Below, one piece after another: positions 1 to 64,000 of a stretch of 64,000 nt of DNA. The DNA comes from Bacteroidota bacterium. Its GTDB lineage: Bacteria; Bacteroidota; Bacteroidia; Chitinophagales; LD1. A program made the position numbers and the translations under genes. Position 1 is the stretch's first letter. Each line of letters starts with the position of its first letter. The notes under the pieces were generated by a model. That model worked only from the letters and a program-made list of their open reading frames with translations, made no database searches and had not been told where the DNA came from. The stretch covers positions 62,001-126,000 of the forward strand of contig JAFDYN010000007.1 of NCBI GenBank assembly GCA_018267385.1, given 5' to 3'.

Positions 1-2
1 TA

Positions 3-308
3 TATATCAAGATTGGCATTTTCTTTTTGCAAAAAAACCGTACGACTAATATCATTCCCTGTGACGTGGGCCTCTCCTCTGCCCACCTGATGGCTACGGG
101 TGAGGTGCATCAGTGCATGTTCCTGCCGCCGGTCAGCCGGATAGGAGCAGGCTTTGATCCGGCCCACTACCATAGCCCTGAGGCAGAGGCGCTGCTGGCA
201 GATATCAAGAGGGATAAGTGCCCCCACTGCTGGATGAGCTGCTATGGCCCGCACAATATGCTGCAGCACCCGGTACAGTCTCTGACCGCCCTGATCAAAC
301 CGGTATAG
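3..308 (+). CDS. Radical SAM/SPASM-type protein, C-terminal fragment
   Basis: The reading frame is open to the left window edge, so only about the last 100 residues are visible and the true start lies outside. The piece carries an isolated Cys in a G-E-V-H-Q-C context followed by a CPHCWMSCYG motif. This spacing matches the auxiliary iron-sulphur (SPASM-like) end of radical SAM proteins, where CP-x-CW-x-x-C is common. The radical SAM CxxxCxxC core is not in view, so the reaction cannot be assigned. The stop codon is directly followed by the ATG of the next gene, which indicates co-transcription with the downstream glycan genes. A non-radical Cys-rich protein is a less likely alternative. Confidence 0.55.
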   Translation, partial: YIKIGIFFLQKNRTTNIIPCDVGLSSAHLMATGEVHQCMFLPPVSRIGAGFDPAHYHSPEAEALLADIKRDKCPHCWMSCYGPHNMLQHPVQSLTALIKPV

Positions 309-1826
309 ATGAATAAGAGGCAGATCATCTTTTTTGTTTTTGTGTTTGCAGTACTGCTAGCGGGCAGGATACTGCTAGCGGGCAAAGGCTACCTGGAAGA
401 CCCTGATGAATTTCTTTTTATCTGGATAGATATGCACCTGGCAGATTTCGTCCATCTGTCTACATGGGCACATGCAATAGGCGAAATGCAGGCACAGTTG
501 CCAGAATTAGCTACGCGGCTGGCAGAGTATATCAGCTTGCTGCCTATATCATACGCCACCGGCAGGCAAATGCTAAGCGCTGACATGCTTTGTCTGATGG
601 GCATGTATAACATAGGAGTCTCGCTGCTCATCCTGTACGTGTTTCACAGAATACTGATCAAACTGGGTTTCACCTTCGAGTTTTCTTTGACGGGTACGCT
701 ACTCCTGGGCACTCTCGTCAACTTTAATCTGTACACCCGCCATATACTGCCTTATGACCAGGCATTGCTATGGCAGCTGCTGGCTTTGAACCTGCTGCTA
801 CGGGAGGAGCAGAGACCACGTACGCTCATGCTGGCCGGCCTGCTATCGGCTATCGGGCTCACTAATTATCTCGGTTGCTTCATGTTCATTTTTATCAATG
901 TAGGTTTTCTCACCCTGAGGCACTACAGGCTCGGGAAGCCAGTGATAAAAAGCGTAGCATATTTTGTCGCTCCTTTTATAGTTTTGGTGCTGTTTTATGA
1001 GGCTATCATGAGGCATGCGGGACGGTCATACCTGGGCTTCATCTTCGATTATTCAAAAACGATAGAAGGAGAAGGTAGTAACGAGGAAGGGCTGTACTTT
1101 ATAGGATTATATTTCTATCTGGTCGAGAAGTGGTGGGGAATAGTTTTGCTGCTGCTATCCACTGCAGGGGGATTATCACTACTTAGGCTAAAAGATCAAT
1201 ATAATGCCAAGCTACTGTTAGTGCTCGGTGCGATAGCATACCTGACATTTGGGATTTACGTGGTCTTTTTCCGGCAGATGGTTTTTGAGGGCCGGGTACT
1301 GCATATTTATTATCCCTTTGTGATCATGGGAGTAGTAGGTTTCCTGCAGCAGCAAAAGCTATGGAGACCAGGCGTTGTCCTGTGGAGTATGGTGCTGCTG
1401 GCATGCATCAATTACGGATTTGTGATCAAAGATCTTAATGCAATAGAATATCCGAGGCACGCGATCTATAAGTATCATTTGTATAAAAAAAAGGGAAGGA
1501 CAGATTTCAACTATTATCAGGAGCTTTCGCCTGCCGTTTATTATTCATATCGGGGCAGGTATCATATAGATAGCACCGGTACTGCCATATTAGCTCCGGG
1601 TCATTATACGCTCGTCAATATCTGCTTTTTGCCGCATTATCCTGATACTTTGCTGAATAGTTACAAGCCCTGGCAGAAATCGGCGGGCGACAGTGTGATT
1701 TTTGAAGAGCCTCATTTTCAATCTCATCCAGCCTACACATTGGAATATTGCAGCCGCCATGGCAGGCAGTTTTTCATAAAAAATGCATTTAAAATACGTG
1801 TAGTGAGAACTCAGATAAAAAGTTAG
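309..1826 (+). CDS. Polytopic membrane protein, GT-C glycosyltransferase-like
   Basis: A 505-residue protein with an N-terminal signal-anchor and roughly ten further hydrophobic segments up to residue ~395, then a soluble tail of about 110 residues. The first extracytoplasmic loop is acidic (YLEDPDEFLF, residues ~28-37). An acidic first loop is typical of GT-C lipid-phosphosugar-dependent transferases (ArnT/PMT-like), where an Asp/Glu acts as catalytic base. This suggests transfer of a sugar from a polyprenyl phosphate carrier to an envelope acceptor on the outer face of the inner membrane. No specific family was recognised. The ATG abuts the previous stop codon, so the two are probably translationally coupled. 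A polymerase/ligase-like role is possible. Confidence 0.5.
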   Translation: MNKRQIIFFVFVFAVLLAGRILLAGKGYLEDPDEFLFIWIDMHLADFVHLSTWAHAIGEMQAQLPELATRLAEYISLLPISYATGRQMLSADMLCLMGMYNIGVSLLILYVFHRILIKLGFTFEFSLTGTLLLGTLVNFNLYTRHILPYDQALLWQLLALNLLLREEQRPRTLMLAGLLSAIGLTNYLGCFMFIFINVGFLTLRHYRLGKPVIKSVAYFVAPFIVLVLFYEAIMRHAGRSYLGFIFDYSKTIEGEGSNEEGLYFIGLYFYLVEKWWGIVLLLLSTAGGLSLLRLKDQYNAKLLLVLGAIAYLTFGIYVVFFRQMVFEGRVLHIYYPFVIMGVVGFLQQQKLWRPGVVLWSMVLLACINYGFVIKDLNAIEYPRHAIYKYHLYKKKGRTDFNYYQELSPAVYYSYRGRYHIDSTGTAILAPGHYTLVNICFLPHYPDTLLNSYKPWQKSAGDSVIFEEPHFQSHPAYTLEYCSRHGRQFFIKNAFKIRVVRTQIKS

Positions 1827-1854
1827 CCGCTATTTTCATTACCCCATTAGTTAG

Positions 1855-3165
1855 ATGATTATTTTAGTTACCTTCAAAATCATTAGCTCTTTCAATAAGG
1901 TGAAAAAATCTCTTTTAGGTCTCTTTTTCCTTTTTCTTTTCAGCCAGTGCAAACACGGCATACAACCTGCGGCTCCTGTGGACGGGGTCCTGATTTACGA
2001 TACGGCTCATGTAGAACCCGGGCTCAATATTTTAGATCAAAAAGAGCGTAGCCTACTGCTGGATATAAACGGTAATGTTTTGAAAGAGTACCCGCGTGGG
2101 TTTATTAAGGTACTTTCTGATGGCAACATGCTGGGTGCATCAGATTCTACACTTGTGAAGTTTGATGTAAATGGGAAAATACTGTGGCAAGTGTCGATCA
2201 AACATGTGCATCACGAGATCACCATAGACGATCGCGGAGCCATCTATCTCTTTACCAGCCAAATGGATAGTTTCAAGGGAGTCAATATAAGGTATGATGT
2301 CATTCTGATATTATCTCCTGAAGGAAAGGTGAGATACCGGTGGTCACTATGGGACCATCGGAACGAATACTTCTCAATAATCTCAAGGTCTGCGATGTTG
2401 AACGATTTACCTCTTCCTTTTGATTCGATGCGAGGGATAGAGGAGTACATTTCTCAAGCCCCGGAGCGGTTTTTTATCAAGGCTCGAAATTATAAGGGCT
2501 CAGGAGGAGCGTATGAATGGTCGCACCTAAACTCTATGCAAGTGCTACCAGACAATACTCTTGCCAGTTTCATTCCCGCTTTCAAAAAAGGAAACCTTCT
2601 TATATCCTTAAATCCCTATGCTTGCTACGGCATACTAGATACTGCTACACGCAGATTTGAGTGGGTAGGCTATCTGCCCGAGCCTACACGCCTGCACACG
2701 GTTACTTTGACACCCCAAAACAGGATCCTGGTCTTTCAAAACAGCACAGAGGCTGAATATTGGGACGAGGACAAGCAGGGAAGAAGTGCCTACCTGGCTG
2801 CGCTTGGTAAAATTTTTCCACCGAGGCCCTATATTAAACCAGTAGGCAGGCCATGGGTGAGCATCACAGAGTATGATCCGCAGACTCAGAAGAAAGTTTG
2901 GGAATATACTGCAGAGCCAAAAGAATCAATGGCTGCTCCGTTTTTGGGTAGTGCGCAGCGCTTGCCTAATGGCAATACCCTGATCTGTGCCTCCACAGAT
3001 CAGGAGGGTACCAAGGTGATGGAACTAGACACGAATAAAAAAATACATTGGCTCTACGTGCCGGTAGAAAAGGACTGGGAAACACATTTGCCTGCTACAT
3101 TTTACAGGATGACTCGTATAGATCAGGCCACGTCTGGCAAGATGCGAAAACAACTAAGAGAATAG
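1855..3165 (+). CDS. Arylsulfotransferase (ASST)-like lipoprotein
   Basis: Up to 436 residues. The first ATG is at 1855, but a GTG at 1900 starts a much better signal sequence (VKKSLLGLFFLFLFSQC) with a lipobox-like Cys and may be the real start. The body is made of repeated beta-propeller blades with LD-x-NG-x-W-type turns. It ends in a block (W-E-Y then GSAQRLPNGNTLI) that is characteristic of ASST-like proteins (Arylsulfotran families). Known family members move sulfate between phenolic donors and acceptors in the periplasm. Whether this one is catalytic or a propeller scaffold cannot be told, because the catalytic His was not located with certainty. It sits between two envelope-glycan genes, so sulfation of the surface product is a fair inference. 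Confidence 0.5.
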   Translation: MIILVTFKIISSFNKVKKSLLGLFFLFLFSQCKHGIQPAAPVDGVLIYDTAHVEPGLNILDQKERSLLLDINGNVLKEYPRGFIKVLSDGNMLGASDSTLVKFDVNGKILWQVSIKHVHHEITIDDRGAIYLFTSQMDSFKGVNIRYDVILILSPEGKVRYRWSLWDHRNEYFSIISRSAMLNDLPLPFDSMRGIEEYISQAPERFFIKARNYKGSGGAYEWSHLNSMQVLPDNTLASFIPAFKKGNLLISLNPYACYGILDTATRRFEWVGYLPEPTRLHTVTLTPQNRILVFQNSTEAEYWDEDKQGRSAYLAALGKIFPPRPYIKPVGRPWVSITEYDPQTQKKVWEYTAEPKESMAAPFLGSAQRLPNGNTLICASTDQEGTKVMELDTNKKIHWLYVPVEKDWETHLPATFYRMTRIDQATSGKMRKQLRE

Positions 3166-3212
3166 ATATATTAGAGATGATATGCGATATTTTAAACGTA
3201 TAATTCTCAGAT

Positions 3213-4517
3213 ATGCGGCCAGGAACAATACGGTATAGCAGTTTGACATGGTGGGTACTCGTTACGCTCCCTATCCTCTCGTTGGCGGCTTATTTTTACA
3301 TTACCCGGTTGATGATGTTTCCGGACGCTATGGGCCAGTCTCCCAAACCGGCACGTATGATGATGCTACAATCAGTGGCTACAGTATTTATTGTTCTTAG
3401 TATTCTTGCTACAGGTGCCTTATGCATAGCCAGTATGATACGCTCGGGGCTATCAGACCGGGCCAAGAATGTAGTACTGGTGGTGCTGATACTAGTCATT
3501 CTACTATTCAGCGCAGAAGCGTTTTTTCTCCACTACGAAAGGACAAACGGAATAGGTATGCGGTGGAGCTATAGACTGTGGAGCAAAAGACACTTTACGC
3601 ATCGGAGCTCCTTTTATTTTATAAACTCCAGGGGAGAGGAAGATCGTGCCGATATCAGGGAGCCTATTCCTGATTTGAAACGTAAGAAAAAAGCAATATG
3701 GTTTATTGGCGATTCTTTCACCTTTGGTTTTGGCCTGGAGAAAACCGAGCAGAGCTTTCCGGCAAAGGTGGAGCGGCTACTAAGACTATCTCAGCAGAAT
3801 ACTTTAAAAGATTCAGATGATCAGGTGATATGTGTAAACCTGGGCGACGGCGGCGCGGATATATATCATGAGAAAGAGACACTGTATGCATTTGATACCG
3901 CAGCTAAATCGCAACCCTATGCCGTGGTATGGCAGTATTTTGGTGATGATATGGATACATCAGCCCTGGGTCCGGATATTTATGAACACGAGATCAGCAA
4001 GGACCCCACAGAACATATAGGCCGTGCGCTTTTCAGGGAAAAATCATTTTTATTGGACTACATCTATTGGGAGTACTTTCGTCATAATGAGGTGGCAAGC
4101 TATCATACTTATATGGACTTTCTCAGCCAGCTATATCTGGCAGATAGCCTGGTAGTAAATGGTCAAGCCTTAAAGGATTCTTCAGGGGCCTATATCAACC
4201 CATTCCTTTCCCATTTGAATCCACTCGTCGAGGCGGCTACGTACTATAAGGGTAAAGGAACAAGGTTTCTTGTGATCATTTTCCCATATCTCTGGCAAAA
4301 CGGACCTCGCGATGCAGAAAGGCTCTATACCCGCAGAATGACAGATGCACTGGCCAAACAAAAAATAGATGTAATAGATCTGACCCCCCTGGTGAAAGAT
4401 ATATCCCTGGAAAAGCGCGTGGTAAACGACCATGATCCTCATCCCTCGGTCATGGTGGATGAAATGGTAGCTGACACCATTGCCAAATATTTTATCAGAA
4501 ATTATGGTATGAAGTAA
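3213..4517 (+). CDS. Membrane-anchored SGNH/GDSL hydrolase
   Basis: A 434-residue protein. Three hydrophobic segments lie in the first ~100 residues, followed by a soluble SGNH-hydrolase domain. Block I is IGDSFTFGFG with the nucleophile at about Ser168; a block III-like region follows, and a DHDPHPS block V at ~406-412 supplies the catalytic Asp/His. Such membrane-tethered SGNH proteins often add or remove acyl (commonly O-acetyl) groups on glycans. The domain is extracytoplasmic if the three N-terminal segments span the membrane. It is the first of three SGNH genes in the window (also 24768-25949 and 35754-36821), which share the layout but little sequence. The substrate is unknown. Confidence 0.75.
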   Translation: MRPGTIRYSSLTWWVLVTLPILSLAAYFYITRLMMFPDAMGQSPKPARMMMLQSVATVFIVLSILATGALCIASMIRSGLSDRAKNVVLVVLILVILLFSAEAFFLHYERTNGIGMRWSYRLWSKRHFTHRSSFYFINSRGEEDRADIREPIPDLKRKKKAIWFIGDSFTFGFGLEKTEQSFPAKVERLLRLSQQNTLKDSDDQVICVNLGDGGADIYHEKETLYAFDTAAKSQPYAVVWQYFGDDMDTSALGPDIYEHEISKDPTEHIGRALFREKSFLLDYIYWEYFRHNEVASYHTYMDFLSQLYLADSLVVNGQALKDSSGAYINPFLSHLNPLVEAATYYKGKGTRFLVIIFPYLWQNGPRDAERLYTRRMTDALAKQKIDVIDLTPLVKDISLEKRVVNDHDPHPSVMVDEMVADTIAKYFIRNYGMK

Positions 4518-4645
4518 TTGTAGCGTCACTAGTATTGACTTTATACTGTTGTTTTGATGTTCGTTTATCGGCTATCAGATTGCAGACATATTCGCTAGAT
4601 TCATACGCGTCCGAATCTATCCTGAGCGGATCTAAAACAAAAACA

Positions 4646-6073
4646 ATGAATCCTGGCAAAAAGCTTCTGACCATAGATAATGCCGAGCAGTTATCACTGA
4701 AAGAGATAAAGGACCTGTATAAGGCCTACATCAACCCTGTGTATGAGGATGTTTTCTCCACCTTTACCATCGGATCTGAGCTGGTAGAGCGCGCCGAAGG
4801 ACTCTGGCTGTATACGCGCAGTGGCAAGAAAGTACTGGATGCCACTGGTGGCCAGGGTGTGCTGAATCATGGTCATAATCATCCGCGCATATTGGCGGCC
4901 CGTATCCGCTACCAGGAGCGGCAGCGTATGGAGGTGCACAAGACGATCTTCTCGCCCTACCTGGCAGCACTGAGTGCCAATGTAGCAGCAATGCTGCCGG
5001 CGGACCTCAATTATCCATTCTTTTGCAACTCTGGAGCGGAGGCGGTGGATGGCGCCATCAAAATGGCGCATAAATATCATGCCGGTAGTCGCAACCATAT
5101 TCTCTACTCCGACATATCCTACCACGGCAAACTGCTCGGTGCCGGCAGTATCACCGGCTCAAAGGAGCTGCACTTCGGATTTCCTAAAATACCTGGTACA
5201 CGCGCTTATGAATATGGCAATATAACCTCTATCAGACAGGCGCTGTCTGAGCTGAGAAAGAAGGACGGTAGCTCAGATGTCTACGCCATCTTTCTGGAGC
5301 CATACTCCGCCAGTACAGGACGGAAATGTGATGGCGAATATCTCAGGGAACTGCGGCAGATTTGCGACCGGGAAAACATCGTATTGGTCTTTGATGAGGT
5401 TTTCACGGGGTGGTGCAAAACGGGCAATCTCTTTTACTTTATGGATCATGAGGTAGTGCCGGATATACTGACCACATCCAAATCCATAGGGGGAGGCAAA
5501 TCATCTATTTCAGCATTTGTGGCCAGGACACCTGTGCTACAGAAGACTTTTGGCAACCATCACGATTTTGTATTGCATTCGACCACCTATAATGGTTTCG
5601 GTGAGGAGTGTGCCACAGCTATAGAGGCGCTCAATATCATAGCCGATGATGACTACGTGAGTAAAAGCCGCCAAGCCGGCGCGATGATCTTAGAGAGGAT
5701 CGCAGCTCTGCAGATACGGTTTCCCGGCTTGGTCAGAGAGGGGGTAGGGCAGGGTACGCTATTCTCCATACGGCTAAATATCAAGACAGAGCTACTGGAG
5801 AGCGCCCTCCGCGTGCTACCGGTCAATATGGTAAAGCAAGACCGATTTGTATACCAGGTCATACTCGCGGGCATCACAGACTGGATGTTTTCCCACTACA
5901 ATGTTTACACTTCATTTACGCCGGAGGGTGTAAATTTTTCTCCGCCGGTGATCGTACAGCCTGCGGAGATAGAGTCTTTCTTTGCTGCACTGGAGGGTAC
6001 CCTGGAGGTAGGACTGCTGACCACTACTACCACTTTTATATCAAACAGACTATTCAAGTTTTTGAAAAAGTGA
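4646..6073 (+). CDS. Class III PLP-dependent aminotransferase
   Basis: A 475-residue cytoplasmic PLP enzyme of the ornithine/acetylornithine/GABA aminotransferase superfamily. Visible hallmarks are the phosphate/PLP region FFCNSGAEAVDGAIKMA (~126-142), the PLP-pyridine Asp in VFDEVFTGW (D250) and the Schiff-base lysine in TTSKSIGGG (K279). The frame runs open upstream to 4535, but the ATG at 4646 gives the normal family N-terminus and is preferred. It transfers an amino group to an aldehyde or ketone. In this neighbourhood it may make an amine on a lipid, sugar or metabolite precursor rather than serve arginine synthesis, since no arg genes are nearby. A 128-base gap separates it from the SGNH gene upstream, and 212 bases lie downstream before the TPR gene. 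Confidence 0.8.
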   Translation: MNPGKKLLTIDNAEQLSLKEIKDLYKAYINPVYEDVFSTFTIGSELVERAEGLWLYTRSGKKVLDATGGQGVLNHGHNHPRILAARIRYQERQRMEVHKTIFSPYLAALSANVAAMLPADLNYPFFCNSGAEAVDGAIKMAHKYHAGSRNHILYSDISYHGKLLGAGSITGSKELHFGFPKIPGTRAYEYGNITSIRQALSELRKKDGSSDVYAIFLEPYSASTGRKCDGEYLRELRQICDRENIVLVFDEVFTGWCKTGNLFYFMDHEVVPDILTTSKSIGGGKSSISAFVARTPVLQKTFGNHHDFVLHSTTYNGFGEECATAIEALNIIADDDYVSKSRQAGAMILERIAALQIRFPGLVREGVGQGTLFSIRLNIKTELLESALRVLPVNMVKQDRFVYQVILAGITDWMFSHYNVYTSFTPEGVNFSPPVIVQPAEIESFFAALEGTLEVGLLTTTTTFISNRLFKFLKK

Positions 6074-6255
6074 CCTGGCAGCCTACCGCAGATATTTCCT
6101 ATGAATTGCCCGTTTCGTCTATTTAAACTTATCGTCAATAAAAAGCACGACTCATAGGGATATGTCTTTCGTTGCCTTATTTCTATGGATAAATTTTGAC
6201 GGAAATAATGGAAAACAACTACATTTAATAATACCGGACAGTGTGACGACGTAGA

Positions 6256-6275
6256 CGGAGTCTTTTTAGGCTCCG
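6256..6275 (+). other. Small inverted repeat upstream of the TPR gene
   Basis: CGGAG and CTCCG form a short hairpin around a T-rich loop 10 bases before the ATG at 6286. It lacks a downstream T-tract, so it is not a convincing terminator. It could modulate translation of the downstream gene, or be chance. Confidence 0.25.
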
Positions 6276-6285
6276 GGACTTTACT

Positions 6286-9171
6286 ATGCCGAAACAAAGA
6301 CAAAACAAACCCGCTGCCCCAACAGCAAAGAAGAAGAGTAGACAACTCAGCCAATATTATGGCGTGATCGTCTTTTTGCTGGCATTCTTGCTTTTCGCCA
6401 ATGCCATACCCAATGGCTATAACCTGGATGATGAACTGGTAACGCGCGACCACCGCTTTACGTCTCATGGCATATCAGCCATACCAGAGATATTGTCATC
6501 ATCCTACTACGAGGATAATATGGGCTATGCCTACGAGTATCGCCCCGTCGTATTGATATCCTTTGCCATAGAGCATGATATTTTTGGGGAGCATGCACCC
6601 GTCAGCCATTTTATCAATGTCCTCCTGTATGCACTGGCCTGCGGGCTGCTATATAAGGTACTCCGGCAGCTCCTGATCGCTTACCCGGACTATGTTTCTT
6701 TTGCCATAGCTGCGCTCTTTGCTGCGCATACGGCGCACACAGAGATAGTAGCCAGCATCAAAAACAGGGATGAGATATTGGCGCTTATTTTTGCATTGCT
6801 CACACTGCATGTGGCTGTCTACGCTGCGCGCTCGGGCAAGGCCTGGCTCAGTGTAGCCTGTGCGGCACTTTTCACAGTAGCCCTGATGAGCAAGACAAGT
6901 ATCCTTTCCTTGGTACTTATCATCCCGCTGGGGTTACTTTTCTTTACCGATGCTACTGCGACCATAGTACTGCTGATAGGGCTCGGTCTCCTGCTGCCAT
7001 CATACTTTCTGCTTAATATCGGCAGCGGGTTTGCAAAATTTGAAGTGATAGTAGCGCTGGGCGGTACCATTCTGGGTTTTACCGCTCTGAAAAACTATAA
7101 GACGATCCTCCAGACCGTGCGGCTCCTGGCGAGGCGGCTGAATAGCAGGATCAGCAGCAGTGTCTGGCACGGTGACTCCCCAAGCCTAGTGTTCGCAGAT
7201 GTGCGGACGTACAGGGACGTGTTTCGCGGTATGATGCCTGCCGATGAGATATGGGCCTGGAGGCCGGCGCTTTTTTGCCTGGCGCTGGGAGTGGTTTATT
7301 TTTTTCTGATGCTTCATGATTTTTTTATTCCGGCGCTCTTGCCACTCGGGATATTGGCAGTCCTGAGCCTGCGCGGTGGCCGGAGCCTATCGTGGTGGGC
7401 AGCATCTGTATTTAATATTTGCATTGCTATCAACTGTCTGTACCTTTTCCGGGATATGGGATATCTGCACGGATATGCGGGGCTGCTCTCTAAGTATCTG
7501 GCCTTTATGCTTGTCTTTGGCAGGCGGGATATCTTTTGGCCTACTCTTATTACTTTTTTGATGATTGCCTTTTTTGAGGGATACCGGGATCCAGTCGGTT
7601 TTTCTTTCTGGCGGGACAATACGATAAAGATGCCGGAGTGTATACTTACGCTACTGACGTTGCCGGCTATATTTCTTTTTGCAAATGCACGTGTAAGGCT
7701 ATTTCTGCTAGTACCCCTCGTCCTTGTGATCTTGTTTAATCTCTGGGAGATGTTTGGTCATTTTGTATTAGCGGATGGGATTTACACTTTTGGCCTGGCC
7801 GCATTTGTGGCAGCCGTATTGCTACTGCGCTATAGACGCGGCATACAGGTCACAGCAGGGGCTTTTGTTTTACCTGCTATGATCCTTCTTTTCATGACAA
7901 AAAGTATCCATGAAGAGAATATCCTGACTGCAAGCAGGGGGCTATACAATAAGAGTGTAACTGGGCTGCAGGCTGCCACAGAAAAAGTAAACCCACCAGT
8001 CATTGCCAATGCACAAAACAGGCCCCTGATATATACGGAGCAGTGCGTATCGGCACATGATCCCGCCAGTGTACGTATAGGCACCTCGCTCTCTATCGTG
8101 ATCCACTATCTGCAAAAAGTCATACTACCCTATCCACTTTCGTTTTACTATGGCTATAAAGTGATCCAGCCGCAGCGTATGTCAGATCCTATATCCCTGC
8201 TCAGCCTGCTGGTATACCTGGCCCTTCTGATAGTAGCGATGGCCACTATGCGCAGATGGCCCCTGGTCAGTTTTGGGGTGATCGTGTATCTCCTGGCTAT
8301 CATCAGCGTTTCTAATTATCTCTATTTCGTACCCGGTATGATGGGAGATCGCTTCCTGCTGCTACCCTCTCTGGGGTGGTGCCTGGCTGCTGCCGGGGCT
8401 ATCTACTATTTATTTGTGAGTGATAAAGAAGGGCGTGCTGGCTGGCAGTCTATAGCGCCGGCAGGCAGAGGAGTATTTATAGGCCTGCTGCTGCTCTACT
8501 CTGTACTGACAGTAGCCCGCAATGCAGACTGGAAGGATGACCTCACACTCTTCAGGCATGATATAAAATATGCTGACAACTCAGCCCAGGCGCACAATCT
8601 GCTGGCGCTACACCTCATGCAGCACGCCACAGCAGAGCAGGATCCCGCTCTACGCACCGCTATGATGAATGAGGCTTTGGTGAACTTCAAGAGGGCAGAG
8701 GAGATATATCCCAAGTTTTTTAATGTGGCCTATGACATAGGCAGGGTCTATCTCAACCTAAACCAACCTGACAGCGGCCTGCAGTCTATGCTGCGTGCCA
8801 TAGCTATAGATAGCACCTATCCCGACGTATACAAAACTGTATCTGATATCTACATTTATAAGAAGATGTATGCACAGGCGGCACCATACCTGGAGCGCCT
8901 CATAGTCCTGATGCCGCAAGACTATGAAAACTACAGCAAGCTCAGCTATAACTATTTTCTGCTAAAAGAGTATCAAAAGTCACTGGCCGTAAACAGAAAG
9001 GCTATCGAACTAATACCTGGCAACCCCAATCCCTATATCAATATCTACCGTACCTACACAGGCATGGGAGAGACGGATAGCGCCAGGGCTACCTTGCTTT
9101 CGGCCCGCAAGATATTCCCGGGAAACAGAGACATAGAATCTCTGCTCAATCAGACCGGCAGCCCCCGATGA
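6286..9171 (+). CDS. TMTC-like membrane protein with C-terminal TPR repeats
   Basis: A 961-residue protein with a basic N-terminus and many membrane segments (residues ~25-745), then about 200 soluble residues of TPR-type helices (e.g. NVAYDIGRVYLNLNQPDSGL and the repeat after it). The first loop contains NGYNLDDELV, the acidic motif expected of GT-C enzymes. The junction W-K-D-D-L-T-L-F before the TPRs is typical of the TMTC/O-mannosyltransferase-like group. The likely role is lipid-linked sugar transfer to a protein or glycan on the outer membrane face. A TACATTTA element (6220-6227) and a small hairpin (6256-6275) lie in the 212-base leader region. Assignment to a precise family is uncertain. 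Confidence 0.6.
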   Translation: MPKQRQNKPAAPTAKKKSRQLSQYYGVIVFLLAFLLFANAIPNGYNLDDELVTRDHRFTSHGISAIPEILSSSYYEDNMGYAYEYRPVVLISFAIEHDIFGEHAPVSHFINVLLYALACGLLYKVLRQLLIAYPDYVSFAIAALFAAHTAHTEIVASIKNRDEILALIFALLTLHVAVYAARSGKAWLSVACAALFTVALMSKTSILSLVLIIPLGLLFFTDATATIVLLIGLGLLLPSYFLLNIGSGFAKFEVIVALGGTILGFTALKNYKTILQTVRLLARRLNSRISSSVWHGDSPSLVFADVRTYRDVFRGMMPADEIWAWRPALFCLALGVVYFFLMLHDFFIPALLPLGILAVLSLRGGRSLSWWAASVFNICIAINCLYLFRDMGYLHGYAGLLSKYLAFMLVFGRRDIFWPTLITFLMIAFFEGYRDPVGFSFWRDNTIKMPECILTLLTLPAIFLFANARVRLFLLVPLVLVILFNLWEMFGHFVLADGIYTFGLAAFVAAVLLLRYRRGIQVTAGAFVLPAMILLFMTKSIHEENILTASRGLYNKSVTGLQAATEKVNPPVIANAQNRPLIYTEQCVSAHDPASVRIGTSLSIVIHYLQKVILPYPLSFYYGYKVIQPQRMSDPISLLSLLVYLALLIVAMATMRRWPLVSFGVIVYLLAIISVSNYLYFVPGMMGDRFLLLPSLGWCLAAAGAIYYLFVSDKEGRAGWQSIAPAGRGVFIGLLLLYSVLTVARNADWKDDLTLFRHDIKYADNSAQAHNLLALHLMQHATAEQDPALRTAMMNEALVNFKRAEEIYPKFFNVAYDIGRVYLNLNQPDSGLQSMLRAIAIDSTYPDVYKTVSDIYIYKKMYAQAAPYLERLIVLMPQDYENYSKLSYNYFLLKEYQKSLAVNRKAIELIPGNPNPYINIYRTYTGMGETDSARATLLSARKIFPGNRDIESLLNQTGSPR

Positions 9172-9230
9172 AGCAGACCCCGGAAAATATTATTGACACA
9201 GTGCTTTATACAATCTGTACAGATACTTGG

Positions 9231-9238
9231 TATCTTTG
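9231..9238 (+). promoter_or_regulatory. Putative -7 element of the halogenase-like gene
   Basis: TATCTTTG matches the Bacteroidota -7 consensus TAnnTTTG exactly. It lies 14 bases before the ATG at 9253, implying a very short leader and arguing against the in-frame TTG at 9193 as start. No good -33 TTTG was found at the usual distance. Confidence 0.45.
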
Positions 9239-9252
9239 ACCAAATAACCAAT

Positions 9253-10134
9253 ATGATGATCTCAGAACAACCCTCAACTATCACAGGACCGCGTATCTTT
9301 TTCAATTTTATAGAAGTGGCTGCCGATAAAATGGCCGAGAACGGAGACCTGATCCGCAAGCTGAAAAGCGGTGCGATACATGGCTTCGTTCTGCGCAATC
9401 TTTTCTCAAAACAAGAGGTAGCAAATATGCTCAAAGCGCTGGAGGGCCCACTGGAGCAGGATGCAATGAATACCCCGTCCGGCAAAATGTTTCCAACCCC
9501 CTTCGCAATCATCACAAATGACGGAGAGAGGCTGGATGCCTACTATGAGTCGTTAAACACCATGCATAAGCTCATGGACCGCGAGCCGGCACTACAGCTG
9601 GTCAGAGACAGGATCAGTTCTTTTTTTCGTGCAGTGGCGGCAGACTATGAGGTGAGTGTACCGATCAATAAAATAAAAGGTATACCGGTCTCCGAGGGCT
9701 GCTTCCGGGTATTCTACAAGGATAGAGGAGGACTATTTGTCCACTGTGGTAATCTATTTCAGCAGCAATCTGAGTATTACTATTCACTGCTGGCCAATGA
9801 TATCGACATGAGTGATCAGCTCAGCTTTTTCTTTAACCTCCAGAATACTGAGGTGGGGGGAGAGCTCACGATCTATGACATGCTATGGAAGGATGTGGTG
9901 GCCAAAGCCACCCCAGACGAAAACGACTCTGTGATAGATAAAGATGGCAATACGATCTACCTGAAAGATGTAGAACAATTCACCGTAAAGCCGCAGCCGG
10001 GAGATATACTTGTTTTCTCGGGTGGCCCTATCTGGCACCGCGTAGAAAATATCAAAGGCGATACCCCACGGATCACGTACGGCGGCTTTGTCAACTTCTC
10101 CAATGATGGCAAGGAGATATTCTACTGGTCCTGA
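9253..10134 (+). CDS. WelO5-type Fe(II)/2-oxoglutarate halogenase-like protein
   Basis: From the ATG at 9253 the protein has 293 residues, against about 290 for WelO5/AmbO5, the carrier-independent aliphatic halogenases of cyanobacterial indole alkaloid pathways. From memory of those sequences the likeness runs through several blocks: FVHCGNLF, DMSDQLSFFF, VGGELTIYD, PGDILVF, HRVENI, and a C-terminal IFYWS where WelO5 ends IYYWS. The metal motif is H164-C165-G166 with a distal H262. WelO5 uses H164/G166/H259. Glycine instead of Asp leaves an iron site for chloride, the hallmark of Fe/2OG halogenases. The predicted reaction is C-H chlorination or bromination of a free small molecule; the substrate is unknown. 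It is convergent with the PhyH operon (10-base gap) and follows the TPR gene by 81 bases. A non-halogenating member of the family remains possible. Confidence 0.75.
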   Translation: MMISEQPSTITGPRIFFNFIEVAADKMAENGDLIRKLKSGAIHGFVLRNLFSKQEVANMLKALEGPLEQDAMNTPSGKMFPTPFAIITNDGERLDAYYESLNTMHKLMDREPALQLVRDRISSFFRAVAADYEVSVPINKIKGIPVSEGCFRVFYKDRGGLFVHCGNLFQQQSEYYYSLLANDIDMSDQLSFFFNLQNTEVGGELTIYDMLWKDVVAKATPDENDSVIDKDGNTIYLKDVEQFTVKPQPGDILVFSGGPIWHRVENIKGDTPRITYGGFVNFSNDGKEIFYWS

Positions 10135-10144
10135 TACTGGGCGC

Positions 10145-11857
10145 TCAGATCGCAGCCGTTTCTGATTTTAACCTGAGGGCTATGGCTGCCCGGTCTATCT
10201 GCGTATAGATGTGCTGCATCTCTCCCATTTTTATGTTTCTGCTGCCGGCCTGATTGGCCCCGGACCAGTCATCACGCAGGTAGTAGTCCGGTTTTTCCTC
10301 ATACATGCTGATCGCATCCCGGGCCGGGTCCTCACATAGAAAGCTATAGTACCTCGTAGCGGTATGCGTGAGCCTGATGGCAAATACCAGCCTGTCCTGA
10401 TCAGATTGATTGGGTACAGCATTATGTATCAGGCGCAGGTCAAAGAGGACCATCTGCCCTGCGCGCAGGTGCAGTACGCGACCTATACGGTCAAAGTCCG
10501 ATATGTACTGCGAGAATGGCCACTGTATACCATCTACATACACAGAATGGCAAAATTTGTGGCTCCCCTCCACGAGACAAAAGGCACCATTGCTTTCATC
10601 TACATCTATGAGCGGGCACCAGATACCATAGTGGGGCTCCAGATGCGTATTGATGATGAGAGAGGCATCATTGTGCCATGACAGGTCTCCTGTAGAGTGG
10701 GCATACTTCGTAAAAAAGCTGGCTATAGGCGTCTGGTAGTTTTGAAAGTAATGGTCCAGCCGGCTTCGTACTTTGTCAATGATAAAATTGTGGATATACC
10801 TTTTGGAATCGGCAGTAGCATGCTCCATAGGTGTAAAGCGGCCAATGTTAGTGCCGGGCGCCTTGAATAGCCGGTCATACTCCGCCTTGAGTTCTTCTAC
10901 CGTCTCAGCAGACAGGAAATCCAATACCACATAGCCGTCTTTCTTCATAGACTGCTCTGTATCTGCGTCACGCAGTATATGACGCTGTAGTGGCTCAAAG
11001 CCGGCGGCGTCCCCACCTATATGGGAGAGATACCTGGCGGCCAGATCCTGGCTGCTTATAGCTCTGTTTTCCAATAGCTGCAGGGGCGCCTCACTATGTG
11101 AGAGGTAGCTGTCTGGTATGCCGCCATTTTCCAGCTTATTGAGCGTAGTGAGAAATATCTCAGGAGTGATCCGGTATACGTCTGTTTTGCCTTCGGCTGC
11201 ATTTTTCTGAAAGTATGACAGAGGTGCATTTTTCTTGTAGATACTGATGATAGCTGACACCCTGTTTTGCGCAGAATGATTGGGATATGACGCGTGAAAA
11301 AGTGAATTGTGAAATACCAGGGCATGGCCCGGGGGGATGATCATATCTACGGTATATGGCCGGATGTGCTTGTCTGCTACTACATCCGGTATGCTATAGC
11401 TGCCGGAGCGGTAGTTGTCAAAAAACCGATGACTGCCGGGTACGACAAACATGCCCGCATTGTCAGGATAAGACAGATCTACAGGCACCCAGATCTGGTA
11501 GCTGGTGTATAGTTTCTCGTCTACTATATTCCAGTCCTGGTGCAGGGTCAGCTCTTTGGGATTATTTCCTTCCTTGACCATAAACCCGCCGATGAAAAAA
11601 TCAAAATCAGAAAACCACTCAGAGAGTGCCGGCATCACTATATCACGCAATGCGCCACTGAGGCGCAGATTTTTATCACCACCTATTTTGCTATGGCTGG
11701 CTATCAGGCCGGAGACATTATTCTGTATGGAGAACTCATGATACAGCTCTTTGATCTGGTCTATCTGTGCCTGCGAGAATAGCGGAGCCACACAGAAGCC
11801 CATATCGTCCAGGGCGGTCATATACTCGGGGTCTCTGATCAGAAGGTCTGGTTTCAT
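10145..11857 (-). CDS. Double-domain PhyH Fe(II)/2OG dioxygenase
   Basis: A 570-residue fusion of two phytanoyl-CoA dioxygenase-like domains. Domain 1 (~1-215) has H106-Q-D108, distal H188 and a 2OG-binding R199. Domain 2 (~300-510) has H395-N-D397, H478 and R489. Both facial triads are intact, so both halves should bind iron, which is unusual since PhyH proteins of ~280-320 residues normally stand alone. The two halves are clearly diverged and may hydroxylate two positions of one substrate. It is the last gene of a minus-strand operon with the PhyH gene at 11858-12745, whose stop codon is directly adjacent to this start, and the beta-hydroxylase-like gene above. PhyH enzymes hydroxylate lipids and small molecules; the substrate here is unknown. 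Confidence 0.85.
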   Translation of the reverse strand: MKPDLLIRDPEYMTALDDMGFCVAPLFSQAQIDQIKELYHEFSIQNNVSGLIASHSKIGGDKNLRLSGALRDIVMPALSEWFSDFDFFIGGFMVKEGNNPKELTLHQDWNIVDEKLYTSYQIWVPVDLSYPDNAGMFVVPGSHRFFDNYRSGSYSIPDVVADKHIRPYTVDMIIPPGHALVFHNSLFHASYPNHSAQNRVSAIISIYKKNAPLSYFQKNAAEGKTDVYRITPEIFLTTLNKLENGGIPDSYLSHSEAPLQLLENRAISSQDLAARYLSHIGGDAAGFEPLQRHILRDADTEQSMKKDGYVVLDFLSAETVEELKAEYDRLFKAPGTNIGRFTPMEHATADSKRYIHNFIIDKVRSRLDHYFQNYQTPIASFFTKYAHSTGDLSWHNDASLIINTHLEPHYGIWCPLIDVDESNGAFCLVEGSHKFCHSVYVDGIQWPFSQYISDFDRIGRVLHLRAGQMVLFDLRLIHNAVPNQSDQDRLVFAIRLTHTATRYYSFLCEDPARDAISMYEEKPDYYLRDDWSGANQAGSRNIKMGEMQHIYTQIDRAAIALRLKSETAAI

Positions 11858-12745
11858 TTATTGCTGCAGTGATTTGAAATATAAGAGGTTGATCTTGGTC
11901 ATCAGGCTCAGGTGGGGGTCTCTGCGGATCCAGCTTTTGAAGCTATCTACAGACGCCGGCTCAAATGCATGAGCTATGGTGTCTACCTGACGCGCATGGG
12001 CGGGCCTGCCATCAGCTTTGAAATAGTAGTAATCTTCCGGTGCCATTTTATACTTTTCTATCCGGGTGCTATCGCCCTGGGGCATATAGTAGTAGTGGAT
12101 ATCAGCCGGGCCGGAGCACATACCGAGTATGACGGCCACGCGCGGGCTACCGGTATGATTGGGCGCAGAGCCATGCAGTACGGCGTGATTTAGTACCACG
12201 CACTCACCTATATCTGTGACTATGTCAGTGAATAAGGAACGGATCGTGTCCTGCAGGTGTACGAAGGGCCTGGGATACTCGGGCACTACCCGCAGTGTTT
12301 TTTTGATCTTGTGGCTCCCCTTCAGTACTCTGAGCTGGCCGCTGTTTGCGTCTGTTTTTTGCAGCGGTATCCAGAGGTTGAAAGAGCACTCTGATGGCTC
12401 ATCTACAAAGGTCAGGTCCTGATGTGGCATCAGTTCGCTATTGTCACCACTGTTTTTGATCAGATAGTTAGAGATCAGCACCTGGTAGTTTTGAAAGACA
12501 GCCTGTACCTGGTCCATGATGGTCGTTTTTACCAGTTGGTCCAGGGCTATGAGCAGGTCGGCATTGCCAGTCTCTACAGAGGAGTAGAGGCTCTCGGTCT
12601 GCATAGCTGCTTCGTGCTCTGCACGCACACCCTCATAGTAGTCCCGGAGCACCTGTATCTGGGCGGGTGTGAAGAGCTTTAGCTTCACATACCCGTCACT
12701 CTCAAAGGCAGCCTGGAGTTTTTCATCTTTGAATATCGGGCGCAT
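11858..12745 (-). CDS. PhyH-family Fe(II)/2OG dioxygenase
   Basis: A 295-residue single-domain phytanoyl-CoA dioxygenase-like protein. The iron triad is H108-Q-D110 (in MPHQDLTFVDE) and H191 (VLNHAVLHGSAPNH), with the 2OG-anchoring Arg at ~202. The double-stranded beta-helix core is framed by W-I-P-L and L-K-G-S-H strands typical of the family. It is the middle gene of the minus-strand oxygenase operon; its stop codon touches the start of the 570-residue double-domain protein. Hydroxylation of a free metabolite or lipid is likely, but nothing in the sequence defines the substrate. Confidence 0.85.
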   Translation of the reverse strand: MRPIFKDEKLQAAFESDGYVKLKLFTPAQIQVLRDYYEGVRAEHEAAMQTESLYSSVETGNADLLIALDQLVKTTIMDQVQAVFQNYQVLISNYLIKNSGDNSELMPHQDLTFVDEPSECSFNLWIPLQKTDANSGQLRVLKGSHKIKKTLRVVPEYPRPFVHLQDTIRSLFTDIVTDIGECVVLNHAVLHGSAPNHTGSPRVAVILGMCSGPADIHYYYMPQGDSTRIEKYKMAPEDYYYFKADGRPAHARQVDTIAHAFEPASVDSFKSWIRRDPHLSLMTKINLLYFKSLQQ

Positions 12746-12852
12746 ATGCTGGTCTGTGGTCAGCCTGCGGCACTGTGCCGTGCAGGTGCCAGTGAAGATA
12801 CGCTACTTTACGCATTTTCAGGTGAAGAAGAAGCTATGATATAGGTCAGAGC

Positions 12853-13620
12853 CTATTTGTAAAAAACGGCAAATCTCTTTTGTACGGGCAGGAAGAGATA
12901 CCACGCCAGCGCCAGCACCTTCAGGCAGGCTGTGAGCACGGGTGATGGCAAAAAGCTGATGACCGGAATCTTTTCATCTATGTATTTGATGGTGAGTGCG
13001 CCAAGTGATTGTGCGCAGACCCAGTTTCCTTTTTTTACAAAATCCGGATGTATCACATCCAGTATGAGCAGAAACCGGCGCTGGCTGGTATCATTCCATG
13101 TAGTATGCATGTGGGCATCACTGAACATGAGCAGCCGCCCGGTGTGATAGCCGCGCTTCTCATCATCCACCTGTATGCCGCAGTCCAGGTACTGGCCGGG
13201 TATCTGCAGGCCTAGATGGCAGCGGATGATGGCATTGGTCTCACCGATATGGGGCAGCACACGGCTGTGCGGCTCCAGCACGGTGATACCTGCAAAGGAG
13301 ATGTGAGGTATAGTCTGAAGCAGGGCAAAGGTCTTTGGGTATTTCAGACAGTTTTTGTGATTGTACCAGCGGAAGTTGAAGAAATAGAAATTTCTCCAGG
13401 CATCGGGCGCACTGAGATAGGGCGGGTTAAGGTTAGGCGGCATAGCCTCATGGCCCGAGGTGAGTCCGCTGATCTCCTCTATGATCTCGGTATATCTGCT
13501 CTCCAGCATAGGCACCCACGGATATGCAGCGGGGTCATAGTAGCGTGGATGGGTCCCATCATACCGGGCCTCTTTGAGAAAGTAGCGGTCCGGCTCCCGT
13601 ATATGTGCTGACTGTGCCAT
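12853..13620 (-). CDS. Aspartyl/asparaginyl beta-hydroxylase-like Fe/2OG oxygenase
   Basis: About 255 residues from the ATG at 13620; the frame extends further upstream without a good start and overlaps the divergent DUF1800 gene, so the longer version is not favoured (a TTG at ~13653 is an alternative). The domain matches the aspartyl/asparaginyl beta-hydroxylase family: H124 (LEPHSRVLPHIGETNA), H172 in MHTTWND and R182. This family binds iron with two His and no carboxylate. A C-terminal hydrophobic stretch ends in LPVQKRF. The paralogue at 17842-18621 has the same ending (LPVQRRL), suggesting shared membrane association. It is the first gene of the minus-strand oxygenase operon. Bacterial members hydroxylate lipids or peptides; the substrate is unknown. 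Confidence 0.75.
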   Translation of the reverse strand: MAQSAHIREPDRYFLKEARYDGTHPRYYDPAAYPWVPMLESRYTEIIEEISGLTSGHEAMPPNLNPPYLSAPDAWRNFYFFNFRWYNHKNCLKYPKTFALLQTIPHISFAGITVLEPHSRVLPHIGETNAIIRCHLGLQIPGQYLDCGIQVDDEKRGYHTGRLLMFSDAHMHTTWNDTSQRRFLLILDVIHPDFVKKGNWVCAQSLGALTIKYIDEKIPVISFLPSPVLTACLKVLALAWYLFLPVQKRFAVFYK

Positions 13621-13724
13621 GAGGTAGTGAAGGTAAGGATATAATCCCGGCAATGAGAAGAGATCATGACGGAGGTCATTATTTCCGTCTTGTCTTGCGG
13701 CCTGCCGGTCATTACATTTAAAAG

Positions 13725-13732
13725 GAAAGATA
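13725..13732 (-). promoter_or_regulatory. Possible -7 element of the oxygenase operon
   Basis: Read on the minus strand this is TATCTTTC, a 7/8 match to TAnnTTTG. It sits in the AT-rich divergent gap between the beta-hydroxylase-like gene and the DUF1800 gene. The long distance to the chosen ATG (13620) leaves an untranslated leader or an upstream non-ATG start. Confidence 0.3.
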
Positions 13733-13794
13733 TATAGCTGAATTTTATTTTTTAAAAGCGCCTGCAAGTAGCTAAATTGGCTGCTAAACGAGAC

Positions 13795-15402
13795 ATGTCT
13801 ATGGCCTCTATAGGCACATATAGTCTGAAGCCATATAAAAGTGACCTCAGCGAAGAAGACCTGCTGCACCTGCTGCGCAGATGCCTCCTCGGTGCGGGTC
13901 ATAGCGATGTATCTTTCTATAAGGGAAAATCTTTAGGCCAGTGCCTGGATGGCCTGCTGCGCCCATCTCCCACACCGCCACCTGTGCGGGAGGAGCTCTC
14001 AGACGGTGTAGATCCCTATGTCAAACTCGGTGGTACGTGGATACATGCTCCCTACGAGAGTGAGGAGGTAAACTACCGCCGCAAGATCATGTTTCGTATG
14101 TGGTGGACCGGCCTCATATTGAATCGCGACCACTCTATCACAGAGAAGATGACACTTTTCTGGCACAATCACTTTGTGACAGAGACCGATGTAGTAAAGG
14201 ATAGCCGCTATTCTTACTACTATGTAGCAATGCTGCGGTCTCATGCGCTTGGCAATTTCAGACAGCTGATACGCGAGGGTACCACCAGCCCCGCTATGCT
14301 CGTGTACCTGGGTGGCAATACCAATTTTAAATCAGCTCCAAATGAAAACTATGCCCGTGAGCTGATGGAGCTGTTTACACTGGGCAAAAGCCCCGACATA
14401 CACTACACAGAGGAAGATGTAAAAGCGGCAGCACGCGTACTGACAGGATGGAAGGATGATAAAGACAAATGTGTGGGCCTATTCGATCCGGCCCAGCACG
14501 AGCCAGCAGACAAGCATTTCTCTGCCTTTTTTGATCACCACGTCATAAAAGGCCGTGAAGGCAAAGAGGGTAGCGACGAGACAGATGAACTGATAGACAT
14601 GATCCTGCGCAAAAAGGAAGCTGCAAAATATGTCTGTCGCAATCTGTACAGGTGGTTTGTATATGCTCATATAGATGATACCATAGAGCGCGAGGTCATA
14701 GCGCCGCTGGCAGATATTTATTTTCAAAATAATTTTGAGATTGTACCGGTGCTCAGAGCACTACTGGGCAGCGAGCATTTCTTTGACCCGGCTGTACGGG
14801 GTGGCATAGTCAAAAGCCCGGCAGACTTTCTGCTCGGCTCTACACTGGAGATAGGAGTGACTGTGTACCTGGCTCCGGAGAAGACATATACGACGCTCAA
14901 AGAATGCCACGAGCCATGGCTGCAGTACCACCTGAACTGTGAGGACCTGTCTCAGCGCATAGGAGATCCCCCCTCTGTGGCTGGCTGGCCGGCCTACTAT
15001 CAGGCACCCAACTATCACCGCTGGTGGGTAAACTCTGCCAGTCTCAGTATGCGCAAAAAGCTAAGTGATGGCCTCAGCACGCATGAGGGGCTCATATTCA
15101 ACGGATATAGCATCAGTTTTGATTTTCTGAATTTTTCACGCCAGTTTGAAAACCCGGGAGACCTGCAGGGATTCATAGCCCAAGTGACCAAACGGCTATG
15201 CGCTGTGGCACCTGCACCCTCTACTATAGACCAGCTAAAGGGCCTGCTCGTATCAGGCATGGATACCGACTACTACTGGCAGAAAGCATGGAAGAAACTA
15301 GAAGACAAACCTGATGACGCAGAGACGAAGGATGTACTGGATGCGCGTCTCAGGATGTTTTACGCGCGGCTGCTGAGCCTGCCGGAGTACCATGTGATGT
15401 GA
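13795..15402 (+). CDS. DUF1800 family protein
   Basis: About 535 residues from the ATG at 13795; a second ATG at 13801 and an in-frame TTG at 13777 are alternatives. It carries the family signatures MTLFWHNHFVTE (~120) and NENYARELMELFTLG (~190), plus C-terminal W-x-G-W-P-A-Y. The biochemical function of DUF1800 is not established. It is almost always paired with a DUF1501 gene, as here (28-base gap to the next gene). No clear signal peptide is visible at the chosen start. Its presence between two beta-hydroxylase-like genes could be incidental, but the pair is on the same strand as most of the glycan genes. Confidence 0.85.
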   Translation: MSMASIGTYSLKPYKSDLSEEDLLHLLRRCLLGAGHSDVSFYKGKSLGQCLDGLLRPSPTPPPVREELSDGVDPYVKLGGTWIHAPYESEEVNYRRKIMFRMWWTGLILNRDHSITEKMTLFWHNHFVTETDVVKDSRYSYYYVAMLRSHALGNFRQLIREGTTSPAMLVYLGGNTNFKSAPNENYARELMELFTLGKSPDIHYTEEDVKAAARVLTGWKDDKDKCVGLFDPAQHEPADKHFSAFFDHHVIKGREGKEGSDETDELIDMILRKKEAAKYVCRNLYRWFVYAHIDDTIEREVIAPLADIYFQNNFEIVPVLRALLGSEHFFDPAVRGGIVKSPADFLLGSTLEIGVTVYLAPEKTYTTLKECHEPWLQYHLNCEDLSQRIGDPPSVAGWPAYYQAPNYHRWWVNSASLSMRKKLSDGLSTHEGLIFNGYSISFDFLNFSRQFENPGDLQGFIAQVTKRLCAVAPAPSTIDQLKGLLVSGMDTDYYWQKAWKKLEDKPDDAETKDVLDARLRMFYARLLSLPEYHVM

Positions 15403-15430
15403 TCTGTAAACGATAGAGAATAGAAAGAAA

Positions 15431-16693
15431 GTGAATAGAAAAGCCTTTATACAAAATACCGCAGTCGTGGCGGCTATGTACCCGCTCCTGAGCGCGCTGG
15501 ATGCCTGCCATGTGCGCAGGCAGGGCAAGGGTAATAAGGTTTTTGTGATCATACAGCTGATAGGTGGCAATGATGGACTGCATACTGTGATACCTGTGAG
15601 CCGCTACAGCCAGATAGCTGCGGCGCGACCTAATATCTTCATCCCTGAGAATAAGATACTACCCATCAAGGGTACATCTGACACCGGGCTGCATCCCTCC
15701 CTGGCCGGCATTCGTGATATGTTTGATAATGGTCTGGCGGGATTCATACAGGGGGTGGGCTATGAGCACCCAAATTTTTCTCACTTCCGGTCCTCGGATA
15801 TTTGGCTCACCGGCTCTCCTGCTGATAAGTCTCTCTACACCGGCTGGATGGCCAGATACCTGGAGACCAAGTTTAAGAACTATCCGGAAGGCTACCCCAG
15901 CAAGGAGCAACCTGATCCGCCAGCTATGAAGGTGGGAGACACGGGTACGTTTCTATTTCAGGGCAAGGCGATGGATATGAGTATAGTGGTAAATCCCAGT
16001 ATACCTTTCGGTGCATCAGATACAGATGCCAAAGGCAGCGCCCCTGATAGCTTTGGTGTGGAGGAGGTGAGGAGCATAAGGGAGATCCTGCTGCAAACTG
16101 ATAAATATGCAGGAGTAGTAAAGAAGGCGCTGGATACGCCTTTTGCCTCCTCAAAGCTCTACCCAAAGGCCGGTGAAAACTCTCTGGCAGATCAGCTGAA
16201 AGTGGTGGCCCGCCTGATCAACGGCGGCCTGAAAACATCCGTGTACATGGTGGATATGAAAGGCTTTGATACGCATGTGGAGCAAGTGACCGCCTCTGAC
16301 AAGACAAAAGGTGTGCATGCTGCACTACTGAGCAAACTATCACAGGCCATCACCTGCTTCTGGGACGATGTAGTACACATGGGCCGCGAAGAAGATATAG
16401 CGGGTATGACCTTCTCAGAGTTTGGCCGCAGGATAGTATCTACCAGCGGGCTGGGCACAGATCACGGCTCTACACAGCCGGTCATTTACTTTGGCGCTAA
16501 TATCGATAGCCAGATCATAGGCCACAATCCCGTGATACCGGACCAGGTGACGGTAGATGACAACCTGCCCCTGCAGTATGATTTCAAGGCAGTATATGCC
16601 TCTGTACTCCGGCAGTGGTTTGGCGCCGGAAACGATGTAGTACAGTCCGTGCTGCCGGGAGATTTCCCCGGTATCAATATTTTTAAAACCTAG
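15431..16693 (+). CDS. DUF1501 family secreted protein
   Basis: A 420-residue protein starting with GTG at 15431. It has the DUF1501 hallmarks: a short hydrophobic leader ending near LSALDAC, VIQLIGGNDGLHTVIP (~40), F-S-x-F-R-S-S-D-I-W (~118), DMKGFDTH (~275) and FSEFGRR with a following DHGS (~336-350). The fold is alkaline-phosphatase/sulfatase-like, and family members are exported, often by Tat. Here the leader lacks a clear twin Arg, having only R3 before K4. It forms the usual DUF1800-DUF1501 operon with the gene before it. The function is unknown. Confidence 0.85.
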   Translation: MNRKAFIQNTAVVAAMYPLLSALDACHVRRQGKGNKVFVIIQLIGGNDGLHTVIPVSRYSQIAAARPNIFIPENKILPIKGTSDTGLHPSLAGIRDMFDNGLAGFIQGVGYEHPNFSHFRSSDIWLTGSPADKSLYTGWMARYLETKFKNYPEGYPSKEQPDPPAMKVGDTGTFLFQGKAMDMSIVVNPSIPFGASDTDAKGSAPDSFGVEEVRSIREILLQTDKYAGVVKKALDTPFASSKLYPKAGENSLADQLKVVARLINGGLKTSVYMVDMKGFDTHVEQVTASDKTKGVHAALLSKLSQAITCFWDDVVHMGREEDIAGMTFSEFGRRIVSTSGLGTDHGSTQPVIYFGANIDSQIIGHNPVIPDQVTVDDNLPLQYDFKAVYASVLRQWFGAGNDVVQSVLPGDFPGINIFKT

Positions 16694-16729
16694 CTTTCCT
16701 ATCAGGTACTCAAAGCCGACACACCCCTC

Positions 16730-17803
16730 ATGCAGCCAGACTACGGCTTGGTCCTTTCAGATAAATTTAACCTGCGCTCTGTACTCGGGTTTATAATCAG
16801 TGGTGTATTGCTATGGCTCGCCATCCATCAGAGTGGCCTGGAGCTGCGGTCGATACACATGAGTATGACGGAGGGTATTTACTTTGCCGGATCTATGTTT
16901 GCCTTTGTACTAGCCACCTGGTTTCAATCCATGCGCGCGAAAATCGTCTGGCTAAAGAGGGGTGCCAACTGGAAAGAGCCCGCTACATTCAGTAGCCTCT
17001 CCATAGGTAATTTTTATAACTGCGTGCTGCCCGGCAATCTGGGTGATGCTGTACGTGCCTGGCATTTCGCGCGGCGGCAGCGCATACCCTTCGCCAGTTC
17101 GCTGGCATCCATCATTACGGAGAAGTGGCTCGATGCACAGATGTTTGTGGTCATATCCGTCATCCTGTTTATGATCAGCCCCCTTTCAGGAGACTATATT
17201 TTTCTGGCTATCTACTATACAGCCACGGTAGCAGCACTACTCGGTATATTATATCTATTGATGCTACGGTACGTACTTCTCGAGAAGGCGCTATGGCGCA
17301 TCGTAGTAGCACTGAGGCGGCCGGGCAGGTTTCTATACAGGATATATAAATACGCGTCCTGGCAGATGTCCGGCATTCGGCAGCATGGTTTTGTGGGGGC
17401 TTATCTTTTTTTCTGTAGCGGGGCATTCCTGCTGAATGTGGCGCAATTCTTTTTGCTGCTGAAGGCAGCCGGCATATCAGGTCCTGTAGCCTCAGTATAT
17501 ACTGCCTATCTCACTGCCGTGAGTATGATGATCATCGCCTTCATACCCTCTGCGCCTGGCAATGTGGGTGTACTGCACTATGGACTGTACCTGGTACTGA
17601 TACTCGCTGCAAAAATAAATGGTGCCGGTACAGAGCATGCAGCCCTGCAGAGCTATGCGCTCTTCGGTATTTACACGCATTTGTCTTTTTTGGTACCGGA
17701 GGTAGTGGTCGGAGGTGTTTTTCTGCTGCGGGATGGCCGGTATCTGTATGGCCGGTGGCCCGGTGACGCACCAGTAGCAAAAAATATCACGCCAGATGCT
17801 TAG
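16730..17803 (+). CDS. LPG_synthase_TM / flippase-like membrane protein
   Basis: A 357-residue polytopic protein with about eight membrane helices. The signature SIGNFYNCVLPGNLGDAVRA (starting near residue 87) followed by ITEKWLD (~128) is diagnostic of the lysylphosphatidylglycerol synthase transmembrane family (UPF0104-like). Members include lipid flippases and proteins that accompany glycosyltransferases. No catalytic synthase domain is attached. It lies 36 bases after DUF1501 and 38 bases before the second beta-hydroxylase-like gene, so the four plus-strand genes 13795-18621 look like one transcript. A role in moving or presenting a lipid-linked intermediate is inferred. Confidence 0.75.
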   Translation: MQPDYGLVLSDKFNLRSVLGFIISGVLLWLAIHQSGLELRSIHMSMTEGIYFAGSMFAFVLATWFQSMRAKIVWLKRGANWKEPATFSSLSIGNFYNCVLPGNLGDAVRAWHFARRQRIPFASSLASIITEKWLDAQMFVVISVILFMISPLSGDYIFLAIYYTATVAALLGILYLLMLRYVLLEKALWRIVVALRRPGRFLYRIYKYASWQMSGIRQHGFVGAYLFFCSGAFLLNVAQFFLLLKAAGISGPVASVYTAYLTAVSMMIIAFIPSAPGNVGVLHYGLYLVLILAAKINGAGTEHAALQSYALFGIYTHLSFLVPEVVVGGVFLLRDGRYLYGRWPGDAPVAKNITPDA

Positions 17804-17841
17804 ATTCGTACTGATCCCAATTATCTCACTAAACACAGGTT

Positions 17842-18621
17842 ATGACTACCCAGAAGTTCATATGGCCCGAAGGAGAGGAGCTGGTCTACCTCAGACCGCC
17901 TAAGGAAGAATATCACGGAAGGCTGCCCAACTTCTACCCGCCGGAATGGTTTCCGGAGCTAAATCTACTAAAGGAAAACTGGCAGGCCATAAGGGATGAG
18001 ATACTGGCCTATGAGCGTGAGCGGGGCAATATAAAAGGTATGGGCTCCTACTCTCCGGCACAGGTGAGTGGTACCGACTGGAGCACTATCAACCTGATGA
18101 GTTACATGGTACTCTTTCACAAAAACAGGGAGAGGTTTCCGGTGCTGACGGCGCTGACAGACCGCATACCAAACATCACGACCGTGACCATCAGTGTGCT
18201 CTCTCCACATACAGAGATCAAACCACACTATGGAGATACCAACGGTGTGATACGGGCCCACGTGGGCCTGATCGTGCCGGAGCCGTATCCGGCCATAGCG
18301 CTGCAGGTGGGCGATGAAGCACAAGGATGGGCAGACGGTGAGGTCATGGCATTCACCATCGTGCAGCGGCACCTGGCATGGAACCGATCAGACCACAAGC
18401 GCTATGTACTGATCATAGATTTTGTACCGGAGGTACTGGCCGACCGGCAAACGGAGATATGCCGTAAGACGCTGGGCAGCCAGACATATATTTTTCTGTA
18501 CAAGCGCATCGGTGTCTTGCGCCATTTGCCGGAGTTTCTCGCCGGTTTTTCTTGTGCGTTCTTTTCGTTCCTTTGGTGGTTTCTGCTGCCGGTGCAGCGG
18601 CGGCTGAAACTTTTCCTGTAG
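17842..18621 (+). CDS. Aspartyl/asparaginyl beta-hydroxylase-like Fe/2OG oxygenase
   Basis: A 259-residue paralogue of the gene at 12853-13620. The conserved core shows H129 (TEIKPHYGDTNG), H177 (QRHLAWN) and R187, with V-G-L between them; this family binds iron through two His only. The C-terminus is hydrophobic (~228-250) and ends LLPVQRRLKLFL, matching the LPVQKRF tail of the paralogue. Residues 1-110 are specific to this protein. It follows the flippase-like gene closely. Expected activity is hydroxylation of a membrane-linked or peptide substrate at the cytoplasmic face; the substrate is unknown. Confidence 0.8.
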   Translation: MTTQKFIWPEGEELVYLRPPKEEYHGRLPNFYPPEWFPELNLLKENWQAIRDEILAYERERGNIKGMGSYSPAQVSGTDWSTINLMSYMVLFHKNRERFPVLTALTDRIPNITTVTISVLSPHTEIKPHYGDTNGVIRAHVGLIVPEPYPAIALQVGDEAQGWADGEVMAFTIVQRHLAWNRSDHKRYVLIIDFVPEVLADRQTEICRKTLGSQTYIFLYKRIGVLRHLPEFLAGFSCAFFSFLWWFLLPVQRRLKLFL

Positions 18622-18640
18622 GTAAAGGAAATCGAGATTA

Positions 18641-19642
18641 TTATGCAGTAGCGGCCTTGCCGGGTTTTTTATATTCCAGGATATCTTTTTTCCATGGGAG
18701 GAATGTATTGATAAGCGGAGGTTTGGTAGCCAGCAGGAAGCAAAGGAATAGCATTTTGGAGGAAGTGAATCCCGCTTTGAGCGTAGCAAATTTGTAAGCC
18801 ACACCGATACTATCGGTCACATTCTCTACCTGGTGCCATACCAGAGACGGGAAGTACAGCACGTCTCCGGGGTACAGCAGTACCTCTGTACGCTGCGCCA
18901 GCTTGAGCAGTGGATATCGGGGGTCATCCAGCTTGTATGGATCTGCATCACTATAGAAATAATTGTACCGGCGCGGCCTCACACCTATAAAGAGGCGGTG
19001 ATTGGTCGGATAAAACACCCACCGCTTGATACCCTCTATCTGCACAAAGATCGTGATAGCGAAACCATCATGGATCGGCGTCATGGTATTCTTGCCGCCC
19101 ATAAAGAAATAATTCAAGTCATTTTGTGCGCCCGCAGGTCGAAATTTGCGCAGCCAGCTATAGTCAAAATCCTGACGCAGGCCTGACTGCTCATCTACGA
19201 TACGGGAAAACTTGAGATAGCGCTTAGACCCCTGCTTCATATTGTCTATGTACTCACTAAACTTGACTACATCATAAGCCTGGTCTGTATCTTTGATGAG
19301 ACCGGGGTTATTGACCAGTGTGACATCCTCATGTCCGTATTTTTCTTTGAAGTAGTCAAAGTTCCACTTGCCCTGGCATGGCCAGTCTGACGCAGCACCG
19401 CGAAAAACGATAGGGCAGTGATCGTCTTTCACGGGATCAGTATACTCTCCCTTTTTATATTCTATCACACGAAAATTGTCCGTATTGGGATGCTCAGAGG
19501 CATACTTTTCTATTTCCCGGTACAGTTTCTTTTCTGTACTGCCAAAGGCTTTTTGATACCATTTTTCACCCAGGATATGTTCGGCGAAAAAGAGAAAATT
19601 ATACTGCAGCCATTGGCTGGTCTTGACATTGCTCGGCTTCAT
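18641..19642 (-). CDS. JmjC/cupin_8-type oxygenase-like protein with HxG motif
   Basis: A 333-residue protein of the cupin_8 (JmjC, FIH-like) group. The core aligns well: P-I-V-F-R-G (~77), the first metal strand MTPIHDGFAITIFVQIEG (187-204), K-R-W, then YPGDVLYFPSLVWHQVEN (257-274) with distal His H270. In typical members the strand reads H-x-D. Here the residues are H191-D192-G193, so the carboxylate position is Gly; counting from the invariant Gln at 201 supports this alignment. The protein may therefore be a halide-accepting enzyme, use D192 atypically, or be inactive. Residues ~294-310 are hydrophobic. It is convergent with the beta-hydroxylase-like gene (19-base gap). The iron ligand set needs structural proof. 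Confidence 0.7.
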   Translation of the reverse strand: MKPSNVKTSQWLQYNFLFFAEHILGEKWYQKAFGSTEKKLYREIEKYASEHPNTDNFRVIEYKKGEYTDPVKDDHCPIVFRGAASDWPCQGKWNFDYFKEKYGHEDVTLVNNPGLIKDTDQAYDVVKFSEYIDNMKQGSKRYLKFSRIVDEQSGLRQDFDYSWLRKFRPAGAQNDLNYFFMGGKNTMTPIHDGFAITIFVQIEGIKRWVFYPTNHRLFIGVRPRRYNYFYSDADPYKLDDPRYPLLKLAQRTEVLLYPGDVLYFPSLVWHQVENVTDSIGVAYKFATLKAGFTSSKMLFLCFLLATKPPLINTFLPWKKDILEYKKPGKAATA

Positions 19643-19751
19643 GTGGCGAGGTTTGAATCAGGGGATTGATCTTTTCAATATTACTAAAAAAAATTCTTCT
19701 GTGGGTCAAAGAAAAGGCAGGACAAACAAGCCGGAAAATATCAGTGTGACC

Positions 19752-20531
19752 TTACTTAAAGAGGTTCAGGAACCTTCGCACCAGGCCACCGATCATATAG
19801 AGCAGCTCATGTATCAGAATGAGTGGACCTGGACTGTGAGAGAGCAGGAACCTGAGGTGGCGCCAGCCGTCTCTCCATGGGCGCAGATGTGAGGGCCGCC
19901 CCCTGCCATCAGGAGAGAGCACCACCGGCACCTCTGTGATGCGCAGGTGATGGATAGTGGCGGCTACGATCATCTCAGAGGCAAACTCCATACCTGTGGT
20001 AGCAAGGTCCAGATCGAGCAGCGCCCGGCGCCGGAAGGCCCTGAGGCCACAGTGAAAATCACCTATTTCGCTGCGGATGAAAAGGCGGCCCAGCGTGGAT
20101 AGTATAGGATTGCCCACATACTTATTCATCATAGGCATAGCCCGGGGCTTGATCTCTCCCTTGAATCTATTGCCTATGACCAGGTCATAACCCTCTCTTA
20201 GTTTGACCACAAAGGGATCTATCTGGCTGAAGTCATAACTATCATCTGAGTCTCCCATCACTATATACTGCCCTCGTGCGGCTCTAAATGCGCCCATCAG
20301 CGCCCTGCCGTAGCCACGCTCAGGAGTCTCTATCACGGTCACGCCGCAGTCTCTGGCTATCTGCTGCGATCCATCCGTACTGCCATTGTCACCTATGATG
20401 ATCTCACCGCTCACACCACTGGTAGCCAGATAGAGTTTGGCCTTTTGTATGCAGCCTTTCAGTGTGCTTGCTTCATTGAGGCAGGGCATCACGATACTTA
20501 ACTCTATTTCTTCCGGTCGGTCAGGGAGCAT
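19752..20531 (-). CDS. Family 2 glycosyltransferase (DPM1-like)
   Basis: About 259 residues from the ATG at 20531; the frame also offers a TTG at 20579. It is a GT-A enzyme of the GT2 family: LSIVMPCLNEASTL at the N-terminus, IGDNGSTDGSQQIA, and the metal/nucleotide motif GDSDDSYDF. The overall sequence resembles dolichyl/polyprenyl phosphate mannose or glucose synthases, with a hydrophobic C-terminal region of about 20 residues. It would charge a polyprenyl phosphate with a sugar for use by the GT-C-like proteins in this locus, an inference from context. It is divergent from the ABC gene at 20754. Confidence 0.8.
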   Translation of the reverse strand: MLPDRPEEIELSIVMPCLNEASTLKGCIQKAKLYLATSGVSGEIIIGDNGSTDGSQQIARDCGVTVIETPERGYGRALMGAFRAARGQYIVMGDSDDSYDFSQIDPFVVKLREGYDLVIGNRFKGEIKPRAMPMMNKYVGNPILSTLGRLFIRSEIGDFHCGLRAFRRRALLDLDLATTGMEFASEMIVAATIHHLRITEVPVVLSPDGRGRPSHLRPWRDGWRHLRFLLSHSPGPLILIHELLYMIGGLVRRFLNLFK

Positions 20532-20753
20532 GAATAGCCGCTGCTGTATTTTAGGTGAATAAGCTAAAGTTATGGCCAAGATTCTTAATATTTTTCAATT
20601 TGCGAAGACTCCGGCCTCCTGAGCGAAAATAAAAGCAGCGTAGTGGCACTATCACCGTCTATGCGCACATATATATGCGATCAGAGATATGCTATCTGAC
20701 ACATGAGGATGCAGATGTGCGAAAGAAGCTGTAAAATTGTAAAGCTACGATAC

Positions 20754-22049
20754 ATGACCGGTACGCCTGCCATAGTGATACAAAATCTCAGCAAAAGGTA
20801 TAAGCTGAAAACGGAAAGCCAGATGGCTGCCGGTGAGGCAGACTTTTATGCGCTGCGCGATGTATCTCTGGAGGTGCAAAAGGGAGATATGGTAGGTATC
20901 ATAGGCAGCAATGGATCCGGCAAGAGTACACTACTCAAGATCCTCAGCCAGATCACCCGGCCGAGTGAAGGAGAAGTGCGGTTTTATGGTACAGTCTCAT
21001 CTATCCTGGATATAGGCACAAACTTTCACCCGGACCTGACCGGGCGCGAAAATGTGACCATGCACCTCCGTCTGAAGGGAGTGTCTCCCGGTGAGTTTGA
21101 TCAGCGCTATGCAGCCATACATACTTTTAGTGAGATCGGTTCTTTCTTTGACCAGCCGGTCAAGATCTATAGCAGTGGTATGTTTCTACGTCTCGCCTTT
21201 TCTGTCGCCTTTCACCTGCATGCAGATATACTCCTGCTGGATGAGGTCCTGTCTGTAGGCGATGAAGGTTTCCGCCTGAAATGCCAGGATATGCTGCAGC
21301 GGCTGGCTACTGAGGGCAGGACCATCCTCTTCGTCTCGCACAGCAGGAATGAGGTGCTGGAGCTCAGCACGAAGTGTCTGTGGCTGGACAAGGGGATGGT
21401 AAAAAAATATGATAAGCCTGCCTTTGTGCTGGCAGAGTATTTCTCTATGCATCAAGACAACTATGACCAGCGCAAGCTCGTGGTAGATATAGACAAGACT
21501 GCGGGCCAGGAGCATATAGAGCAAAATGGGAGTATAGACCTGACGTGGGAGGCAGATGTAGCTCCGGGCAATGATGCCTTCTCCATCAGAGAGCTATCAG
21601 TGACAGGAGCGGTGAAAGGGGAACCTATATACAATACCGGCCCCATAAAGCTGAAGTTTGTAATAGACAAAAAGAAAAAGGGAGTATATGTAGGCGCTTT
21701 TTTCTTCCTGCAGGATGTTTTTCATCAGTCGGTCATGGTAGGGCATCTGCTGAATAATACTGAAAAAAAAGACCTGAGCAGTCAGTGGAAAGATCAGGTA
21801 GGCCTGATGGAGATATGCTGCGAGATACCGGCCGATTGGCTGCTGCCGGGCAAGTATTACCTGTTTCCGCGCTTTGGAGTGGAGAGCGGGGAGTGGACGG
21901 CTACTTCAGAGGAGGGTATTCGCTTTTCAGAGAAGCTAAACTTCACGGTGACACCACACCCCTCCTATACGGACTATATCGGCGATCCCGGCAAGGGCGC
22001 CCTCAGGCCTGGCCTGGCCTGGCGCATCTCCCCTATAGGGGGCGACTGA
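20754..22049 (+). CDS. Wzt-type ABC transporter ATP-binding protein
   Basis: About 431 residues from the ATG at 20754; the upstream in-frame ATG at 20703 adds 17 unlikely residues. The ATPase domain shows Walker A GSNGSGKST (51-59), signature YSSGMFLRLAF, Walker B DILLLDEVLSVGDE and the switch His in LFVSHS. A C-terminal beta-rich domain (~260-431) is the type that binds the non-reducing-end cap of O-antigen in Wzt proteins. It exports a finished polysaccharide or teichoic-acid-like polymer with a Wzm/TagG-type permease. No such permease lies in the window, so it must be encoded elsewhere. The C-terminal domain may recognise a cap made by the nearby modifying enzymes (inference). Confidence 0.85.
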   Translation: MTGTPAIVIQNLSKRYKLKTESQMAAGEADFYALRDVSLEVQKGDMVGIIGSNGSGKSTLLKILSQITRPSEGEVRFYGTVSSILDIGTNFHPDLTGRENVTMHLRLKGVSPGEFDQRYAAIHTFSEIGSFFDQPVKIYSSGMFLRLAFSVAFHLHADILLLDEVLSVGDEGFRLKCQDMLQRLATEGRTILFVSHSRNEVLELSTKCLWLDKGMVKKYDKPAFVLAEYFSMHQDNYDQRKLVVDIDKTAGQEHIEQNGSIDLTWEADVAPGNDAFSIRELSVTGAVKGEPIYNTGPIKLKFVIDKKKKGVYVGAFFFLQDVFHQSVMVGHLLNNTEKKDLSSQWKDQVGLMEICCEIPADWLLPGKYYLFPRFGVESGEWTATSEEGIRFSEKLNFTVTPHPSYTDYIGDPGKGALRPGLAWRISPIGGD

Positions 22050-22054
22050 AACTA

Positions 22055-23773
22055 CTACTGACCGAGGTGATAGATCTGCAGGCTATCTGTGATATCGCGC
22101 GCATCACTTTTTTGTAGCGTCATGAGGGCAGTGCCGGTATCAGCTGATATGGGTAGTATATAATGATGTTCGGCCTCCATATAGGACCGGAGTATGGATA
22201 GATGCTGAGGGGTAGAGACGATCACGACCTTCTGGTGGCGAGATCTGAGATAATCCCAGAAAGATGGAAAGGCAGCCATATCACAATGGCACTCCTGCTC
22301 CAGGTACCGCCTGTAGTATGGGAGGAATGGTATATTGAATCCATCTGTGATGTAAATCCTGTGGAAAGCAGAGAAATCAAATGGGTGAAAAGGCTCGTTG
22401 CTCAGAAAAAGATAGTCACAGGACGACGAGTTGACTACCAGTACCTTGCCACCTGCTACGTGGCTGATAGTGGCCAGAGTGCTCTGGTAGGCTCCCCTAT
22501 ACCCGCGCAGTGTGTCTGCCTCTGCAGACAGACGCGACAGGTGGATCATAGAAAGCGTAAGAACAGGTAAAGCCACCACTATCATGCGCCGCTGAGTAAG
22601 CAGCGCAGGAAGAGCTGCTATAAGCTGCGCCAGGATAAAAATGCTGAGTAAGGGAAGGAACGATCGGTCATTGACTTTGTCGGTATAGGTCTGTACTGCT
22701 ATCAGTACCCAGAATGAGGCTGCAAACACTAACCACTGTAAAAGATACCATGCAGACTGTGGCCGCCTGCGTATCAGCAGCGCGAGGCTCAGCAGCCATG
22801 AGATCACACAGAGATACCAATAGCGGCCAGCTATATTGGTCATGACTCTCGCCACCCGGCTCCACTGGCGTGCATCTGTATAGAGCGGCCGCTCCGGCAG
22901 GATGAGTGAGCGCATATAGGATGGGGTCAGGACCGGGGGGTCTACCCAGATAATGTTTTTTACAGCCTCCCACCTCACGGTATCTCTATGGCTGTGCATC
23001 TGTGACAGGGGTACGGCATTTTCGCGATCAGTAAACTGCGCCTCTATGTCAGGCTCTACCTGCTTGTAAAAGTATGGAGTGGTGCTGAGATCATAGGCTA
23101 TAGCCGCTAAAACTACCCCCAGGAATAATACAGGAAAGAGAAAGACAGATATCAGCTGGCGTATTCTTTTTATGTAGAGAAAGCCAAAGACAAACACCTG
23201 CAGGAGCACGGCTGTGGCTGACTCTGATCTGGTCAGTGTACCTATAGCAAAGCCGGAGCAGAGCAGTATAAAAAGCCCCGGCTGCCTGCGGATAGATCCC
23301 GCCGCCCCAAAAAAATATACCAGCCCCAGCAGTGAGGACCCCACCAGCATGTATGAGACTCGTGTAAACAGGAAGTGAATATTGGAATCTGCCATGACGA
23401 GAAAATAAACGAGCGCAGCTATGACAGCGCCGATGCCCGCACCCGATATCTCAGCCACGACAGAGAGTATAATATAAACAGCTAGCAGACATGACAAAAA
23501 CAGGTAGCTATACAGGAACCAGGAGACCCACTCTACGCCGGGGTATGCCTGGTACAGCAGGGAGTATAGATGAGAGGTTCCTATATTGCCGAGAAAGTAG
23601 ACGGACCGAAAGGGCAGGCCGCCTGTCAGGTGCCCGCTATAGAAACTATCAAACATCCCCTCATACTCTACATAGAAAAAACCGTAGTACAAGTAGGTAA
23701 ACAGGAAGCAAGCCGCTGTCACCAGCACGGCTATGAGAAATAAAGACCTGCGGTCCGATGAGGAATTTCGCAT
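22055..23773 (-). CDS. Polytopic membrane protein, GT-C-like
   Basis: A 572-residue protein with about eleven membrane helices through residue ~425 and a soluble C-terminal domain of ~140 residues. The first extracytoplasmic loop contains VEYEGMFDSFYSGHL (~34-48) with the Glu/Asp expected in GT-C catalysis. No named family was recognised. It is convergent with the ABC gene (5-base gap) and divergent from the PhyH gene at 23877. A lipid-phosphosugar-dependent transferase is the best guess; a polymerase or a non-enzymatic membrane protein cannot be excluded. Confidence 0.45.
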   Translation of the reverse strand: MRNSSSDRRSLFLIAVLVTAACFLFTYLYYGFFYVEYEGMFDSFYSGHLTGGLPFRSVYFLGNIGTSHLYSLLYQAYPGVEWVSWFLYSYLFLSCLLAVYIILSVVAEISGAGIGAVIAALVYFLVMADSNIHFLFTRVSYMLVGSSLLGLVYFFGAAGSIRRQPGLFILLCSGFAIGTLTRSESATAVLLQVFVFGFLYIKRIRQLISVFLFPVLFLGVVLAAIAYDLSTTPYFYKQVEPDIEAQFTDRENAVPLSQMHSHRDTVRWEAVKNIIWVDPPVLTPSYMRSLILPERPLYTDARQWSRVARVMTNIAGRYWYLCVISWLLSLALLIRRRPQSAWYLLQWLVFAASFWVLIAVQTYTDKVNDRSFLPLLSIFILAQLIAALPALLTQRRMIVVALPVLTLSMIHLSRLSAEADTLRGYRGAYQSTLATISHVAGGKVLVVNSSSCDYLFLSNEPFHPFDFSAFHRIYITDGFNIPFLPYYRRYLEQECHCDMAAFPSFWDYLRSRHQKVVIVSTPQHLSILRSYMEAEHHYILPISADTGTALMTLQKSDARDITDSLQIYHLGQ

Positions 23774-23861
23774 TTTACAATCGTGAGGCAGATCCCCGCA
23801 CCATCTGTATCAGGTGATAGTGCAGCCACCTGTATACTCAGCAAAATATAGAATAATTGCC

Positions 23862-23869
23862 TATTTTTC
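23862..23869 (+). promoter_or_regulatory. Putative -7 element of the PhyH gene
   Basis: TATTTTTC is a 7/8 match to TAnnTTTG. It ends only 7 bases before the ATG at 23877, predicting an almost leaderless message. The PhyH fold starts right at that ATG, so a later start is unlikely. Confidence 0.35.
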
Positions 23870-23876
23870 GGATACA

Positions 23877-24767
23877 ATGAAGCTCAATCAGCTATTTGCA
23901 GATGTAGCCGCCCAGGAGCAGTTTGAGCGGGATGGATATATAGTGATAGATCTCACTACGCCGGAAATCGTCCGTCATCTGGGCCGGCGGTTTTATGATC
24001 TCAATCCCGATATCCCTGAGGGGTTTTCATCAGGCGCCACAGAGGTAGAGGAACGGGTCAAAAAAGAAATTTTTGCTGAGATGGACGCGCTGCTCGGACC
24101 TCCGCTGGATCGTACTTTTATCAACTATAAAAAGCTCGGTAGCACCTTTCTCTGCAAAGCCCCGGGAGACAAAGGACACGTGAATGTACACCAGGACTGG
24201 AGTGTGGTAGACGAGTCGAGATATGCCTCGGCGACTGTATGGATACCCACAGAGCCGGTAGATGAGCGCAACGGTGCCCTGCGGGTGCTGCCTGGTAGCC
24301 ACTTGTTCTTCAATAAACTACGCAACACTCATATACCTGTGAGCTATCGCGGTAGTGAGCAACTCATCTGGGATCACATGCTCACAGTGCCCATGCAGCC
24401 GGGTCAGGCTTTCGTGCTCAATCATGCTGTGATACACGCATCATCTGCCAATAGAACCGAAAGAGCCCGTGTGGTCATAGCATACGGCATCACCTCTGCC
24501 CAGGCCCAGCTCACATTTCACTACAGGGGGCCCTCACAGCCCGGAGACCTGCTGGAAAAATTTGAAATGCCGGATGATTTTTTTCTCAGGTATCATAATA
24601 TCGGCGAGCGGCCGCTGGTAGGTGTCATGACTGGTCAGTTTGACTATCCGGTGCCTGCAGTGAGCAGAGAGGAAATCTATGGTATGATAAGGCGTGAGAG
24701 GGAGAGGAGACGGGATATTCCTTACTTCCGTGAGCACTGGATAGAGCCTCATGCATCTGCTTTATAA
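23877..24767 (+). CDS. PhyH-family Fe(II)/2OG dioxygenase
   Basis: A 296-residue phytanoyl-CoA dioxygenase-like protein from the ATG at 23877; the open frame upstream (GTG at 23814) adds an unlikely N-terminus. Iron ligands are H105-Q-D107 (VNVHQDWSVVDE) and H187 (VLNHAVIHASSAN), with R198 for 2-oxoglutarate. It also has V-W-I-P, V-L-P-G-S-H and a D-D-F-F-L near the C-terminus seen in other PhyH proteins here. Its stop codon is directly followed by the ATG of the SGNH hydrolase, so the two are co-translated and may act on the same product. Confidence 0.85.
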   Translation: MKLNQLFADVAAQEQFERDGYIVIDLTTPEIVRHLGRRFYDLNPDIPEGFSSGATEVEERVKKEIFAEMDALLGPPLDRTFINYKKLGSTFLCKAPGDKGHVNVHQDWSVVDESRYASATVWIPTEPVDERNGALRVLPGSHLFFNKLRNTHIPVSYRGSEQLIWDHMLTVPMQPGQAFVLNHAVIHASSANRTERARVVIAYGITSAQAQLTFHYRGPSQPGDLLEKFEMPDDFFLRYHNIGERPLVGVMTGQFDYPVPAVSREEIYGMIRRERERRRDIPYFREHWIEPHASAL

Positions 24768-25949
24768 ATGTCTGCTCAGGTGAAAAAACGCAATTGGCTC
24801 TTCCGTCTTATCATGATCGTACTCCTGCTGGCTGTGCTGGAGGCCATAGGCTATATAGCTATGTGGGCCAATAGCCGCTCCTTTGACTGGGTCAATACGA
24901 AAAACTACTTTAAGGTACGGGCCATGCTCATAGGTGATACGGCTGCTGATCAGCGGGCCAGGTATCTCTCACAGCCATATCTGGGATATATACCGGACCC
25001 GGGCTATGCCGCGCATGGTGAGGTACAGCACAATGATGCAGGATACAGGGGCGAAAAGATACCGCTGGTCCGCAGCCGTAAGCTAAGGATACTCTGTCTG
25101 GGGGGATCCACCACCTATGGCCTGGGCGTACCCTTGCCATATCAGACTTACCCTGCGAGACTGTCCTTTCTCCTTAATAAAGTTATAAAGGAAGATAGCG
25201 CACTGCACACAATGTATGGCGGAGCTGAGGTACTCAATGCCGGGCTTGAGGCTGGTACGTCTGCAGAGGAGCTGGAGCAGTACCTCATGAAATACCGGTA
25301 CTACCGGCCCGATATAGTGATAGTGCACAGCGGAGTGAATGATGCAGAGATCATGGCGAGCGCAGACAGGGATTTTCAGCTGGACTATACCCACTACCGG
25401 CGGCTGCAGTTTCATCTCGAGCCACTACCCCAGCCAGCTCGTTTTTTCATGCATTCTTATCTCTTCAGCTATCTTGCTATCAGGTTGTTTTATGCAAATT
25501 TCTACTATAGCGGCGTGAATGGCCGTCAGTGCTATGTCCGGCAGAGGGGCCAGCAGTTTGCTCACTGGTCAGACATAGATGCGGATACCATACGCTGGGG
25601 TGCCGGCCACCTATACCTCCCCTTCTATCGCAATACCCAAAGTCTCTACGCAGAGGTGATACGGGATAGCGCTATACTACTGGTCCTGCCTAATATCCTG
25701 AATGAAAAGGACTCCTTTGTCAATAGTAGCCCAAGGTACAGGGACCTATGTGCAGAGAACGTCCGTATATCCTGTGATCTGGCTGACCGGACAGGTGGGA
25801 TCATTGTACCTTTTGCATATGACTCGATACATGACCCGCATAGCTGGCTGGATGACTGCCACCTGGATAGTACTGGTGAGTGGAACAAGGCCTCTGTGCT
25901 GCTGCCCGTGGTGGTCAGATGTGCGCTGCAGCGCCACGCTCAGCGATAG
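24768..25949 (+). CDS. Membrane-anchored SGNH/GDSL hydrolase
   Basis: A 393-residue protein with a single N-terminal membrane anchor (~11-32) and an SGNH domain. Block I is CLGGSTTYGLG with nucleophile Ser114, the Asn block is HSGVNDAEI (~184), and block V is DDCHLDSTG with the Asp/His pair. The GGST variant of block I is common in secreted, glycan-linked SGNH esterases or acetyltransferases. Its coupling to the PhyH gene and its position before the ACP/KAS III genes point to acyl-group addition or removal on the exported product. The substrate is unknown. Confidence 0.75.
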   Translation: MSAQVKKRNWLFRLIMIVLLLAVLEAIGYIAMWANSRSFDWVNTKNYFKVRAMLIGDTAADQRARYLSQPYLGYIPDPGYAAHGEVQHNDAGYRGEKIPLVRSRKLRILCLGGSTTYGLGVPLPYQTYPARLSFLLNKVIKEDSALHTMYGGAEVLNAGLEAGTSAEELEQYLMKYRYYRPDIVIVHSGVNDAEIMASADRDFQLDYTHYRRLQFHLEPLPQPARFFMHSYLFSYLAIRLFYANFYYSGVNGRQCYVRQRGQQFAHWSDIDADTIRWGAGHLYLPFYRNTQSLYAEVIRDSAILLVLPNILNEKDSFVNSSPRYRDLCAENVRISCDLADRTGGIIVPFAYDSIHDPHSWLDDCHLDSTGEWNKASVLLPVVVRCALQRHAQR

Positions 25950-26016
25950 ACAGGACCATCAATGAACAGCCCGGAGGTACTGTGGAAAGTACGACCCGCA
26001 CATAGGGGTATTTTCT

Positions 26017-26024
26017 TATTTTTA
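26017..26024 (+). promoter_or_regulatory. Putative -7 element of the ACP operon
   Basis: TATTTTTA (7/8 match to TAnnTTTG) ends 4 bases before the ATG of the acyl carrier protein. It lies in the 79-base gap after the SGNH gene. A nearly leaderless transcript is predicted if it is used. Confidence 0.3.
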
Positions 26025-26028
26025 CTCT

Positions 26029-26256
26029 ATGCAGATCAATGACTTTACAGAGAAATTTGTGACATGCCTCAATAGCGCTCCTGTAGTGCCGGTAGATGGC
26101 GCTACAAATTTCAAAAAGCTGGATGAGTGGAGCTCGATCTTTGCCCTGATAGTGATAGCAATGGTAGACAGCGAGTATGGCAAAACGCTAACCTCAGATG
26201 ATATCAGGAATGCCGAAACCATTAATGATCTCTACCACATCATTCAATCAAAGTAA
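26029..26256 (+). CDS. Acyl carrier protein
   Basis: A 75-residue ACP of the kind found next to KAS III genes in Bacteroidota glycan loci. Helix II reads LDEWSSIFALIVIAMV, where most relatives have L-D-E-W-D-S-L. The phosphopantetheine serine is S36, so the usual DSL has become SSI. The rest (LTSDDIRNAETINDLYHII) is standard. It should carry an acyl thioester for the KAS III encoded next, whose ATG overlaps this stop codon by one base. The Asp-to-Ser change may alter recognition by the phosphopantetheinyl transferase or partner enzymes, but the acceptor Ser is present. Confidence 0.8.
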   Translation: MQINDFTEKFVTCLNSAPVVPVDGATNFKKLDEWSSIFALIVIAMVDSEYGKTLTSDDIRNAETINDLYHIIQSK

Positions 26257-27308
26257 TGTCATCTTTTGCGGTACATAATGTCTCACTGCGCGGTGTCAGT
26301 GCCTGTGTGCCTGTGCGGCGGGAAGACAATATGGAGCTGGACCTGATACCAGAGAGCCAGCGTGAAATCTTTATACAGACTACCGGTATCAGATACAGGC
26401 GGATGGCGGCACCCGGCACTACGGCCGCTGACCTGTGCAGGGTCAGCGCACAGAAGCTCATGAGTGACCTGGGCTGGCAGCCGGATGAGATAGGGGTACT
26501 CGTCCTGATCACACAAACGCCCGACTACGTCGTACCAAACTCATCGTCTATCATACAGCATCAACTCGGGATACCCAAAGACTGTCTGGCCCTGGATATC
26601 AATCTGGGATGCTCGGGCTATGTCTATGGCCTCTCGGTCATCGGATCTCTGCTGCAAAATATGCCCGGCCGCAAAGGACTGCTGCTGGTGGGCGATTGCT
26701 CATCTGCGATCGTATCAAAGGGAGATAAAGCTACCTACCCGCTTTTCAGCGATGCCGGATCAGCTACCGCTATAGAGCATCAGGCAGGGACGAGCTGGCA
26801 TTTTGACCTGCATACTGATGGCTCCGGTTATGAGGATATCATAGTAAAGGGAGGCGGCATGAAGCATCCGTTCCATATGCATTCTTTGGATCCTGTAGAT
26901 CATGGACCCGGAGAGGTGCGCAGCGACCTGCAGATGAAACTGGACGGGCTCAACATCTTCAATTTTGCACTGCGTGAGGTGGCCTCAAACATAGAATCTG
27001 TAATGGCATCGGCACAAGTCAGTGCCGGAGATACCGATTACTACGTACTTCATCAGGCAAATAAATTGATACTGGAGTGTGTACGCAAAAAGCTAAAGGC
27101 GCCGTCCGAGAAATTTCCGTACTCACTCTATGACTATGGCAATACGAGCTCCGCGTCTATACCTGTGACCATAGCGAGTCAGCTACATGGATCACTGCCC
27201 GAGAGTAGAAAGAACCTTGTGCTGAGCGGCTTTGGTGTTGGTCTATCCTGGGGCGCGGCGGTCATAGATTTTAGCCAGGCGCATATAGCGGATATCATTG
27301 AAATATGA
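26256..27308 (+). CDS. 3-oxoacyl-ACP synthase III (FabH-like)
   Basis: A 350-residue thiolase-fold enzyme with a full KAS III triad: C119 (DINLGCSGYVYGL), H266 (YYVLHQANKLI) and N296 (YDYGNTSSASIP). The C-terminal GFGVGLSWGA is also typical. It condenses an acyl-CoA or acyl-ACP with malonyl-ACP, or acts as an acyl transferase in specialised pathways. One-base overlap with the dedicated ACP gene, and the GT2 and GNAT genes right after it, suggest it makes a short 3-oxoacyl or related acyl group for transfer to an aminosugar. The N-terminus lacks the usual fatty-acid operon context, so housekeeping FabH is less likely. Confidence 0.8.
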   Translation: MSSFAVHNVSLRGVSACVPVRREDNMELDLIPESQREIFIQTTGIRYRRMAAPGTTAADLCRVSAQKLMSDLGWQPDEIGVLVLITQTPDYVVPNSSSIIQHQLGIPKDCLALDINLGCSGYVYGLSVIGSLLQNMPGRKGLLLVGDCSSAIVSKGDKATYPLFSDAGSATAIEHQAGTSWHFDLHTDGSGYEDIIVKGGGMKHPFHMHSLDPVDHGPGEVRSDLQMKLDGLNIFNFALREVASNIESVMASAQVSAGDTDYYVLHQANKLILECVRKKLKAPSEKFPYSLYDYGNTSSASIPVTIASQLHGSLPESRKNLVLSGFGVGLSWGAAVIDFSQAHIADIIEI

Positions 27309-27340
27309 CTCCAGAAAGGCTATATTAGGGGAAGTTTTAT

Positions 27341-28264
27341 ATGGAGCAGCCCCTCTACTCTGTCATCATACCGGTATATAATAGTGAAGGCACGCTGGCC
27401 GAATTGTGCGAGCGCGTCATTGCTTTTTTCGCACGCCGTGGCGAGCCTGTAGAGATACTGATGGTAAATGATGGCAGCGCTGATGGCAGCTGGGCTATGA
27501 TAGGAGAGATATGCCACCGGTATCCCGGCCAGGTGACAGGGATCGACCTGGCCAGAAACTTCGGGCAGCACAAGGCCCTGCTCTGCGGCCTGAAAAATAG
27601 CCGCGGTCAGTACGCCATCACCATGGACGATGACCTGCAATACCACCCGGAAGATATACAGGGCCTCATAGAATGTCAGCAGGCTGCACAGGCAGATGTG
27701 GTATATGGAGTCTCTCAGCGCAAGAAGCATAACCTTATAAGAAACTGGGGTAGCCTGTTGGTGGCCTGGATCTTTCGCAAATATGCGCATATGCCTCGGA
27801 AGGGGTCTTCCTTCAAGCTGATCTCAAGGCACATCATAGACCAGGTCAAGGATTACAATCATCCATACGTTTTTTTGGATGAGGTACTGGGCTGGTATAG
27901 CCGCAAGACGAGCTATGCAGTAGTGCGGCACGAGGACAGGCGCACAGGCGTCTCAGGCTACAATTCACTGCGCCTGATCAGGTACACTATCCAGATCCTG
28001 TTCAGCTATACCACTTTACCTTTGCAGATGATCACCTGGCTGGGTCTGCTTTCATTCTTCGTATGTCTGGGCATCATCATTTACTTTATCTACATGAAAT
28101 ATACTTATGGTGCAGAGCTGGGATTCACCGCTCTCATCGTATCTATATTTATGTCTACCGGCCTTATCCTTTTTTGCATAGGTATCATAGGTGAATATCT
28201 CAGCAGGCTATTCATTATACAGACAGATAAACCTATCTTTATAGTGAAAGAAACAATCAGGTGA
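27341..28264 (+). CDS. GT2 polyprenyl-phosphate sugar transferase (ArnC/GtrB-like)
   Basis: A 307-residue membrane GT2 enzyme. The soluble part has YSVIIPVYNSEGTL, VNDGSADGSW, LARNFGQHKALLCGL and the metal motif TMDDDLQYHPED (~94-105). Two C-terminal hairpin membrane helices follow (~226-290). This layout is typical of GtrB/ArnC enzymes that move a sugar from a nucleotide donor to undecaprenyl phosphate. It would supply the GT-C-like proteins of the locus. The downstream GNAT start overlaps its stop codon by four bases. Confidence 0.8.
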   Translation: MEQPLYSVIIPVYNSEGTLAELCERVIAFFARRGEPVEILMVNDGSADGSWAMIGEICHRYPGQVTGIDLARNFGQHKALLCGLKNSRGQYAITMDDDLQYHPEDIQGLIECQQAAQADVVYGVSQRKKHNLIRNWGSLLVAWIFRKYAHMPRKGSSFKLISRHIIDQVKDYNHPYVFLDEVLGWYSRKTSYAVVRHEDRRTGVSGYNSLRLIRYTIQILFSYTTLPLQMITWLGLLSFFVCLGIIIYFIYMKYTYGAELGFTALIVSIFMSTGLILFCIGIIGEYLSRLFIIQTDKPIFIVKETIR

Positions 28265-28914
28265 TCATCAGGAAATATGGTTTGGAGCTGGTGCGGCTGA
28301 AAGCATCACACATAGAGATGATACGCCACTGGCGCAATGATCCCAAGATACAGCGCCATATGTTTTTCCAAGCTACGATCACCCCTGAGATGCAGCGGCG
28401 CTGGTATGACTCAGTCAATAATGAACAGAACTATTACTTCCTCATCTACAGCGGCCAGGAGCCATGTGGCCTGATCAGCATCTCTTCCATAGATTTTGAA
28501 ACGCGTAATGCCTTTGCCGGGCTTTTCATCTATGACGACAGATATATAGGTACCGATGTACCTGTGCGCGCGTCCCTCACTATCCTCGATGTGTTTTTCT
28601 CGTTTACCAATCTGGAGTCTATATATGCCAAGGTGCGCGACTCCAATCTGGTAGCACATCTCTACAATACTTCATTGGGATTTAAGCGTACAAAAAAAAT
28701 TGAACTGGGGCAGGGCTATGAGTATTGCCTCAAGCGTGAAAACTATATGCAGGCTACGGCCATGCTGCACAGGGCTACACAGCAGCTGTATGGCAATAAG
28801 ACCGCACTGGAGTTTGACCCTCAGGATCCGGTAGATACTGAGCTGAAGAAGAGTTTTGAGGCATCTATAGTCAGCCTGGATATGGAGCGGCTAAAGGGGC
28901 TCGAGGTGATCTGA
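28261..28914 (+). CDS. GNAT-family N-acyltransferase
   Basis: A 217-residue protein starting with GTG that overlaps the previous stop codon (GTGA). The N-terminal two thirds fit the GNAT fold of the RimJ/PseH type: LVRLKASHIEMIRHWRND at the start, a central beta-bulge region (NAFAGLFIYDDRYIGTDV) and the AHLYNTSLGFKR motif near residue ~134-145. Relatives acylate aminosugars or protein N-termini from acyl-CoA. Following an ACP, a KAS III and a GT2 it may transfer the KAS III product to a sugar amine (inference). Residues 165-217 form an extra C-terminal tail of unknown role. Confidence 0.7.
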   Translation: MIIRKYGLELVRLKASHIEMIRHWRNDPKIQRHMFFQATITPEMQRRWYDSVNNEQNYYFLIYSGQEPCGLISISSIDFETRNAFAGLFIYDDRYIGTDVPVRASLTILDVFFSFTNLESIYAKVRDSNLVAHLYNTSLGFKRTKKIELGQGYEYCLKRENYMQATAMLHRATQQLYGNKTALEFDPQDPVDTELKKSFEASIVSLDMERLKGLEVI

Positions 28915-28919
28915 ATGAT

Positions 28920-29822
28920 CTAGCGCGCCAGTATACGCCAGCGGATCTCATCCAGCAGTATCTTTATCTTTCTCATCATTGTTTTGCCCTCCAGCTCCAG
29001 CATGAGGGCGGTAGAGTAGCATGGATTCAGTCCATACTTTATCATCCGTACCGGAAACGATAAGTCTTGATAGGGAAACTTCCTGCTGTCAAAATGCGGC
29101 TTCAATTGTGGCCTTATCTTTTGCTCATAGGTGATGCGATTATGCTGGTAGAGATCCTGGTCTACCGGAGGCATGACCTCCATACCGATGTGAAAAGTAA
29201 GGTGCATATCATCTATATGCTTTAAGCGGGCAGCGTGCGTGATGATATTGTGCAGCAGGCTGACTTCTATAAACGGGACACCTATACAGATGTCATCCAA
29301 TATAAAATGCGCCAGGAGCTTCCTGTGAAAAACAAAACAATCGTATCCCGGGTGCGAGGCTCCTATATCTGAGTACATCTGCGGCAGCTCTGCTACAGAG
29401 TGATATGCACGCGATATCCTGCGCCTGTTGATCAATATGGCATCGTGGCCGGCCTCTATGAATTGAGCTACGACAGCATAAAACTGTGGCATCAATGCGA
29501 TGTCAGCATTGGTGTAGATCAGCCATTCGGCATCTGTCGAGTCATACAGCCGCTGCAGGATGTCTTTGATAAATGGCAGCTTTTTTTTGCCTGTGAACGC
29601 CGGAGTATCTCTGACCGACCTATCCAGGTCGGGTGTTTTGAGGAAATATGGAGGAATGATCGGGTGATCCTCTGGATAGCTGGCAGAGAAAAGCTCTACA
29701 GAAGTGCCCGTCACAAAATCTCTTGCTACCCTCATACTCTCAAATGTGATGGGCTGCACGATGGCTAATTCGGAGCCATTGGGAGTTTTGACCGGATTGA
29801 GTATGTGAGCCAGACGGAGCAT
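28920..29822 (-). CDS. Uncharacterised GT-A glycosyltransferase-like protein
   Basis: A 300-residue soluble protein without signal peptide. The central W-L-I-Y-T-N-A-D-I-A-L-M strand (~99-110) resembles the DxD-type nucleotide-sugar site of GT-A folds, and YDCFVFHRKLL (~169) resembles the acceptor side of such enzymes. The family was not recognised with confidence. It is convergent with the GNAT gene, and a terminator of the giant repeat protein lies just upstream of its start. A glycosyltransferase in assembly of the locus product is likely. Confidence 0.4.
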   Translation of the reverse strand: MLRLAHILNPVKTPNGSELAIVQPITFESMRVARDFVTGTSVELFSASYPEDHPIIPPYFLKTPDLDRSVRDTPAFTGKKKLPFIKDILQRLYDSTDAEWLIYTNADIALMPQFYAVVAQFIEAGHDAILINRRRISRAYHSVAELPQMYSDIGASHPGYDCFVFHRKLLAHFILDDICIGVPFIEVSLLHNIITHAARLKHIDDMHLTFHIGMEVMPPVDQDLYQHNRITYEQKIRPQLKPHFDSRKFPYQDLSFPVRMIKYGLNPCYSTALMLELEGKTMMRKIKILLDEIRWRILAR

Positions 29823-29840
29823 AAAACCACTAAGCTATAT

Positions 29841-29872
29841 AAAAATAAAAAGGCGCTCACGAAGAGCGCCTT
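29841..29872 (-). terminator. Rho-independent terminator of the repeat protein gene
   Basis: On the minus strand a 9-bp stem (AAGGCGCTC / GAGCGCCTT, loop of 5 at 29859-29863) is followed by a T-rich tract (29841-29851). It lies 24 bases after the stop codon of the 29896-34311 gene, and the next minus-strand gene begins immediately afterwards. Confidence 0.85.
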
Positions 29873-29895
29873 GAAAATGCTAAGTATTGCTCTTA

Positions 29896-32800
29896 TTACC
29901 TGGTCACCACGAGTTTCTTGGTAGTAAAGCTGCTACCGGCGTACACGGTGACGGAGTAGGTGCCCTGCGCCAGGCCAGAGATATCAAAGGTAGAGATATT
30001 GTAGCCCTCTGCCAGCTGCCATGGCAGATCCAGTACGACGCGGCCCAGCATGTCTGTGATGGTCACATTCGCTTTCTGGCCTGCAGTGGTCAGTATACCG
30101 AGCTGTACGGAGTTGACAGCAGGATTTGGTATCATGTCCTCAAAGCTGAAGCCCTTGTCTCCGATCAGAGATGCTGATACGATCTCAGAGTAGACATACT
30201 GTCCGTCAAAGTCTACTTGTTTCAGGCGGTAGTAGTACACCACACCCGGCTGTACGGTGCGGTCAGAATATGAGTAGGAGAGCTGGGTATTGCTATTGCC
30301 ATGGCCATCTACCCATCCTATTTGGGTGAACTCAGTACCATTGGTACTGCGCTCTACGGCAAAGCCGCTATTATTGATCTCTGATGCAGTAGCCCAGTCG
30401 AGGTCTATGTACTTATTGTCTATGGCATCTGCGGTGAGATAGAGCAGGGTCACAGGCAGCGGCGTATTGTTGGTATTCTGAGCGTGGATGTAGAACCCGG
30501 ACCAGCTCGATACATTCATACAGACCTCCCATACGTTATTGAAGGTCACGCCATTCACCGTAGGGTTGTGTGTCTTAGAGGTAGGTGTCAGCACGAGGCG
30601 TGAAGTGTTGCTGGTAGGCGTCTCTCCTGCGCCGTGGAACTTAGTAACCGTCGCATTACTCATATTGGTCAAGAAGTCTGCATAGTAAGAAGGTGCATTG
30701 TGATTATCGTTGTTGTGCGAAGCTGTGTTGAGCGCCGCTACTTCTGCATCACTCATATAGAGGCAGACAGAGGCAGAGCCTGAGGTATTGGCCGGAGATA
30801 TCTTAAAGTGACGCTGCAGGTAGCTCTGCGGATTGGTAGGGCCGAACTGCTGCACAGAACCATCTACGGTAGTAGTGACAGAAGTACTTCCCAGCGTATT
30901 GCCACCGTCAGTGATCTTGACCATCAGGTTACCGCTATGGTCGTAGAATATCTTGGTAGCACCCGTAGATACCGTACATGCATAAGTGTCTCCACTGGTC
31001 AGGGTGCGGGTAGGGTAAGATACCGGGCTACCACTGATGGTACCTGGAGTACAGCCATTGGCATCAGAGACGAGGGAGAGAGAGCAGGATGTATTGCTGG
31101 TGGCATCCAGTTCAAATGGAGAGGCTTGATTGGTATACGGAGTGCCACATACAGTGAAATTATAAGGCGAGGTACCACCCGTCACTACGACATAGGCTGT
31201 GTGGCCACCATTACATGGGTCTATATTATCTGAGATGGCGGCTCCTGACGGACCATTATTCACAGCATTGCTGGTAGAGGCTGCTGTAGGACCGGTGCAG
31301 CCTGAGCCGTTTGTATAGTTTACACTGACAGTCTTGGATCCTGTAGTGATCCACTGTATGGTCGCGGAGTAGTCAGAAGTAGTCCCGCCAGCTATGAGCG
31401 TATAATCTACACCGGCAGTACCACCTATGGTCCAGCTATAGTTGGAATTGCCGGATTGTGTAGTATAGACCACGGAGTTTGAGGTACAGAACGCACCGGA
31501 TGTGCTTAGAGTAGGCGATGGGCTCGCGTTGACCACCGTCGTATTGGTACCGGGTGTCACAGCCGGACAGCTGCCATTAGAGTAGCTAATGCTCAATGAC
31601 TTGGTGCCGGTAGAGAGCCACTGCAGCGTCACGGTATAGTCTGTAGCGCTGAGACCGCCTGATACGATGTTGTAATCTGTGCCTGCCGTACCAAAACCGG
31701 ACCATACGTAGCTGCTATACCCTGATTGCGTAGTATAGGTAGCATTAGTATAAGTACAGGTAGGACTGGATGGGACTACGCTAAATGTAGGCGTAGGAGT
31801 AGTAGTGACTGTGACAGTAGTAGAGACACCGCCGGCACCATTGCATGGTGATGGGCCGGTGACAGATACCCAGTAGCTGGTAGTAGATCCCGGCGTCACA
31901 GAGTAGGAAACAGATGTGGCACCTGCTATCGGGCTGGTACCTACTACAGATCCTGTACCCCACTGATAGTTGGCACCGGTGCCGAGAGAGCCACCTGTAG
32001 CAGTCAGCGTTGTACCATTACCACTGCATAGAGAGGTGGTACCGCTGATACCTGTAGGCGCGGTAGATGGTGTATTGACATTGACAGTAGTGGTCACGCC
32101 ACCCGCACCATTACATGGTGATGGGCCTGTGACAGACACCCAGTAAGTAGTAGTAGATGATGGTGTAGGCGTGTAAGAGATAGAAGTAGCGCCGCCTATA
32201 GGGTTGGTACCCACTACAGCACCTGTACCCCACTGATAGTTGGCACCTGTACCCAGTGAACCGCCTGTAGCAGTGAGGGTTACACCGGAACCCTGGCATA
32301 TCGTACCGCCGCCACCGCTGATGCCTGTAGGCGCGGTAGATGGTGTATTGACATTGACCGTAGTAGTCACGCCGCCGGCACCGTTACATGGTGATGGGCC
32401 GGTGACTGACACCCAGTAGGAGGTAGTAGAAGATGGTGTAGGTGTATAGGAAACCGATGTAGCACCCGCTATCGGGCTCGTGCCCACTACGCTGCCTGTG
32501 CCCCACTGGTAGTTAGCCCCTGTGCCCAAAGAGCCGCCTGTGGCAGTGAGCGTCACACCACTGCCCTGGCAGATGGTACCACCGCCTCCGCTGATGCCTG
32601 TCACAGCACTGGATGGTGTATTGACAGTGACTGTGGTATAGGTACCGCCGGCACCATTACATGGTGATGGTCCTGTGACTGATACCCAGTAGGATGTGGT
32701 AGAAGATGGTGAAGGTGTATAGGAAACAGATGTAGCGCCGCCTATAGGATTGGTGCCTACTACGGTGCCTGTGCCCCACTGATAGTTGGCCCCTGTGCCG

Positions 32801-34311
32801 AGCGAACCACCTGTAGCGGTCAGCGTCACACCACTACCCTGGCAGATAGTACCGCCGCCGCCGCTGATACCTGTCACAGCACTGGATGGTGTATTGACAG
32901 TGACTGTGGTATAGGTACCGCCGGCACCATTACAAGGTGATGGACCTGTGACTGATACCCAGTAGGATGTGGTAGAAGAAGGTGAAGGTGTATAAGAAAC
33001 AGATGTAGCACCTGCTATCGGGTTCGTACCTACTACGGTACCTGTACCCCACTGATAGTTGGCCCCTGTGCCAAGAGAGCCACCTGTAGCGGTCAGTGTC
33101 ACACCACTACCTTGACATATCGTGCCGCCACCACCGCTGATACCTGTCACAGCACTGGATGGTGTATTGACCGTGACTGTGGTATAGGTACCACCCGCTC
33201 CATTACATGGTGCAGGGCCAGTGACAGACACCCAGTAGGATGTGGTAGAAGAAGGTGAAGGTGTATAAGAAACAGATGTAGCGCCTGCTATCGGACTTGT
33301 ACCTACTACGGTACCTGTACCCCACTGATAGTTGGCCCCTGTGCCGAGAGAGCCGCCCGTAGCAGTCAGCGTCACACCACTACCCTGGCAGATAGTGCCA
33401 CCACCGCCGCTGATACCTGTCACTGCGCTGGATGGTGTATTGACAGTCACCGTAGTAGAGAGGCATGCCGTATTTGAACTACATGGAGATGGGTCTTCAT
33501 ATCGCGCATAATAGGTGGTCGTAGAGGTCGGTGCCACTACGATACTCGATCCTGAGCCGATGGAGGAGCCGCTGCCGCAGCCACCGGCGTACCATTTGAC
33601 CGAAGAGCCTGTGCCCAAAGAGCCTCCGGAAACGCTGAGCGTTGTATTACCTCCGTTACAGATCGTAGTGCTGCTGCTGATAGAAGTAGGTGCTGTGGAT
33701 GATGTATTGATAATCACCGCCTGACTGGAGCAGCCAGACCAGCATCCACCGTTATTGGCATTATAATAATAAGTGCCGGATGAAGTGACTGTCTGAGAAG
33801 TGGACGGAGTGGCGGTAGATGTACCACAGTTAGTAGTTCCTTGCCAGTAGGCGGTTCCATTAGTCGCACTGGCGGTTACCGCATCAGAGTTACAGAAGGT
33901 ACCGCCTCCACCTGTACCCAGGGTTGGGGTCACCAGCTTGTATGTCAGTACAGCCGAGGAGGAAGTCCATGTACCATTATTCCTATAGATACCGACATTC
34001 CAGGTGACCGCACCGGGAGTAAAGTTAGTAGCAGCGGTATAGCGCGTACCATTGATACACATACCACTACTTTGAGAGTTATCTGTGTATGAAAACTGGT
34101 AAACAACACCGGCTGCAAATGTCATGGTTTTAAACTCGCCCGCCCCCATACTGGTGCTACCACCAGCACAGGTGGTGGGTGCGGTGATGGTACCCGTACT
34201 GGTGCCCACGTTACATTGTCCGAAAGACGATAAGCCCAGAGAGAGTCCGGCAAAAAGCAATGCGCACTGGAGTAGCTTAAACGGGAAACGAAGGGTAGAA
34301 GTTGTCATCAT
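29896..34311 (-). CDS. Giant secreted Ig-like repeat protein with T9SS sorting domain
   Basis: About 1,471 residues from the ATG at 34311 (a second at 34308; an upstream in-frame TTG is unlikely). A signal peptide ends near SFGQC. After a ~170-residue N-terminal region comes one diverged Ig-like/PKD-like unit, then six near-identical ~91-residue units (GGGGTICQGSGVTLTATGG..., ending TGPSPCNGAGG), then two further beta-sandwich units and a ~300-residue region. The C-terminus (NPAVNSVQLG, D-M-L-G-R-V, GTYSVTVYAG, KKLVVTR) is a type A type IX secretion domain. The protein should be exported and attached to or released from the cell surface as an adhesin or matrix component. It interrupts the glycan locus on the opposite strand and has its own terminator. 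Confidence 0.85.
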   Translation of the reverse strand: MMTTSTLRFPFKLLQCALLFAGLSLGLSSFGQCNVGTSTGTITAPTTCAGGSTSMGAGEFKTMTFAAGVVYQFSYTDNSQSSGMCINGTRYTAATNFTPGAVTWNVGIYRNNGTWTSSSAVLTYKLVTPTLGTGGGGTFCNSDAVTASATNGTAYWQGTTNCGTSTATPSTSQTVTSSGTYYYNANNGGCWSGCSSQAVIINTSSTAPTSISSSTTICNGGNTTLSVSGGSLGTGSSVKWYAGGCGSGSSIGSGSSIVVAPTSTTTYYARYEDPSPCSSNTACLSTTVTVNTPSSAVTGISGGGGTICQGSGVTLTATGGSLGTGANYQWGTGTVVGTSPIAGATSVSYTPSPSSTTSYWVSVTGPAPCNGAGGTYTTVTVNTPSSAVTGISGGGGTICQGSGVTLTATGGSLGTGANYQWGTGTVVGTNPIAGATSVSYTPSPSSTTSYWVSVTGPSPCNGAGGTYTTVTVNTPSSAVTGISGGGGTICQGSGVTLTATGGSLGTGANYQWGTGTVVGTNPIGGATSVSYTPSPSSTTSYWVSVTGPSPCNGAGGTYTTVTVNTPSSAVTGISGGGGTICQGSGVTLTATGGSLGTGANYQWGTGSVVGTSPIAGATSVSYTPTPSSTTSYWVSVTGPSPCNGAGGVTTTVNVNTPSTAPTGISGGGGTICQGSGVTLTATGGSLGTGANYQWGTGAVVGTNPIGGATSISYTPTPSSTTTYWVSVTGPSPCNGAGGVTTTVNVNTPSTAPTGISGTTSLCSGNGTTLTATGGSLGTGANYQWGTGSVVGTSPIAGATSVSYSVTPGSTTSYWVSVTGPSPCNGAGGVSTTVTVTTTPTPTFSVVPSSPTCTYTNATYTTQSGYSSYVWSGFGTAGTDYNIVSGGLSATDYTVTLQWLSTGTKSLSISYSNGSCPAVTPGTNTTVVNASPSPTLSTSGAFCTSNSVVYTTQSGNSNYSWTIGGTAGVDYTLIAGGTTSDYSATIQWITTGSKTVSVNYTNGSGCTGPTAASTSNAVNNGPSGAAISDNIDPCNGGHTAYVVVTGGTSPYNFTVCGTPYTNQASPFELDATSNTSCSLSLVSDANGCTPGTISGSPVSYPTRTLTSGDTYACTVSTGATKIFYDHSGNLMVKITDGGNTLGSTSVTTTVDGSVQQFGPTNPQSYLQRHFKISPANTSGSASVCLYMSDAEVAALNTASHNNDNHNAPSYYADFLTNMSNATVTKFHGAGETPTSNTSRLVLTPTSKTHNPTVNGVTFNNVWEVCMNVSSWSGFYIHAQNTNNTPLPVTLLYLTADAIDNKYIDLDWATASEINNSGFAVERSTNGTEFTQIGWVDGHGNSNTQLSYSYSDRTVQPGVVYYYRLKQVDFDGQYVYSEIVSASLIGDKGFSFEDMIPNPAVNSVQLGILTTAGQKANVTITDMLGRVVLDLPWQLAEGYNISTFDISGLAQGTYSVTVYAGSSFTTKKLVVTR
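31804..33438 (-). repeat. Six tandem ~273-bp coding repeats
   Basis: Five units of 91 codons and one of 90 encode Ig-like modules in the giant secreted protein. Neighbouring units are nearly identical at DNA level (for instance around 32607, 32880 and 33153), including silent sites. This indicates recent duplication or gene conversion. The outer unit at the 31804 end is the most diverged (GTTSLCSGNG in place of GGGGTICQGS). Confidence 0.9.
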
Positions 34312-34772
34312 AAAAAAGTTTCGTATATGCAAAAATCAAATTTTAATAAAAACAAATAAAACAATACTTTAATTTTTCACTTGATTGTTTATCAATACAT
34401 TTATTAAGTTACGTATTTTATTTTCGTTGTCACAGGATAAAAAATAAAATATATTTATATCTTATTATAAACCCTAAAATACCGTAAAAATCAGGCCAAA
34501 GTGCATTTTTTGTTGTATTACTTTGATTATCATTTGAATATAATTCTGATGGCCTAATTTTTTGATACGTTTGTGTACGCTTTAAAAGTCACTTATTTGG
34601 CAAAAAGCGACAGCTTTTCTCGATCCCTTTTGCTTTTTTTAATACAAACATCCTATCTCGATCCCTATAGCCAGTGATAGGCTGGCAGGGCTTAAGAAGT
34701 ATATAGTTATGATAAGGCCGGGCCGACCTCATCATCGGGCCGGTTAGAATGAAATGTTATCAGCGTTTACCA
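34312..34772. other. AT-rich non-coding gap
   Basis: About 460 bases without a supportable gene, clearly richer in A/T than the rest of the window. It separates the divergent repeat-protein and epimerase genes. It holds poly-T runs, an imperfect inverted repeat around CCAG/CTGG at ~34671-34686 and a CGGGCCG direct repeat at ~34721-34742. I saw no clear -7/-33 pair for the repeat protein. A regulatory RNA cannot be excluded. Confidence 0.5.
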
Positions 34773-34780
34773 TATATTTG
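34773..34780 (+). promoter_or_regulatory. Putative -7 element of the epimerase operon
   Basis: TATATTTG is a perfect TAnnTTTG match ending 6 bases before the ATG at 34787. The Rossmann-fold glycine motif begins at residue 8 of the protein, so the start cannot be much further downstream. A leaderless or near-leaderless message follows if this element is used. Confidence 0.45.
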
Positions 34781-34786
34781 AAGAGT

Positions 34787-35761
34787 ATGTCACACGCACT
34801 GGTGCTAGGAGGAGGCGGCTTCATAGGAGGCCATCTGGTCAGAAGGCTGTCCGGAGAGGGGCACCTGGTGACTGCTGTGGATATGCATTTGCCGGAGTTT
34901 GGCCAGAGTCCGGCAGAGCGTTTTTTGCTGGGCGACCTCAGAGATCGGGCCTTCTGCGCCAGCGTATTTGACAGGCTATATGACCGCGTATACCAGCTGG
35001 CAGCGGATATGGGCGGTGCCGGTTATATTTTCACCGGAACACATGATGCCGCCATCATGGCCAACTCAGCTCAGATCAACCTCAATGTGCTACGAGAGGC
35101 GGTCAGAATGCCTCCGGGTATTATCTTTTATGCTTCGTCTGCCTGCATCTATCCTCCGCCTGATGCTTATAGTGAGGTGGCCTATGAGGAGTCTACGGCC
35201 TATCCGGCACAGCCAGACAGTGAGTATGGCTGGGAGAAGCTATTCAGCGAACGGCTCTATCTGGCGCATGCCCGCAATGCCGGATTGAACGTACGCATAG
35301 CCCGGCTGCACAATGTATACGGACCGGAATCTGCCTGGGCTGGAGGCAAAGAAAAGGCTATAGCCGCCATTTGCCGCAAGGTGATCACCGCCACTGAGGG
35401 CGCCGAGATAGAGGTCTGGGGAGACGGACAGCAGACACGCTCCTTTTTATATATAGACGAATGCCTGGATGGCCTGGAGCGATTGATACTATCAGAAACC
35501 GCGGAGCCGATCAATATCGGATCTGCAGAGATGGTGACTATCCAGCAGCTGGCTAGGATGATCATCGATATCTCCGGCAAACGCCTAGGCATCAGGAATG
35601 TAGCAGGGCCAAAGGGGGTAGATATCAGGACGTCTCACAATGACCGAATCCAAAGAGAACTGCAATGGTCCCCATCCTACCCGCTGCGTGCCGGCCTGGA
35701 GAAAACCTACCAATGGATAAAATACCAAATGAGAGTAACGCATCCAGCCGGAGATGAATGA
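34787..35761 (+). CDS. GDP-mannose 3,5-epimerase-like SDR enzyme
   Basis: About 324 residues from the ATG at 34787; an upstream ATG at 34754 adds 11 residues before the NAD motif and is less likely. It is an extended short-chain dehydrogenase: LGGGGFIGG near the N-terminus and Y147xxxK151. The epimerase signatures ADMGGAGYI, SSACIYP (C120), GPESAWAGGKEKA (K190) and WGDGQQTRSFLYIDEC closely follow plant GDP-mannose 3,5-epimerase, whose catalytic Cys and Lys fall at these positions. The product would be GDP-L-galactose or GDP-L-gulose, a rare-sugar donor for the local transferases. Its end overlaps the following SGNH gene by 8 bases. Confidence 0.8.
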   Translation: MSHALVLGGGGFIGGHLVRRLSGEGHLVTAVDMHLPEFGQSPAERFLLGDLRDRAFCASVFDRLYDRVYQLAADMGGAGYIFTGTHDAAIMANSAQINLNVLREAVRMPPGIIFYASSACIYPPPDAYSEVAYEESTAYPAQPDSEYGWEKLFSERLYLAHARNAGLNVRIARLHNVYGPESAWAGGKEKAIAAICRKVITATEGAEIEVWGDGQQTRSFLYIDECLDGLERLILSETAEPINIGSAEMVTIQQLARMIIDISGKRLGIRNVAGPKGVDIRTSHNDRIQRELQWSPSYPLRAGLEKTYQWIKYQMRVTHPAGDE

Positions 35762-36821
35762 TCGTAGAAAGAAAAGGCTCAGCCTGGTAGCTATTACCCT
35801 GCTTTTGATCCTCACGGCGGGCCTTTGTGAGATGGCATTGCGATACCTGGGATTTTACAAAACCTACACGGAGAAGATGGATGGTGAGTATGTGAGCTAT
35901 TATGGCCGCCATATGCCCACGTGGTTTTGGGGCCGGCACGCCTACGACTCTATACTGGATAATAAACCAGAGTACACCTACCACAGCAAGGCGAACAATT
36001 ATGGATTTGCAGATAAAGACTTTGATACCTCAGATGACCATCATATCCTCAAGGCGCTTGTATTGGGAGATTCATTTGTACAGGGTATGGGCGCACCTCC
36101 TGATAGTAGCTGGCCGGCCAGGCTAGAAAGCCTGCTGAATGTGGATACAGCGGGGCTTCATTACCGCATATACAATGCGGGTACGGCGGGCAGCGATCCG
36201 TTTTTTGAATATATCTGGCTGAAGGAAAAACTGATAAAGCTACATCCTGACCTGGTCATAATGAGCATCAACTATTCTGATGTCAATGACTGTATCACAC
36301 GCGGAGGGTTGGAGCGTTTCCATACTGATGGGTCTACGCAGTTTGCGTCGGGGCCTTGGTTTGAACCACTGTACCGGCATGTGCACCTCGTCCGCCTGTT
36401 CCTGCATTTTGTGCTTAGATATGATTTCTCCCTGCTATCTCCTGCGCAGCATGAGCGTAGGTCGCAGGCTGCGCTGCTGCAGCTGTCCGACTGTGCTGAT
36501 AGCGCCGCAGCGCTATGTAGCGCACATGGTATGCGTTTTGTGGTAGTGCTGCATCCCTATCTGGATCCGTATGACCGGTACCTGAAGAAGCAGGACCTTC
36601 TACCCGGTATAGTGCCGCTGCTGGAGCGCAGGCATATAATGTCTATTGATCTCTTTGATGATTTCAGAGCTGTGGTCTCTACACGTAACTATAGTGACTA
36701 CTCCTGGCCGCGTGATATGCACTATACCTCCAGGGGATATGATCTTTTCGCCCGGCTACTGCTACAGCGTATACGCAAGCAATATCCACTACTGCTGACC
36801 AAAACACAATCTGCAGGCTGA
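35754..36821 (+). CDS. Membrane-anchored SGNH/GDSL hydrolase
   Basis: A 355-residue protein with one N-terminal membrane anchor (~9-31) and an SGNH domain. Block I is VLGDSFVQGMG (Ser107), followed by NAGTAGSDPFFEY (Gly block), I-N-Y-S-D-V-N-D (Asn block) and a C-terminal RDMHYTSRGYDLF with the catalytic Asp/His. It is the third SGNH protein of the locus. It overlaps the epimerase gene by 8 bases and the asparagine synthetase gene by one base, so the three are translationally coupled. Acyl-ester addition or removal on an envelope glycan is likely. Confidence 0.75.
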   Translation: MNDRRKKRLSLVAITLLLILTAGLCEMALRYLGFYKTYTEKMDGEYVSYYGRHMPTWFWGRHAYDSILDNKPEYTYHSKANNYGFADKDFDTSDDHHILKALVLGDSFVQGMGAPPDSSWPARLESLLNVDTAGLHYRIYNAGTAGSDPFFEYIWLKEKLIKLHPDLVIMSINYSDVNDCITRGGLERFHTDGSTQFASGPWFEPLYRHVHLVRLFLHFVLRYDFSLLSPAQHERRSQAALLQLSDCADSAAALCSAHGMRFVVVLHPYLDPYDRYLKKQDLLPGIVPLLERRHIMSIDLFDDFRAVVSTRNYSDYSWPRDMHYTSRGYDLFARLLLQRIRKQYPLLLTKTQSAG

Positions 36822-38596
36822 TGTGCGGCATAGTGGGACATATCAGATCTGGTGGCCAGGTAGACCGCAGCCTATTTGATCAGATGCGCGATGCGCTGGC
36901 ACATCGCGGGCCGGATGATGCACATAGTCACTACCTGCTGGATGGCCGGATTGCACTAGGTCACCGCCGGCTCTCCTTTCTGGACCTCACTCCTGCGGGC
37001 CGGCAGCCTATGAGCAATGAAGATGACACTGTCTGGATCGTGCTAAACGGCGAGATATACAACTATCTGGAGCTGCGCGCGGATCTCATCAGAGCCGGCC
37101 ATCGTTTCAAAACCAATAGCGACACGGAGGTGCTCCTGCATGGCTACGAGGAGTGGGGTATGAACCTGCTGGACAAAGTCAAGGGCATGTTTGCTTTTGG
37201 TCTCGTAGACCTGCGCGGCGGCAAGGTTTTTCTGGTACGGGATAGGTTTGGTATCAAGCCTCTATACTACCGCCATGATAGATCCGGTCTCGTATTTGCG
37301 TCCGAGCTGAAAGCTATAATGGTGGATCCACAGGCTCCGAGAGAGATCGACTTCAGCGCCTTTGCAGATTATTTTGTCTATCGCTATATCCCGTCTCCCA
37401 AAACTATATGGAAGGGCATCTCTAAGCTGGCGCCTGCCACATACCTTACATATGATATTCATACCGGCCAGACCACCTTCAGTGAATACTGGGTAGTACC
37501 GCATGGCAAAAGAAAAAGGAATGAACAGGAGCTTATCCACTCCTTTGGCGCGGCGTTAGACAGATCGGTGCAGCTCCACGCACGGAGTGACGTGCCTGTC
37601 GGCTCCTTTCTGAGTGGTGGGTATGATAGCTCTGCAGTGGTGTACTACATGGCCAGGGCACAGGCAAAGCCGGAAACTTTTTCGATCGGATTCTCAGGCT
37701 GGGGGCAGAGCGAGGATCAGTATGCCCGGATCGTAGCAGACCAGTTGGGCGTACCCCTCTCTACTACTGTCGCAGACAGTAGCTCGCTAGAGCTGCTGGA
37801 TATCATGCCAGATGTATATGATGAGCCGATAGCAGATATCTCTATCATCCCCACCTGGCTCGTGAGCCATCTGGCCGGGACCAAAGTAAAGGCTGTGATG
37901 AGCGGCGAGGGTGCCGATGAATTGCTGGGGGGCTATACCTGGCAGAAAGATTTTTTTGCGCAGCGGCATATACCGCTCGGGCAGCGGCTCCGGCAATATA
38001 TAAAAGGGGAAAAAATAGACACAGTCAGCTACTACGCCCATGCCATGGCTATGGGTAGATTTGACAAGGCGGAGCTGGCAGCTATGTTCACGGAGGGGTA
38101 TCACCAATATATAGCTCCGGATACTGATTGGTTTTACCGTCAGCACTACGATGAGCGCCTGTCCCCACTGCAATCGATACAAAAAATGGATATCAAGTGC
38201 TTCATGGGAGAGCTGGTACTGACCAAGATAGATCGGGCCAGTATGGCCAACTCTCTGGAGGTCCGGGTGCCATTTCTGGACCATGACCTTTTTGAGCAGG
38301 TGCTGAGTACAGACGAGCGCACCTACTTCAAACCAGATATCACAAAGTACCTCCTGTACGAAAACATAAAGAGCCACCTGCCCAAGGCCATTCTCGACCG
38401 GCGCAAGCAGGGATTCGTAGGGCCGGATAGCTACTATATGGATATAAACTGGTACTGCAGTATTCTGGACCAGTCTAAACTGGTCAGGGACGGGATAATC
38501 AGATACGAGTACTATACGCGCCTCATAGCCGGGCAGGAGCACTGGAAACTGTGGAAACTGACTGTGATGGAAAAATGGTACAGGCGCTGGTCGTAG
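36821..38596 (+). CDS. Glutamine-hydrolysing asparagine synthetase (AsnB-type)
   Basis: A 591-residue two-domain enzyme. The mature N-terminus is MCGIVGHI with the glutaminase nucleophile Cys2. The glutaminase domain shows LAHRGPDD, GHRRLSFLD and NGEIYNY. The synthetase domain has the ATP PP-loop SFLSGGYDSSAVV (~264) and later SGEGADELLGGY (~361) and EVRVPFLDH (~481). It converts Asp to Asn, or amidates another carboxylate, using glutamine and ATP. AsnB homologues in surface glycan loci often amidate uronic acids or related sugars, which fits its coupling to the epimerase and SGNH genes. It is convergent with the PhyH genes (2-base gap). Confidence 0.9.
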   Translation: MCGIVGHIRSGGQVDRSLFDQMRDALAHRGPDDAHSHYLLDGRIALGHRRLSFLDLTPAGRQPMSNEDDTVWIVLNGEIYNYLELRADLIRAGHRFKTNSDTEVLLHGYEEWGMNLLDKVKGMFAFGLVDLRGGKVFLVRDRFGIKPLYYRHDRSGLVFASELKAIMVDPQAPREIDFSAFADYFVYRYIPSPKTIWKGISKLAPATYLTYDIHTGQTTFSEYWVVPHGKRKRNEQELIHSFGAALDRSVQLHARSDVPVGSFLSGGYDSSAVVYYMARAQAKPETFSIGFSGWGQSEDQYARIVADQLGVPLSTTVADSSSLELLDIMPDVYDEPIADISIIPTWLVSHLAGTKVKAVMSGEGADELLGGYTWQKDFFAQRHIPLGQRLRQYIKGEKIDTVSYYAHAMAMGRFDKAELAAMFTEGYHQYIAPDTDWFYRQHYDERLSPLQSIQKMDIKCFMGELVLTKIDRASMANSLEVRVPFLDHDLFEQVLSTDERTYFKPDITKYLLYENIKSHLPKAILDRRKQGFVGPDSYYMDINWYCSILDQSKLVRDGIIRYEYYTRLIAGQEHWKLWKLTVMEKWYRRWS

Positions 38597-38598
38597 GC

Positions 38599-39438
38599 TC
38601 AGAGCAGATGAGAGACCTTTTCTATGATTTTATGCTTCCAGAATGAATTCATGCGAGCATCTATGTAGGTATCGGCGGAAGGCTTCATTTTGAGTACGGG
38701 CTCTCCGTATTGTGGCCTGCCGCAGTGGGTATAATGGATGAAAAAGTCTGGTCCGGGCACATCGTATAGCTCTATCTCAGAGCCGGGCTGGCAATAGTGC
38801 AGCCAGGGGCCTTCTGCAGGAGCTAAAGATAAGTTGAGCGCCGGGCGTGGCTGGCCGCTTTTATTGGCCGGAGAGAAATGGAGCAGCGCATGATCATACA
38901 CGACCACATCTCCTGCACGCATTGAGAGTAGCTGCCCATAGCGCCGCTCCCACAGAGGTTCATTGTCGCGCGTGCTCTGCAGTATCTGCGGACCCCGCAC
39001 CTTGTTGGTGATCTTGTGCGATCCCTCTATGACTCCAAATCGGCCATTCAGCCGGGTCGTATCTACCAAAGGTGCCCAGACGGCTACTGAGCGGTACTGA
39101 TTTTCATCTACATAGGCCCAGTCTGCATGCAGGTCCATAGATACATTGGGGTCCGGGTTTTTGATCATAAAGTTGCCAAACAGCGGCGTGTAGCTGTCAA
39201 GATGACGCGCTACGGCCGGGAAAACGACTTCAGCCAGAGTGTCATGTACGTGTTTTTTGTATGACAGGTCATCGCTGAAGTGGCTCGTGTGAAAGGGGCC
39301 GGCGTACTCTTCCTCATGAGATGCCAAAAGCTCCCTGAGCAGCTGCAGGCGGGCAGCATCGAGTAGGGAAGGGAAAATAATATATCCCTTCTGCTCAAAT
39401 TCCTTTTGCAGCCTGCTATCCAGAAATGTCTGTCGCAT
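38599..39438 (-). CDS. PhyH-family Fe(II)/2OG dioxygenase
   Basis: A 279-residue single-domain PhyH protein. Iron triad: H104-A-D106 (MDLHADWAYVDE) and H187 (YDHALLHFSPAN), with the 2OG-binding Arg at ~198. It has the usual V-W-A-P and V-I-E-G-S-H strands and the D-F-F-I near the C-terminus shared with other PhyH members here. It lies 5 bases after the PhyH gene at 39444-40370 on the same strand, so the two form an operon. The substrate is unknown. Confidence 0.85.
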   Translation of the reverse strand: MRQTFLDSRLQKEFEQKGYIIFPSLLDAARLQLLRELLASHEEEYAGPFHTSHFSDDLSYKKHVHDTLAEVVFPAVARHLDSYTPLFGNFMIKNPDPNVSMDLHADWAYVDENQYRSVAVWAPLVDTTRLNGRFGVIEGSHKITNKVRGPQILQSTRDNEPLWERRYGQLLSMRAGDVVVYDHALLHFSPANKSGQPRPALNLSLAPAEGPWLHYCQPGSEIELYDVPGPDFFIHYTHCGRPQYGEPVLKMKPSADTYIDARMNSFWKHKIIEKVSHLL

Positions 39439-39443
39439 AAGCG

Positions 39444-40370
39444 CTATGACGGCATGTGTTTTTTGATCAGACGCTCCAGCTGGCGCGTACTGATGTCAAA
39501 CGGTTTAAACTTTACTACTTCCTTTTTCCATTTCGTTTCATCAGGTTTAGATATAAAGTCATAACCGTAGTAGAAGTTCTCATCTACCTCGTATTTTTCT
39601 ATCAGGTCATCAGCTATTTCCTTATTGCGAAAGTAATATACGAGTTGGTAGTTTTTGCGCAGCACGGTCACGGTAATAGCATGACGGATCTCGGTGGATA
39701 GGTTTGGCGCGCTGGAGTGGATGGTAGCCGGGTCAAATACCAGCGCGTCACCGGCTTTGATCAGGGCGGGTTTTACATATTTATAGAGCGTGTCAGTATG
39801 ATTGCGAAACTGCCATGGCACACCCAGGCTGCGCTGGGTATTGCCCCAGAGATGGCTGCCCGAGAGGAAAGCTACAGGCCCATTCTCCATCGTGATATCA
39901 CAGAATGGTATCCAAATGAACAGGCAGTAATCTTTTTCCTCATCTATCACTGTACTGTCCTGATGGATCAGCAGGTCGCTATTTACATGAGGTGGTTTCA
40001 CCTGATAGGCTCCGCCCGTATGCTCATCTACCTTGTCCATCTGAAACATACGGGGCAAAATGGTCTTTGCATTCTTATTGATGACAGCCTGGGTCTTCTT
40101 CCTTATCTCAGGATTAAACAGGCGCCCACTATTGAGAAGGTGCTTGTCCAGCTCAAAGCCTTCCAGCTTTGATATCTCCTGAAAGGTATCCATAAATGAC
40201 GCGATCTCTTCCGGCTTCACCACGTTCGGCATCACGCACCAGCCATTTTTCAAAAACTCCTCGTGCTTGGCCGGATCTATAAAAAACGGGTCTCGCCGGA
40301 TCTCCTCATATGGATTTGGCTGCTGCTCCGCAGTTGAAAAAAGACCATTGAAAAACGAAGAAATGCCCAT
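39444..40370 (-). CDS. PhyH-family Fe(II)/2OG dioxygenase
   Basis: About 308 residues from the ATG at 40370; the in-frame TTG at 40391 adds seven residues and is less likely. Iron ligands are H136-Q-D138 (LLIHQDSTVIDE) and H218 (FDPATIHSSAPN), with an Arg at ~229 for 2OG. It contains I-W-I-P and F-L-S-G-S-H. A ~40-residue N-terminal extension (FFNGLFSTAEQQ, then D-P-F-F-I-D) distinguishes it from the other PhyH proteins. It heads the two-gene minus-strand PhyH operon and is divergent from the DegT aminotransferase gene, so the ~100-base gap likely carries promoters in both directions. Confidence 0.85.
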   Translation of the reverse strand: MGISSFFNGLFSTAEQQPNPYEEIRRDPFFIDPAKHEEFLKNGWCVMPNVVKPEEIASFMDTFQEISKLEGFELDKHLLNSGRLFNPEIRKKTQAVINKNAKTILPRMFQMDKVDEHTGGAYQVKPPHVNSDLLIHQDSTVIDEEKDYCLFIWIPFCDITMENGPVAFLSGSHLWGNTQRSLGVPWQFRNHTDTLYKYVKPALIKAGDALVFDPATIHSSAPNLSTEIRHAITVTVLRKNYQLVYYFRNKEIADDLIEKYEVDENFYYGYDFISKPDETKWKKEVVKFKPFDISTRQLERLIKKHMPS

Positions 40371-40435
40371 TATCCTCTTGGTGTCTTCCAAATATAAGCA
40401 ATAAGTGTGTTAGGATACAGAATGAACTTTGTCAT

Positions 40436-40443
40436 TATATTTA
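40436..40443 (+). promoter_or_regulatory. Putative -7 element of the amino/carbamoyl operon
   Basis: TATATTTA (7/8 match to TAnnTTTG) lies 30 bases before the ATG at 40474 in the divergent gap. It would drive the five-gene run 40474-45213. Confidence 0.35.
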
Positions 40444-40473
40444 CCAGTAACTGACCAATTTATCCATCGGCTC

Positions 40474-41577
40474 ATGCAGGTTCCCTTCGTATCTCTATCT
40501 CCGCTCCACGAGCCGTTGCGTACAGACATTCACAAAGAGGTGGACCGGCTTTTGGATAGGAGCGATTTTATCCTGGGAGAGAGTGTGACGGCATTTGAGC
40601 AGAGCTTTGCAGGATATTGTGATTCAATGTATTGTATCGGTATCAGCAATGGGCTGGATGCGCTCAAGATAGCACTCTGTGCGCTGGATATAGGGGCCGG
40701 AGATGAGGTCATCGTGCCCGCCAATACCTACATCGCTTCCTTATTTGCTATCATTGACGCGGGTGCGACTCCTGTGCTGGCAGAGCCCGATGACCGTACA
40801 TACAATACCACTGCAGAAACCATATATCCGCTATTGACCTCACGTACCAGGGCCATCATGCCGGTACACCTCTATGGCCAGCCGTGCGATATGGATCCCA
40901 TCATGCAGCTGGCCACAACGCACGGGCTCTATGTGGTGGAAGATAATGCTCAGGCACAGGGTGCTATGTACAGAGGAAAGAAGACCGGTAGTTTCGGCCA
41001 TATCAATGCCACGAGTTTTTACCCGTCTAAAAACCTCGGAGCCATGGGAGATGCAGGTGCCATCACCACAAATGACCAGGCCCTCTACCGTCAGGCAGCA
41101 CTGCTGCGCAATATGGGCAGCGCACAGAAATACTATCATGATGTAGCCGGATACAATGCGCGCATGGATACGATACAGGCTGCAATACTCCGGATAAAGC
41201 TGGCTCACCTGGATAAATGGAATGCAGAAAGACAGCGGCTGGCGGCGCGCTATCTCAATAATCTAAAGGATAGCAGCGTCATTTTGCCCGTGACGATGAC
41301 AGGAGCCGCGCATGTTTATCACCTTTTTGTGATCAGGCATGAGCGCCGCGATGAGCTGCAGGCATACCTGACAGAAAGCGGTATACAGACGCTGATCCAT
41401 TATCCGGTGGCACCCCATCTGCAGCCGGCACTACGGCGCTTTGGCTGGGTAGAGGGGCAGTTTCCCATCACAGAGCAGCTATCGCGTACCTGTCTGAGCT
41501 TACCGCTGTGGGTAGGTATGACAGATGAGCAGGTAGACTATGTGTCTGAAAAAATCATAGCTTTCGCACACAGATAA
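40474..41577 (+). CDS. DegT/DnrJ/EryC1/StrS sugar aminotransferase
   Basis: About 367 residues from the ATG at 40474; a TTG upstream at 40429 is in frame but not supported. It is a PLP enzyme of the sugar aminotransferase family: VPFVSLSPLH start, VPANTYIASLFAI (~81-93), VEDNAQAQGA (~155) and the Schiff-base lysine in SFYPSKNLGAMGDAGA (K186). It converts a nucleotide 3- or 4-keto sugar to an amino sugar. Sequence style is closest to the FdtB/QdtB type of 3-aminotransferases, but regiochemistry is not certain. It is the first of a tight run with amidotransferase, nitrilase and carbamoyltransferase genes. Confidence 0.85.
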   Translation: MQVPFVSLSPLHEPLRTDIHKEVDRLLDRSDFILGESVTAFEQSFAGYCDSMYCIGISNGLDALKIALCALDIGAGDEVIVPANTYIASLFAIIDAGATPVLAEPDDRTYNTTAETIYPLLTSRTRAIMPVHLYGQPCDMDPIMQLATTHGLYVVEDNAQAQGAMYRGKKTGSFGHINATSFYPSKNLGAMGDAGAITTNDQALYRQAALLRNMGSAQKYYHDVAGYNARMDTIQAAILRIKLAHLDKWNAERQRLAARYLNNLKDSSVILPVTMTGAAHVYHLFVIRHERRDELQAYLTESGIQTLIHYPVAPHLQPALRRFGWVEGQFPITEQLSRTCLSLPLWVGMTDEQVDYVSEKIIAFAHR

Positions 41578-41581
41578 ATGT

Positions 41582-42772
41582 ATGGTAGTAGTCAGTGGCA
41601 TAGAGAAAGATATCACCTATCAGCAGTGTACCCGCTGCATCTGTGACAATACGATACCCGGCATCGGTTTTGATGATGCGGGTATCTGCTCGCTCTGCCA
41701 TATGCACGATAGCTTTGATGTGGTCTTTCCGAATGATGCACGTGGGGAAAAGGTGCTTCAAAAAAAATTCGACGAGATCCGGAAGGATGGCGCAGGCAAA
41801 AAATATGACTGCGTGATAGGTATCAGCGGAGGCCGTGACAGTATCTACCTGCTCTACCTCGCCGTCACAAAGTGGAAGGTGCGCCCGCTGGCAGTACATT
41901 TCAATGATGGCTTTGACAATCCTGTAGCAGGAGAAAATATGCTGAAAGCTGTACGCAGGCTGGGTGTAGAGCTGCGTACCATTACCTCAGACTTTCGCGA
42001 GTGCAAGGACCTCAAAATAACAGACCTCAAGGCCTCCACACCCCTTCTCAATAATGGCACCGACGTAGGTATCGGTGCCTCGCTCTATGGGGTAGCCTAT
42101 AGGGAGGGCATCAAGCACATACTGTTTGGTCAGAGTTTTCGTACCGAGGGTATCCGCCCTATAGCCTGGGCTTATTTTGACGGAGACCACCTGCGTGCTG
42201 TACACAAGATATTTGGCAAGGTGCCTCTGCGCAAATGGAAACCGGATGATCCCGGCTTTAATCTTGGTATAAAGGAGATGTTCTTCTATACTGTGATAAA
42301 TGGCATCAGAGTCCATTCGCCGCTATACAACTATCCCTATAACAGGGAGGAGGCCGGAGAGATACTGAGCCGGGAGCTGGACTGGGTCTATCCCGGTGCG
42401 CATTATTTTGACGATCTTTACTGGGCACTTATCACTTACCTCCACCGCACCAAGTTCAAGATCAATTTTCGGCTGATAGAGTATTCTGCGCTGATACGTA
42501 GCGGCCAGTTGGATCGAGAGGAGGCCATAGCGAGGGCGCAGCGGCCCTACCAGATAGAGGACCCCAAGGTGATCTCGCTCTGCATCAAGCGCCTCGGCCT
42601 CACTGAGCAGGAGTTTGAGCAGATCATACAGAGTCCACCAAAGAACTGGTGGGACTACCCAAATAGCTATAAGTGGATGAAACTGGCGCAAGGCCCTATC
42701 TATATCCTGACTAAAATGGGCATCTTTACACAAGTAGTATATGACAAGTATTTCAGCATCAAATTCAGGTGA
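41582..42772 (+). CDS. N-acetyl sugar amidotransferase (WbpG/PseA-type)
   Basis: A 396-residue enzyme of the LPS-biosynthesis amidotransferase family. A Cys-rich N-terminus (CTRCICDN then CSLC, ~14-36) is followed by the ATP PP-loop VIGISGGRDSIY (~79-90) and the signature HILFGQSFRTEG (~180). WbpG converts the C3 acetamido group of a sugar to an acetamidino group in bacterial O-antigens. In known systems it works with HisH/HisF-like ammonia-supplying partners. No such pair is next to it here; instead a nitrilase follows. It starts 4 bases after the DegT gene. Confidence 0.85.
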   Translation: MVVVSGIEKDITYQQCTRCICDNTIPGIGFDDAGICSLCHMHDSFDVVFPNDARGEKVLQKKFDEIRKDGAGKKYDCVIGISGGRDSIYLLYLAVTKWKVRPLAVHFNDGFDNPVAGENMLKAVRRLGVELRTITSDFRECKDLKITDLKASTPLLNNGTDVGIGASLYGVAYREGIKHILFGQSFRTEGIRPIAWAYFDGDHLRAVHKIFGKVPLRKWKPDDPGFNLGIKEMFFYTVINGIRVHSPLYNYPYNREEAGEILSRELDWVYPGAHYFDDLYWALITYLHRTKFKINFRLIEYSALIRSGQLDREEAIARAQRPYQIEDPKVISLCIKRLGLTEQEFEQIIQSPPKNWWDYPNSYKWMKLAQGPIYILTKMGIFTQVVYDKYFSIKFR

Positions 42773-42775
42773 GAT

Positions 42776-43591
42776 ATGCGCATAGGTATGGCACAACTCC
42801 TCGTGGAGGGTGGCGAGCCTGATCGCAATCTGGAGCGCGCAGAAAAGCTCATCCGCCAGGCCAAGGCTGAAAAGTGCGACCTCGTATTGCTACCTGAGAC
42901 GCTCGACTTGGCATGGACACATCCGTCTGCCTACACAGAGGCAGAACCGGTACCAGGACGCTTTTCAGATTTTTTCTGCCGCCTGGCGGCGGAGCTACAT
43001 ATCTGGCTGTGCCTCGGTCTCACAGAGCGGCGCGGTAGCCGAAGGCATAACGCAGCCCTGCTCATCAATGATCTGGGCGAAATCGTTCATGTCTATCACA
43101 AGATCAACCTGCTGGAGGTGGAGTTTCCCTTTTATGAGCCGGGCCGGTCACTCAGTGTGGTGGAGACGCCTTTCGGTCTCATAGGTATCAATATCTGTGC
43201 TGATAACTATCTCTACTCTACGCACAACGCTCATATGCTCGCACGGATGGGAGCGCAGCTTATCCTGTCCCCGTCCTCATGGACGGTAGACCACTCTATC
43301 ACTGAGGAGATGGACCCCTATCGCGACAAGTGGATACACCCGCTGCAGAGCATATCCAGGCTCTATGATATACCATTCGTGAGCGTGACTAGCGTGGGCT
43401 ATATAGTGGGCGGCCCCTATGAGGGCAAGAAGATGATAGGCTGTTCACTCGCTGTAGACAAAAAGGGCATCATTGCACAGGGAGAGTTCAACGAATTTGC
43501 CGGAGATATCAAGGTGGTAGATGTGACCATCAAACCACAGCAGTGGAAAGGAACCCAGTTTGACGACCTGGAAAAGGCATATAAGAAATGA
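42776..43591 (+). CDS. Nitrilase-superfamily carbon-nitrogen hydrolase
   Basis: A 271-residue enzyme with the Glu-Lys-Cys triad of the superfamily: E41 (LLPETLDLAW), K109 (YHKINLLEVE) and C141 (GINICADNYLY). This arrangement is like amidohydrolases and the glutaminase-like domain of NAD synthetase. Located 3 bases after the sugar amidotransferase and overlapping the carbamoyltransferase start by 4 bases, it is very likely part of the same pathway. It could release ammonia from glutamine or another amide for the amidotransferase, or trim an amide on the product (inference). It is distinct from the omega-amidase at 46164-46964. Confidence 0.75.
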   Translation: MRIGMAQLLVEGGEPDRNLERAEKLIRQAKAEKCDLVLLPETLDLAWTHPSAYTEAEPVPGRFSDFFCRLAAELHIWLCLGLTERRGSRRHNAALLINDLGEIVHVYHKINLLEVEFPFYEPGRSLSVVETPFGLIGINICADNYLYSTHNAHMLARMGAQLILSPSSWTVDHSITEEMDPYRDKWIHPLQSISRLYDIPFVSVTSVGYIVGGPYEGKKMIGCSLAVDKKGIIAQGEFNEFAGDIKVVDVTIKPQQWKGTQFDDLEKAYKK

Positions 43592-45213
43592 TCGTATTAG
43601 GTATAAACGGAGGCTTCCGGCAGGGCTATCAGGATGTGAGCGCAGCACTGATCAGAGATGGCGCAGTGGTAGCAGCTATAGAGGAGGAGCGGCTCAGCCG
43701 GGTGAAATATTCTGCCGGCCGGCTACCGCACCTGGCTGTGCTGGAGGTGCTGCGTATAGATGGTATTGCTATACAGCAGGTAGATGTGCTTGCCTTTCAT
43801 GGATCTACCTGGGAGGCGGAGATAGATGGGCGTATACAGCAGTATTTTGAAAATCATTTCGGCTACTGCCCGGTCATCAGGCGCTATCATCATCACGACT
43901 GCCATGCCGCCGCATCTTTCTTTAGCTCCGGCTATCCGGAGGCTATGATCATGACTATGGATAACTCTGGCGATGGTATCTCCCTGCAGATAGCCGTAGG
44001 CAAAGGGACACAAATAGAGGTTGTGAAGCGCTTCCCCCGCCCGGATAGCCTTGGTCTTTTTTACTCGCTGCTCACGCAGTTTTGTGGCTTTGTGAAAGAT
44101 GGAGATGAGTATAAACTCATGGGCCTCGCGGCATACGGAGACAAGACACGTTATCATTTCTCCTGGCTACTGAGCTTTGAGGGCGAGGCGCTCAGGCTGA
44201 ATACAGCGTATATTAATACAGTGGGCCCCAAGGCGCCATCACTGCACCGTGATGAGATGATCTTCAATGCGCTTTTTGAGCAGAAGATGGGCATGAAGCG
44301 CCGCCTGCCTCATGAAGAGATCACGCAAGTGTATAAAGACATAGCTGCGTCTGCCCAGCTGCATTTTGAGAATACGGCATTGCAGATAGCAAAATACTTT
44401 CTGGGCAAGACCGGTCAGAAAAACCTCTGTACTGCCGGCGGTGCAGCGCTCAACTGCCTGGCCAACCAGCGACTAATGAATGAGCTGCCGATAGAAGGAT
44501 TTTTCGTGCAGCCCGCCTCCTCTGATGCCGGTATCTCACTGGGAGCCGCATGGCTGGCGTGCCTGGACCATAATATTGCGCCAAAGGCCCCGGTAGATGC
44601 TTTCCTGGGCAATGAGTACAGTGATGCAGAGATACAGAAGGTACTGGATATTTGCCAGGCTCACTATGAAAGGGTAGATGACCCGGCCGCGATCGCCGCT
44701 GACCTGCTGGCCAGTGGCAAAGTGATAGCGTGGTACCAGGGCCGGATGGAATTTGGCCCGAGAGCATTAGGTAATAGGAGCATCCTGGCCAATCCGGCTA
44801 CCCCGGACATACAGTCGTTAGTCAACCGGAAAATAAAATTCAGAGAGGGCTTCAGGCCCTTTGGTGCCAGTGTACTGGAGGAGGATTGCTCCTCAAATTT
44901 TGAGGGCAGGCTACCGGTAGCACCGTATATGACCGTGACATATCAGACGCGGAAAGAAAAGCTGGATCAGCTAAAAGGCGTGACACACGCCGACGGCAGC
45001 TGCCGCATACAGACGGTAAATGAGAAACAGAATAAACTATACTATCAGCTGCTCCGGCTACTGAAAGATAAAACGGGATCGGGGGTTTGTCTCAACACAT
45101 CATTTAATCTCAAGTATGAGCCTATCGTCTGTACACCGCAGCAGGCGCTGGGTACATTTTATGCCAGTGGCCTCGATGCGCTGATCATAGGCCACTATCT
45201 CATCAGAAAGTGA
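43588..45213 (+). CDS. NodU/CmcH-type O-carbamoyltransferase
   Basis: A 541-residue enzyme of the carbamoyltransferase family that includes NodU, CmcH and TobZ. N-terminal part: MIVLGINGGFRQGYQDVSAA, EEERLSRVKY, HHHDCHAAASFF (metal-binding His cluster, ~105-117) and M-D-N-S-G-D-G. C-terminal part: MEFGPRALGNRSILANP and a G-F-R-P-F-G-A. It uses carbamoyl phosphate and ATP to place a carbamoyl group on a hydroxyl, usually of a sugar. The ATGA overlap with the nitrilase gene marks tight coupling. Hydroxyls created by the nearby oxygenases are possible acceptors, but nothing proves it. It is convergent with the next gene. Confidence 0.9.
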   Translation: MIVLGINGGFRQGYQDVSAALIRDGAVVAAIEEERLSRVKYSAGRLPHLAVLEVLRIDGIAIQQVDVLAFHGSTWEAEIDGRIQQYFENHFGYCPVIRRYHHHDCHAAASFFSSGYPEAMIMTMDNSGDGISLQIAVGKGTQIEVVKRFPRPDSLGLFYSLLTQFCGFVKDGDEYKLMGLAAYGDKTRYHFSWLLSFEGEALRLNTAYINTVGPKAPSLHRDEMIFNALFEQKMGMKRRLPHEEITQVYKDIAASAQLHFENTALQIAKYFLGKTGQKNLCTAGGAALNCLANQRLMNELPIEGFFVQPASSDAGISLGAAWLACLDHNIAPKAPVDAFLGNEYSDAEIQKVLDICQAHYERVDDPAAIAADLLASGKVIAWYQGRMEFGPRALGNRSILANPATPDIQSLVNRKIKFREGFRPFGASVLEEDCSSNFEGRLPVAPYMTVTYQTRKEKLDQLKGVTHADGSCRIQTVNEKQNKLYYQLLRLLKDKTGSGVCLNTSFNLKYEPIVCTPQQALGTFYASGLDALIIGHYLIRK

Positions 45214-45215
45214 CA

Positions 45216-46124
45216 CTACAAGGAAGCATCTGTAGCAGTGCGCCAGATACGGTATTTGATCTGCTCCAGGATGCCCGGTAGCTGATACAGGTCAGAGGCC
45301 TGGATATCTGCTCTGTACTTTGACAGGTTTTCCATATAGGTAGCCAGCGGTTTTTTGAGTAGCGGCTCTTCGCCTTGCTCTATCGCACGCACGGTGGTCC
45401 CGTTGAAATGGATAAATACCAGCGGATACTTTTCATCGAGATAGATCTGGCCGTGGCTTTCGGTACGGCTGATCACCGCTTTATTCCACTCCGCTACGTT
45501 ACAGCCCTTGTGGCGCAGTACGTGTGTCCGCTCGTTCATCACAGGCATGAGGTCCAGGTATTTCTGATCGTCAAACATACCACGCAGCGGATTTTTCTCA
45601 CAGCGATAGGCGCAGCAGGCGGCCCACCAGTCCAGATGGGTGATAGCATCCCTGTTTACAGCTACAAAGCCAGCATTATACAATCCTACGCGAAAGTTTG
45701 CCTCCAGCCAGTTTTGATCCCTGTCAGGGTCACGCGGATAGTGGTGTGGTGTCAGCAAGAAATTGTATTCATCCAGCAGATCAAAAAGGAACGCATAGTC
45801 GCCAAAGAAATAAATATCATTATCGATATAGATCACCTTGTCTGATTTCTCCTCCAGCAGATAGTGGAGGAATACCGGCTTCAGAGACCAGCGCAGTTTA
45901 TCTGCAGAGGAGCTATACTTCGATACGATGGGCTGTGCAGATGGCAGGTGGGCGACATCAGAGATGTGATACAAGGCTATATTGCCGGAAGGCAACTTAT
46001 CCATCAGGTCCTCCGTGCATAGCACATGCAGGAAGGCATCCGTATGTATCCTGCGCAGTGAGTCATAGAGCGCCAGCGTCTTGTGGAGGTGGTCTGCGGA
46101 TGAGATCGTGCAGAAGTGATACAT
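45216..46124 (-). CDS. GT-A (GT8-like) glycosyltransferase
   Basis: A 302-residue soluble protein. It starts YHFCTISSADHLHKTLALYDS and contains the metal/nucleotide-sugar motif VIYIDNDIYFFGD (~95-107), followed by N-A-G-F-V-A-V-N (~150) and F-D-D-Q-K-Y-L-D (~184). Together these match nucleotide-sugar transferases related to GT8. It has no membrane segment, so it should act in the cytoplasm on the growing lipid-linked glycan. It is the last recognisable gene of the locus on this side. Confidence 0.65.
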   Translation of the reverse strand: MYHFCTISSADHLHKTLALYDSLRRIHTDAFLHVLCTEDLMDKLPSGNIALYHISDVAHLPSAQPIVSKYSSSADKLRWSLKPVFLHYLLEEKSDKVIYIDNDIYFFGDYAFLFDLLDEYNFLLTPHHYPRDPDRDQNWLEANFRVGLYNAGFVAVNRDAITHLDWWAACCAYRCEKNPLRGMFDDQKYLDLMPVMNERTHVLRHKGCNVAEWNKAVISRTESHGQIYLDEKYPLVFIHFNGTTVRAIEQGEEPLLKKPLATYMENLSKYRADIQASDLYQLPGILEQIKYRIWRTATDASL

Positions 46125-46163
46125 GATATCCGAAGTTATGCAAAATGCAGTAATCCCAGCAGA

Positions 46164-46964
46164 TTATAATAATTGGAAAGGGTCCGCATCTCTGAGAAAC
46201 TGAAACTGGCGGCGCACCTTGACCAGCTCTGTGTAGCTGAGTGTGGTGATGAAAATGTCTTGATCACCTTCCTTGCGGTAGAGGATGTTTCCTAATGGAT
46301 CTATCACAGATGTATCTCCCGTATATGTGACCCCAGTCCCATCATCTCCTACACGATTCACTCCTATCACATAGGATTGATTTTCTATGGCTCTGGCTTG
46401 CAGGAGTGTTTTCCATGCCAGGGCACGACGGTCGGGCCAGTTGGCTGAGTAGGTCAGGAGGTCGTAAGTTGCTTCGCGGTCTTTATTTATCGCATTGCGC
46501 GACCATACGGGAAATCTCAGGTCATAGCAGATCATGGGGCAGATACGCCAGCCTTTCAGCGTGACGATCAGTCGCTCTGATCCTGGTGTATATATCCTGG
46601 GCTCATCAGATAGTGAGAAGAGGTGCTTTTTGTCATAGGTCTCATAGGTGCCGTCGGGGCGCATCCAGACGAGGCGGTTGTAGTATTTCCGGTCATGGCC
46701 CTCGCCCTCGTATAGCATCAGGCTGCCGGTTATCACGCAGTTTCTTTTCGCTGCGGCCTGCTTCATCCATGTCACAGCGCTACCGTCCATGCTTTCTGCC
46801 AGATGTGCCGGCGCCATGCTAAAGCCCGTACTGAACATCTCCGGCAGTACCACCAGATCTGCATCTGTGATACTATCTACCAGCCTGTCCATCATATCCA
46901 GATTGGCCTGTATATCCTCCCAGTGAAGGGCAGTTTGTATGGTAGCGATACGCAGATCAGTCAT
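46164..46964 (-). CDS. yafV: Omega-amidase/YafV-type nitrilase
   Basis: A 266-residue carbon-nitrogen hydrolase with triad E42 (LPEMFSTGFSM), K112 (YDKKHLFSL) and C146 (MICYDLRFPVWSRN). The motifs fit YafV/NIT2 omega-amidases, which deaminate alpha-ketoglutaramate or alpha-ketosuccinamate in methionine salvage and repair. The gene begins the more housekeeping-like part of the window and is divergent from the sensor kinase. A TATCTTTA element on the minus strand (46970-46977) lies just ahead of the start. Confidence 0.8.
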   Translation of the reverse strand: MTDLRIATIQTALHWEDIQANLDMMDRLVDSITDADLVVLPEMFSTGFSMAPAHLAESMDGSAVTWMKQAAAKRNCVITGSLMLYEGEGHDRKYYNRLVWMRPDGTYETYDKKHLFSLSDEPRIYTPGSERLIVTLKGWRICPMICYDLRFPVWSRNAINKDREATYDLLTYSANWPDRRALAWKTLLQARAIENQSYVIGVNRVGDDGTGVTYTGDTSVIDPLGNILYRKEGDQDIFITTLSYTELVKVRRQFQFLRDADPFQLL

Positions 46965-46969
46965 AGGCG

Positions 46970-46977
46970 TAAAGATA
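46970..46977 (-). promoter_or_regulatory. Putative -7 element of the omega-amidase gene
   Basis: Minus-strand TATCTTTA (7/8 match to TAnnTTTG) ends 5 bases before the ATG at 46964, predicting a near-leaderless message. The nitrilase fold begins at once in the protein, so a later start is unlikely. Confidence 0.35.
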
Positions 46978-47035
46978 ATGAAACGTTAACCATGCTCATG
47001 GGGATAATCAGCTATTTTATGGAACTTAGCACCTG

Positions 47036-48076
47036 ATGAAAGGTAGTATACAATGGGGTGTATCCGTACTGACAGCTATGGTCGTATCACTGACCACTAC
47101 CCTCGTCATGTACCTGGCGGACCTGCTGCACTGGGCCGCCTTTCAGCAGTCTCTATATTTGATCCTGCCACCTTTGGTATTTCTCTCGTGCTACCTGATC
47201 GTCTATGTCACGATGAGGGAGTTTATTTTTATCAAGCTGCTGCGTATCTACGAGCTGATAGATGGTTTTCGCGAGGATAAAAGTGACATAGAGGACAAGA
47301 ATATTTTTGATGCCGTGCAGAGCCGGGTCATGGAGTTTTCACTGCAAAAATCAAAGGAGATAGAGCAGCTCAAAAAGCTGGAGCAATACCGCAAGGAGTT
47401 TCTGGGTAATGTGTCTCACGAGCTGAAGACACCCATCTTCAATATACAAGGCTACCTGGAGACACTGCTGGATGGTGGCATGGAAGATGAGAAGATAGCT
47501 AAAGACTTTCTCACGCGGGCCTCGCGCAATACGGAGCGCCTCAGCGAAATAGTGAGCGACCTGCTCCTTATATCCCAGTACGAGTCTGGTGACCTGACCC
47601 TGCATATGACCACGTATGACATAGTAGATCAGGTGAGGGAGATCTATGAAAGCTTTATGATACAGGCCCGGTCAAAGAATATTGACCTTCGCTTTCGCGA
47701 TATGACTATGGAGCCTGTATTCGTCACTGCAGATAAACTACGTATCGGACAGGTGTTTTACAATCTCGTGGCCAATGCGATCAAATACTGTAATGACGGT
47801 TGTTTTGTATCTGCCTCCTTTACGGCCCAGGAGGATAAAATAATGATAGAGATACGTGACAATGGTCCGGGTATCGCTCAGGAACATCTCAGCCGGCTCT
47901 TTGAGCGTTTCTATAGGGTAGACCGTGCACGATCCCGCGACAAGGGGGGCACCGGTCTGGGCCTGGCCATCGCAAAGCACATCATGGAGGCACACAAGCA
48001 GTCCATTACAGTGACCAGCGCTGTCGGCCTCGGCACTACCTTCTCCTTTTCATTGCAAAGGCCCGCAGCAGGCTGA
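47036..48076 (+). CDS. PhoR-like sensor histidine kinase
   Basis: A 346-residue protein with two N-terminal membrane helices (~8-30 and ~40-62), almost no extracytoplasmic loop, a coiled-coil linker, HisKA and HATPase_c domains. The phospho-accepting His is H128 in GNVSHELKTP. The N-box is FYNLVANAIKYCNDG, G1 is DNGPGI, and G2 is KGGTGLGLAI. The layout matches PhoR/WalK-like kinases of Bacteroidota. No response regulator gene is adjacent in the window. Sensing within the membrane is likely because of the short periplasmic loop; the signal is unknown. Confidence 0.9.
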   Translation: MKGSIQWGVSVLTAMVVSLTTTLVMYLADLLHWAAFQQSLYLILPPLVFLSCYLIVYVTMREFIFIKLLRIYELIDGFREDKSDIEDKNIFDAVQSRVMEFSLQKSKEIEQLKKLEQYRKEFLGNVSHELKTPIFNIQGYLETLLDGGMEDEKIAKDFLTRASRNTERLSEIVSDLLLISQYESGDLTLHMTTYDIVDQVREIYESFMIQARSKNIDLRFRDMTMEPVFVTADKLRIGQVFYNLVANAIKYCNDGCFVSASFTAQEDKIMIEIRDNGPGIAQEHLSRLFERFYRVDRARSRDKGGTGLGLAIAKHIMEAHKQSITVTSAVGLGTTFSFSLQRPAAG

Positions 48077-48173
48077 CCTGTCTGTTAAATCGTTCAAATT
48101 TGCACGGCGTTGTCCTTGTTTCTGTGAAAAAAGTGAGGAGACGTCCACGATTAGAATTAACTTGCTTAGCAGA

Positions 48174-51100
48174 GTGAAAAAATTGTTTTTTCTGGTTGGC
48201 CTATGTGTGCTGTTGGCTGATGTGGTGATGGCTCAGGCGGAGGTCTCGCACTATGAGGACTCCGTGCGCTGGAGCCTCCAGTATGTTAAACGGCGGCTGG
48301 GAGTGCGTGACAGTATTTTTATGGCCACAGCTGACTCTCTGAGCCGCTACGCCGTGAGTGATACTTTCACTACCGGCCAGCAGATGCAAAACCTTCATGG
48401 CCTGCATCAGCTACTCGTGCGGATGACAGACCGCAGCGCCCTGCTGGATGGCAGATATACAGATCAGCTGCAGTTTGCTTTTGCTGTCATGGACTGGCGT
48501 AGGGAGGGGGTACTGTATGATCAGCTTTGCCTCTCGCCGGGCTTTGCCCTCAGATGTGCAGCACTCTTTGCATCAGATACCGCCGGACAGCGTTTTATCA
48601 GCTATGTAGGCGAAAGCGACCCTGGTAAGGTCCTGGCCAGTGCAGATCAGCTCCCGGCTGATGGCTATTACCACCGGGTGATAGAGCGGGCTATCCTCAG
48701 TGATCCTGATTTTGCCAAAAGATATTTTTTCAGCGACAATGCTGTGAGCAGGACAGCCGCTGGTACCAGTGATACATTGGTACGCAGGCTGTATAAACTA
48801 TTCAGTGACTATGGCAGCAAGACGAGGGCATTTGTATTGTATGATGCTGTAGCCAGAGACATCATCTCAAGAGCAGAGGCAGACTCTATAGCCGAAGACA
48901 ATCACCTGATGCTGCGTATCCTCATCACACTGCTGGCTACCGAGCAGCCGCTGGGCAAGCGCTCGCTCCTCCGCGAGACAGAATACAGAGTGGTGGAGCA
49001 GATGCGCCAGTCTTCTCTCTGGCCGCAGGCACGGATCTCTGAGACCTTTGCACCGCTGAGTGCTGATGAAAAGCTGGTCATGCTGGCCTATGGCTACAGG
49101 GAGTGCGGGTCGAGGGCGCTGGAGGTATACCTGCGTCAGATGGAGAAAGCCGACCTGAGCACCGTGAGTCCCGCACTGATCAGAAACCTCTCTGACGGAC
49201 CACTGGCAGGCCTGATAAAGGCGCTGGACAAAGAGGACAAGCTCGCTGCATTTCTGGAGCCTTTCAGCCCGGAGGAGCAGCATAACCTGACTAAGCTCCT
49301 GGCCGTGAATGAAAGGCGTGAAGCTCAGCCACAGCTACGCGCTGTGATAGCAGATACGCAAGCAGAAGATATATCGATACCCGCTCCGGAGCTGGAGCCT
49401 GAGGCAAAACCGGAACCGGCAGTAAAGGAAATGCCACGCCCGCATAAGGTACCAAGGCCAAAACCGGAGCCTGCTGATGAGATGGTGGTAGAGCCGGTGC
49501 ATATCGTCCTGAGTGATTCTGCCAGAGGCCTGCTGGCGCTCAAAAGAAACATCTTCATGGCACTGCAGGATATTCCATCCTTCGTACACAAATCATACGC
49601 CAGGGCTGCGCTCCTGTATGCGGCTATGGTAGAGCCGGATGAGGTGATCAAGAAGGTAGAAATGTACAAGGGGAAATATTGGTGCAAGGATGTACTGGAG
49701 CAGGCGGCACAGAATGCTCCTATCACTGCGCGCAGATACCTGGACAATAAAACGCATCCTGTGACGGTAATACTGACCTATAGCCAGAACCCGGCTATAA
49801 AGAAGCTGATCCGACTCAACCGTGAGGCAGAGTACCAGTCTAAGCCATTCCTGCTGTTTGATGAAATGGTGTATGATAGCCTCAGCCTATCAGGTGCTAC
49901 AGAGATCAGTAGCAATGAGGCGCGCCTGTTTCGGGAGCTGATGCGGATCTCCGCCCGTCGAAACTACCTGGGCCGGTACAATGTAGAAGAAGAGATGAAC
50001 TACTATGCGCTGCACTACGTGCGCAGCCTCAATGACAAGACCGGGCAGCCGGAGCATATCCGCTTTGCGGCAGTAGATGACCTGAGCTGCGATGAGCTCT
50101 ACTACATGATGGTATACGGCAGAGAGGAGGTGTTCAACTCTACCTTTGAGGGCATGTATGCGCGCTTTGAGCGCAAGTGCAGTGTCAGCGGGCAATGGAC
50201 GGCAGCTCATTTTACAGCCTATCCTCATTATCGGTCTTTTATCGCGCTGTGTGCCACCTATGGTCGGCTGGACAGGTTCCTTTCTTTATTTGCTCCATCA
50301 GACCGCATAGAGCTGCTCACAGCCTTTGCCACCGGTCTGCAAAATGAGCAGGATGAGCTGTCAGAGGCAGCTACGGTGGCAGAGACCATAGCCAACACCA
50401 ATACTCCCGCTACGCTGCAGACCTTGCTCTCAGTGGTCAAAGGGTCTTACATGGCGTTTGACTCTGTACAGGATTATAACGGTATGTCTATCTATGGCAT
50501 ACTCGCAGCCCTGTGCCGCGACAAGGTCTCTCCTGACAAGGTGTGGTATACTATGATGGCGCATAAATATAAAACGGGTTCTCTCACTACCTTGTCCAGC
50601 CGGGCGCTGACAGGACAGAAGCCTTTCATAGAGCGCATGTATTTCTATGATGATGAAGATGGCCGCGACTCCTATCAAAATTTTCTGAAGACTTTCTCTG
50701 GCTCACAGGATTGGCGCATAGAGCAGAACTACAGCTATGTGAAGGTAGCCTCACAGACAGGAGCAAAGATCGAGATCTATGCCAATAAAGCGGACCTGCC
50801 GGAGAGCGGGGATAAAGAGATATGCAAGCTCATAGCAGACAATAACTATGAGGTGAAATGTGTAGTACACCGCGGCCATAGTTTTCATACAGAGGAGACA
50901 CTGAATCGAGTCCCCAGCACGGCGCGCTTTGTGCTGGTCGGTTCGTGCGGCGGCTTTTACAAAATAAACATAGCCTTGCGCAAGGCACCTGACGCCCAGA
51001 TCATAGCTACGCGCCAGATAGGGGTGAAGCAGGTCAATGACCCGCTGCTCTTTAGCTTCAATGAATACCTGCGCCAGGGCCGGGATATCAACTGGAAGAC

Positions 51101-51221
51101 CTTCTGGGATGAAATGAGGACCAAGGTCGGCGCCAGCAGCTATTTCAACGACTACGTGCCACCACACAAAAACCTGGAGGCATTATTTGTCAGGGCATAC
51201 TATGAGATCATGGGCGGATGA
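48174..51221 (+). CDS. Large secreted protein with C-terminal caspase-like His/Cys motif
   Basis: About 1,015 residues from the GTG at 48174 (a TTG at 48162 is an alternative). A signal peptide (KKLFFLVGLCVLLADVVMAQA) leads a long, mostly helical region, a Pro/Glu/Lys-rich linker (~390-440), and a C-terminal ~180-residue domain. That domain contains HRGHSFH and, 20-odd residues later, VLVGSCGGF (His ~899/902, Cys ~925), a spacing and strand context like caspase-fold (clan CD) cysteine peptidases. I did not match a named family. The next gene is a paralogue and overlaps by four bases. Function unknown; a secreted protease or a protein-binding relative is the best inference. Confidence 0.5.
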   Translation: MKKLFFLVGLCVLLADVVMAQAEVSHYEDSVRWSLQYVKRRLGVRDSIFMATADSLSRYAVSDTFTTGQQMQNLHGLHQLLVRMTDRSALLDGRYTDQLQFAFAVMDWRREGVLYDQLCLSPGFALRCAALFASDTAGQRFISYVGESDPGKVLASADQLPADGYYHRVIERAILSDPDFAKRYFFSDNAVSRTAAGTSDTLVRRLYKLFSDYGSKTRAFVLYDAVARDIISRAEADSIAEDNHLMLRILITLLATEQPLGKRSLLRETEYRVVEQMRQSSLWPQARISETFAPLSADEKLVMLAYGYRECGSRALEVYLRQMEKADLSTVSPALIRNLSDGPLAGLIKALDKEDKLAAFLEPFSPEEQHNLTKLLAVNERREAQPQLRAVIADTQAEDISIPAPELEPEAKPEPAVKEMPRPHKVPRPKPEPADEMVVEPVHIVLSDSARGLLALKRNIFMALQDIPSFVHKSYARAALLYAAMVEPDEVIKKVEMYKGKYWCKDVLEQAAQNAPITARRYLDNKTHPVTVILTYSQNPAIKKLIRLNREAEYQSKPFLLFDEMVYDSLSLSGATEISSNEARLFRELMRISARRNYLGRYNVEEEMNYYALHYVRSLNDKTGQPEHIRFAAVDDLSCDELYYMMVYGREEVFNSTFEGMYARFERKCSVSGQWTAAHFTAYPHYRSFIALCATYGRLDRFLSLFAPSDRIELLTAFATGLQNEQDELSEAATVAETIANTNTPATLQTLLSVVKGSYMAFDSVQDYNGMSIYGILAALCRDKVSPDKVWYTMMAHKYKTGSLTTLSSRALTGQKPFIERMYFYDDEDGRDSYQNFLKTFSGSQDWRIEQNYSYVKVASQTGAKIEIYANKADLPESGDKEICKLIADNNYEVKCVVHRGHSFHTEETLNRVPSTARFVLVGSCGGFYKINIALRKAPDAQIIATRQIGVKQVNDPLLFSFNEYLRQGRDINWKTFWDEMRTKVGASSYFNDYVPPHKNLEALFVRAYYEIMGG

Positions 51222-53314
51222 GAGAGAGGATCAGACATATCGTTTTTTGCCTCTGCATGATGGCCGCGTGTAGTGCGCAGGCGCAGTTGCATCCGCCGGA
51301 GAGCAGGATGGACTTCATACAGGCCGACATCCAGCGGATAGACAAACTGGATGGCAAGGAAGACCGCAAGGTGGAGACCGGAGACTCCGCGCGCAATGCG
51401 CTTGCCTTTCACGCATTCCTCGTCCTACCGGATACGATAGACAGCTATATCAGGAGAAATTTCAATGAGGCCGACAAAGCCTTTTACAGAGACTATCTAT
51501 TCCGCACGCTGCGCAGGGTACATGGCCGCAACTATTATGCAGCAAAGTTTTTTGACGCGCTTTTCGGTCAGCTGTATAAGGAGCTGAAAGGTATCAGGGC
51601 GGGCCAGCTTTATCCTGTGCTGGCAGCCAATGTGCCGCTCTCCATCCAGACCATCGGCATGTACAAACGGGATCCGGCTACGGACTCATTCCTTTGCTAT
51701 GCGGCACGCATCAATCCTGACTGGATCTTTCTCAATATTGAAGAGTTTCAGAAACAGCCCTACGCGCCTCATGTGGTGGAGTATGCAGCTAAGTATGCGC
51801 CGCAGATGGCCAAAAAGTATTTTCTCAAAAATGACCCGGTTATGAATATCCTGCAGGCCAGTACTGACAGTGCGGTCATGATACTGCTGCAGATCACGCA
51901 TGACATAGGCAAGAAGTCTAATAGCTATGTACTGCTGGATGATATAGCCAAAAGCAGCCTGACCATCGCTCAGGCCGACTCCATCGGCTCAGACAGCTAT
52001 GCCTGTCTCACTGCGTTGATGAATATCCGCAAACAGAAACACCCGCTGGCAGAATACTCTCTGGAGCAGGAGCTGGAGGTGCAGGCGCTCAAGTATGTGC
52101 GGCAGGTAAATGACCTGCACAATGAAAAAGATGAGGTCCGCTTTCGCCCGGTCAATAAGTTTTCTGCCGAGCAACTCTATACGCTGATCGTATATAGCGA
52201 GGAGGAAATATTTACCAGTACCTTCAATGGCATCTACAAAAGGTTTAGCGCAAGACTGGGTAAGGATGATGGTTTTGGATTTATCCAGTCTATGGGGGGC
52301 AATCGCTTTCGTACCTTTATCAAGCAGTGTGCTGCCTATGGCAATCTGGATGTTTTTCTCAAGACGATGACACCGGATGAGCGCAATATCTTATTGGTGA
52401 AATTTGCTGCCGGCCTGGACCGTGATGGTACGGATATATCCCAGGCAGTGGAGGTAGCAGATGCCTATACGAGTATTCACGATACGGCCATACAGGCTAT
52501 CCTGCAGCGCACCATAGCGATGGAGCTGGAGCGCGTCACTGCAGAGAGCGACAAGAAGGGCATGGCCATTTATGGATTGCTATCCAATCTTTTTGCGAAT
52601 AGCACACTCTTCCAGGCGGACTGGTATGCCAATATCTCTGATAAGTATAAGCTGCCGCCGATAGATGTACTACCCTCTGCGCGCCTGTTTGAGTCAAACA
52701 AGTCGTGTATCTGGCACATGTATTTCTATGATGATGAGGATGGGGGCGTTTCCTTTCAGGCCTTCCTCAATACATTTCGCGATCCGGCATGGACCATAGA
52801 TGAGCATAGTCCCCTCTATGTGCGCATCAGCTCCAGAGGTGGCAAACCCGTAGAGATCTACGCCAACAGGCCTAAAGAAGAATATAACGGGCAGGCCTGG
52901 CTGGAGCATTATTTTGATAGCCTGGGTATCACACCAGATGTACTCATACACCGCGGGCACAGCTACTATGCCTATAAGACGATAGAAAAGACCAAACCGG
53001 ATACCAAGATATTTGTGCTGGGGTCATGCGGGGGCTACCACAACCTCACCAATATCATAGACCGTGCGCCTGAGGTCAATATCATCTCCTCCAAGCAGAT
53101 CGGCGTCTATGCCGTCAATAACCCGATACTCAAAGAGCTGGCAGACACCATCCGCAGTGGCAAGGATATAGACTGGCAGCTGCTGTGGGCGCGGGTAGAC
53201 GCCCGGCTGAAGGGCCACCCACAATACTCAAAGTTTCTAGATTACGTCCCACCGCACAAAAATCTCGGGGCCATCTTTATCCGTGCTTATAATAATCTGA
53301 TAGAGAGCAACTAA
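51218..53314 (+). CDS. Secreted paralogue with C-terminal caspase-like His/Cys motif
   Basis: A 698-residue protein with signal peptide (HIVFCLCMMAACSAQA), helical central region and a C-terminal domain clearly homologous to that of the preceding gene. Shared motifs include EIYAN, HRGHSYY (H578/H581), VLGSCGGY (C604), K-Q-I-G-V and DYVPPHKNL near the C-terminus. It lacks the Pro/Glu-rich linker and part of the N-terminal region of the 1,015-residue paralogue. The ATGA overlap with the previous gene shows they are co-translated, so the two products may act together. The predicted His/Cys dyad is conserved in both. Confidence 0.5.
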   Translation: MRERIRHIVFCLCMMAACSAQAQLHPPESRMDFIQADIQRIDKLDGKEDRKVETGDSARNALAFHAFLVLPDTIDSYIRRNFNEADKAFYRDYLFRTLRRVHGRNYYAAKFFDALFGQLYKELKGIRAGQLYPVLAANVPLSIQTIGMYKRDPATDSFLCYAARINPDWIFLNIEEFQKQPYAPHVVEYAAKYAPQMAKKYFLKNDPVMNILQASTDSAVMILLQITHDIGKKSNSYVLLDDIAKSSLTIAQADSIGSDSYACLTALMNIRKQKHPLAEYSLEQELEVQALKYVRQVNDLHNEKDEVRFRPVNKFSAEQLYTLIVYSEEEIFTSTFNGIYKRFSARLGKDDGFGFIQSMGGNRFRTFIKQCAAYGNLDVFLKTMTPDERNILLVKFAAGLDRDGTDISQAVEVADAYTSIHDTAIQAILQRTIAMELERVTAESDKKGMAIYGLLSNLFANSTLFQADWYANISDKYKLPPIDVLPSARLFESNKSCIWHMYFYDDEDGGVSFQAFLNTFRDPAWTIDEHSPLYVRISSRGGKPVEIYANRPKEEYNGQAWLEHYFDSLGITPDVLIHRGHSYYAYKTIEKTKPDTKIFVLGSCGGYHNLTNIIDRAPEVNIISSKQIGVYAVNNPILKELADTIRSGKDIDWQLLWARVDARLKGHPQYSKFLDYVPPHKNLGAIFIRAYNNLIESN

Positions 53315-53400
53315 CACCAGTATAAAAAACGGACTCTTGCCTGTGCGTTGCCCGTGGACAATCTGTGGCAAAATAGTCTGCACGACATGGTGATTAGGAC

Positions 53401-53408
53401 TATTTTTG
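53401..53408 (+). promoter_or_regulatory. Putative -7 element of purH
   Basis: TATTTTTG is a perfect TAnnTTTG match 18 bases before the ATG at 53427. It supports that start over the in-frame TTG at 53406. Confidence 0.5.
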
Positions 53409-53426
53409 CGCGCAAAATCCTGCCAC

Positions 53427-54950
53427 ATGTCAAAGTCAATCCGCTCAGCGCTCATCTCTGTATACTATAAAGACAAACTGGACCTTATAGTCCGTGAGCT
53501 CCATAAGAACAATGTGACCATCTACTCTACAGGCGGCACCTTGTCATTCATAGAGTCTCTCGGTGTGCCGGTGGTAGCAGTAGATGCCCTCACAGGATTT
53601 CCTGAGATACTGGGAGGCCGTGTCAAAACGCTGCATCCAAAGGTGTTTGGCGGCATCCTGGCGCGCCGGGACAATGACTCTGATGTAGCGCAGCTCCAGC
53701 AGCACGATATACCGGAGATAGACCTCGTGATCGTAGACCTTTATCCATTTGAGGAGACGGTAAAGTCTACCCAGAATGAACAGGAGATCATTGAGAAGAT
53801 AGACATAGGTGGTATCTCCCTGATACGCGCAGCAGCAAAGAATTTTAAGGATACGCTGATCGTGTCCTCACGCAGTCAGTATGACGAGCTGCTCGCGCTG
53901 CTGCAGGCCAAAAACGGCGCCTCTGATATAGAGGACCGCAAGCTTTTTGCGGCCAAAGCGTTTATGACCTCTTCACACTATGACACCCTGATCTTTGAAT
54001 ATTTCAATAAAGGCCTGGCCCTGCCTGTTTTCAAGCAGAGCCTGCTGGAGGCCAAAACCCTCCGCTATGGCGAAAACCCGCATCAGAAGGGCACTTTCTA
54101 TGGCCACCTGAGCGAGGTATTTGAGATACTAAACGGCAAGGAACTTTCGTACAATAACCTCGTGGATGTAGAGGCTTCGATCAATCTGGCTGCGGAGTTT
54201 ACGGAGCCGACCTTTGCCATCATCAAGCACACCAATAGCTGCGGCCTGGCATCGCGGCCTACCATCTCGGAAGCGTATACGGCTGCGCTGGCCTGCGACC
54301 CTACTTCTGCCTTTGGCGGTGTGCTCGCTGCCAATCGGAAAATAGATGTGGCTACAGCCAATGAAGTAAGCAATCTCTTCTTTGAGGTGCTCACTGCCCC
54401 CGACTATGAGCCCGAGGCGCTGCAGATACTCATGCAGAAGAAGAACCGTATCCTGCTGAAACTGAAAAGCGGTTGGAAGCAGCCGGCAAAGATGTTCAAA
54501 TCACTGCTCAATGGTGTGCTGGAGCAGGATGTAGATAGCGTAAGTGATAGCAAGGAGTCCTTTAAGGTCGTAACTGAGAAAAGCCCGTCCGCACAGGAGC
54601 TGAGCGACCTGGAGTTTGCTATCATAGCGGTGAAACATCTCAAGAGCAACGGCATCACGCTGGTGAAAAACAAGCAGCTCATAGGCATGGGCTGTGGTCA
54701 GACATCTCGGGTAGATTCGCTGGAGTCTGCGCTCAAGAAAGCGAAAGCATTTGGTTTTGACACCACTGGAGCTGTGATGGCCTCAGAGGCTTTCTTCCCA
54801 TTCCCGGACTGCGTCAATATCTCTGCGGAGGCAGGCATCGCAGCTATCTCTCAGCCGGGCGGCAGTATCAAAGATCAGGACTCTATCGCTGCGGCGAACG
54901 CCAATGGCCAGGCGATGGTCATGACCGGTGTGCGCCACTTCAAGCATTGA
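53427..54950 (+). CDS. purH: Bifunctional AICAR transformylase/IMP cyclohydrolase
   Basis: 507 residues from the ATG at 53427, a normal length for PurH. The N-terminal IMP cyclohydrolase (MGS-like) domain has IYSTGGTLSFI, GFPEILGGRVKTLHPKV and IDLVIVDLYPFEETV. The C-terminal transformylase has LRYGENPHQKG, the IIKHTNSCG strand and the PSAFGG-type DPTSAFGGVLAANR, ending in PGGSIKDQDSIAAANANG and TGVRHFKH. It catalyses the last two steps of de novo purine synthesis in the cytoplasm. Other pur genes are not nearby, so it is likely transcribed alone from the element at 53401. Confidence 0.97.
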   Translation: MSKSIRSALISVYYKDKLDLIVRELHKNNVTIYSTGGTLSFIESLGVPVVAVDALTGFPEILGGRVKTLHPKVFGGILARRDNDSDVAQLQQHDIPEIDLVIVDLYPFEETVKSTQNEQEIIEKIDIGGISLIRAAAKNFKDTLIVSSRSQYDELLALLQAKNGASDIEDRKLFAAKAFMTSSHYDTLIFEYFNKGLALPVFKQSLLEAKTLRYGENPHQKGTFYGHLSEVFEILNGKELSYNNLVDVEASINLAAEFTEPTFAIIKHTNSCGLASRPTISEAYTAALACDPTSAFGGVLAANRKIDVATANEVSNLFFEVLTAPDYEPEALQILMQKKNRILLKLKSGWKQPAKMFKSLLNGVLEQDVDSVSDSKESFKVVTEKSPSAQELSDLEFAIIAVKHLKSNGITLVKNKQLIGMGCGQTSRVDSLESALKKAKAFGFDTTGAVMASEAFFPFPDCVNISAEAGIAAISQPGGSIKDQDSIAAANANGQAMVMTGVRHFKH

Positions 54951-54956
54951 TAGCCT

Positions 54957-55256
54957 TCACTTGCCCAGCGAGAGGAAGGTATACGCATAGTACGACCCCG
55001 CTACAGCAGGGAAGCTAAACGCAAACTGATACAGTACAAACCATAGCCAGAAAAAGGCCGGCCGCAACCGCGCACCGTAGCGTATCAGTAGCATGCCGAG
55101 CACGACCCCTGTCAGTGCAAAGGCGGTCATGACCACCATCTCTGTATCTATCGGCTCCAATCCATCCGGACCATAGTACAGGAGATCTACGGACAGCGCC
55201 CACCCTGCGATTATGGTCACTATGCCAAACCACAATATCCGCGCTGCGATCTTCAT
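54957..55256 (-). CDS. Small membrane protein of unknown function
   Basis: 99 residues with three hydrophobic segments (~7-27, ~40-60, ~68-90), joined by short loops. No motif was recognised. It is convergent with purH (6-base gap) and divergent from mreB across a 239-base gap. The sequence composition is gene-like, with conserved-looking aromatic residues in the third segment. Function unknown. Confidence 0.55.
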   Translation of the reverse strand: MKIAARILWFGIVTIIAGWALSVDLLYYGPDGLEPIDTEMVVMTAFALTGVVLGMLLIRYGARLRPAFFWLWFVLYQFAFSFPAVAGSYYAYTFLSLGK

Positions 55257-55422
55257 TGCTTAAAGATAGAAATTAAGCCGTCTGACAGATCATACACATT
55301 GCTTGGTAGTAGAGTTTATTTTAATATATAGGGTCGGCATAATGCAAAAAGATTTTCAGCGCAGCGATACTTTCAATACCTTTTCATGCGTTGTATACGC
55401 AATGTCTTTTTTGTTCGGCCTT

Positions 55423-55455
55423 TTTGCTGATTTCCTTTGAATTTATCTACATTTG
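55423..55455 (+). promoter_or_regulatory. Candidate mreB promoter (-33 TTTG, -7 TACATTTG)
   Basis: TTTG at 55423-55426 and the perfect -7 element TACATTTG at 55448-55455 are separated by 21 bases, the spacing expected for the primary Bacteroidota sigma factor. The ATG of mreB follows 40 bases later. A second TTTG at 55436 is too close to pair. Confidence 0.6.
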
Positions 55456-55495
55456 ACCGTTCATTGTTTAGACCAGATTTTCATTAAGATATAGT

Positions 55496-56521
55496 ATGGG
55501 TTTGTTTAATTTCTTCATGGAGGAGATCGCTATTGACCTCGGTACGGCCAATACGCTCATCATCCATAATGACAAGGTGGTGGTAGACCAGCCGTCTATC
55601 GTGGCCATAGACCGCCGGACGGATAAGGTGATAGCTGTAGGCCAGCGCGCCATGCAGATGCATGAGAAGACCCACGAGAATATCAAAACGATACGCCCGC
55701 TCAAAGACGGTGTGATAGCAGACTTCTACGCGGCGGAGAATATGATCCGCGAGATGATCAAGATGATTTTTGACAAGAAGAAGTTCCTCTTCCCCCCGCG
55801 TTTCCGCATGGTGATCTGTATCCCATCGGGCATCACAGAGGTGGAGAAGCGCGCGGTCAAGGACTCTGCAGAGCAGGCAGGCGGCCAGGAGGTCAAGATG
55901 ATCTATGAGCCGATGGCTGCCGCTATCGGTATCGGCATAGACGTAGAGGAGCCGAATGGAAATATGATCATCGACATCGGCGGTGGTACCACAGAGATCG
56001 CAGTCATAGCGCTCTCAGGTATCGTGTGTGACCAGTCTATCCGCGTAGCGGGTGATGAATTTACCCTCGATATCGTAGACTACATGCGCCGCCAGCACAA
56101 TATGCTCATCGGTGAGCGCACCGCAGAAAATATCAAGATCAATGTAGGCTCTGCCCTCACAGATATAGACAATGCCCCGGATGACTACCCGGTGAATGGG
56201 CGTGACCTCATGACCGGTATCCCAAAGCAGATCATCGTATCCTACTCTGAGATAGCCCACGCGCTGGACAAGTCTATAGCCAAGATAGAGGAGGCGATCC
56301 TCAAGGCGCTGGAGACCACTCCGCCGGAGCTGGCTGCAGATATCTTCAAGACGGGCCTCTACCTCACAGGTGGTGGTGCTTTGCTCCGAGGCCTCGACAA
56401 GCGTGTCAGCCAGAAGACCAAGCTCCCTGTGCACGTAGCCGAGGATCCGCTGCGAGCCGTGGTACGCGGCACCGGTATCGCGCTGAAAAAGATAGACTCC
56501 TTCACCTTCCTGATGGATTAA
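55496..56521 (+). CDS. mreB: Rod shape-determining actin homologue MreB
   Basis: 341 residues, the usual length. Actin-fold motifs: IAIDLGTANTLI (phosphate 1), the MIKMIF region, EPMAAAIGIGIDV, NMIIDIGGGTTEIAV (phosphate 2) and LTGGGALLRGLD (adenosine). It begins with the short amphipathic MGLFNFFMEE that may bind membrane. It forms membrane-associated filaments that guide the elongasome with MreC, MreD, PBP2 and RodA, all encoded just downstream. Transcription likely starts at the promoter at 55423-55455. Confidence 0.97.
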   Translation: MGLFNFFMEEIAIDLGTANTLIIHNDKVVVDQPSIVAIDRRTDKVIAVGQRAMQMHEKTHENIKTIRPLKDGVIADFYAAENMIREMIKMIFDKKKFLFPPRFRMVICIPSGITEVEKRAVKDSAEQAGGQEVKMIYEPMAAAIGIGIDVEEPNGNMIIDIGGGTTEIAVIALSGIVCDQSIRVAGDEFTLDIVDYMRRQHNMLIGERTAENIKINVGSALTDIDNAPDDYPVNGRDLMTGIPKQIIVSYSEIAHALDKSIAKIEEAILKALETTPPELAADIFKTGLYLTGGGALLRGLDKRVSQKTKLPVHVAEDPLRAVVRGTGIALKKIDSFTFLMD

Positions 56522-56582
56522 GCCATCAATGGCATAGATATGAGAATGGCAGATACATTTTTGATCATATCTGAAATGGAAG

Positions 56583-56610
56583 CCTCCCTGTTGGGGAGGT
56601 TTGGAGGGGC
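56583..56610 (+). repeat. Palindromic intergenic repeat upstream of mreC
   Basis: CCTCCC (56583-56588) and GGGAGG (56594-56599) form a hairpin, followed by TTTGGAGGGGC. A second copy of this design lies at 63072-63102 (CCCTCCCC/GGGGAGGG then TTGGGTGGGGC). The GGAGGGG part of this copy falls 3 bases from the mreC ATG and may act as its ribosome-binding site. Confidence 0.6.
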
Positions 56611-56612
56611 CT

Positions 56613-57452
56613 ATGTATAATCTCATACGATTCCTCATCAGGTACCACCTGTTTTTCTTCTTCCTGCTTCTGGAGGGATTTTGCTTTTATCTCATCTATC
56701 AGAATAATCAGTTCAACCACGCCTCTATGGTCAATATGTCTAACGAGGCCAGTGGGCGCCTCTATCAGTCCTACGCCGGGGTCACTGACTATCTCTATCT
56801 CAGGCGCTATGCGGATTCGCTCAGTCGTGAGAATGCCTCCCTGCGTGCGCAGCTCATAGACTCGCGCAGTGATAATACCGTAGATAGCACGCGCAAAACT
56901 GATACTCTGGTGCACAAGCTCGAGCAGGTTTATACATATACCACGGCCAAGGTGATCCGCAACTCGGTCAATCAATCCTCCAACTATATCTATATCAATC
57001 GCGGCCGCCTGCAGGGCATCACGCCACAGATGGGTGTGATCAATCCATCCGGCGTAGTAGGCCAGGTGGTGAATGTGAGCGACAACTATGCCGCCGTCAT
57101 GTCACTGCTCAATAAGAAGTTTCAGGTCAGTGTCAAGCTGAAGGGGTCCAACTACTTCGGCCCGCTCTCATGGGAGGGCACCAACACCACACTGGCAAAG
57201 GTCAAGGAAATACCTAAGCACGTCAAGATCAAGGTGGGAGATACGCTGGTCACCAGCGGTTATTCAGAGCTTTTCCCGGAGAATGTCATGGTAGGTACGG
57301 TAAAGCACTTCAACGCGGAGCCGGAGGAAAACTTTCTGGATATTGACGTAGCTTTGTCTACTAACATGAGCAACCTGTCATACGTATATGTAGTGACGAA
57401 CCTGAAGAAAAACGAGATCCAGCTACTCGACTCGCTGACCAAAAACAAGTGA
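56613..57452 (+). CDS. mreC: Rod shape-determining protein MreC
   Basis: About 279 residues from the ATG at 56613; a TTG at 56601 is in frame but lies inside the repeat. One N-terminal membrane helix (~13-33) is followed by a coiled-coil (~70-110) and the MreC beta domain (VIRNSVNQSSNYIYINRG, GITPQMGVINPSGVVG, VKIKVGDTLVTSGYSELFP). It is a periplasmic scaffold of the elongasome that links MreB to PBP2. It follows mreB by ~90 bases that contain the palindromic repeat. Confidence 0.92.
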   Translation: MYNLIRFLIRYHLFFFFLLLEGFCFYLIYQNNQFNHASMVNMSNEASGRLYQSYAGVTDYLYLRRYADSLSRENASLRAQLIDSRSDNTVDSTRKTDTLVHKLEQVYTYTTAKVIRNSVNQSSNYIYINRGRLQGITPQMGVINPSGVVGQVVNVSDNYAAVMSLLNKKFQVSVKLKGSNYFGPLSWEGTNTTLAKVKEIPKHVKIKVGDTLVTSGYSELFPENVMVGTVKHFNAEPEENFLDIDVALSTNMSNLSYVYVVTNLKKNEIQLLDSLTKNK

Positions 57453-57473
57453 TCCACCTAAAATCTCAATAGC

Positions 57474-57839
57474 ATGAAAGATTACATCCAGTTTATCAAA
57501 AATGAAAAGGAGGGCAGCGTATCCGTACGCTTTGATATCAAGAGCGACAAAATAGCAGCACTCGGAGATAAGATCAAAACCGTCAATGGCGGTGTATCTA
57601 TGAATGGCTCCGGCTGGGAGGCTCTGCTGGAGTGGTACCTGGATGAGTTTCATCCATCTGTATCAGGTGGCATGGGGTCTAACTCTGCTGCCGGCACCTA
57701 CAAGGCCTACTACAAACTCACACCTGCTAATGAGAAGAAAGCCGAGCAACTGGCAGAGGTACTCTCGGACATGGTGGAGAATGACAGCAAACTCATAGAC
57801 CTTCTCAAAGAGCGCGGTGAGGAGATAGACTGGGATTGA
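57474..57839 (+). CDS. Small soluble protein, possibly Imm51-like
   Basis: A 121-residue acidic soluble protein. The pattern M-N-G-S-G-W-E-A-L-L-E-W-Y, then AAGTYKAYY and a C-terminal helix ending G-E-E-I-D-W-D resembles the Imm51 (immunity protein 51) family as I recall it, but I am not certain. It lies 21 bases after mreC on the same strand and is followed by a convergent gene, so it is likely the last gene of the mreBC transcript. No toxin gene is adjacent. Function unknown. Confidence 0.5.
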   Translation: MKDYIQFIKNEKEGSVSVRFDIKSDKIAALGDKIKTVNGGVSMNGSGWEALLEWYLDEFHPSVSGGMGSNSAAGTYKAYYKLTPANEKKAEQLAEVLSDMVENDSKLIDLLKERGEEIDWD

Positions 57840-57860
57840 ATCGGTTTGCGTTTTTGGGTA

Positions 57861-58997
57861 TTATAGATGGCTGTCTATGACTTTAGAAACTCGCTCATCA
57901 AATCCAGCCTCATCATAGCCCATTTCAGACAGGATCACTTTGCCAGACTTATCCAGCACATAGAATGTAGGGAACGCGTGCACAGCATAGCGATTCAAAA
58001 CATCCGGAGCACATAGCAGCACGGGATAGTTGATCCCTTCTTTTTTCACAAATGCCTCTACACCATCCCGATTAGTATCTGAGGCATTGATGCCATAGAT
58101 AGCTACCTTACTGGGAGGATATTTCTTGCGGAGTGCTATCAGGGGGGGCATCGCATCCATACACGGCTTGCAGCCTATAAACCAGAAATCCAGCACTACC
58201 AGCTTATCATTTGCGGTTCTTTCCCTTACTCCGGTTTCTGCGTTTGTACCATCTATTGGGATGATTTGTGCTCCTACGGCCAATGGCTGTGGTGCAGGGG
58301 CGGGATGGCGCACTACTACAGGCAGTTTCCCGGCGCCGTGAGAGGCCCATATCTTCGCTATGTCCTCATCAAACGCGACATGAGTGAAGGTCAGTTCCCG
58401 TCTGGCTATGACATCGTTTATTTTCTTTGTCCATGATATTTTGGCAGGCATCGCTGCTCCATTCAGAAATGTATATACCACTATCGACTCTGACCCATCC
58501 TCATTCTTCACAAAAAAGGAATCTATCTCTGTCGCTCCATTTATAATAGATACATTGCTGTCACACCTTTTGTAGGCAGCTCCCGCCGTATCCAGAAAGT
58601 CAAATAGGATAGCCCTGGCTGAGATATTGCCCAGAATGTTATAGATGCCGCCCTCGCTGAGTAGGTACTCATCCGTAGCTGCAGAGTCTTTATTGTGATA
58701 GTATACCGTAGTGCCGTTATAGTATTTCTCTCCGTACCGATTGCTTATCCAGACACGTCCGTTCAGCAGGGTATCGCCCGGCAGCTTTTCCAGGGCTATC
58801 TCATCATCCTCATTGATCGTATCAGTTTGTATCGTACTCCATATTTTCATATGGGTATGATAGGAGAGTGTATGGTGACTGTTTAGAGCTTGCTGGTACT
58901 TTTCCAGCGTTGTATTATGGTCCTGGCAGGAGACCATGCCGGCAGCGATCAGGCAAACAGCAAGGAGCCGGGGTAGGAAAGGGCGAAACGTGATCAT
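57861..58997 (-). CDS. TlpA-like thiol-disulfide oxidoreductase lipoprotein
   Basis: About 378 residues from the ATG at 58997. It has a signal sequence with lipobox (AAGMVSC, Cys24), an N-terminal ~220-residue domain resembling the outer-membrane-lipoprotein region found in Bacteroidota TlpA relatives, and a C-terminal thioredoxin fold. The redox motif is FWFIGCKPCMDAMP, with the cis-Pro loop in HAFPTFYVLD. It probably keeps periplasmic thiols reduced or serves cytochrome maturation. It lies antisense between mreC and mreD, splitting the shape genes. Confidence 0.85.
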   Translation of the reverse strand: MITFRPFLPRLLAVCLIAAGMVSCQDHNTTLEKYQQALNSHHTLSYHTHMKIWSTIQTDTINEDDEIALEKLPGDTLLNGRVWISNRYGEKYYNGTTVYYHNKDSAATDEYLLSEGGIYNILGNISARAILFDFLDTAGAAYKRCDSNVSIINGATEIDSFFVKNEDGSESIVVYTFLNGAAMPAKISWTKKINDVIARRELTFTHVAFDEDIAKIWASHGAGKLPVVVRHPAPAPQPLAVGAQIIPIDGTNAETGVRERTANDKLVVLDFWFIGCKPCMDAMPPLIALRKKYPPSKVAIYGINASDTNRDGVEAFVKKEGINYPVLLCAPDVLNRYAVHAFPTFYVLDKSGKVILSEMGYDEAGFDERVSKVIDSHL

Positions 58998-59115
58998 AAT
59001 AAAGGTTATAGCATCCAAGCTACATTATTTTGTCCAAAACAAAATAGGTGCACAGGCTGCTACGTTAATCTATCCAAGGACTTTATTACTTTCGTCCTTC
59101 AAGACACCACCACCA

Positions 59116-59649
59116 GTGCTCAGCCTGCTCCCTATCAATCTGCTTCGTTTCATCGCCCTGCTGGCGGTGCAGGTACTTATTTTCAGCACCATCAATCTGG
59201 GTGCCTCTCTGGGTCCTTATGTCAATATTTTCGTGTACCCCCTGTTCATCCTGCTTTTACCATTCAGCACACCTACCTGGCTGCTCATGATACTGGGTTT
59301 TGCCACCGGGCTATCGCTCGATTTCTTCCTCGGCTCCTGGGGTATGCACGCGGCTACCTGCCTGCTCATAGCCTATATGCGTCCATCGCTTATCTCTATC
59401 ATCACGCCCAAGGGCGCCGAGTTTGAGGTGGAGCCTAATATCTACCTGCAGGGCTTCACCTGGTTTCTGATCTATGCCGGGCTGGCTACCATCATCCACA
59501 CTACCTTCTATTTTATCATAGAGAGCTGGACCTTTTACAATGTCTTTATCCTCTTTGCCCGCATCCTGATCAGTAGCGTTTTTTCGGTGCTTTTTATGAT
59601 GATGTTCCTCTACCTCTTTACCCCTACCCGCAAGCGGCGGATGGCCTGA
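59116..59649 (+). CDS. mreD: Rod shape-determining protein MreD
   Basis: About 177 residues if the GTG at 59116 is used; the frame is open much further upstream, but that would overlap the divergent lipoprotein gene and exceed the normal MreD length. There are five or six membrane helices, with N-L-G and D-F-F-L-G-S-W-G-M-H-A motifs typical of MreD in Bacteroidota. It is an inner-membrane part of the elongasome. A TACTTTCG sequence (59089-59096) could be its -7 element, which fits the chosen start. PBP2 follows 82 bases later. Confidence 0.85.
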   Translation: MLSLLPINLLRFIALLAVQVLIFSTINLGASLGPYVNIFVYPLFILLLPFSTPTWLLMILGFATGLSLDFFLGSWGMHAATCLLIAYMRPSLISIITPKGAEFEVEPNIYLQGFTWFLIYAGLATIIHTTFYFIIESWTFYNVFILFARILISSVFSVLFMMMFLYLFTPTRKRRMA

Positions 59650-59704
59650 GAAAAATAAGTGCTAAAACCACGCTGACAGTAGCATAGAATGTAGCAAACT
59701 CCGT

Positions 59705-59712
59705 TATTTTTG
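59705..59712 (+). promoter_or_regulatory. Putative -7 element of the mrdA-rodA operon
   Basis: TATTTTTG is a perfect TAnnTTTG match ending 19 bases before the GTG of the PBP2 gene. It would drive mrdA and rodA separately from mreD. Confidence 0.45.
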
Positions 59713-59731
59713 AGGTTGATTTTCTCTCCCG

Positions 59732-61609
59732 GTGAATAAGGATCTCTTTCAAAACAGGTACAATGTCGTGCGCATCATTATTGTGGTGTTTGCTGCTGTA
59801 TTTGTGCTGCGCCTGGCCTATCTCCAGCTCTTTGAGAAGAAATATGACAAGATCGCCTTTGACAATGCGATAAAGGAGGTAGAGGTCTACCCCACCCGTG
59901 GCCTGGTCTATGACCGCAAAGGAGAGCTGATAGTCTACAATGAGGCCATCTATGACATCATGGTCACGCCCCGCCTGGCCAAGACAGCGGACTCGCCTAA
60001 GATCTGCTCGCTGCTAAAGCTGACCATGGAGGACTACTCCACGCGCATGGCAAAGGCGCGCCAGTACTCAGCACACAAGGCTTCTGTCTTTATGAAGCAG
60101 GTATCGCTGGAGGACTACCAGCGCTTTGAGGAGTCACAGTACCTCTTTCCGGGGTTTGACGGGCAGGTGCGCACCATCCGCAAATACCCGCACAACTGCG
60201 CCGCTGTGATACTGGGAGACGTAGGCGAAGTAGACGACAACCAGATCAAAAACTCAAACGGCTACTACAAACCGGGTGACTATGTAGGCCAGAGCGGCCT
60301 GGAGCGCTACTACGAGAAAGAACTGGGCGGTACGCAGGGCAAGAAATTCATCTACGTAGATGTACACAACCGGGAGCAGGGTCGCTTTAACGATGGAAAG
60401 TATGACACCGCGGCTATAGCAGGGGACAACCTCTACTCTACCATAGACATCAAGCTGCAGGAGTACGGAGAGCAGCTGATGGCCAATAAGAAGGGCAGCA
60501 TCATAGCCATAGAGCCGGAGACAGGCGAGATACTCTGTATGGTCAGCTCGCCGGGCTATGACCCTAACCTGCTCTGCGGCGCTATACGTGGTGAGAACTT
60601 CAAAAAGCTGGTCTTTGACTCGCTGAAGCCCCTCTTCAATCGCGCTACGATGGCTACGTATTCTCCGGGCTCCACCTTCAAGCCGCTCGTAGGCCTGATC
60701 TCTCTGGATGAAGGCGTGCAGGGTGAGATCTACACCGTTCCTTGCAACGGCTTCTATCCCTTTGCCGGTCTCTCTCTGAAGTGCTCCCACCACCACCCTT
60801 GGGCTACCAATATAGAGTATGCGCTGGCCCAATCTTGCAACCCATACTTCTGGCAGACCTTCCGCAATGCGATAGAGAATCCCAAGTATACACGTATACA
60901 GGATAGCTATGGCCAGTGGGCAGACTACTGCCGCAGCTTTGGCCTGGGCTCCAGGCTAGGCATAGATCTGCCCTCTGAGGCACGCGGCAATATCCCATCT
61001 ATCAACTACTACAATAAAATATACGGCGAGAAAGGCTGGCACTCTGCCACGATCATCTCCCTGGGTATCGGACAGGGCGAGATACTGGTCACACCGCTGC
61101 AGCTGGCAAACTTCTATGCCGCTGTGGGCAATCACGGCTGGTATATCAAACCGCACCTCGTTAAGACTTTCCAGAAGGTGCATGACAAGAACGAAGTAAA
61201 ACCGGACCTCAAGAAGATCTATGCCTCTATAGATACGCGCTGGTATGTACCGGTCAATGATGGCCTGCGCCAGGTAGTAGAGGCGGGTACGGCTATCGAG
61301 TCACGCATAGAGGGTATCAGCCTCTGCGGCAAAACCGGTACAGTGCAAAATAGCCACGGTGATCACCACTCTGTGTTTGCCGGCTTTGCGCCAAAGGATA
61401 ACCCTAAGATCGCTATAGCAGTAGTGGTAGAGAATGCAGGCTTCGGCGCTACCTTTGCCTGCCCTATAGCCAGCCTGATGGTAGAGCGGTTTATCAATGA
61501 CACCATAGCGGATAACAGGAAGGCAAAGGAGAAGAAGATGATGGAGACCAACCTCCTGGACAAATATGCCCTCGGCAAGAATATGCCGGTCACAAACGGA
61601 CACCACTGA
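59732..61609 (+). CDS. mrdA: Penicillin-binding protein 2
   Basis: 625 residues from the GTG at 59732. One N-terminal membrane helix (~12-32), a dimerisation/pedestal domain starting VYPTRGLVYDRKGELI, and a transpeptidase domain with S314-T-F-K317 (SPGSTFKPLVG), the SCN motif in AQSCNPYFW and K-T-G in CGKTGTVQN. It cross-links peptidoglycan during elongation, paired with RodA, whose start overlaps this stop codon by one base. Cells should be rod-shaped or at least have an MreB-directed elongasome. Confidence 0.95.
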   Translation: MNKDLFQNRYNVVRIIIVVFAAVFVLRLAYLQLFEKKYDKIAFDNAIKEVEVYPTRGLVYDRKGELIVYNEAIYDIMVTPRLAKTADSPKICSLLKLTMEDYSTRMAKARQYSAHKASVFMKQVSLEDYQRFEESQYLFPGFDGQVRTIRKYPHNCAAVILGDVGEVDDNQIKNSNGYYKPGDYVGQSGLERYYEKELGGTQGKKFIYVDVHNREQGRFNDGKYDTAAIAGDNLYSTIDIKLQEYGEQLMANKKGSIIAIEPETGEILCMVSSPGYDPNLLCGAIRGENFKKLVFDSLKPLFNRATMATYSPGSTFKPLVGLISLDEGVQGEIYTVPCNGFYPFAGLSLKCSHHHPWATNIEYALAQSCNPYFWQTFRNAIENPKYTRIQDSYGQWADYCRSFGLGSRLGIDLPSEARGNIPSINYYNKIYGEKGWHSATIISLGIGQGEILVTPLQLANFYAAVGNHGWYIKPHLVKTFQKVHDKNEVKPDLKKIYASIDTRWYVPVNDGLRQVVEAGTAIESRIEGISLCGKTGTVQNSHGDHHSVFAGFAPKDNPKIAIAVVVENAGFGATFACPIASLMVERFINDTIADNRKAKEKKMMETNLLDKYALGKNMPVTNGHH

Positions 61610-62880
61610 TGAGGAAGGAAGAAAAATTTACTGGGAATATAGACTGGATCACGGTGCTGATCTATGTGGTGCTCGTGCTCATAGGCTGGGCTGCTATCTA
61701 CTCCGCAGTTTATACCGAGGGCCTCAGTCCGTTCAATACAGTAGGCAGGGATACCACGGTCAATACCGGCAAGCAGTTTCAATGGATCATCGCCTCTGCC
61801 ATCTTTGCGGCTATCATCCTGATCATAGACGGCAAGTTTTTCGTGACCTTCTCCTATGTGATATATGGCGCTTTTATTCCCTTGCTCATAGGGGTCATGT
61901 TTTTCGGAGCGGAGTCTCACGGCCAGCGAAACTGGATACGGATAGGCGGCTTCCAGATGCAGCCGTCAGAGCTGGTCAAGTTTACGACGAGCCTCGCGCT
62001 GGCCAAGTACCTCTCTACGCTCAATGTAGATATACGCCGCTGGCGTGACAAGTGGATAGCCTTTGCTATCATAGGCATACCTATGCTGATCGTGATCGTG
62101 CAGGGCGATGCCGGTTCGGCTATCGTATTCGTCGTCTTTGCGCTCGTCCTTTTCCGTGAGGGGCTGGAGTCTTACTATCTCATTATCGGTGGGTCGGTCA
62201 TCTTCCTCTCGCTGCTGGCGCTCATCGTGCCGCATCTCTGGTACCTGTGGATCGCCTTTGCCATCGTAGCGGCACTGCTGATCTATTTCAATTTTAAAAA
62301 CCGCCGCCTGGTCTACGCCATAGCGGGCATCGCGCTCATAGCCTCAGTATATGTGACAGGTGTCAATTTCATCTTTGACCACCTCAAACCACACCAGAAG
62401 GACCGTATCAATGTGCTGCTGGGCAAAGAAGTGGAGAAGGGCAAAGACTGGAATATCCGCCAGTCTATCATTGCCATCGGCTCCGGCGGCCTTACCGGCA
62501 AGGGCTATCTGCAGGGTACGCAGACCAAGCTGAAATTTGTGCCTGAGCAGAGCACGGATTTTATCTATAGCTCTATAGGCGAGGAGTTCGGCTTTGCCGG
62601 CAGTGTGCTCATCATCGGGCTCTTCATCGCGCTGCTCATGCGGCTCATGTACCTGGCCGAGCGGCAGCGGTCCAAGTATAGCCGTGTGTATGGCTACTGC
62701 GTGGTCTCTATCCTCTTCTTCCACTTTCTGATCAATATCGGCATGGCCATCGGGGTAGCCCCCGTCATAGGCATCCCCCTGCCCTTTATCAGCTATGGCG
62801 GCTCATCACTGCTCGCCTTTACGCTGCTGCTCTTTGTCTTTATCCGTCTGGACTCGCAGCGCCTGGAGGTACTGAGATAA
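61609..62880 (+). CDS. rodA: Peptidoglycan polymerase RodA (SEDS family)
   Basis: 423 residues with about ten membrane helices. SEDS signatures: GAESHGQRNWIRIGGFQMQPSE (the W-I-x-I-G-x-x-x-x-Q-P-S-E block), GDAGSA, the loop motif QSTDFIYSSIGEEFGF and IGIPLPFISYGGSSLL near the C-terminus. It polymerises lipid II into glycan strands with PBP2. The start codon overlaps the mrdA stop codon, giving translational coupling. The central loop (~230-265) is typical of Bacteroidota RodA. Confidence 0.95.
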   Translation: MRKEEKFTGNIDWITVLIYVVLVLIGWAAIYSAVYTEGLSPFNTVGRDTTVNTGKQFQWIIASAIFAAIILIIDGKFFVTFSYVIYGAFIPLLIGVMFFGAESHGQRNWIRIGGFQMQPSELVKFTTSLALAKYLSTLNVDIRRWRDKWIAFAIIGIPMLIVIVQGDAGSAIVFVVFALVLFREGLESYYLIIGGSVIFLSLLALIVPHLWYLWIAFAIVAALLIYFNFKNRRLVYAIAGIALIASVYVTGVNFIFDHLKPHQKDRINVLLGKEVEKGKDWNIRQSIIAIGSGGLTGKGYLQGTQTKLKFVPEQSTDFIYSSIGEEFGFAGSVLIIGLFIALLMRLMYLAERQRSKYSRVYGYCVVSILFFHFLINIGMAIGVAPVIGIPLPFISYGGSSLLAFTLLLFVFIRLDSQRLEVLR

Positions 62881-62947
62881 TTTTATTCTTTTATCAGGTC
62901 AGGACATATTGCATGCGGTCATATCATGCGACTTTAGCCATGTGGTT

Positions 62948-62972
62948 CTTTCCTCTCCTTGGGAGAGGAAAG
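62948..62972. repeat. Perfect 11-bp inverted repeat
   Basis: CTTTCCTCTCC / GGAGAGGAAAG with a three-base loop. It lies in the gap after rodA with a following AGATGCCGAAGGCAGATAGG. It looks like an intergenic palindromic repeat; without a T-tract it is not a standard terminator. Confidence 0.6.
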
Positions 62973-63017
62973 ATGCCGAAGGCAGATAGGTGAGGTTTCT
63001 CCGCGCCATGCGGCCCA

Positions 63018-63045
63018 ACAAAAAAGCCCGGCATGATACCGGGCT
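63018..63045 (-). terminator. Rho-independent terminator of the DUF3078 gene
   Basis: AGCCCGG / CCGGGCT stem (63025-63031 and 63039-63045) with a T-tract on the minus strand (63020-63025). It stands about 60 bases downstream of the minus-strand DUF3078 stop codon. It could also limit readthrough from rodA, though the plus-strand side has only a weak T-rich stretch. Confidence 0.75.
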
Positions 63046-63071
63046 CTATCAATAATTTTCCTTGCATTTAG

Positions 63072-63102
63072 CCCTCCCCTATGGGGAGGGTTGGGTGGGG
63101 CT
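63072..63102 (+). repeat. Palindromic intergenic repeat, second copy
   Basis: CCCTCCCC (63072-63079) and GGGGAGGG (63083-63090) form an 8-bp perfect hairpin followed by TTGGGTGGGGCTT. It shares shape and flank with the copy upstream of mreC at 56583. Confidence 0.65.
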
Positions 63103-63103
63103 T

Positions 63104-64000
63104 CTACTTGAATTTATAACCGAAGCCCAGTGTAAATGCCTCCCGGAACTGTGTACCACGGCCCTGATAGGTGGTGCCATCAGGCAGCAGGTGAGGCACG
63201 GCTACCGTATGGTCATACAGGAGCTGTGTCTCCAGGCTGGCAGTGATATACTTATTTACCTTAAAGGTGATGGCGGTATTCCAGTTTACATATGTATTGG
63301 GCCTGTTATCATAGTACAGGTGGTTCTGTAGATTCTTTGTAGTAGCACTTGGATTGGTCTGCTCGGACGGATAGGCCGCGTAGATAGTGTTCAACTCACT
63401 CTGTACGATGCCATCCAGCATATGTTTGTCAGTATAGTTCTGAAAGAGCTCTATGGAGGTCTTCAGGTTTATGTTCTTGTAGATGTCTTTCTGAAAGTCA
63501 GCGCGCAGGTACGCACCTACAGAGGCCCGGTAGGTCATGCCATTATCCAGGCCATATCGGGTGCGGTCTACTTTGCTGGTATAGGTGCCATTGGCAGTAT
63601 CCAGTTTATTGGCGTTCATGATGGTCAGTTTGGCTGTGACCGGAGAGAGAAATACTGAGAAGTAAGACACAGGCTTGTAGTTGATACCCAGAGAGAGCAG
63701 TACATAGCTCGGAGAGAAAGATGTAGAGGTGAGCTGGCGTGGACCTGTACCTGCGTCATAAGCGGTATAGTCCCAGCCGTTCATGACGTTTGTCTTGAGA
63801 TCCGCGAGGAAAGCCGCGGTCCAGTGTTTCTTGGCGTCTATGATATAGCCCACACGGGAGGTGATCTGGAGCATGTCCACATTCTTCCGGAAAGGATATG
63901 CATTTTTGGCTGATGGCTGGCGCAGCCTGCCCGAGGCTATACCACCCAGCGCAAAAAGGAGCTGATTGTCCCACAGCAGGTGCTTTTTCTCGTAGGTCAG
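63104..64000 (-). CDS. DUF3078 outer-membrane protein, C-terminal part
   Basis: The frame stays open to the right window edge, so the N-terminus and signal peptide are missing; 298 residues are visible. It is a beta-barrel-like protein with alternating hydrophobic strands and aromatic girdles. The features L-L-W-D-N-Q, L-Q-I-T-S-R-V-G-Y, KPVSYFSVFLSPVTAKLTI and VNKYITASLETQLLYD match DUF3078, an outer-membrane family of Bacteroidota. It ends in Phe-Lys after a Y-K-F strand. Function unknown. Its transcript ends at the hairpin at 63018-63045. Confidence 0.75.
   Translation of the reverse strand: MTYEKKHLLWDNQLLFALGGIASGRLRQPSAKNAYPFRKNVDMLQITSRVGYIIDAKKHWTAAFLADLKTNVMNGWDYTAYDAGTGPRQLTSTSFSPSYVLLSLGINYKPVSYFSVFLSPVTAKLTIMNANKLDTANGTYTSKVDRTRYGLDNGMTYRASVGAYLRADFQKDIYKNINLKTSIELFQNYTDKHMLDGIVQSELNTIYAAYPSEQTNPSATTKNLQNHLYYDNRPNTYVNWNTAITFKVNKYITASLETQLLYDHTVAVPHLLPDGTTYQGRGTQFREAFTLGFGYKFK

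Follow-up and report, generated by a model that had tools for sequence, protein, structure and literature searches.

The gene at positions 9253–10134 (+) of the window, by which we mean the whole 64,000-nucleotide stretch of Bacteroidota DNA analysed here, encodes a protein that, judged from its sequence, truly belongs to the WelO5 family (PF22814) of Fe(II)/2-oxoglutarate (2OG) enzymes, and by analogy with characterised relatives it is likely a halogenase. As the best explanation of its role we propose, with confidence slightly above even, that the protein chlorinates or brominates an unactivated carbon, likely in a precursor unit from which a surface glycan or glycolipid is built. Enzymes of the WelO5 type have been described from a few cyanobacterial alkaloid pathways, and they are studied as C–H halogenation catalysts.

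Identification of a WelO5-family gene

Translation of the open reading frame gave a 293-residue product in which every motif named in the first-pass annotation was located, namely HCG (starting at residue 164), SDQLS (187), GGEL (202), PGDIL (249), HRV (262) and YWS (291). The membership of the WelO5 family claimed there was borne out by a full-length match of the product (P0001) to PF22814 (E = 1.1e-52; 179.7 bits against a curated cut-off of 27; profile positions 1–277 of 277) and by phmmer matches to WelO5-type chains (best E = 7.5e-22), with 69 of 263 aligned residues (26%) identical to WelO5; the predicted structure, proposed as a check in the same annotation, agrees with the WelO5 fold. 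A chance motif match is ruled out by the full-length Pfam match together with the fold match. At E 0.01, PF05118 (Asp_Arg_Hydrox) was absent from the three Pfam matches of P0001, and the NCBIfam scan returned 0 families, hence no match to the SyrB2-type profile TIGR01762 either.

Comparison of the gene with a 93%-identical relative in locus L016 revealed purifying selection (dN 0.038, dS 1.14), dS being saturated for the three more distant relatives tried, and this selection together with the intact frame rules out a pseudogene. An alternative in-frame TTG 60 bases upstream of the ATG would give a product of 313 aa, but the ATG at 9253 is favoured because most listed homologues measure about 290 aa. 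At 9231–9238, around 15 bases 5' of the start codon, TATCTTTG fits the consensus of the Bacteroidota -7 box, TAnnTTTG, and the gene may be transcribed from a promoter of its own. When the sequence was scanned for sigma-70 promoters and terminators, no signal clearly exceeded that of shuffles.

Predicted iron site and conserved residues

With WelO5 numbering taken from the PDB chain sequence (H164, G166, S189 and H259), the first histidine and the glycine carry the same numbers in both proteins, as had been noted; the second histidine is H262 in the product versus H259 in WelO5. The glycine, said to stand where hydroxylases have their carboxylate ligand, indeed occupies the alignment column of WelO5 Gly166, and for this carboxylate-free HxG...H site iron ligation by H164 and H262 is predicted. 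In an alignment of 117 rows, comprising the query and 116 of the 120 matches listed out of 139, residue 166 is Gly in 116 rows and Glu in one, P0114, and His164, Cys165, Ser191, His262 and Arg273 are invariant, as is Lys218 within the clade's own lid stretch, all among the matches listed. Passages of PMC8407142 and PMC13244439 state that the carboxylate is usually swapped for Gly or Ala in halogenases, and a structure of WelO5 with the reverse change, G166D, exists (5IQU).

Ser191, present in 117 of 117 rows among the matches listed, aligns with the second-sphere residue Ser189 of WelO5, to which a QM/MM study cited in part of PMC13244439 assigns a role in favouring chlorination. As a halogenase marker this residue was rejected: the Ser189 equivalent is kept in 9 of 11 Asp/Glu-labelled rows and absent from 2 of 45 Gly rows, so that it is not diagnostic of either form.

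The HxG motif itself is no proof of halogenation, because the hydroxylase AspH has a two-His iron site with water bound there and apparently no halogenation of its substrate (as described in parts of PMC13168262), and because two Asp_Arg_Hydrox proteins within this same window carry HxG too. The product might thus be a hydroxylase or desaturase working with two His and water like AspH and never transferring halide, a reading also favoured by carboxylate PF22814 members in the same type of locus, where the shared family role may be hydroxylation. We nevertheless consider it unlikely, as the Gly shares its column with WelO5 Gly166 in a protein whose model agrees with the WelO5 fold, and as it persists in all aligned rows except P0114 although Asp and Glu arise elsewhere in the family.

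Distribution and phylogeny of PF22814

Within the same family (database grouping), 18 of 30 genomes contain PF22814, the window's genome counted, and 26 of 298 do so within the order, these 18 included. Among 395 genomes drawn from the phylum there were five with a match, which was full-length only in the window's own and partial and weak in the other four, and among 14 control genomes there were none. The window's genome holds one copy. Some listed relatives are sourced as Chitinophagales and others only as Bacteroidetes, and two metagenome bins are labelled Chitinophaga pinensis and Chryseobacterium gleum; those genomes in the analysis that bear a title are metagenome assemblies. Among the 120 listed homologues, the source name 'Hapalindole-type alkaloid chlorinase' is attached to P0116 and P0119, so automatic annotation had already flagged the kinship.

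A tree of 58 rows was computed with the motif columns removed and without L063_11 (a weak match, HMD); the outgroup rows L036_2 and L037_2 were given the Asp label on account of their HFD motif, though the aligner placed another residue in that column, and L055_1 and L057_9, whose motif is not safely alignable, received an ambiguous label of their own. Thirty-six rows including the window form one branch (100/100) composed of 35 Gly rows and one Glu row, with WelO5 outside. Gly versus carboxylate labels require four changes on the tree, the two ambiguous rows uncounted, and the starred branches alone force at least two changes for the Gly label; the deep branching order is unsure because several long branches meet. 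The Glu row, P0114 (HCE), lies inside a starred branch (99/95) together with two Gly rows and, by this placement, is a natural ligand change inside the Gly clade; the Gly row nearest to it is P0102 (92/72).

In three cases, Gly and Asp/Glu copies share one contig within a span of less than 17 kb. Contig G020:C51 has an HCG copy at 9397–10248 and an HAD copy at 14398–15192 (L050 9214–10248 and 14398–15291), G483:C125 an HCG copy at 1438–2202 and an HCE copy at 3180–3965 (L064 1438–2253 and 3177–3998), and G460:C11 two HCG copies and one HCE copy within 331976–348819 (L065 3923–4738 and 9473–10327; L048 1498–2313). The Asp/Glu members are probably hydroxylases, given their facial-triad carboxylate, and in such pairs one form would halogenate and its partner hydroxylate. 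Three tandem PF22814 genes at L058 6351–8962 (G009:C112) bear HNG instead of HCG and lie on a separate branch, and at L051 5928–6895 (G581:C103) a PF22814 copy is interrupted by stops, with an intact copy on the same contig.

Gene content of the window

The first-pass annotation had set the gene among glycan and PhyH genes, and genes of both kinds are annotated in the window. A two-domain PhyH 2OG oxygenase with HxD in both domains (10145–11857, −) adjoins and converges on the gene and is followed by a second PhyH oxygenase (11858–12745, −, HQD); a third lies at 23814–24767 (+, HQD), and two more are at 38599–39438 (−, HAD) and 39444–40391 (−, HQD). By their Pfam and NCBIfam matches, the two Asp_Arg_Hydrox oxygenases at 12853–13902 (−) and 17842–18621 (+) are OlsC/LpxO-like but under those NCBIfam cut-offs; their HxG presumably represents their iron motif, and they may carry out acyl-chain hydroxylation at the same locus. 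Pfam further identified a Cupin_8/JmjC-like protein (18641–19642, −). Genome-wide, 14 of 17 PhyH matches (domains) fall within C25:40742–102253, that is 61.5 kb of 4.55 Mb, and three of four Asp_Arg_Hydrox matches lie in or just before the window. A DUF1800/DUF1501 gene pair sits inside the oxygenase cluster (13777–16693) and is present in L011, L016 and L054 as well.

Whether the neighbouring PhyH proteins are SyrB2-like halogenases was considered as well: each of the window's six PhyH domains has HxD, and two PhyH neighbours gave weak TIGR01762 matches far under the cut-off. Across the loci, 163 of 173 distinct PhyH-like ORFs contain an HxD/E triplet, seven contain none and three only HxG/A, counted with a permissive pattern not tied to any one site in the protein and with some of the ten exceptions being short or cut pieces.

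Genes fitting a glycan locus comprise a family 2 glycosyltransferase (19752–20579, −), a TagH/TarH-like ABC ATPase of the polysaccharide-export type with a C-terminal extension (20703–22049, +), a protein at 41582–42772 (+) whose residues 28–114 align with an N-acetyl sugar amidotransferase chain (8wex) and which has no Pfam match, and a carbamoyltransferase (43588–45213, +). The ATPase is followed by a 572-aa protein (22055–23773). Pfam assigned a class III aminotransferase at 4535–6073 (+), and the upstream neighbour of the halogenase-like gene (6286–9171, +) encodes a 961-aa protein with a TPR tail and a sub-cut-off PMT_2 match. The DNA 5' of the window holds an ABC-2 permease, further PhyH genes, a UbiA-type gene and B12-radical-SAM genes, including three consecutive B12-radical-SAM-like genes at L083 13325–18217, of which the two scanned were confirmed by Pfam.

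Neighbourhoods of the relatives

Gene content was counted in 31 locus entries, of which L014 and L015 represent one genome and L050 was entered twice for its two genes, over a span of about 10 kb that is unequal, L002, L003, L004, L007, L012, L014 and L015 being under the full span, and that, in the window, stops short of the ATPase and of the radical-SAM genes lying upstream. L014 contributes a gene fragment of 160 aa located at the end of a contig, assigned to the clade by 68% identity and the HCG motif and absent from the tree. Within this span, PhyH occurs in 13 of the 16 clade loci (15 genomes), a B12-radical-SAM-like gene (custom profile) near nine, a gene related to that of the 572-aa protein in nine, a TagH-like ATPase in six, with the window's own just beyond the span, and Asp_Arg_Hydrox in five. 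The three clade loci without PhyH in this range are L008, where the nearest PhyH is 13 to 20 kb off, L014 and L015. Pfam analysis of four radical-SAM neighbours (two in L004, one each in L005 and L008) placed Radical_SAM above the cut-off in all four and the B12-binding domain above it in two and just below it in two. The window's gene order is conserved in L016 at 73–95% identity over the compared stretch.

Similar counts were obtained for the other Gly entries (PhyH 5/6, TagH-like ATPase 4/6) and the Asp/Glu/ambiguous entries (PhyH 9/9, TagH-like ATPase 7/9), both within about 10 kb, and we therefore conclude that Gly and carboxylate forms have the same kind of surroundings. PhyH was found in all 17 PF22814-bearing genomes examined, a sample of the 25 besides the window's own, with 7–23 matches each. 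As PhyH clusters also exist in 9 of 12 family genomes without PF22814 (0–18 matches), the link is positional and not one of dependence. Further neighbours of the relatives include a multihaem-cytochrome-like protein (L005 13207–14373), a SoxA/TsdA-type cytochrome c (L009 11651–12643) and an FGE-sulfatase-domain protein (L004 6811–7767).

Proposed function and substrate

The product is predicted to bind Fe(II), 2OG and a halide ion. By reference to characterised enzymes, Gly166 would leave an open iron site accepting the halide, a ferryl intermediate would abstract a hydrogen, and Cl or Br, not OH, would rebound onto the carbon. The substrate would be produced by the same locus, with its PhyH, LpxO-like, upstream B12-radical-SAM and sugar-modifying genes and its TagH-type exporter ATPase.

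Regarding the nature of this substrate, Phe occupies the pocket position of WelO5 V81 in 33 of 36 clade rows. The lid (WelO5 213–236), which overlaps a helix of residues 215–232 described in part of PMC5480362 as helping to hold the substrate, is dissimilar in the clade. The substrate is therefore likely no hapalindole, and we infer one that is conserved across the clade, different from that of WelO5 and likely more polar. The combination of 2OG oxygenases and B12-radical-SAM genes, both suited to unactivated C–H bonds, with a polysaccharide-type exporter suggests that the target is a saturated portion of some surface glycan or lipid, and the neighbours would thus point to a halogenated envelope compound.

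The same chemistry might instead act on a small secreted metabolite or a carrier-bound acyl group, which we regard as possible, if doubtful. The substrates of WelO5 are free alkaloids (according to part of PMC8407142), radical-SAM and UbiA-type genes lie upstream of the window, and an acyl-carrier substrate is conceivable because a KASIII gene at 26256, 16 kb from the halogenase-like gene, stands behind a 75-aa ORF (26029–26256), a possible ACP with a weak phosphopantetheine-site match (E 0.16). This match reaches only 12.7 bits against a Pfam cut-off of 20.8, none of the 31 locus entries shows KASIII inside the span of about 10 kb, a weak test that misses the window's own KASIII too, and the TagH-like ATPase recurs in the clade loci as counted above, the top solved relatives of the window's ATPase being largely teichoic-acid and O-antigen export ATPases. 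Cryptic halogenation, in which the halogen is a leaving group lost later and no halogenated end product is formed, is known from other 2OG halogenase pathways; here we judge it improbable.

Under the preferred reading of a surface glycan or glycolipid substrate, a broader picture can be put forward tentatively: one Bacteroidota order might make halogenated surface glycans or glycolipids, its WelO5-like clade chlorinating or brominating an aliphatic site in a polymer destined for export, within loci rich in hydroxylases and B12-radical-SAM genes, with halogen and hydroxyl switched through a single-residue Gly/Asp/Glu change and both forms adjacent in some genomes.

Significance and comparison with known systems

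In the open-licence PMC literature, no paper was found pairing WelO5 with Bacteroidota, the phrase 'Hapalindole-type alkaloid chlorinase' was not found, and only a broad review matched halogenase, 2-oxoglutarate and Bacteroidetes; in titles and abstract openings among the matches listed there, neither a Bacteroidota WelO5 homologue nor a halogenated surface glycan is described. A WelO5-family gene in a Bacteroidota glycan/oxygenase setting is thus new to the literature searched. A conserved Bacteroidota clade in glycan loci would broaden both the supply of such enzymes and the view of cellular halogen use, and the Gly, Asp and Glu forms that occur naturally within a single family and locus type would offer a ready comparison for what makes a 2OG enzyme halogenate or hydroxylate.

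The closest known systems are the cyanobacterial hapalindole-type halogenases WelO5, WelO5*, Wi-WelO15 and AmbO5, the last compared through papers and not by sequence. With this group the product shares the Pfam family, the whole fold (as predicted here), H164-x-G166, the distal His, the Ser189 equivalent and the C-terminal YWS. It differs from WelO5 in its low overall identity, in having Cys, not Val, at 165, in the Phe at V81 and the divergent lid, and in belonging to a separate clade and a glycan/oxygenase locus. The Asp/Glu PF22814 members have family, order and a neighbourhood of PhyH and TagH-like ATPase genes in common with it and differ by the facial-triad carboxylate. AspH has a two-His iron site, as predicted for P0001, but AspH, LpxO and OlsC (Asp_Arg_Hydrox) form a different Pfam family, HxG-bearing relatives of which sit in the window locus. 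The SyrB2-type carrier-dependent chlorinating enzymes (TIGR01762), finally, are aliphatic 2OG halogenases, as P0001 is predicted to be, yet P0001 falls outside their profile.
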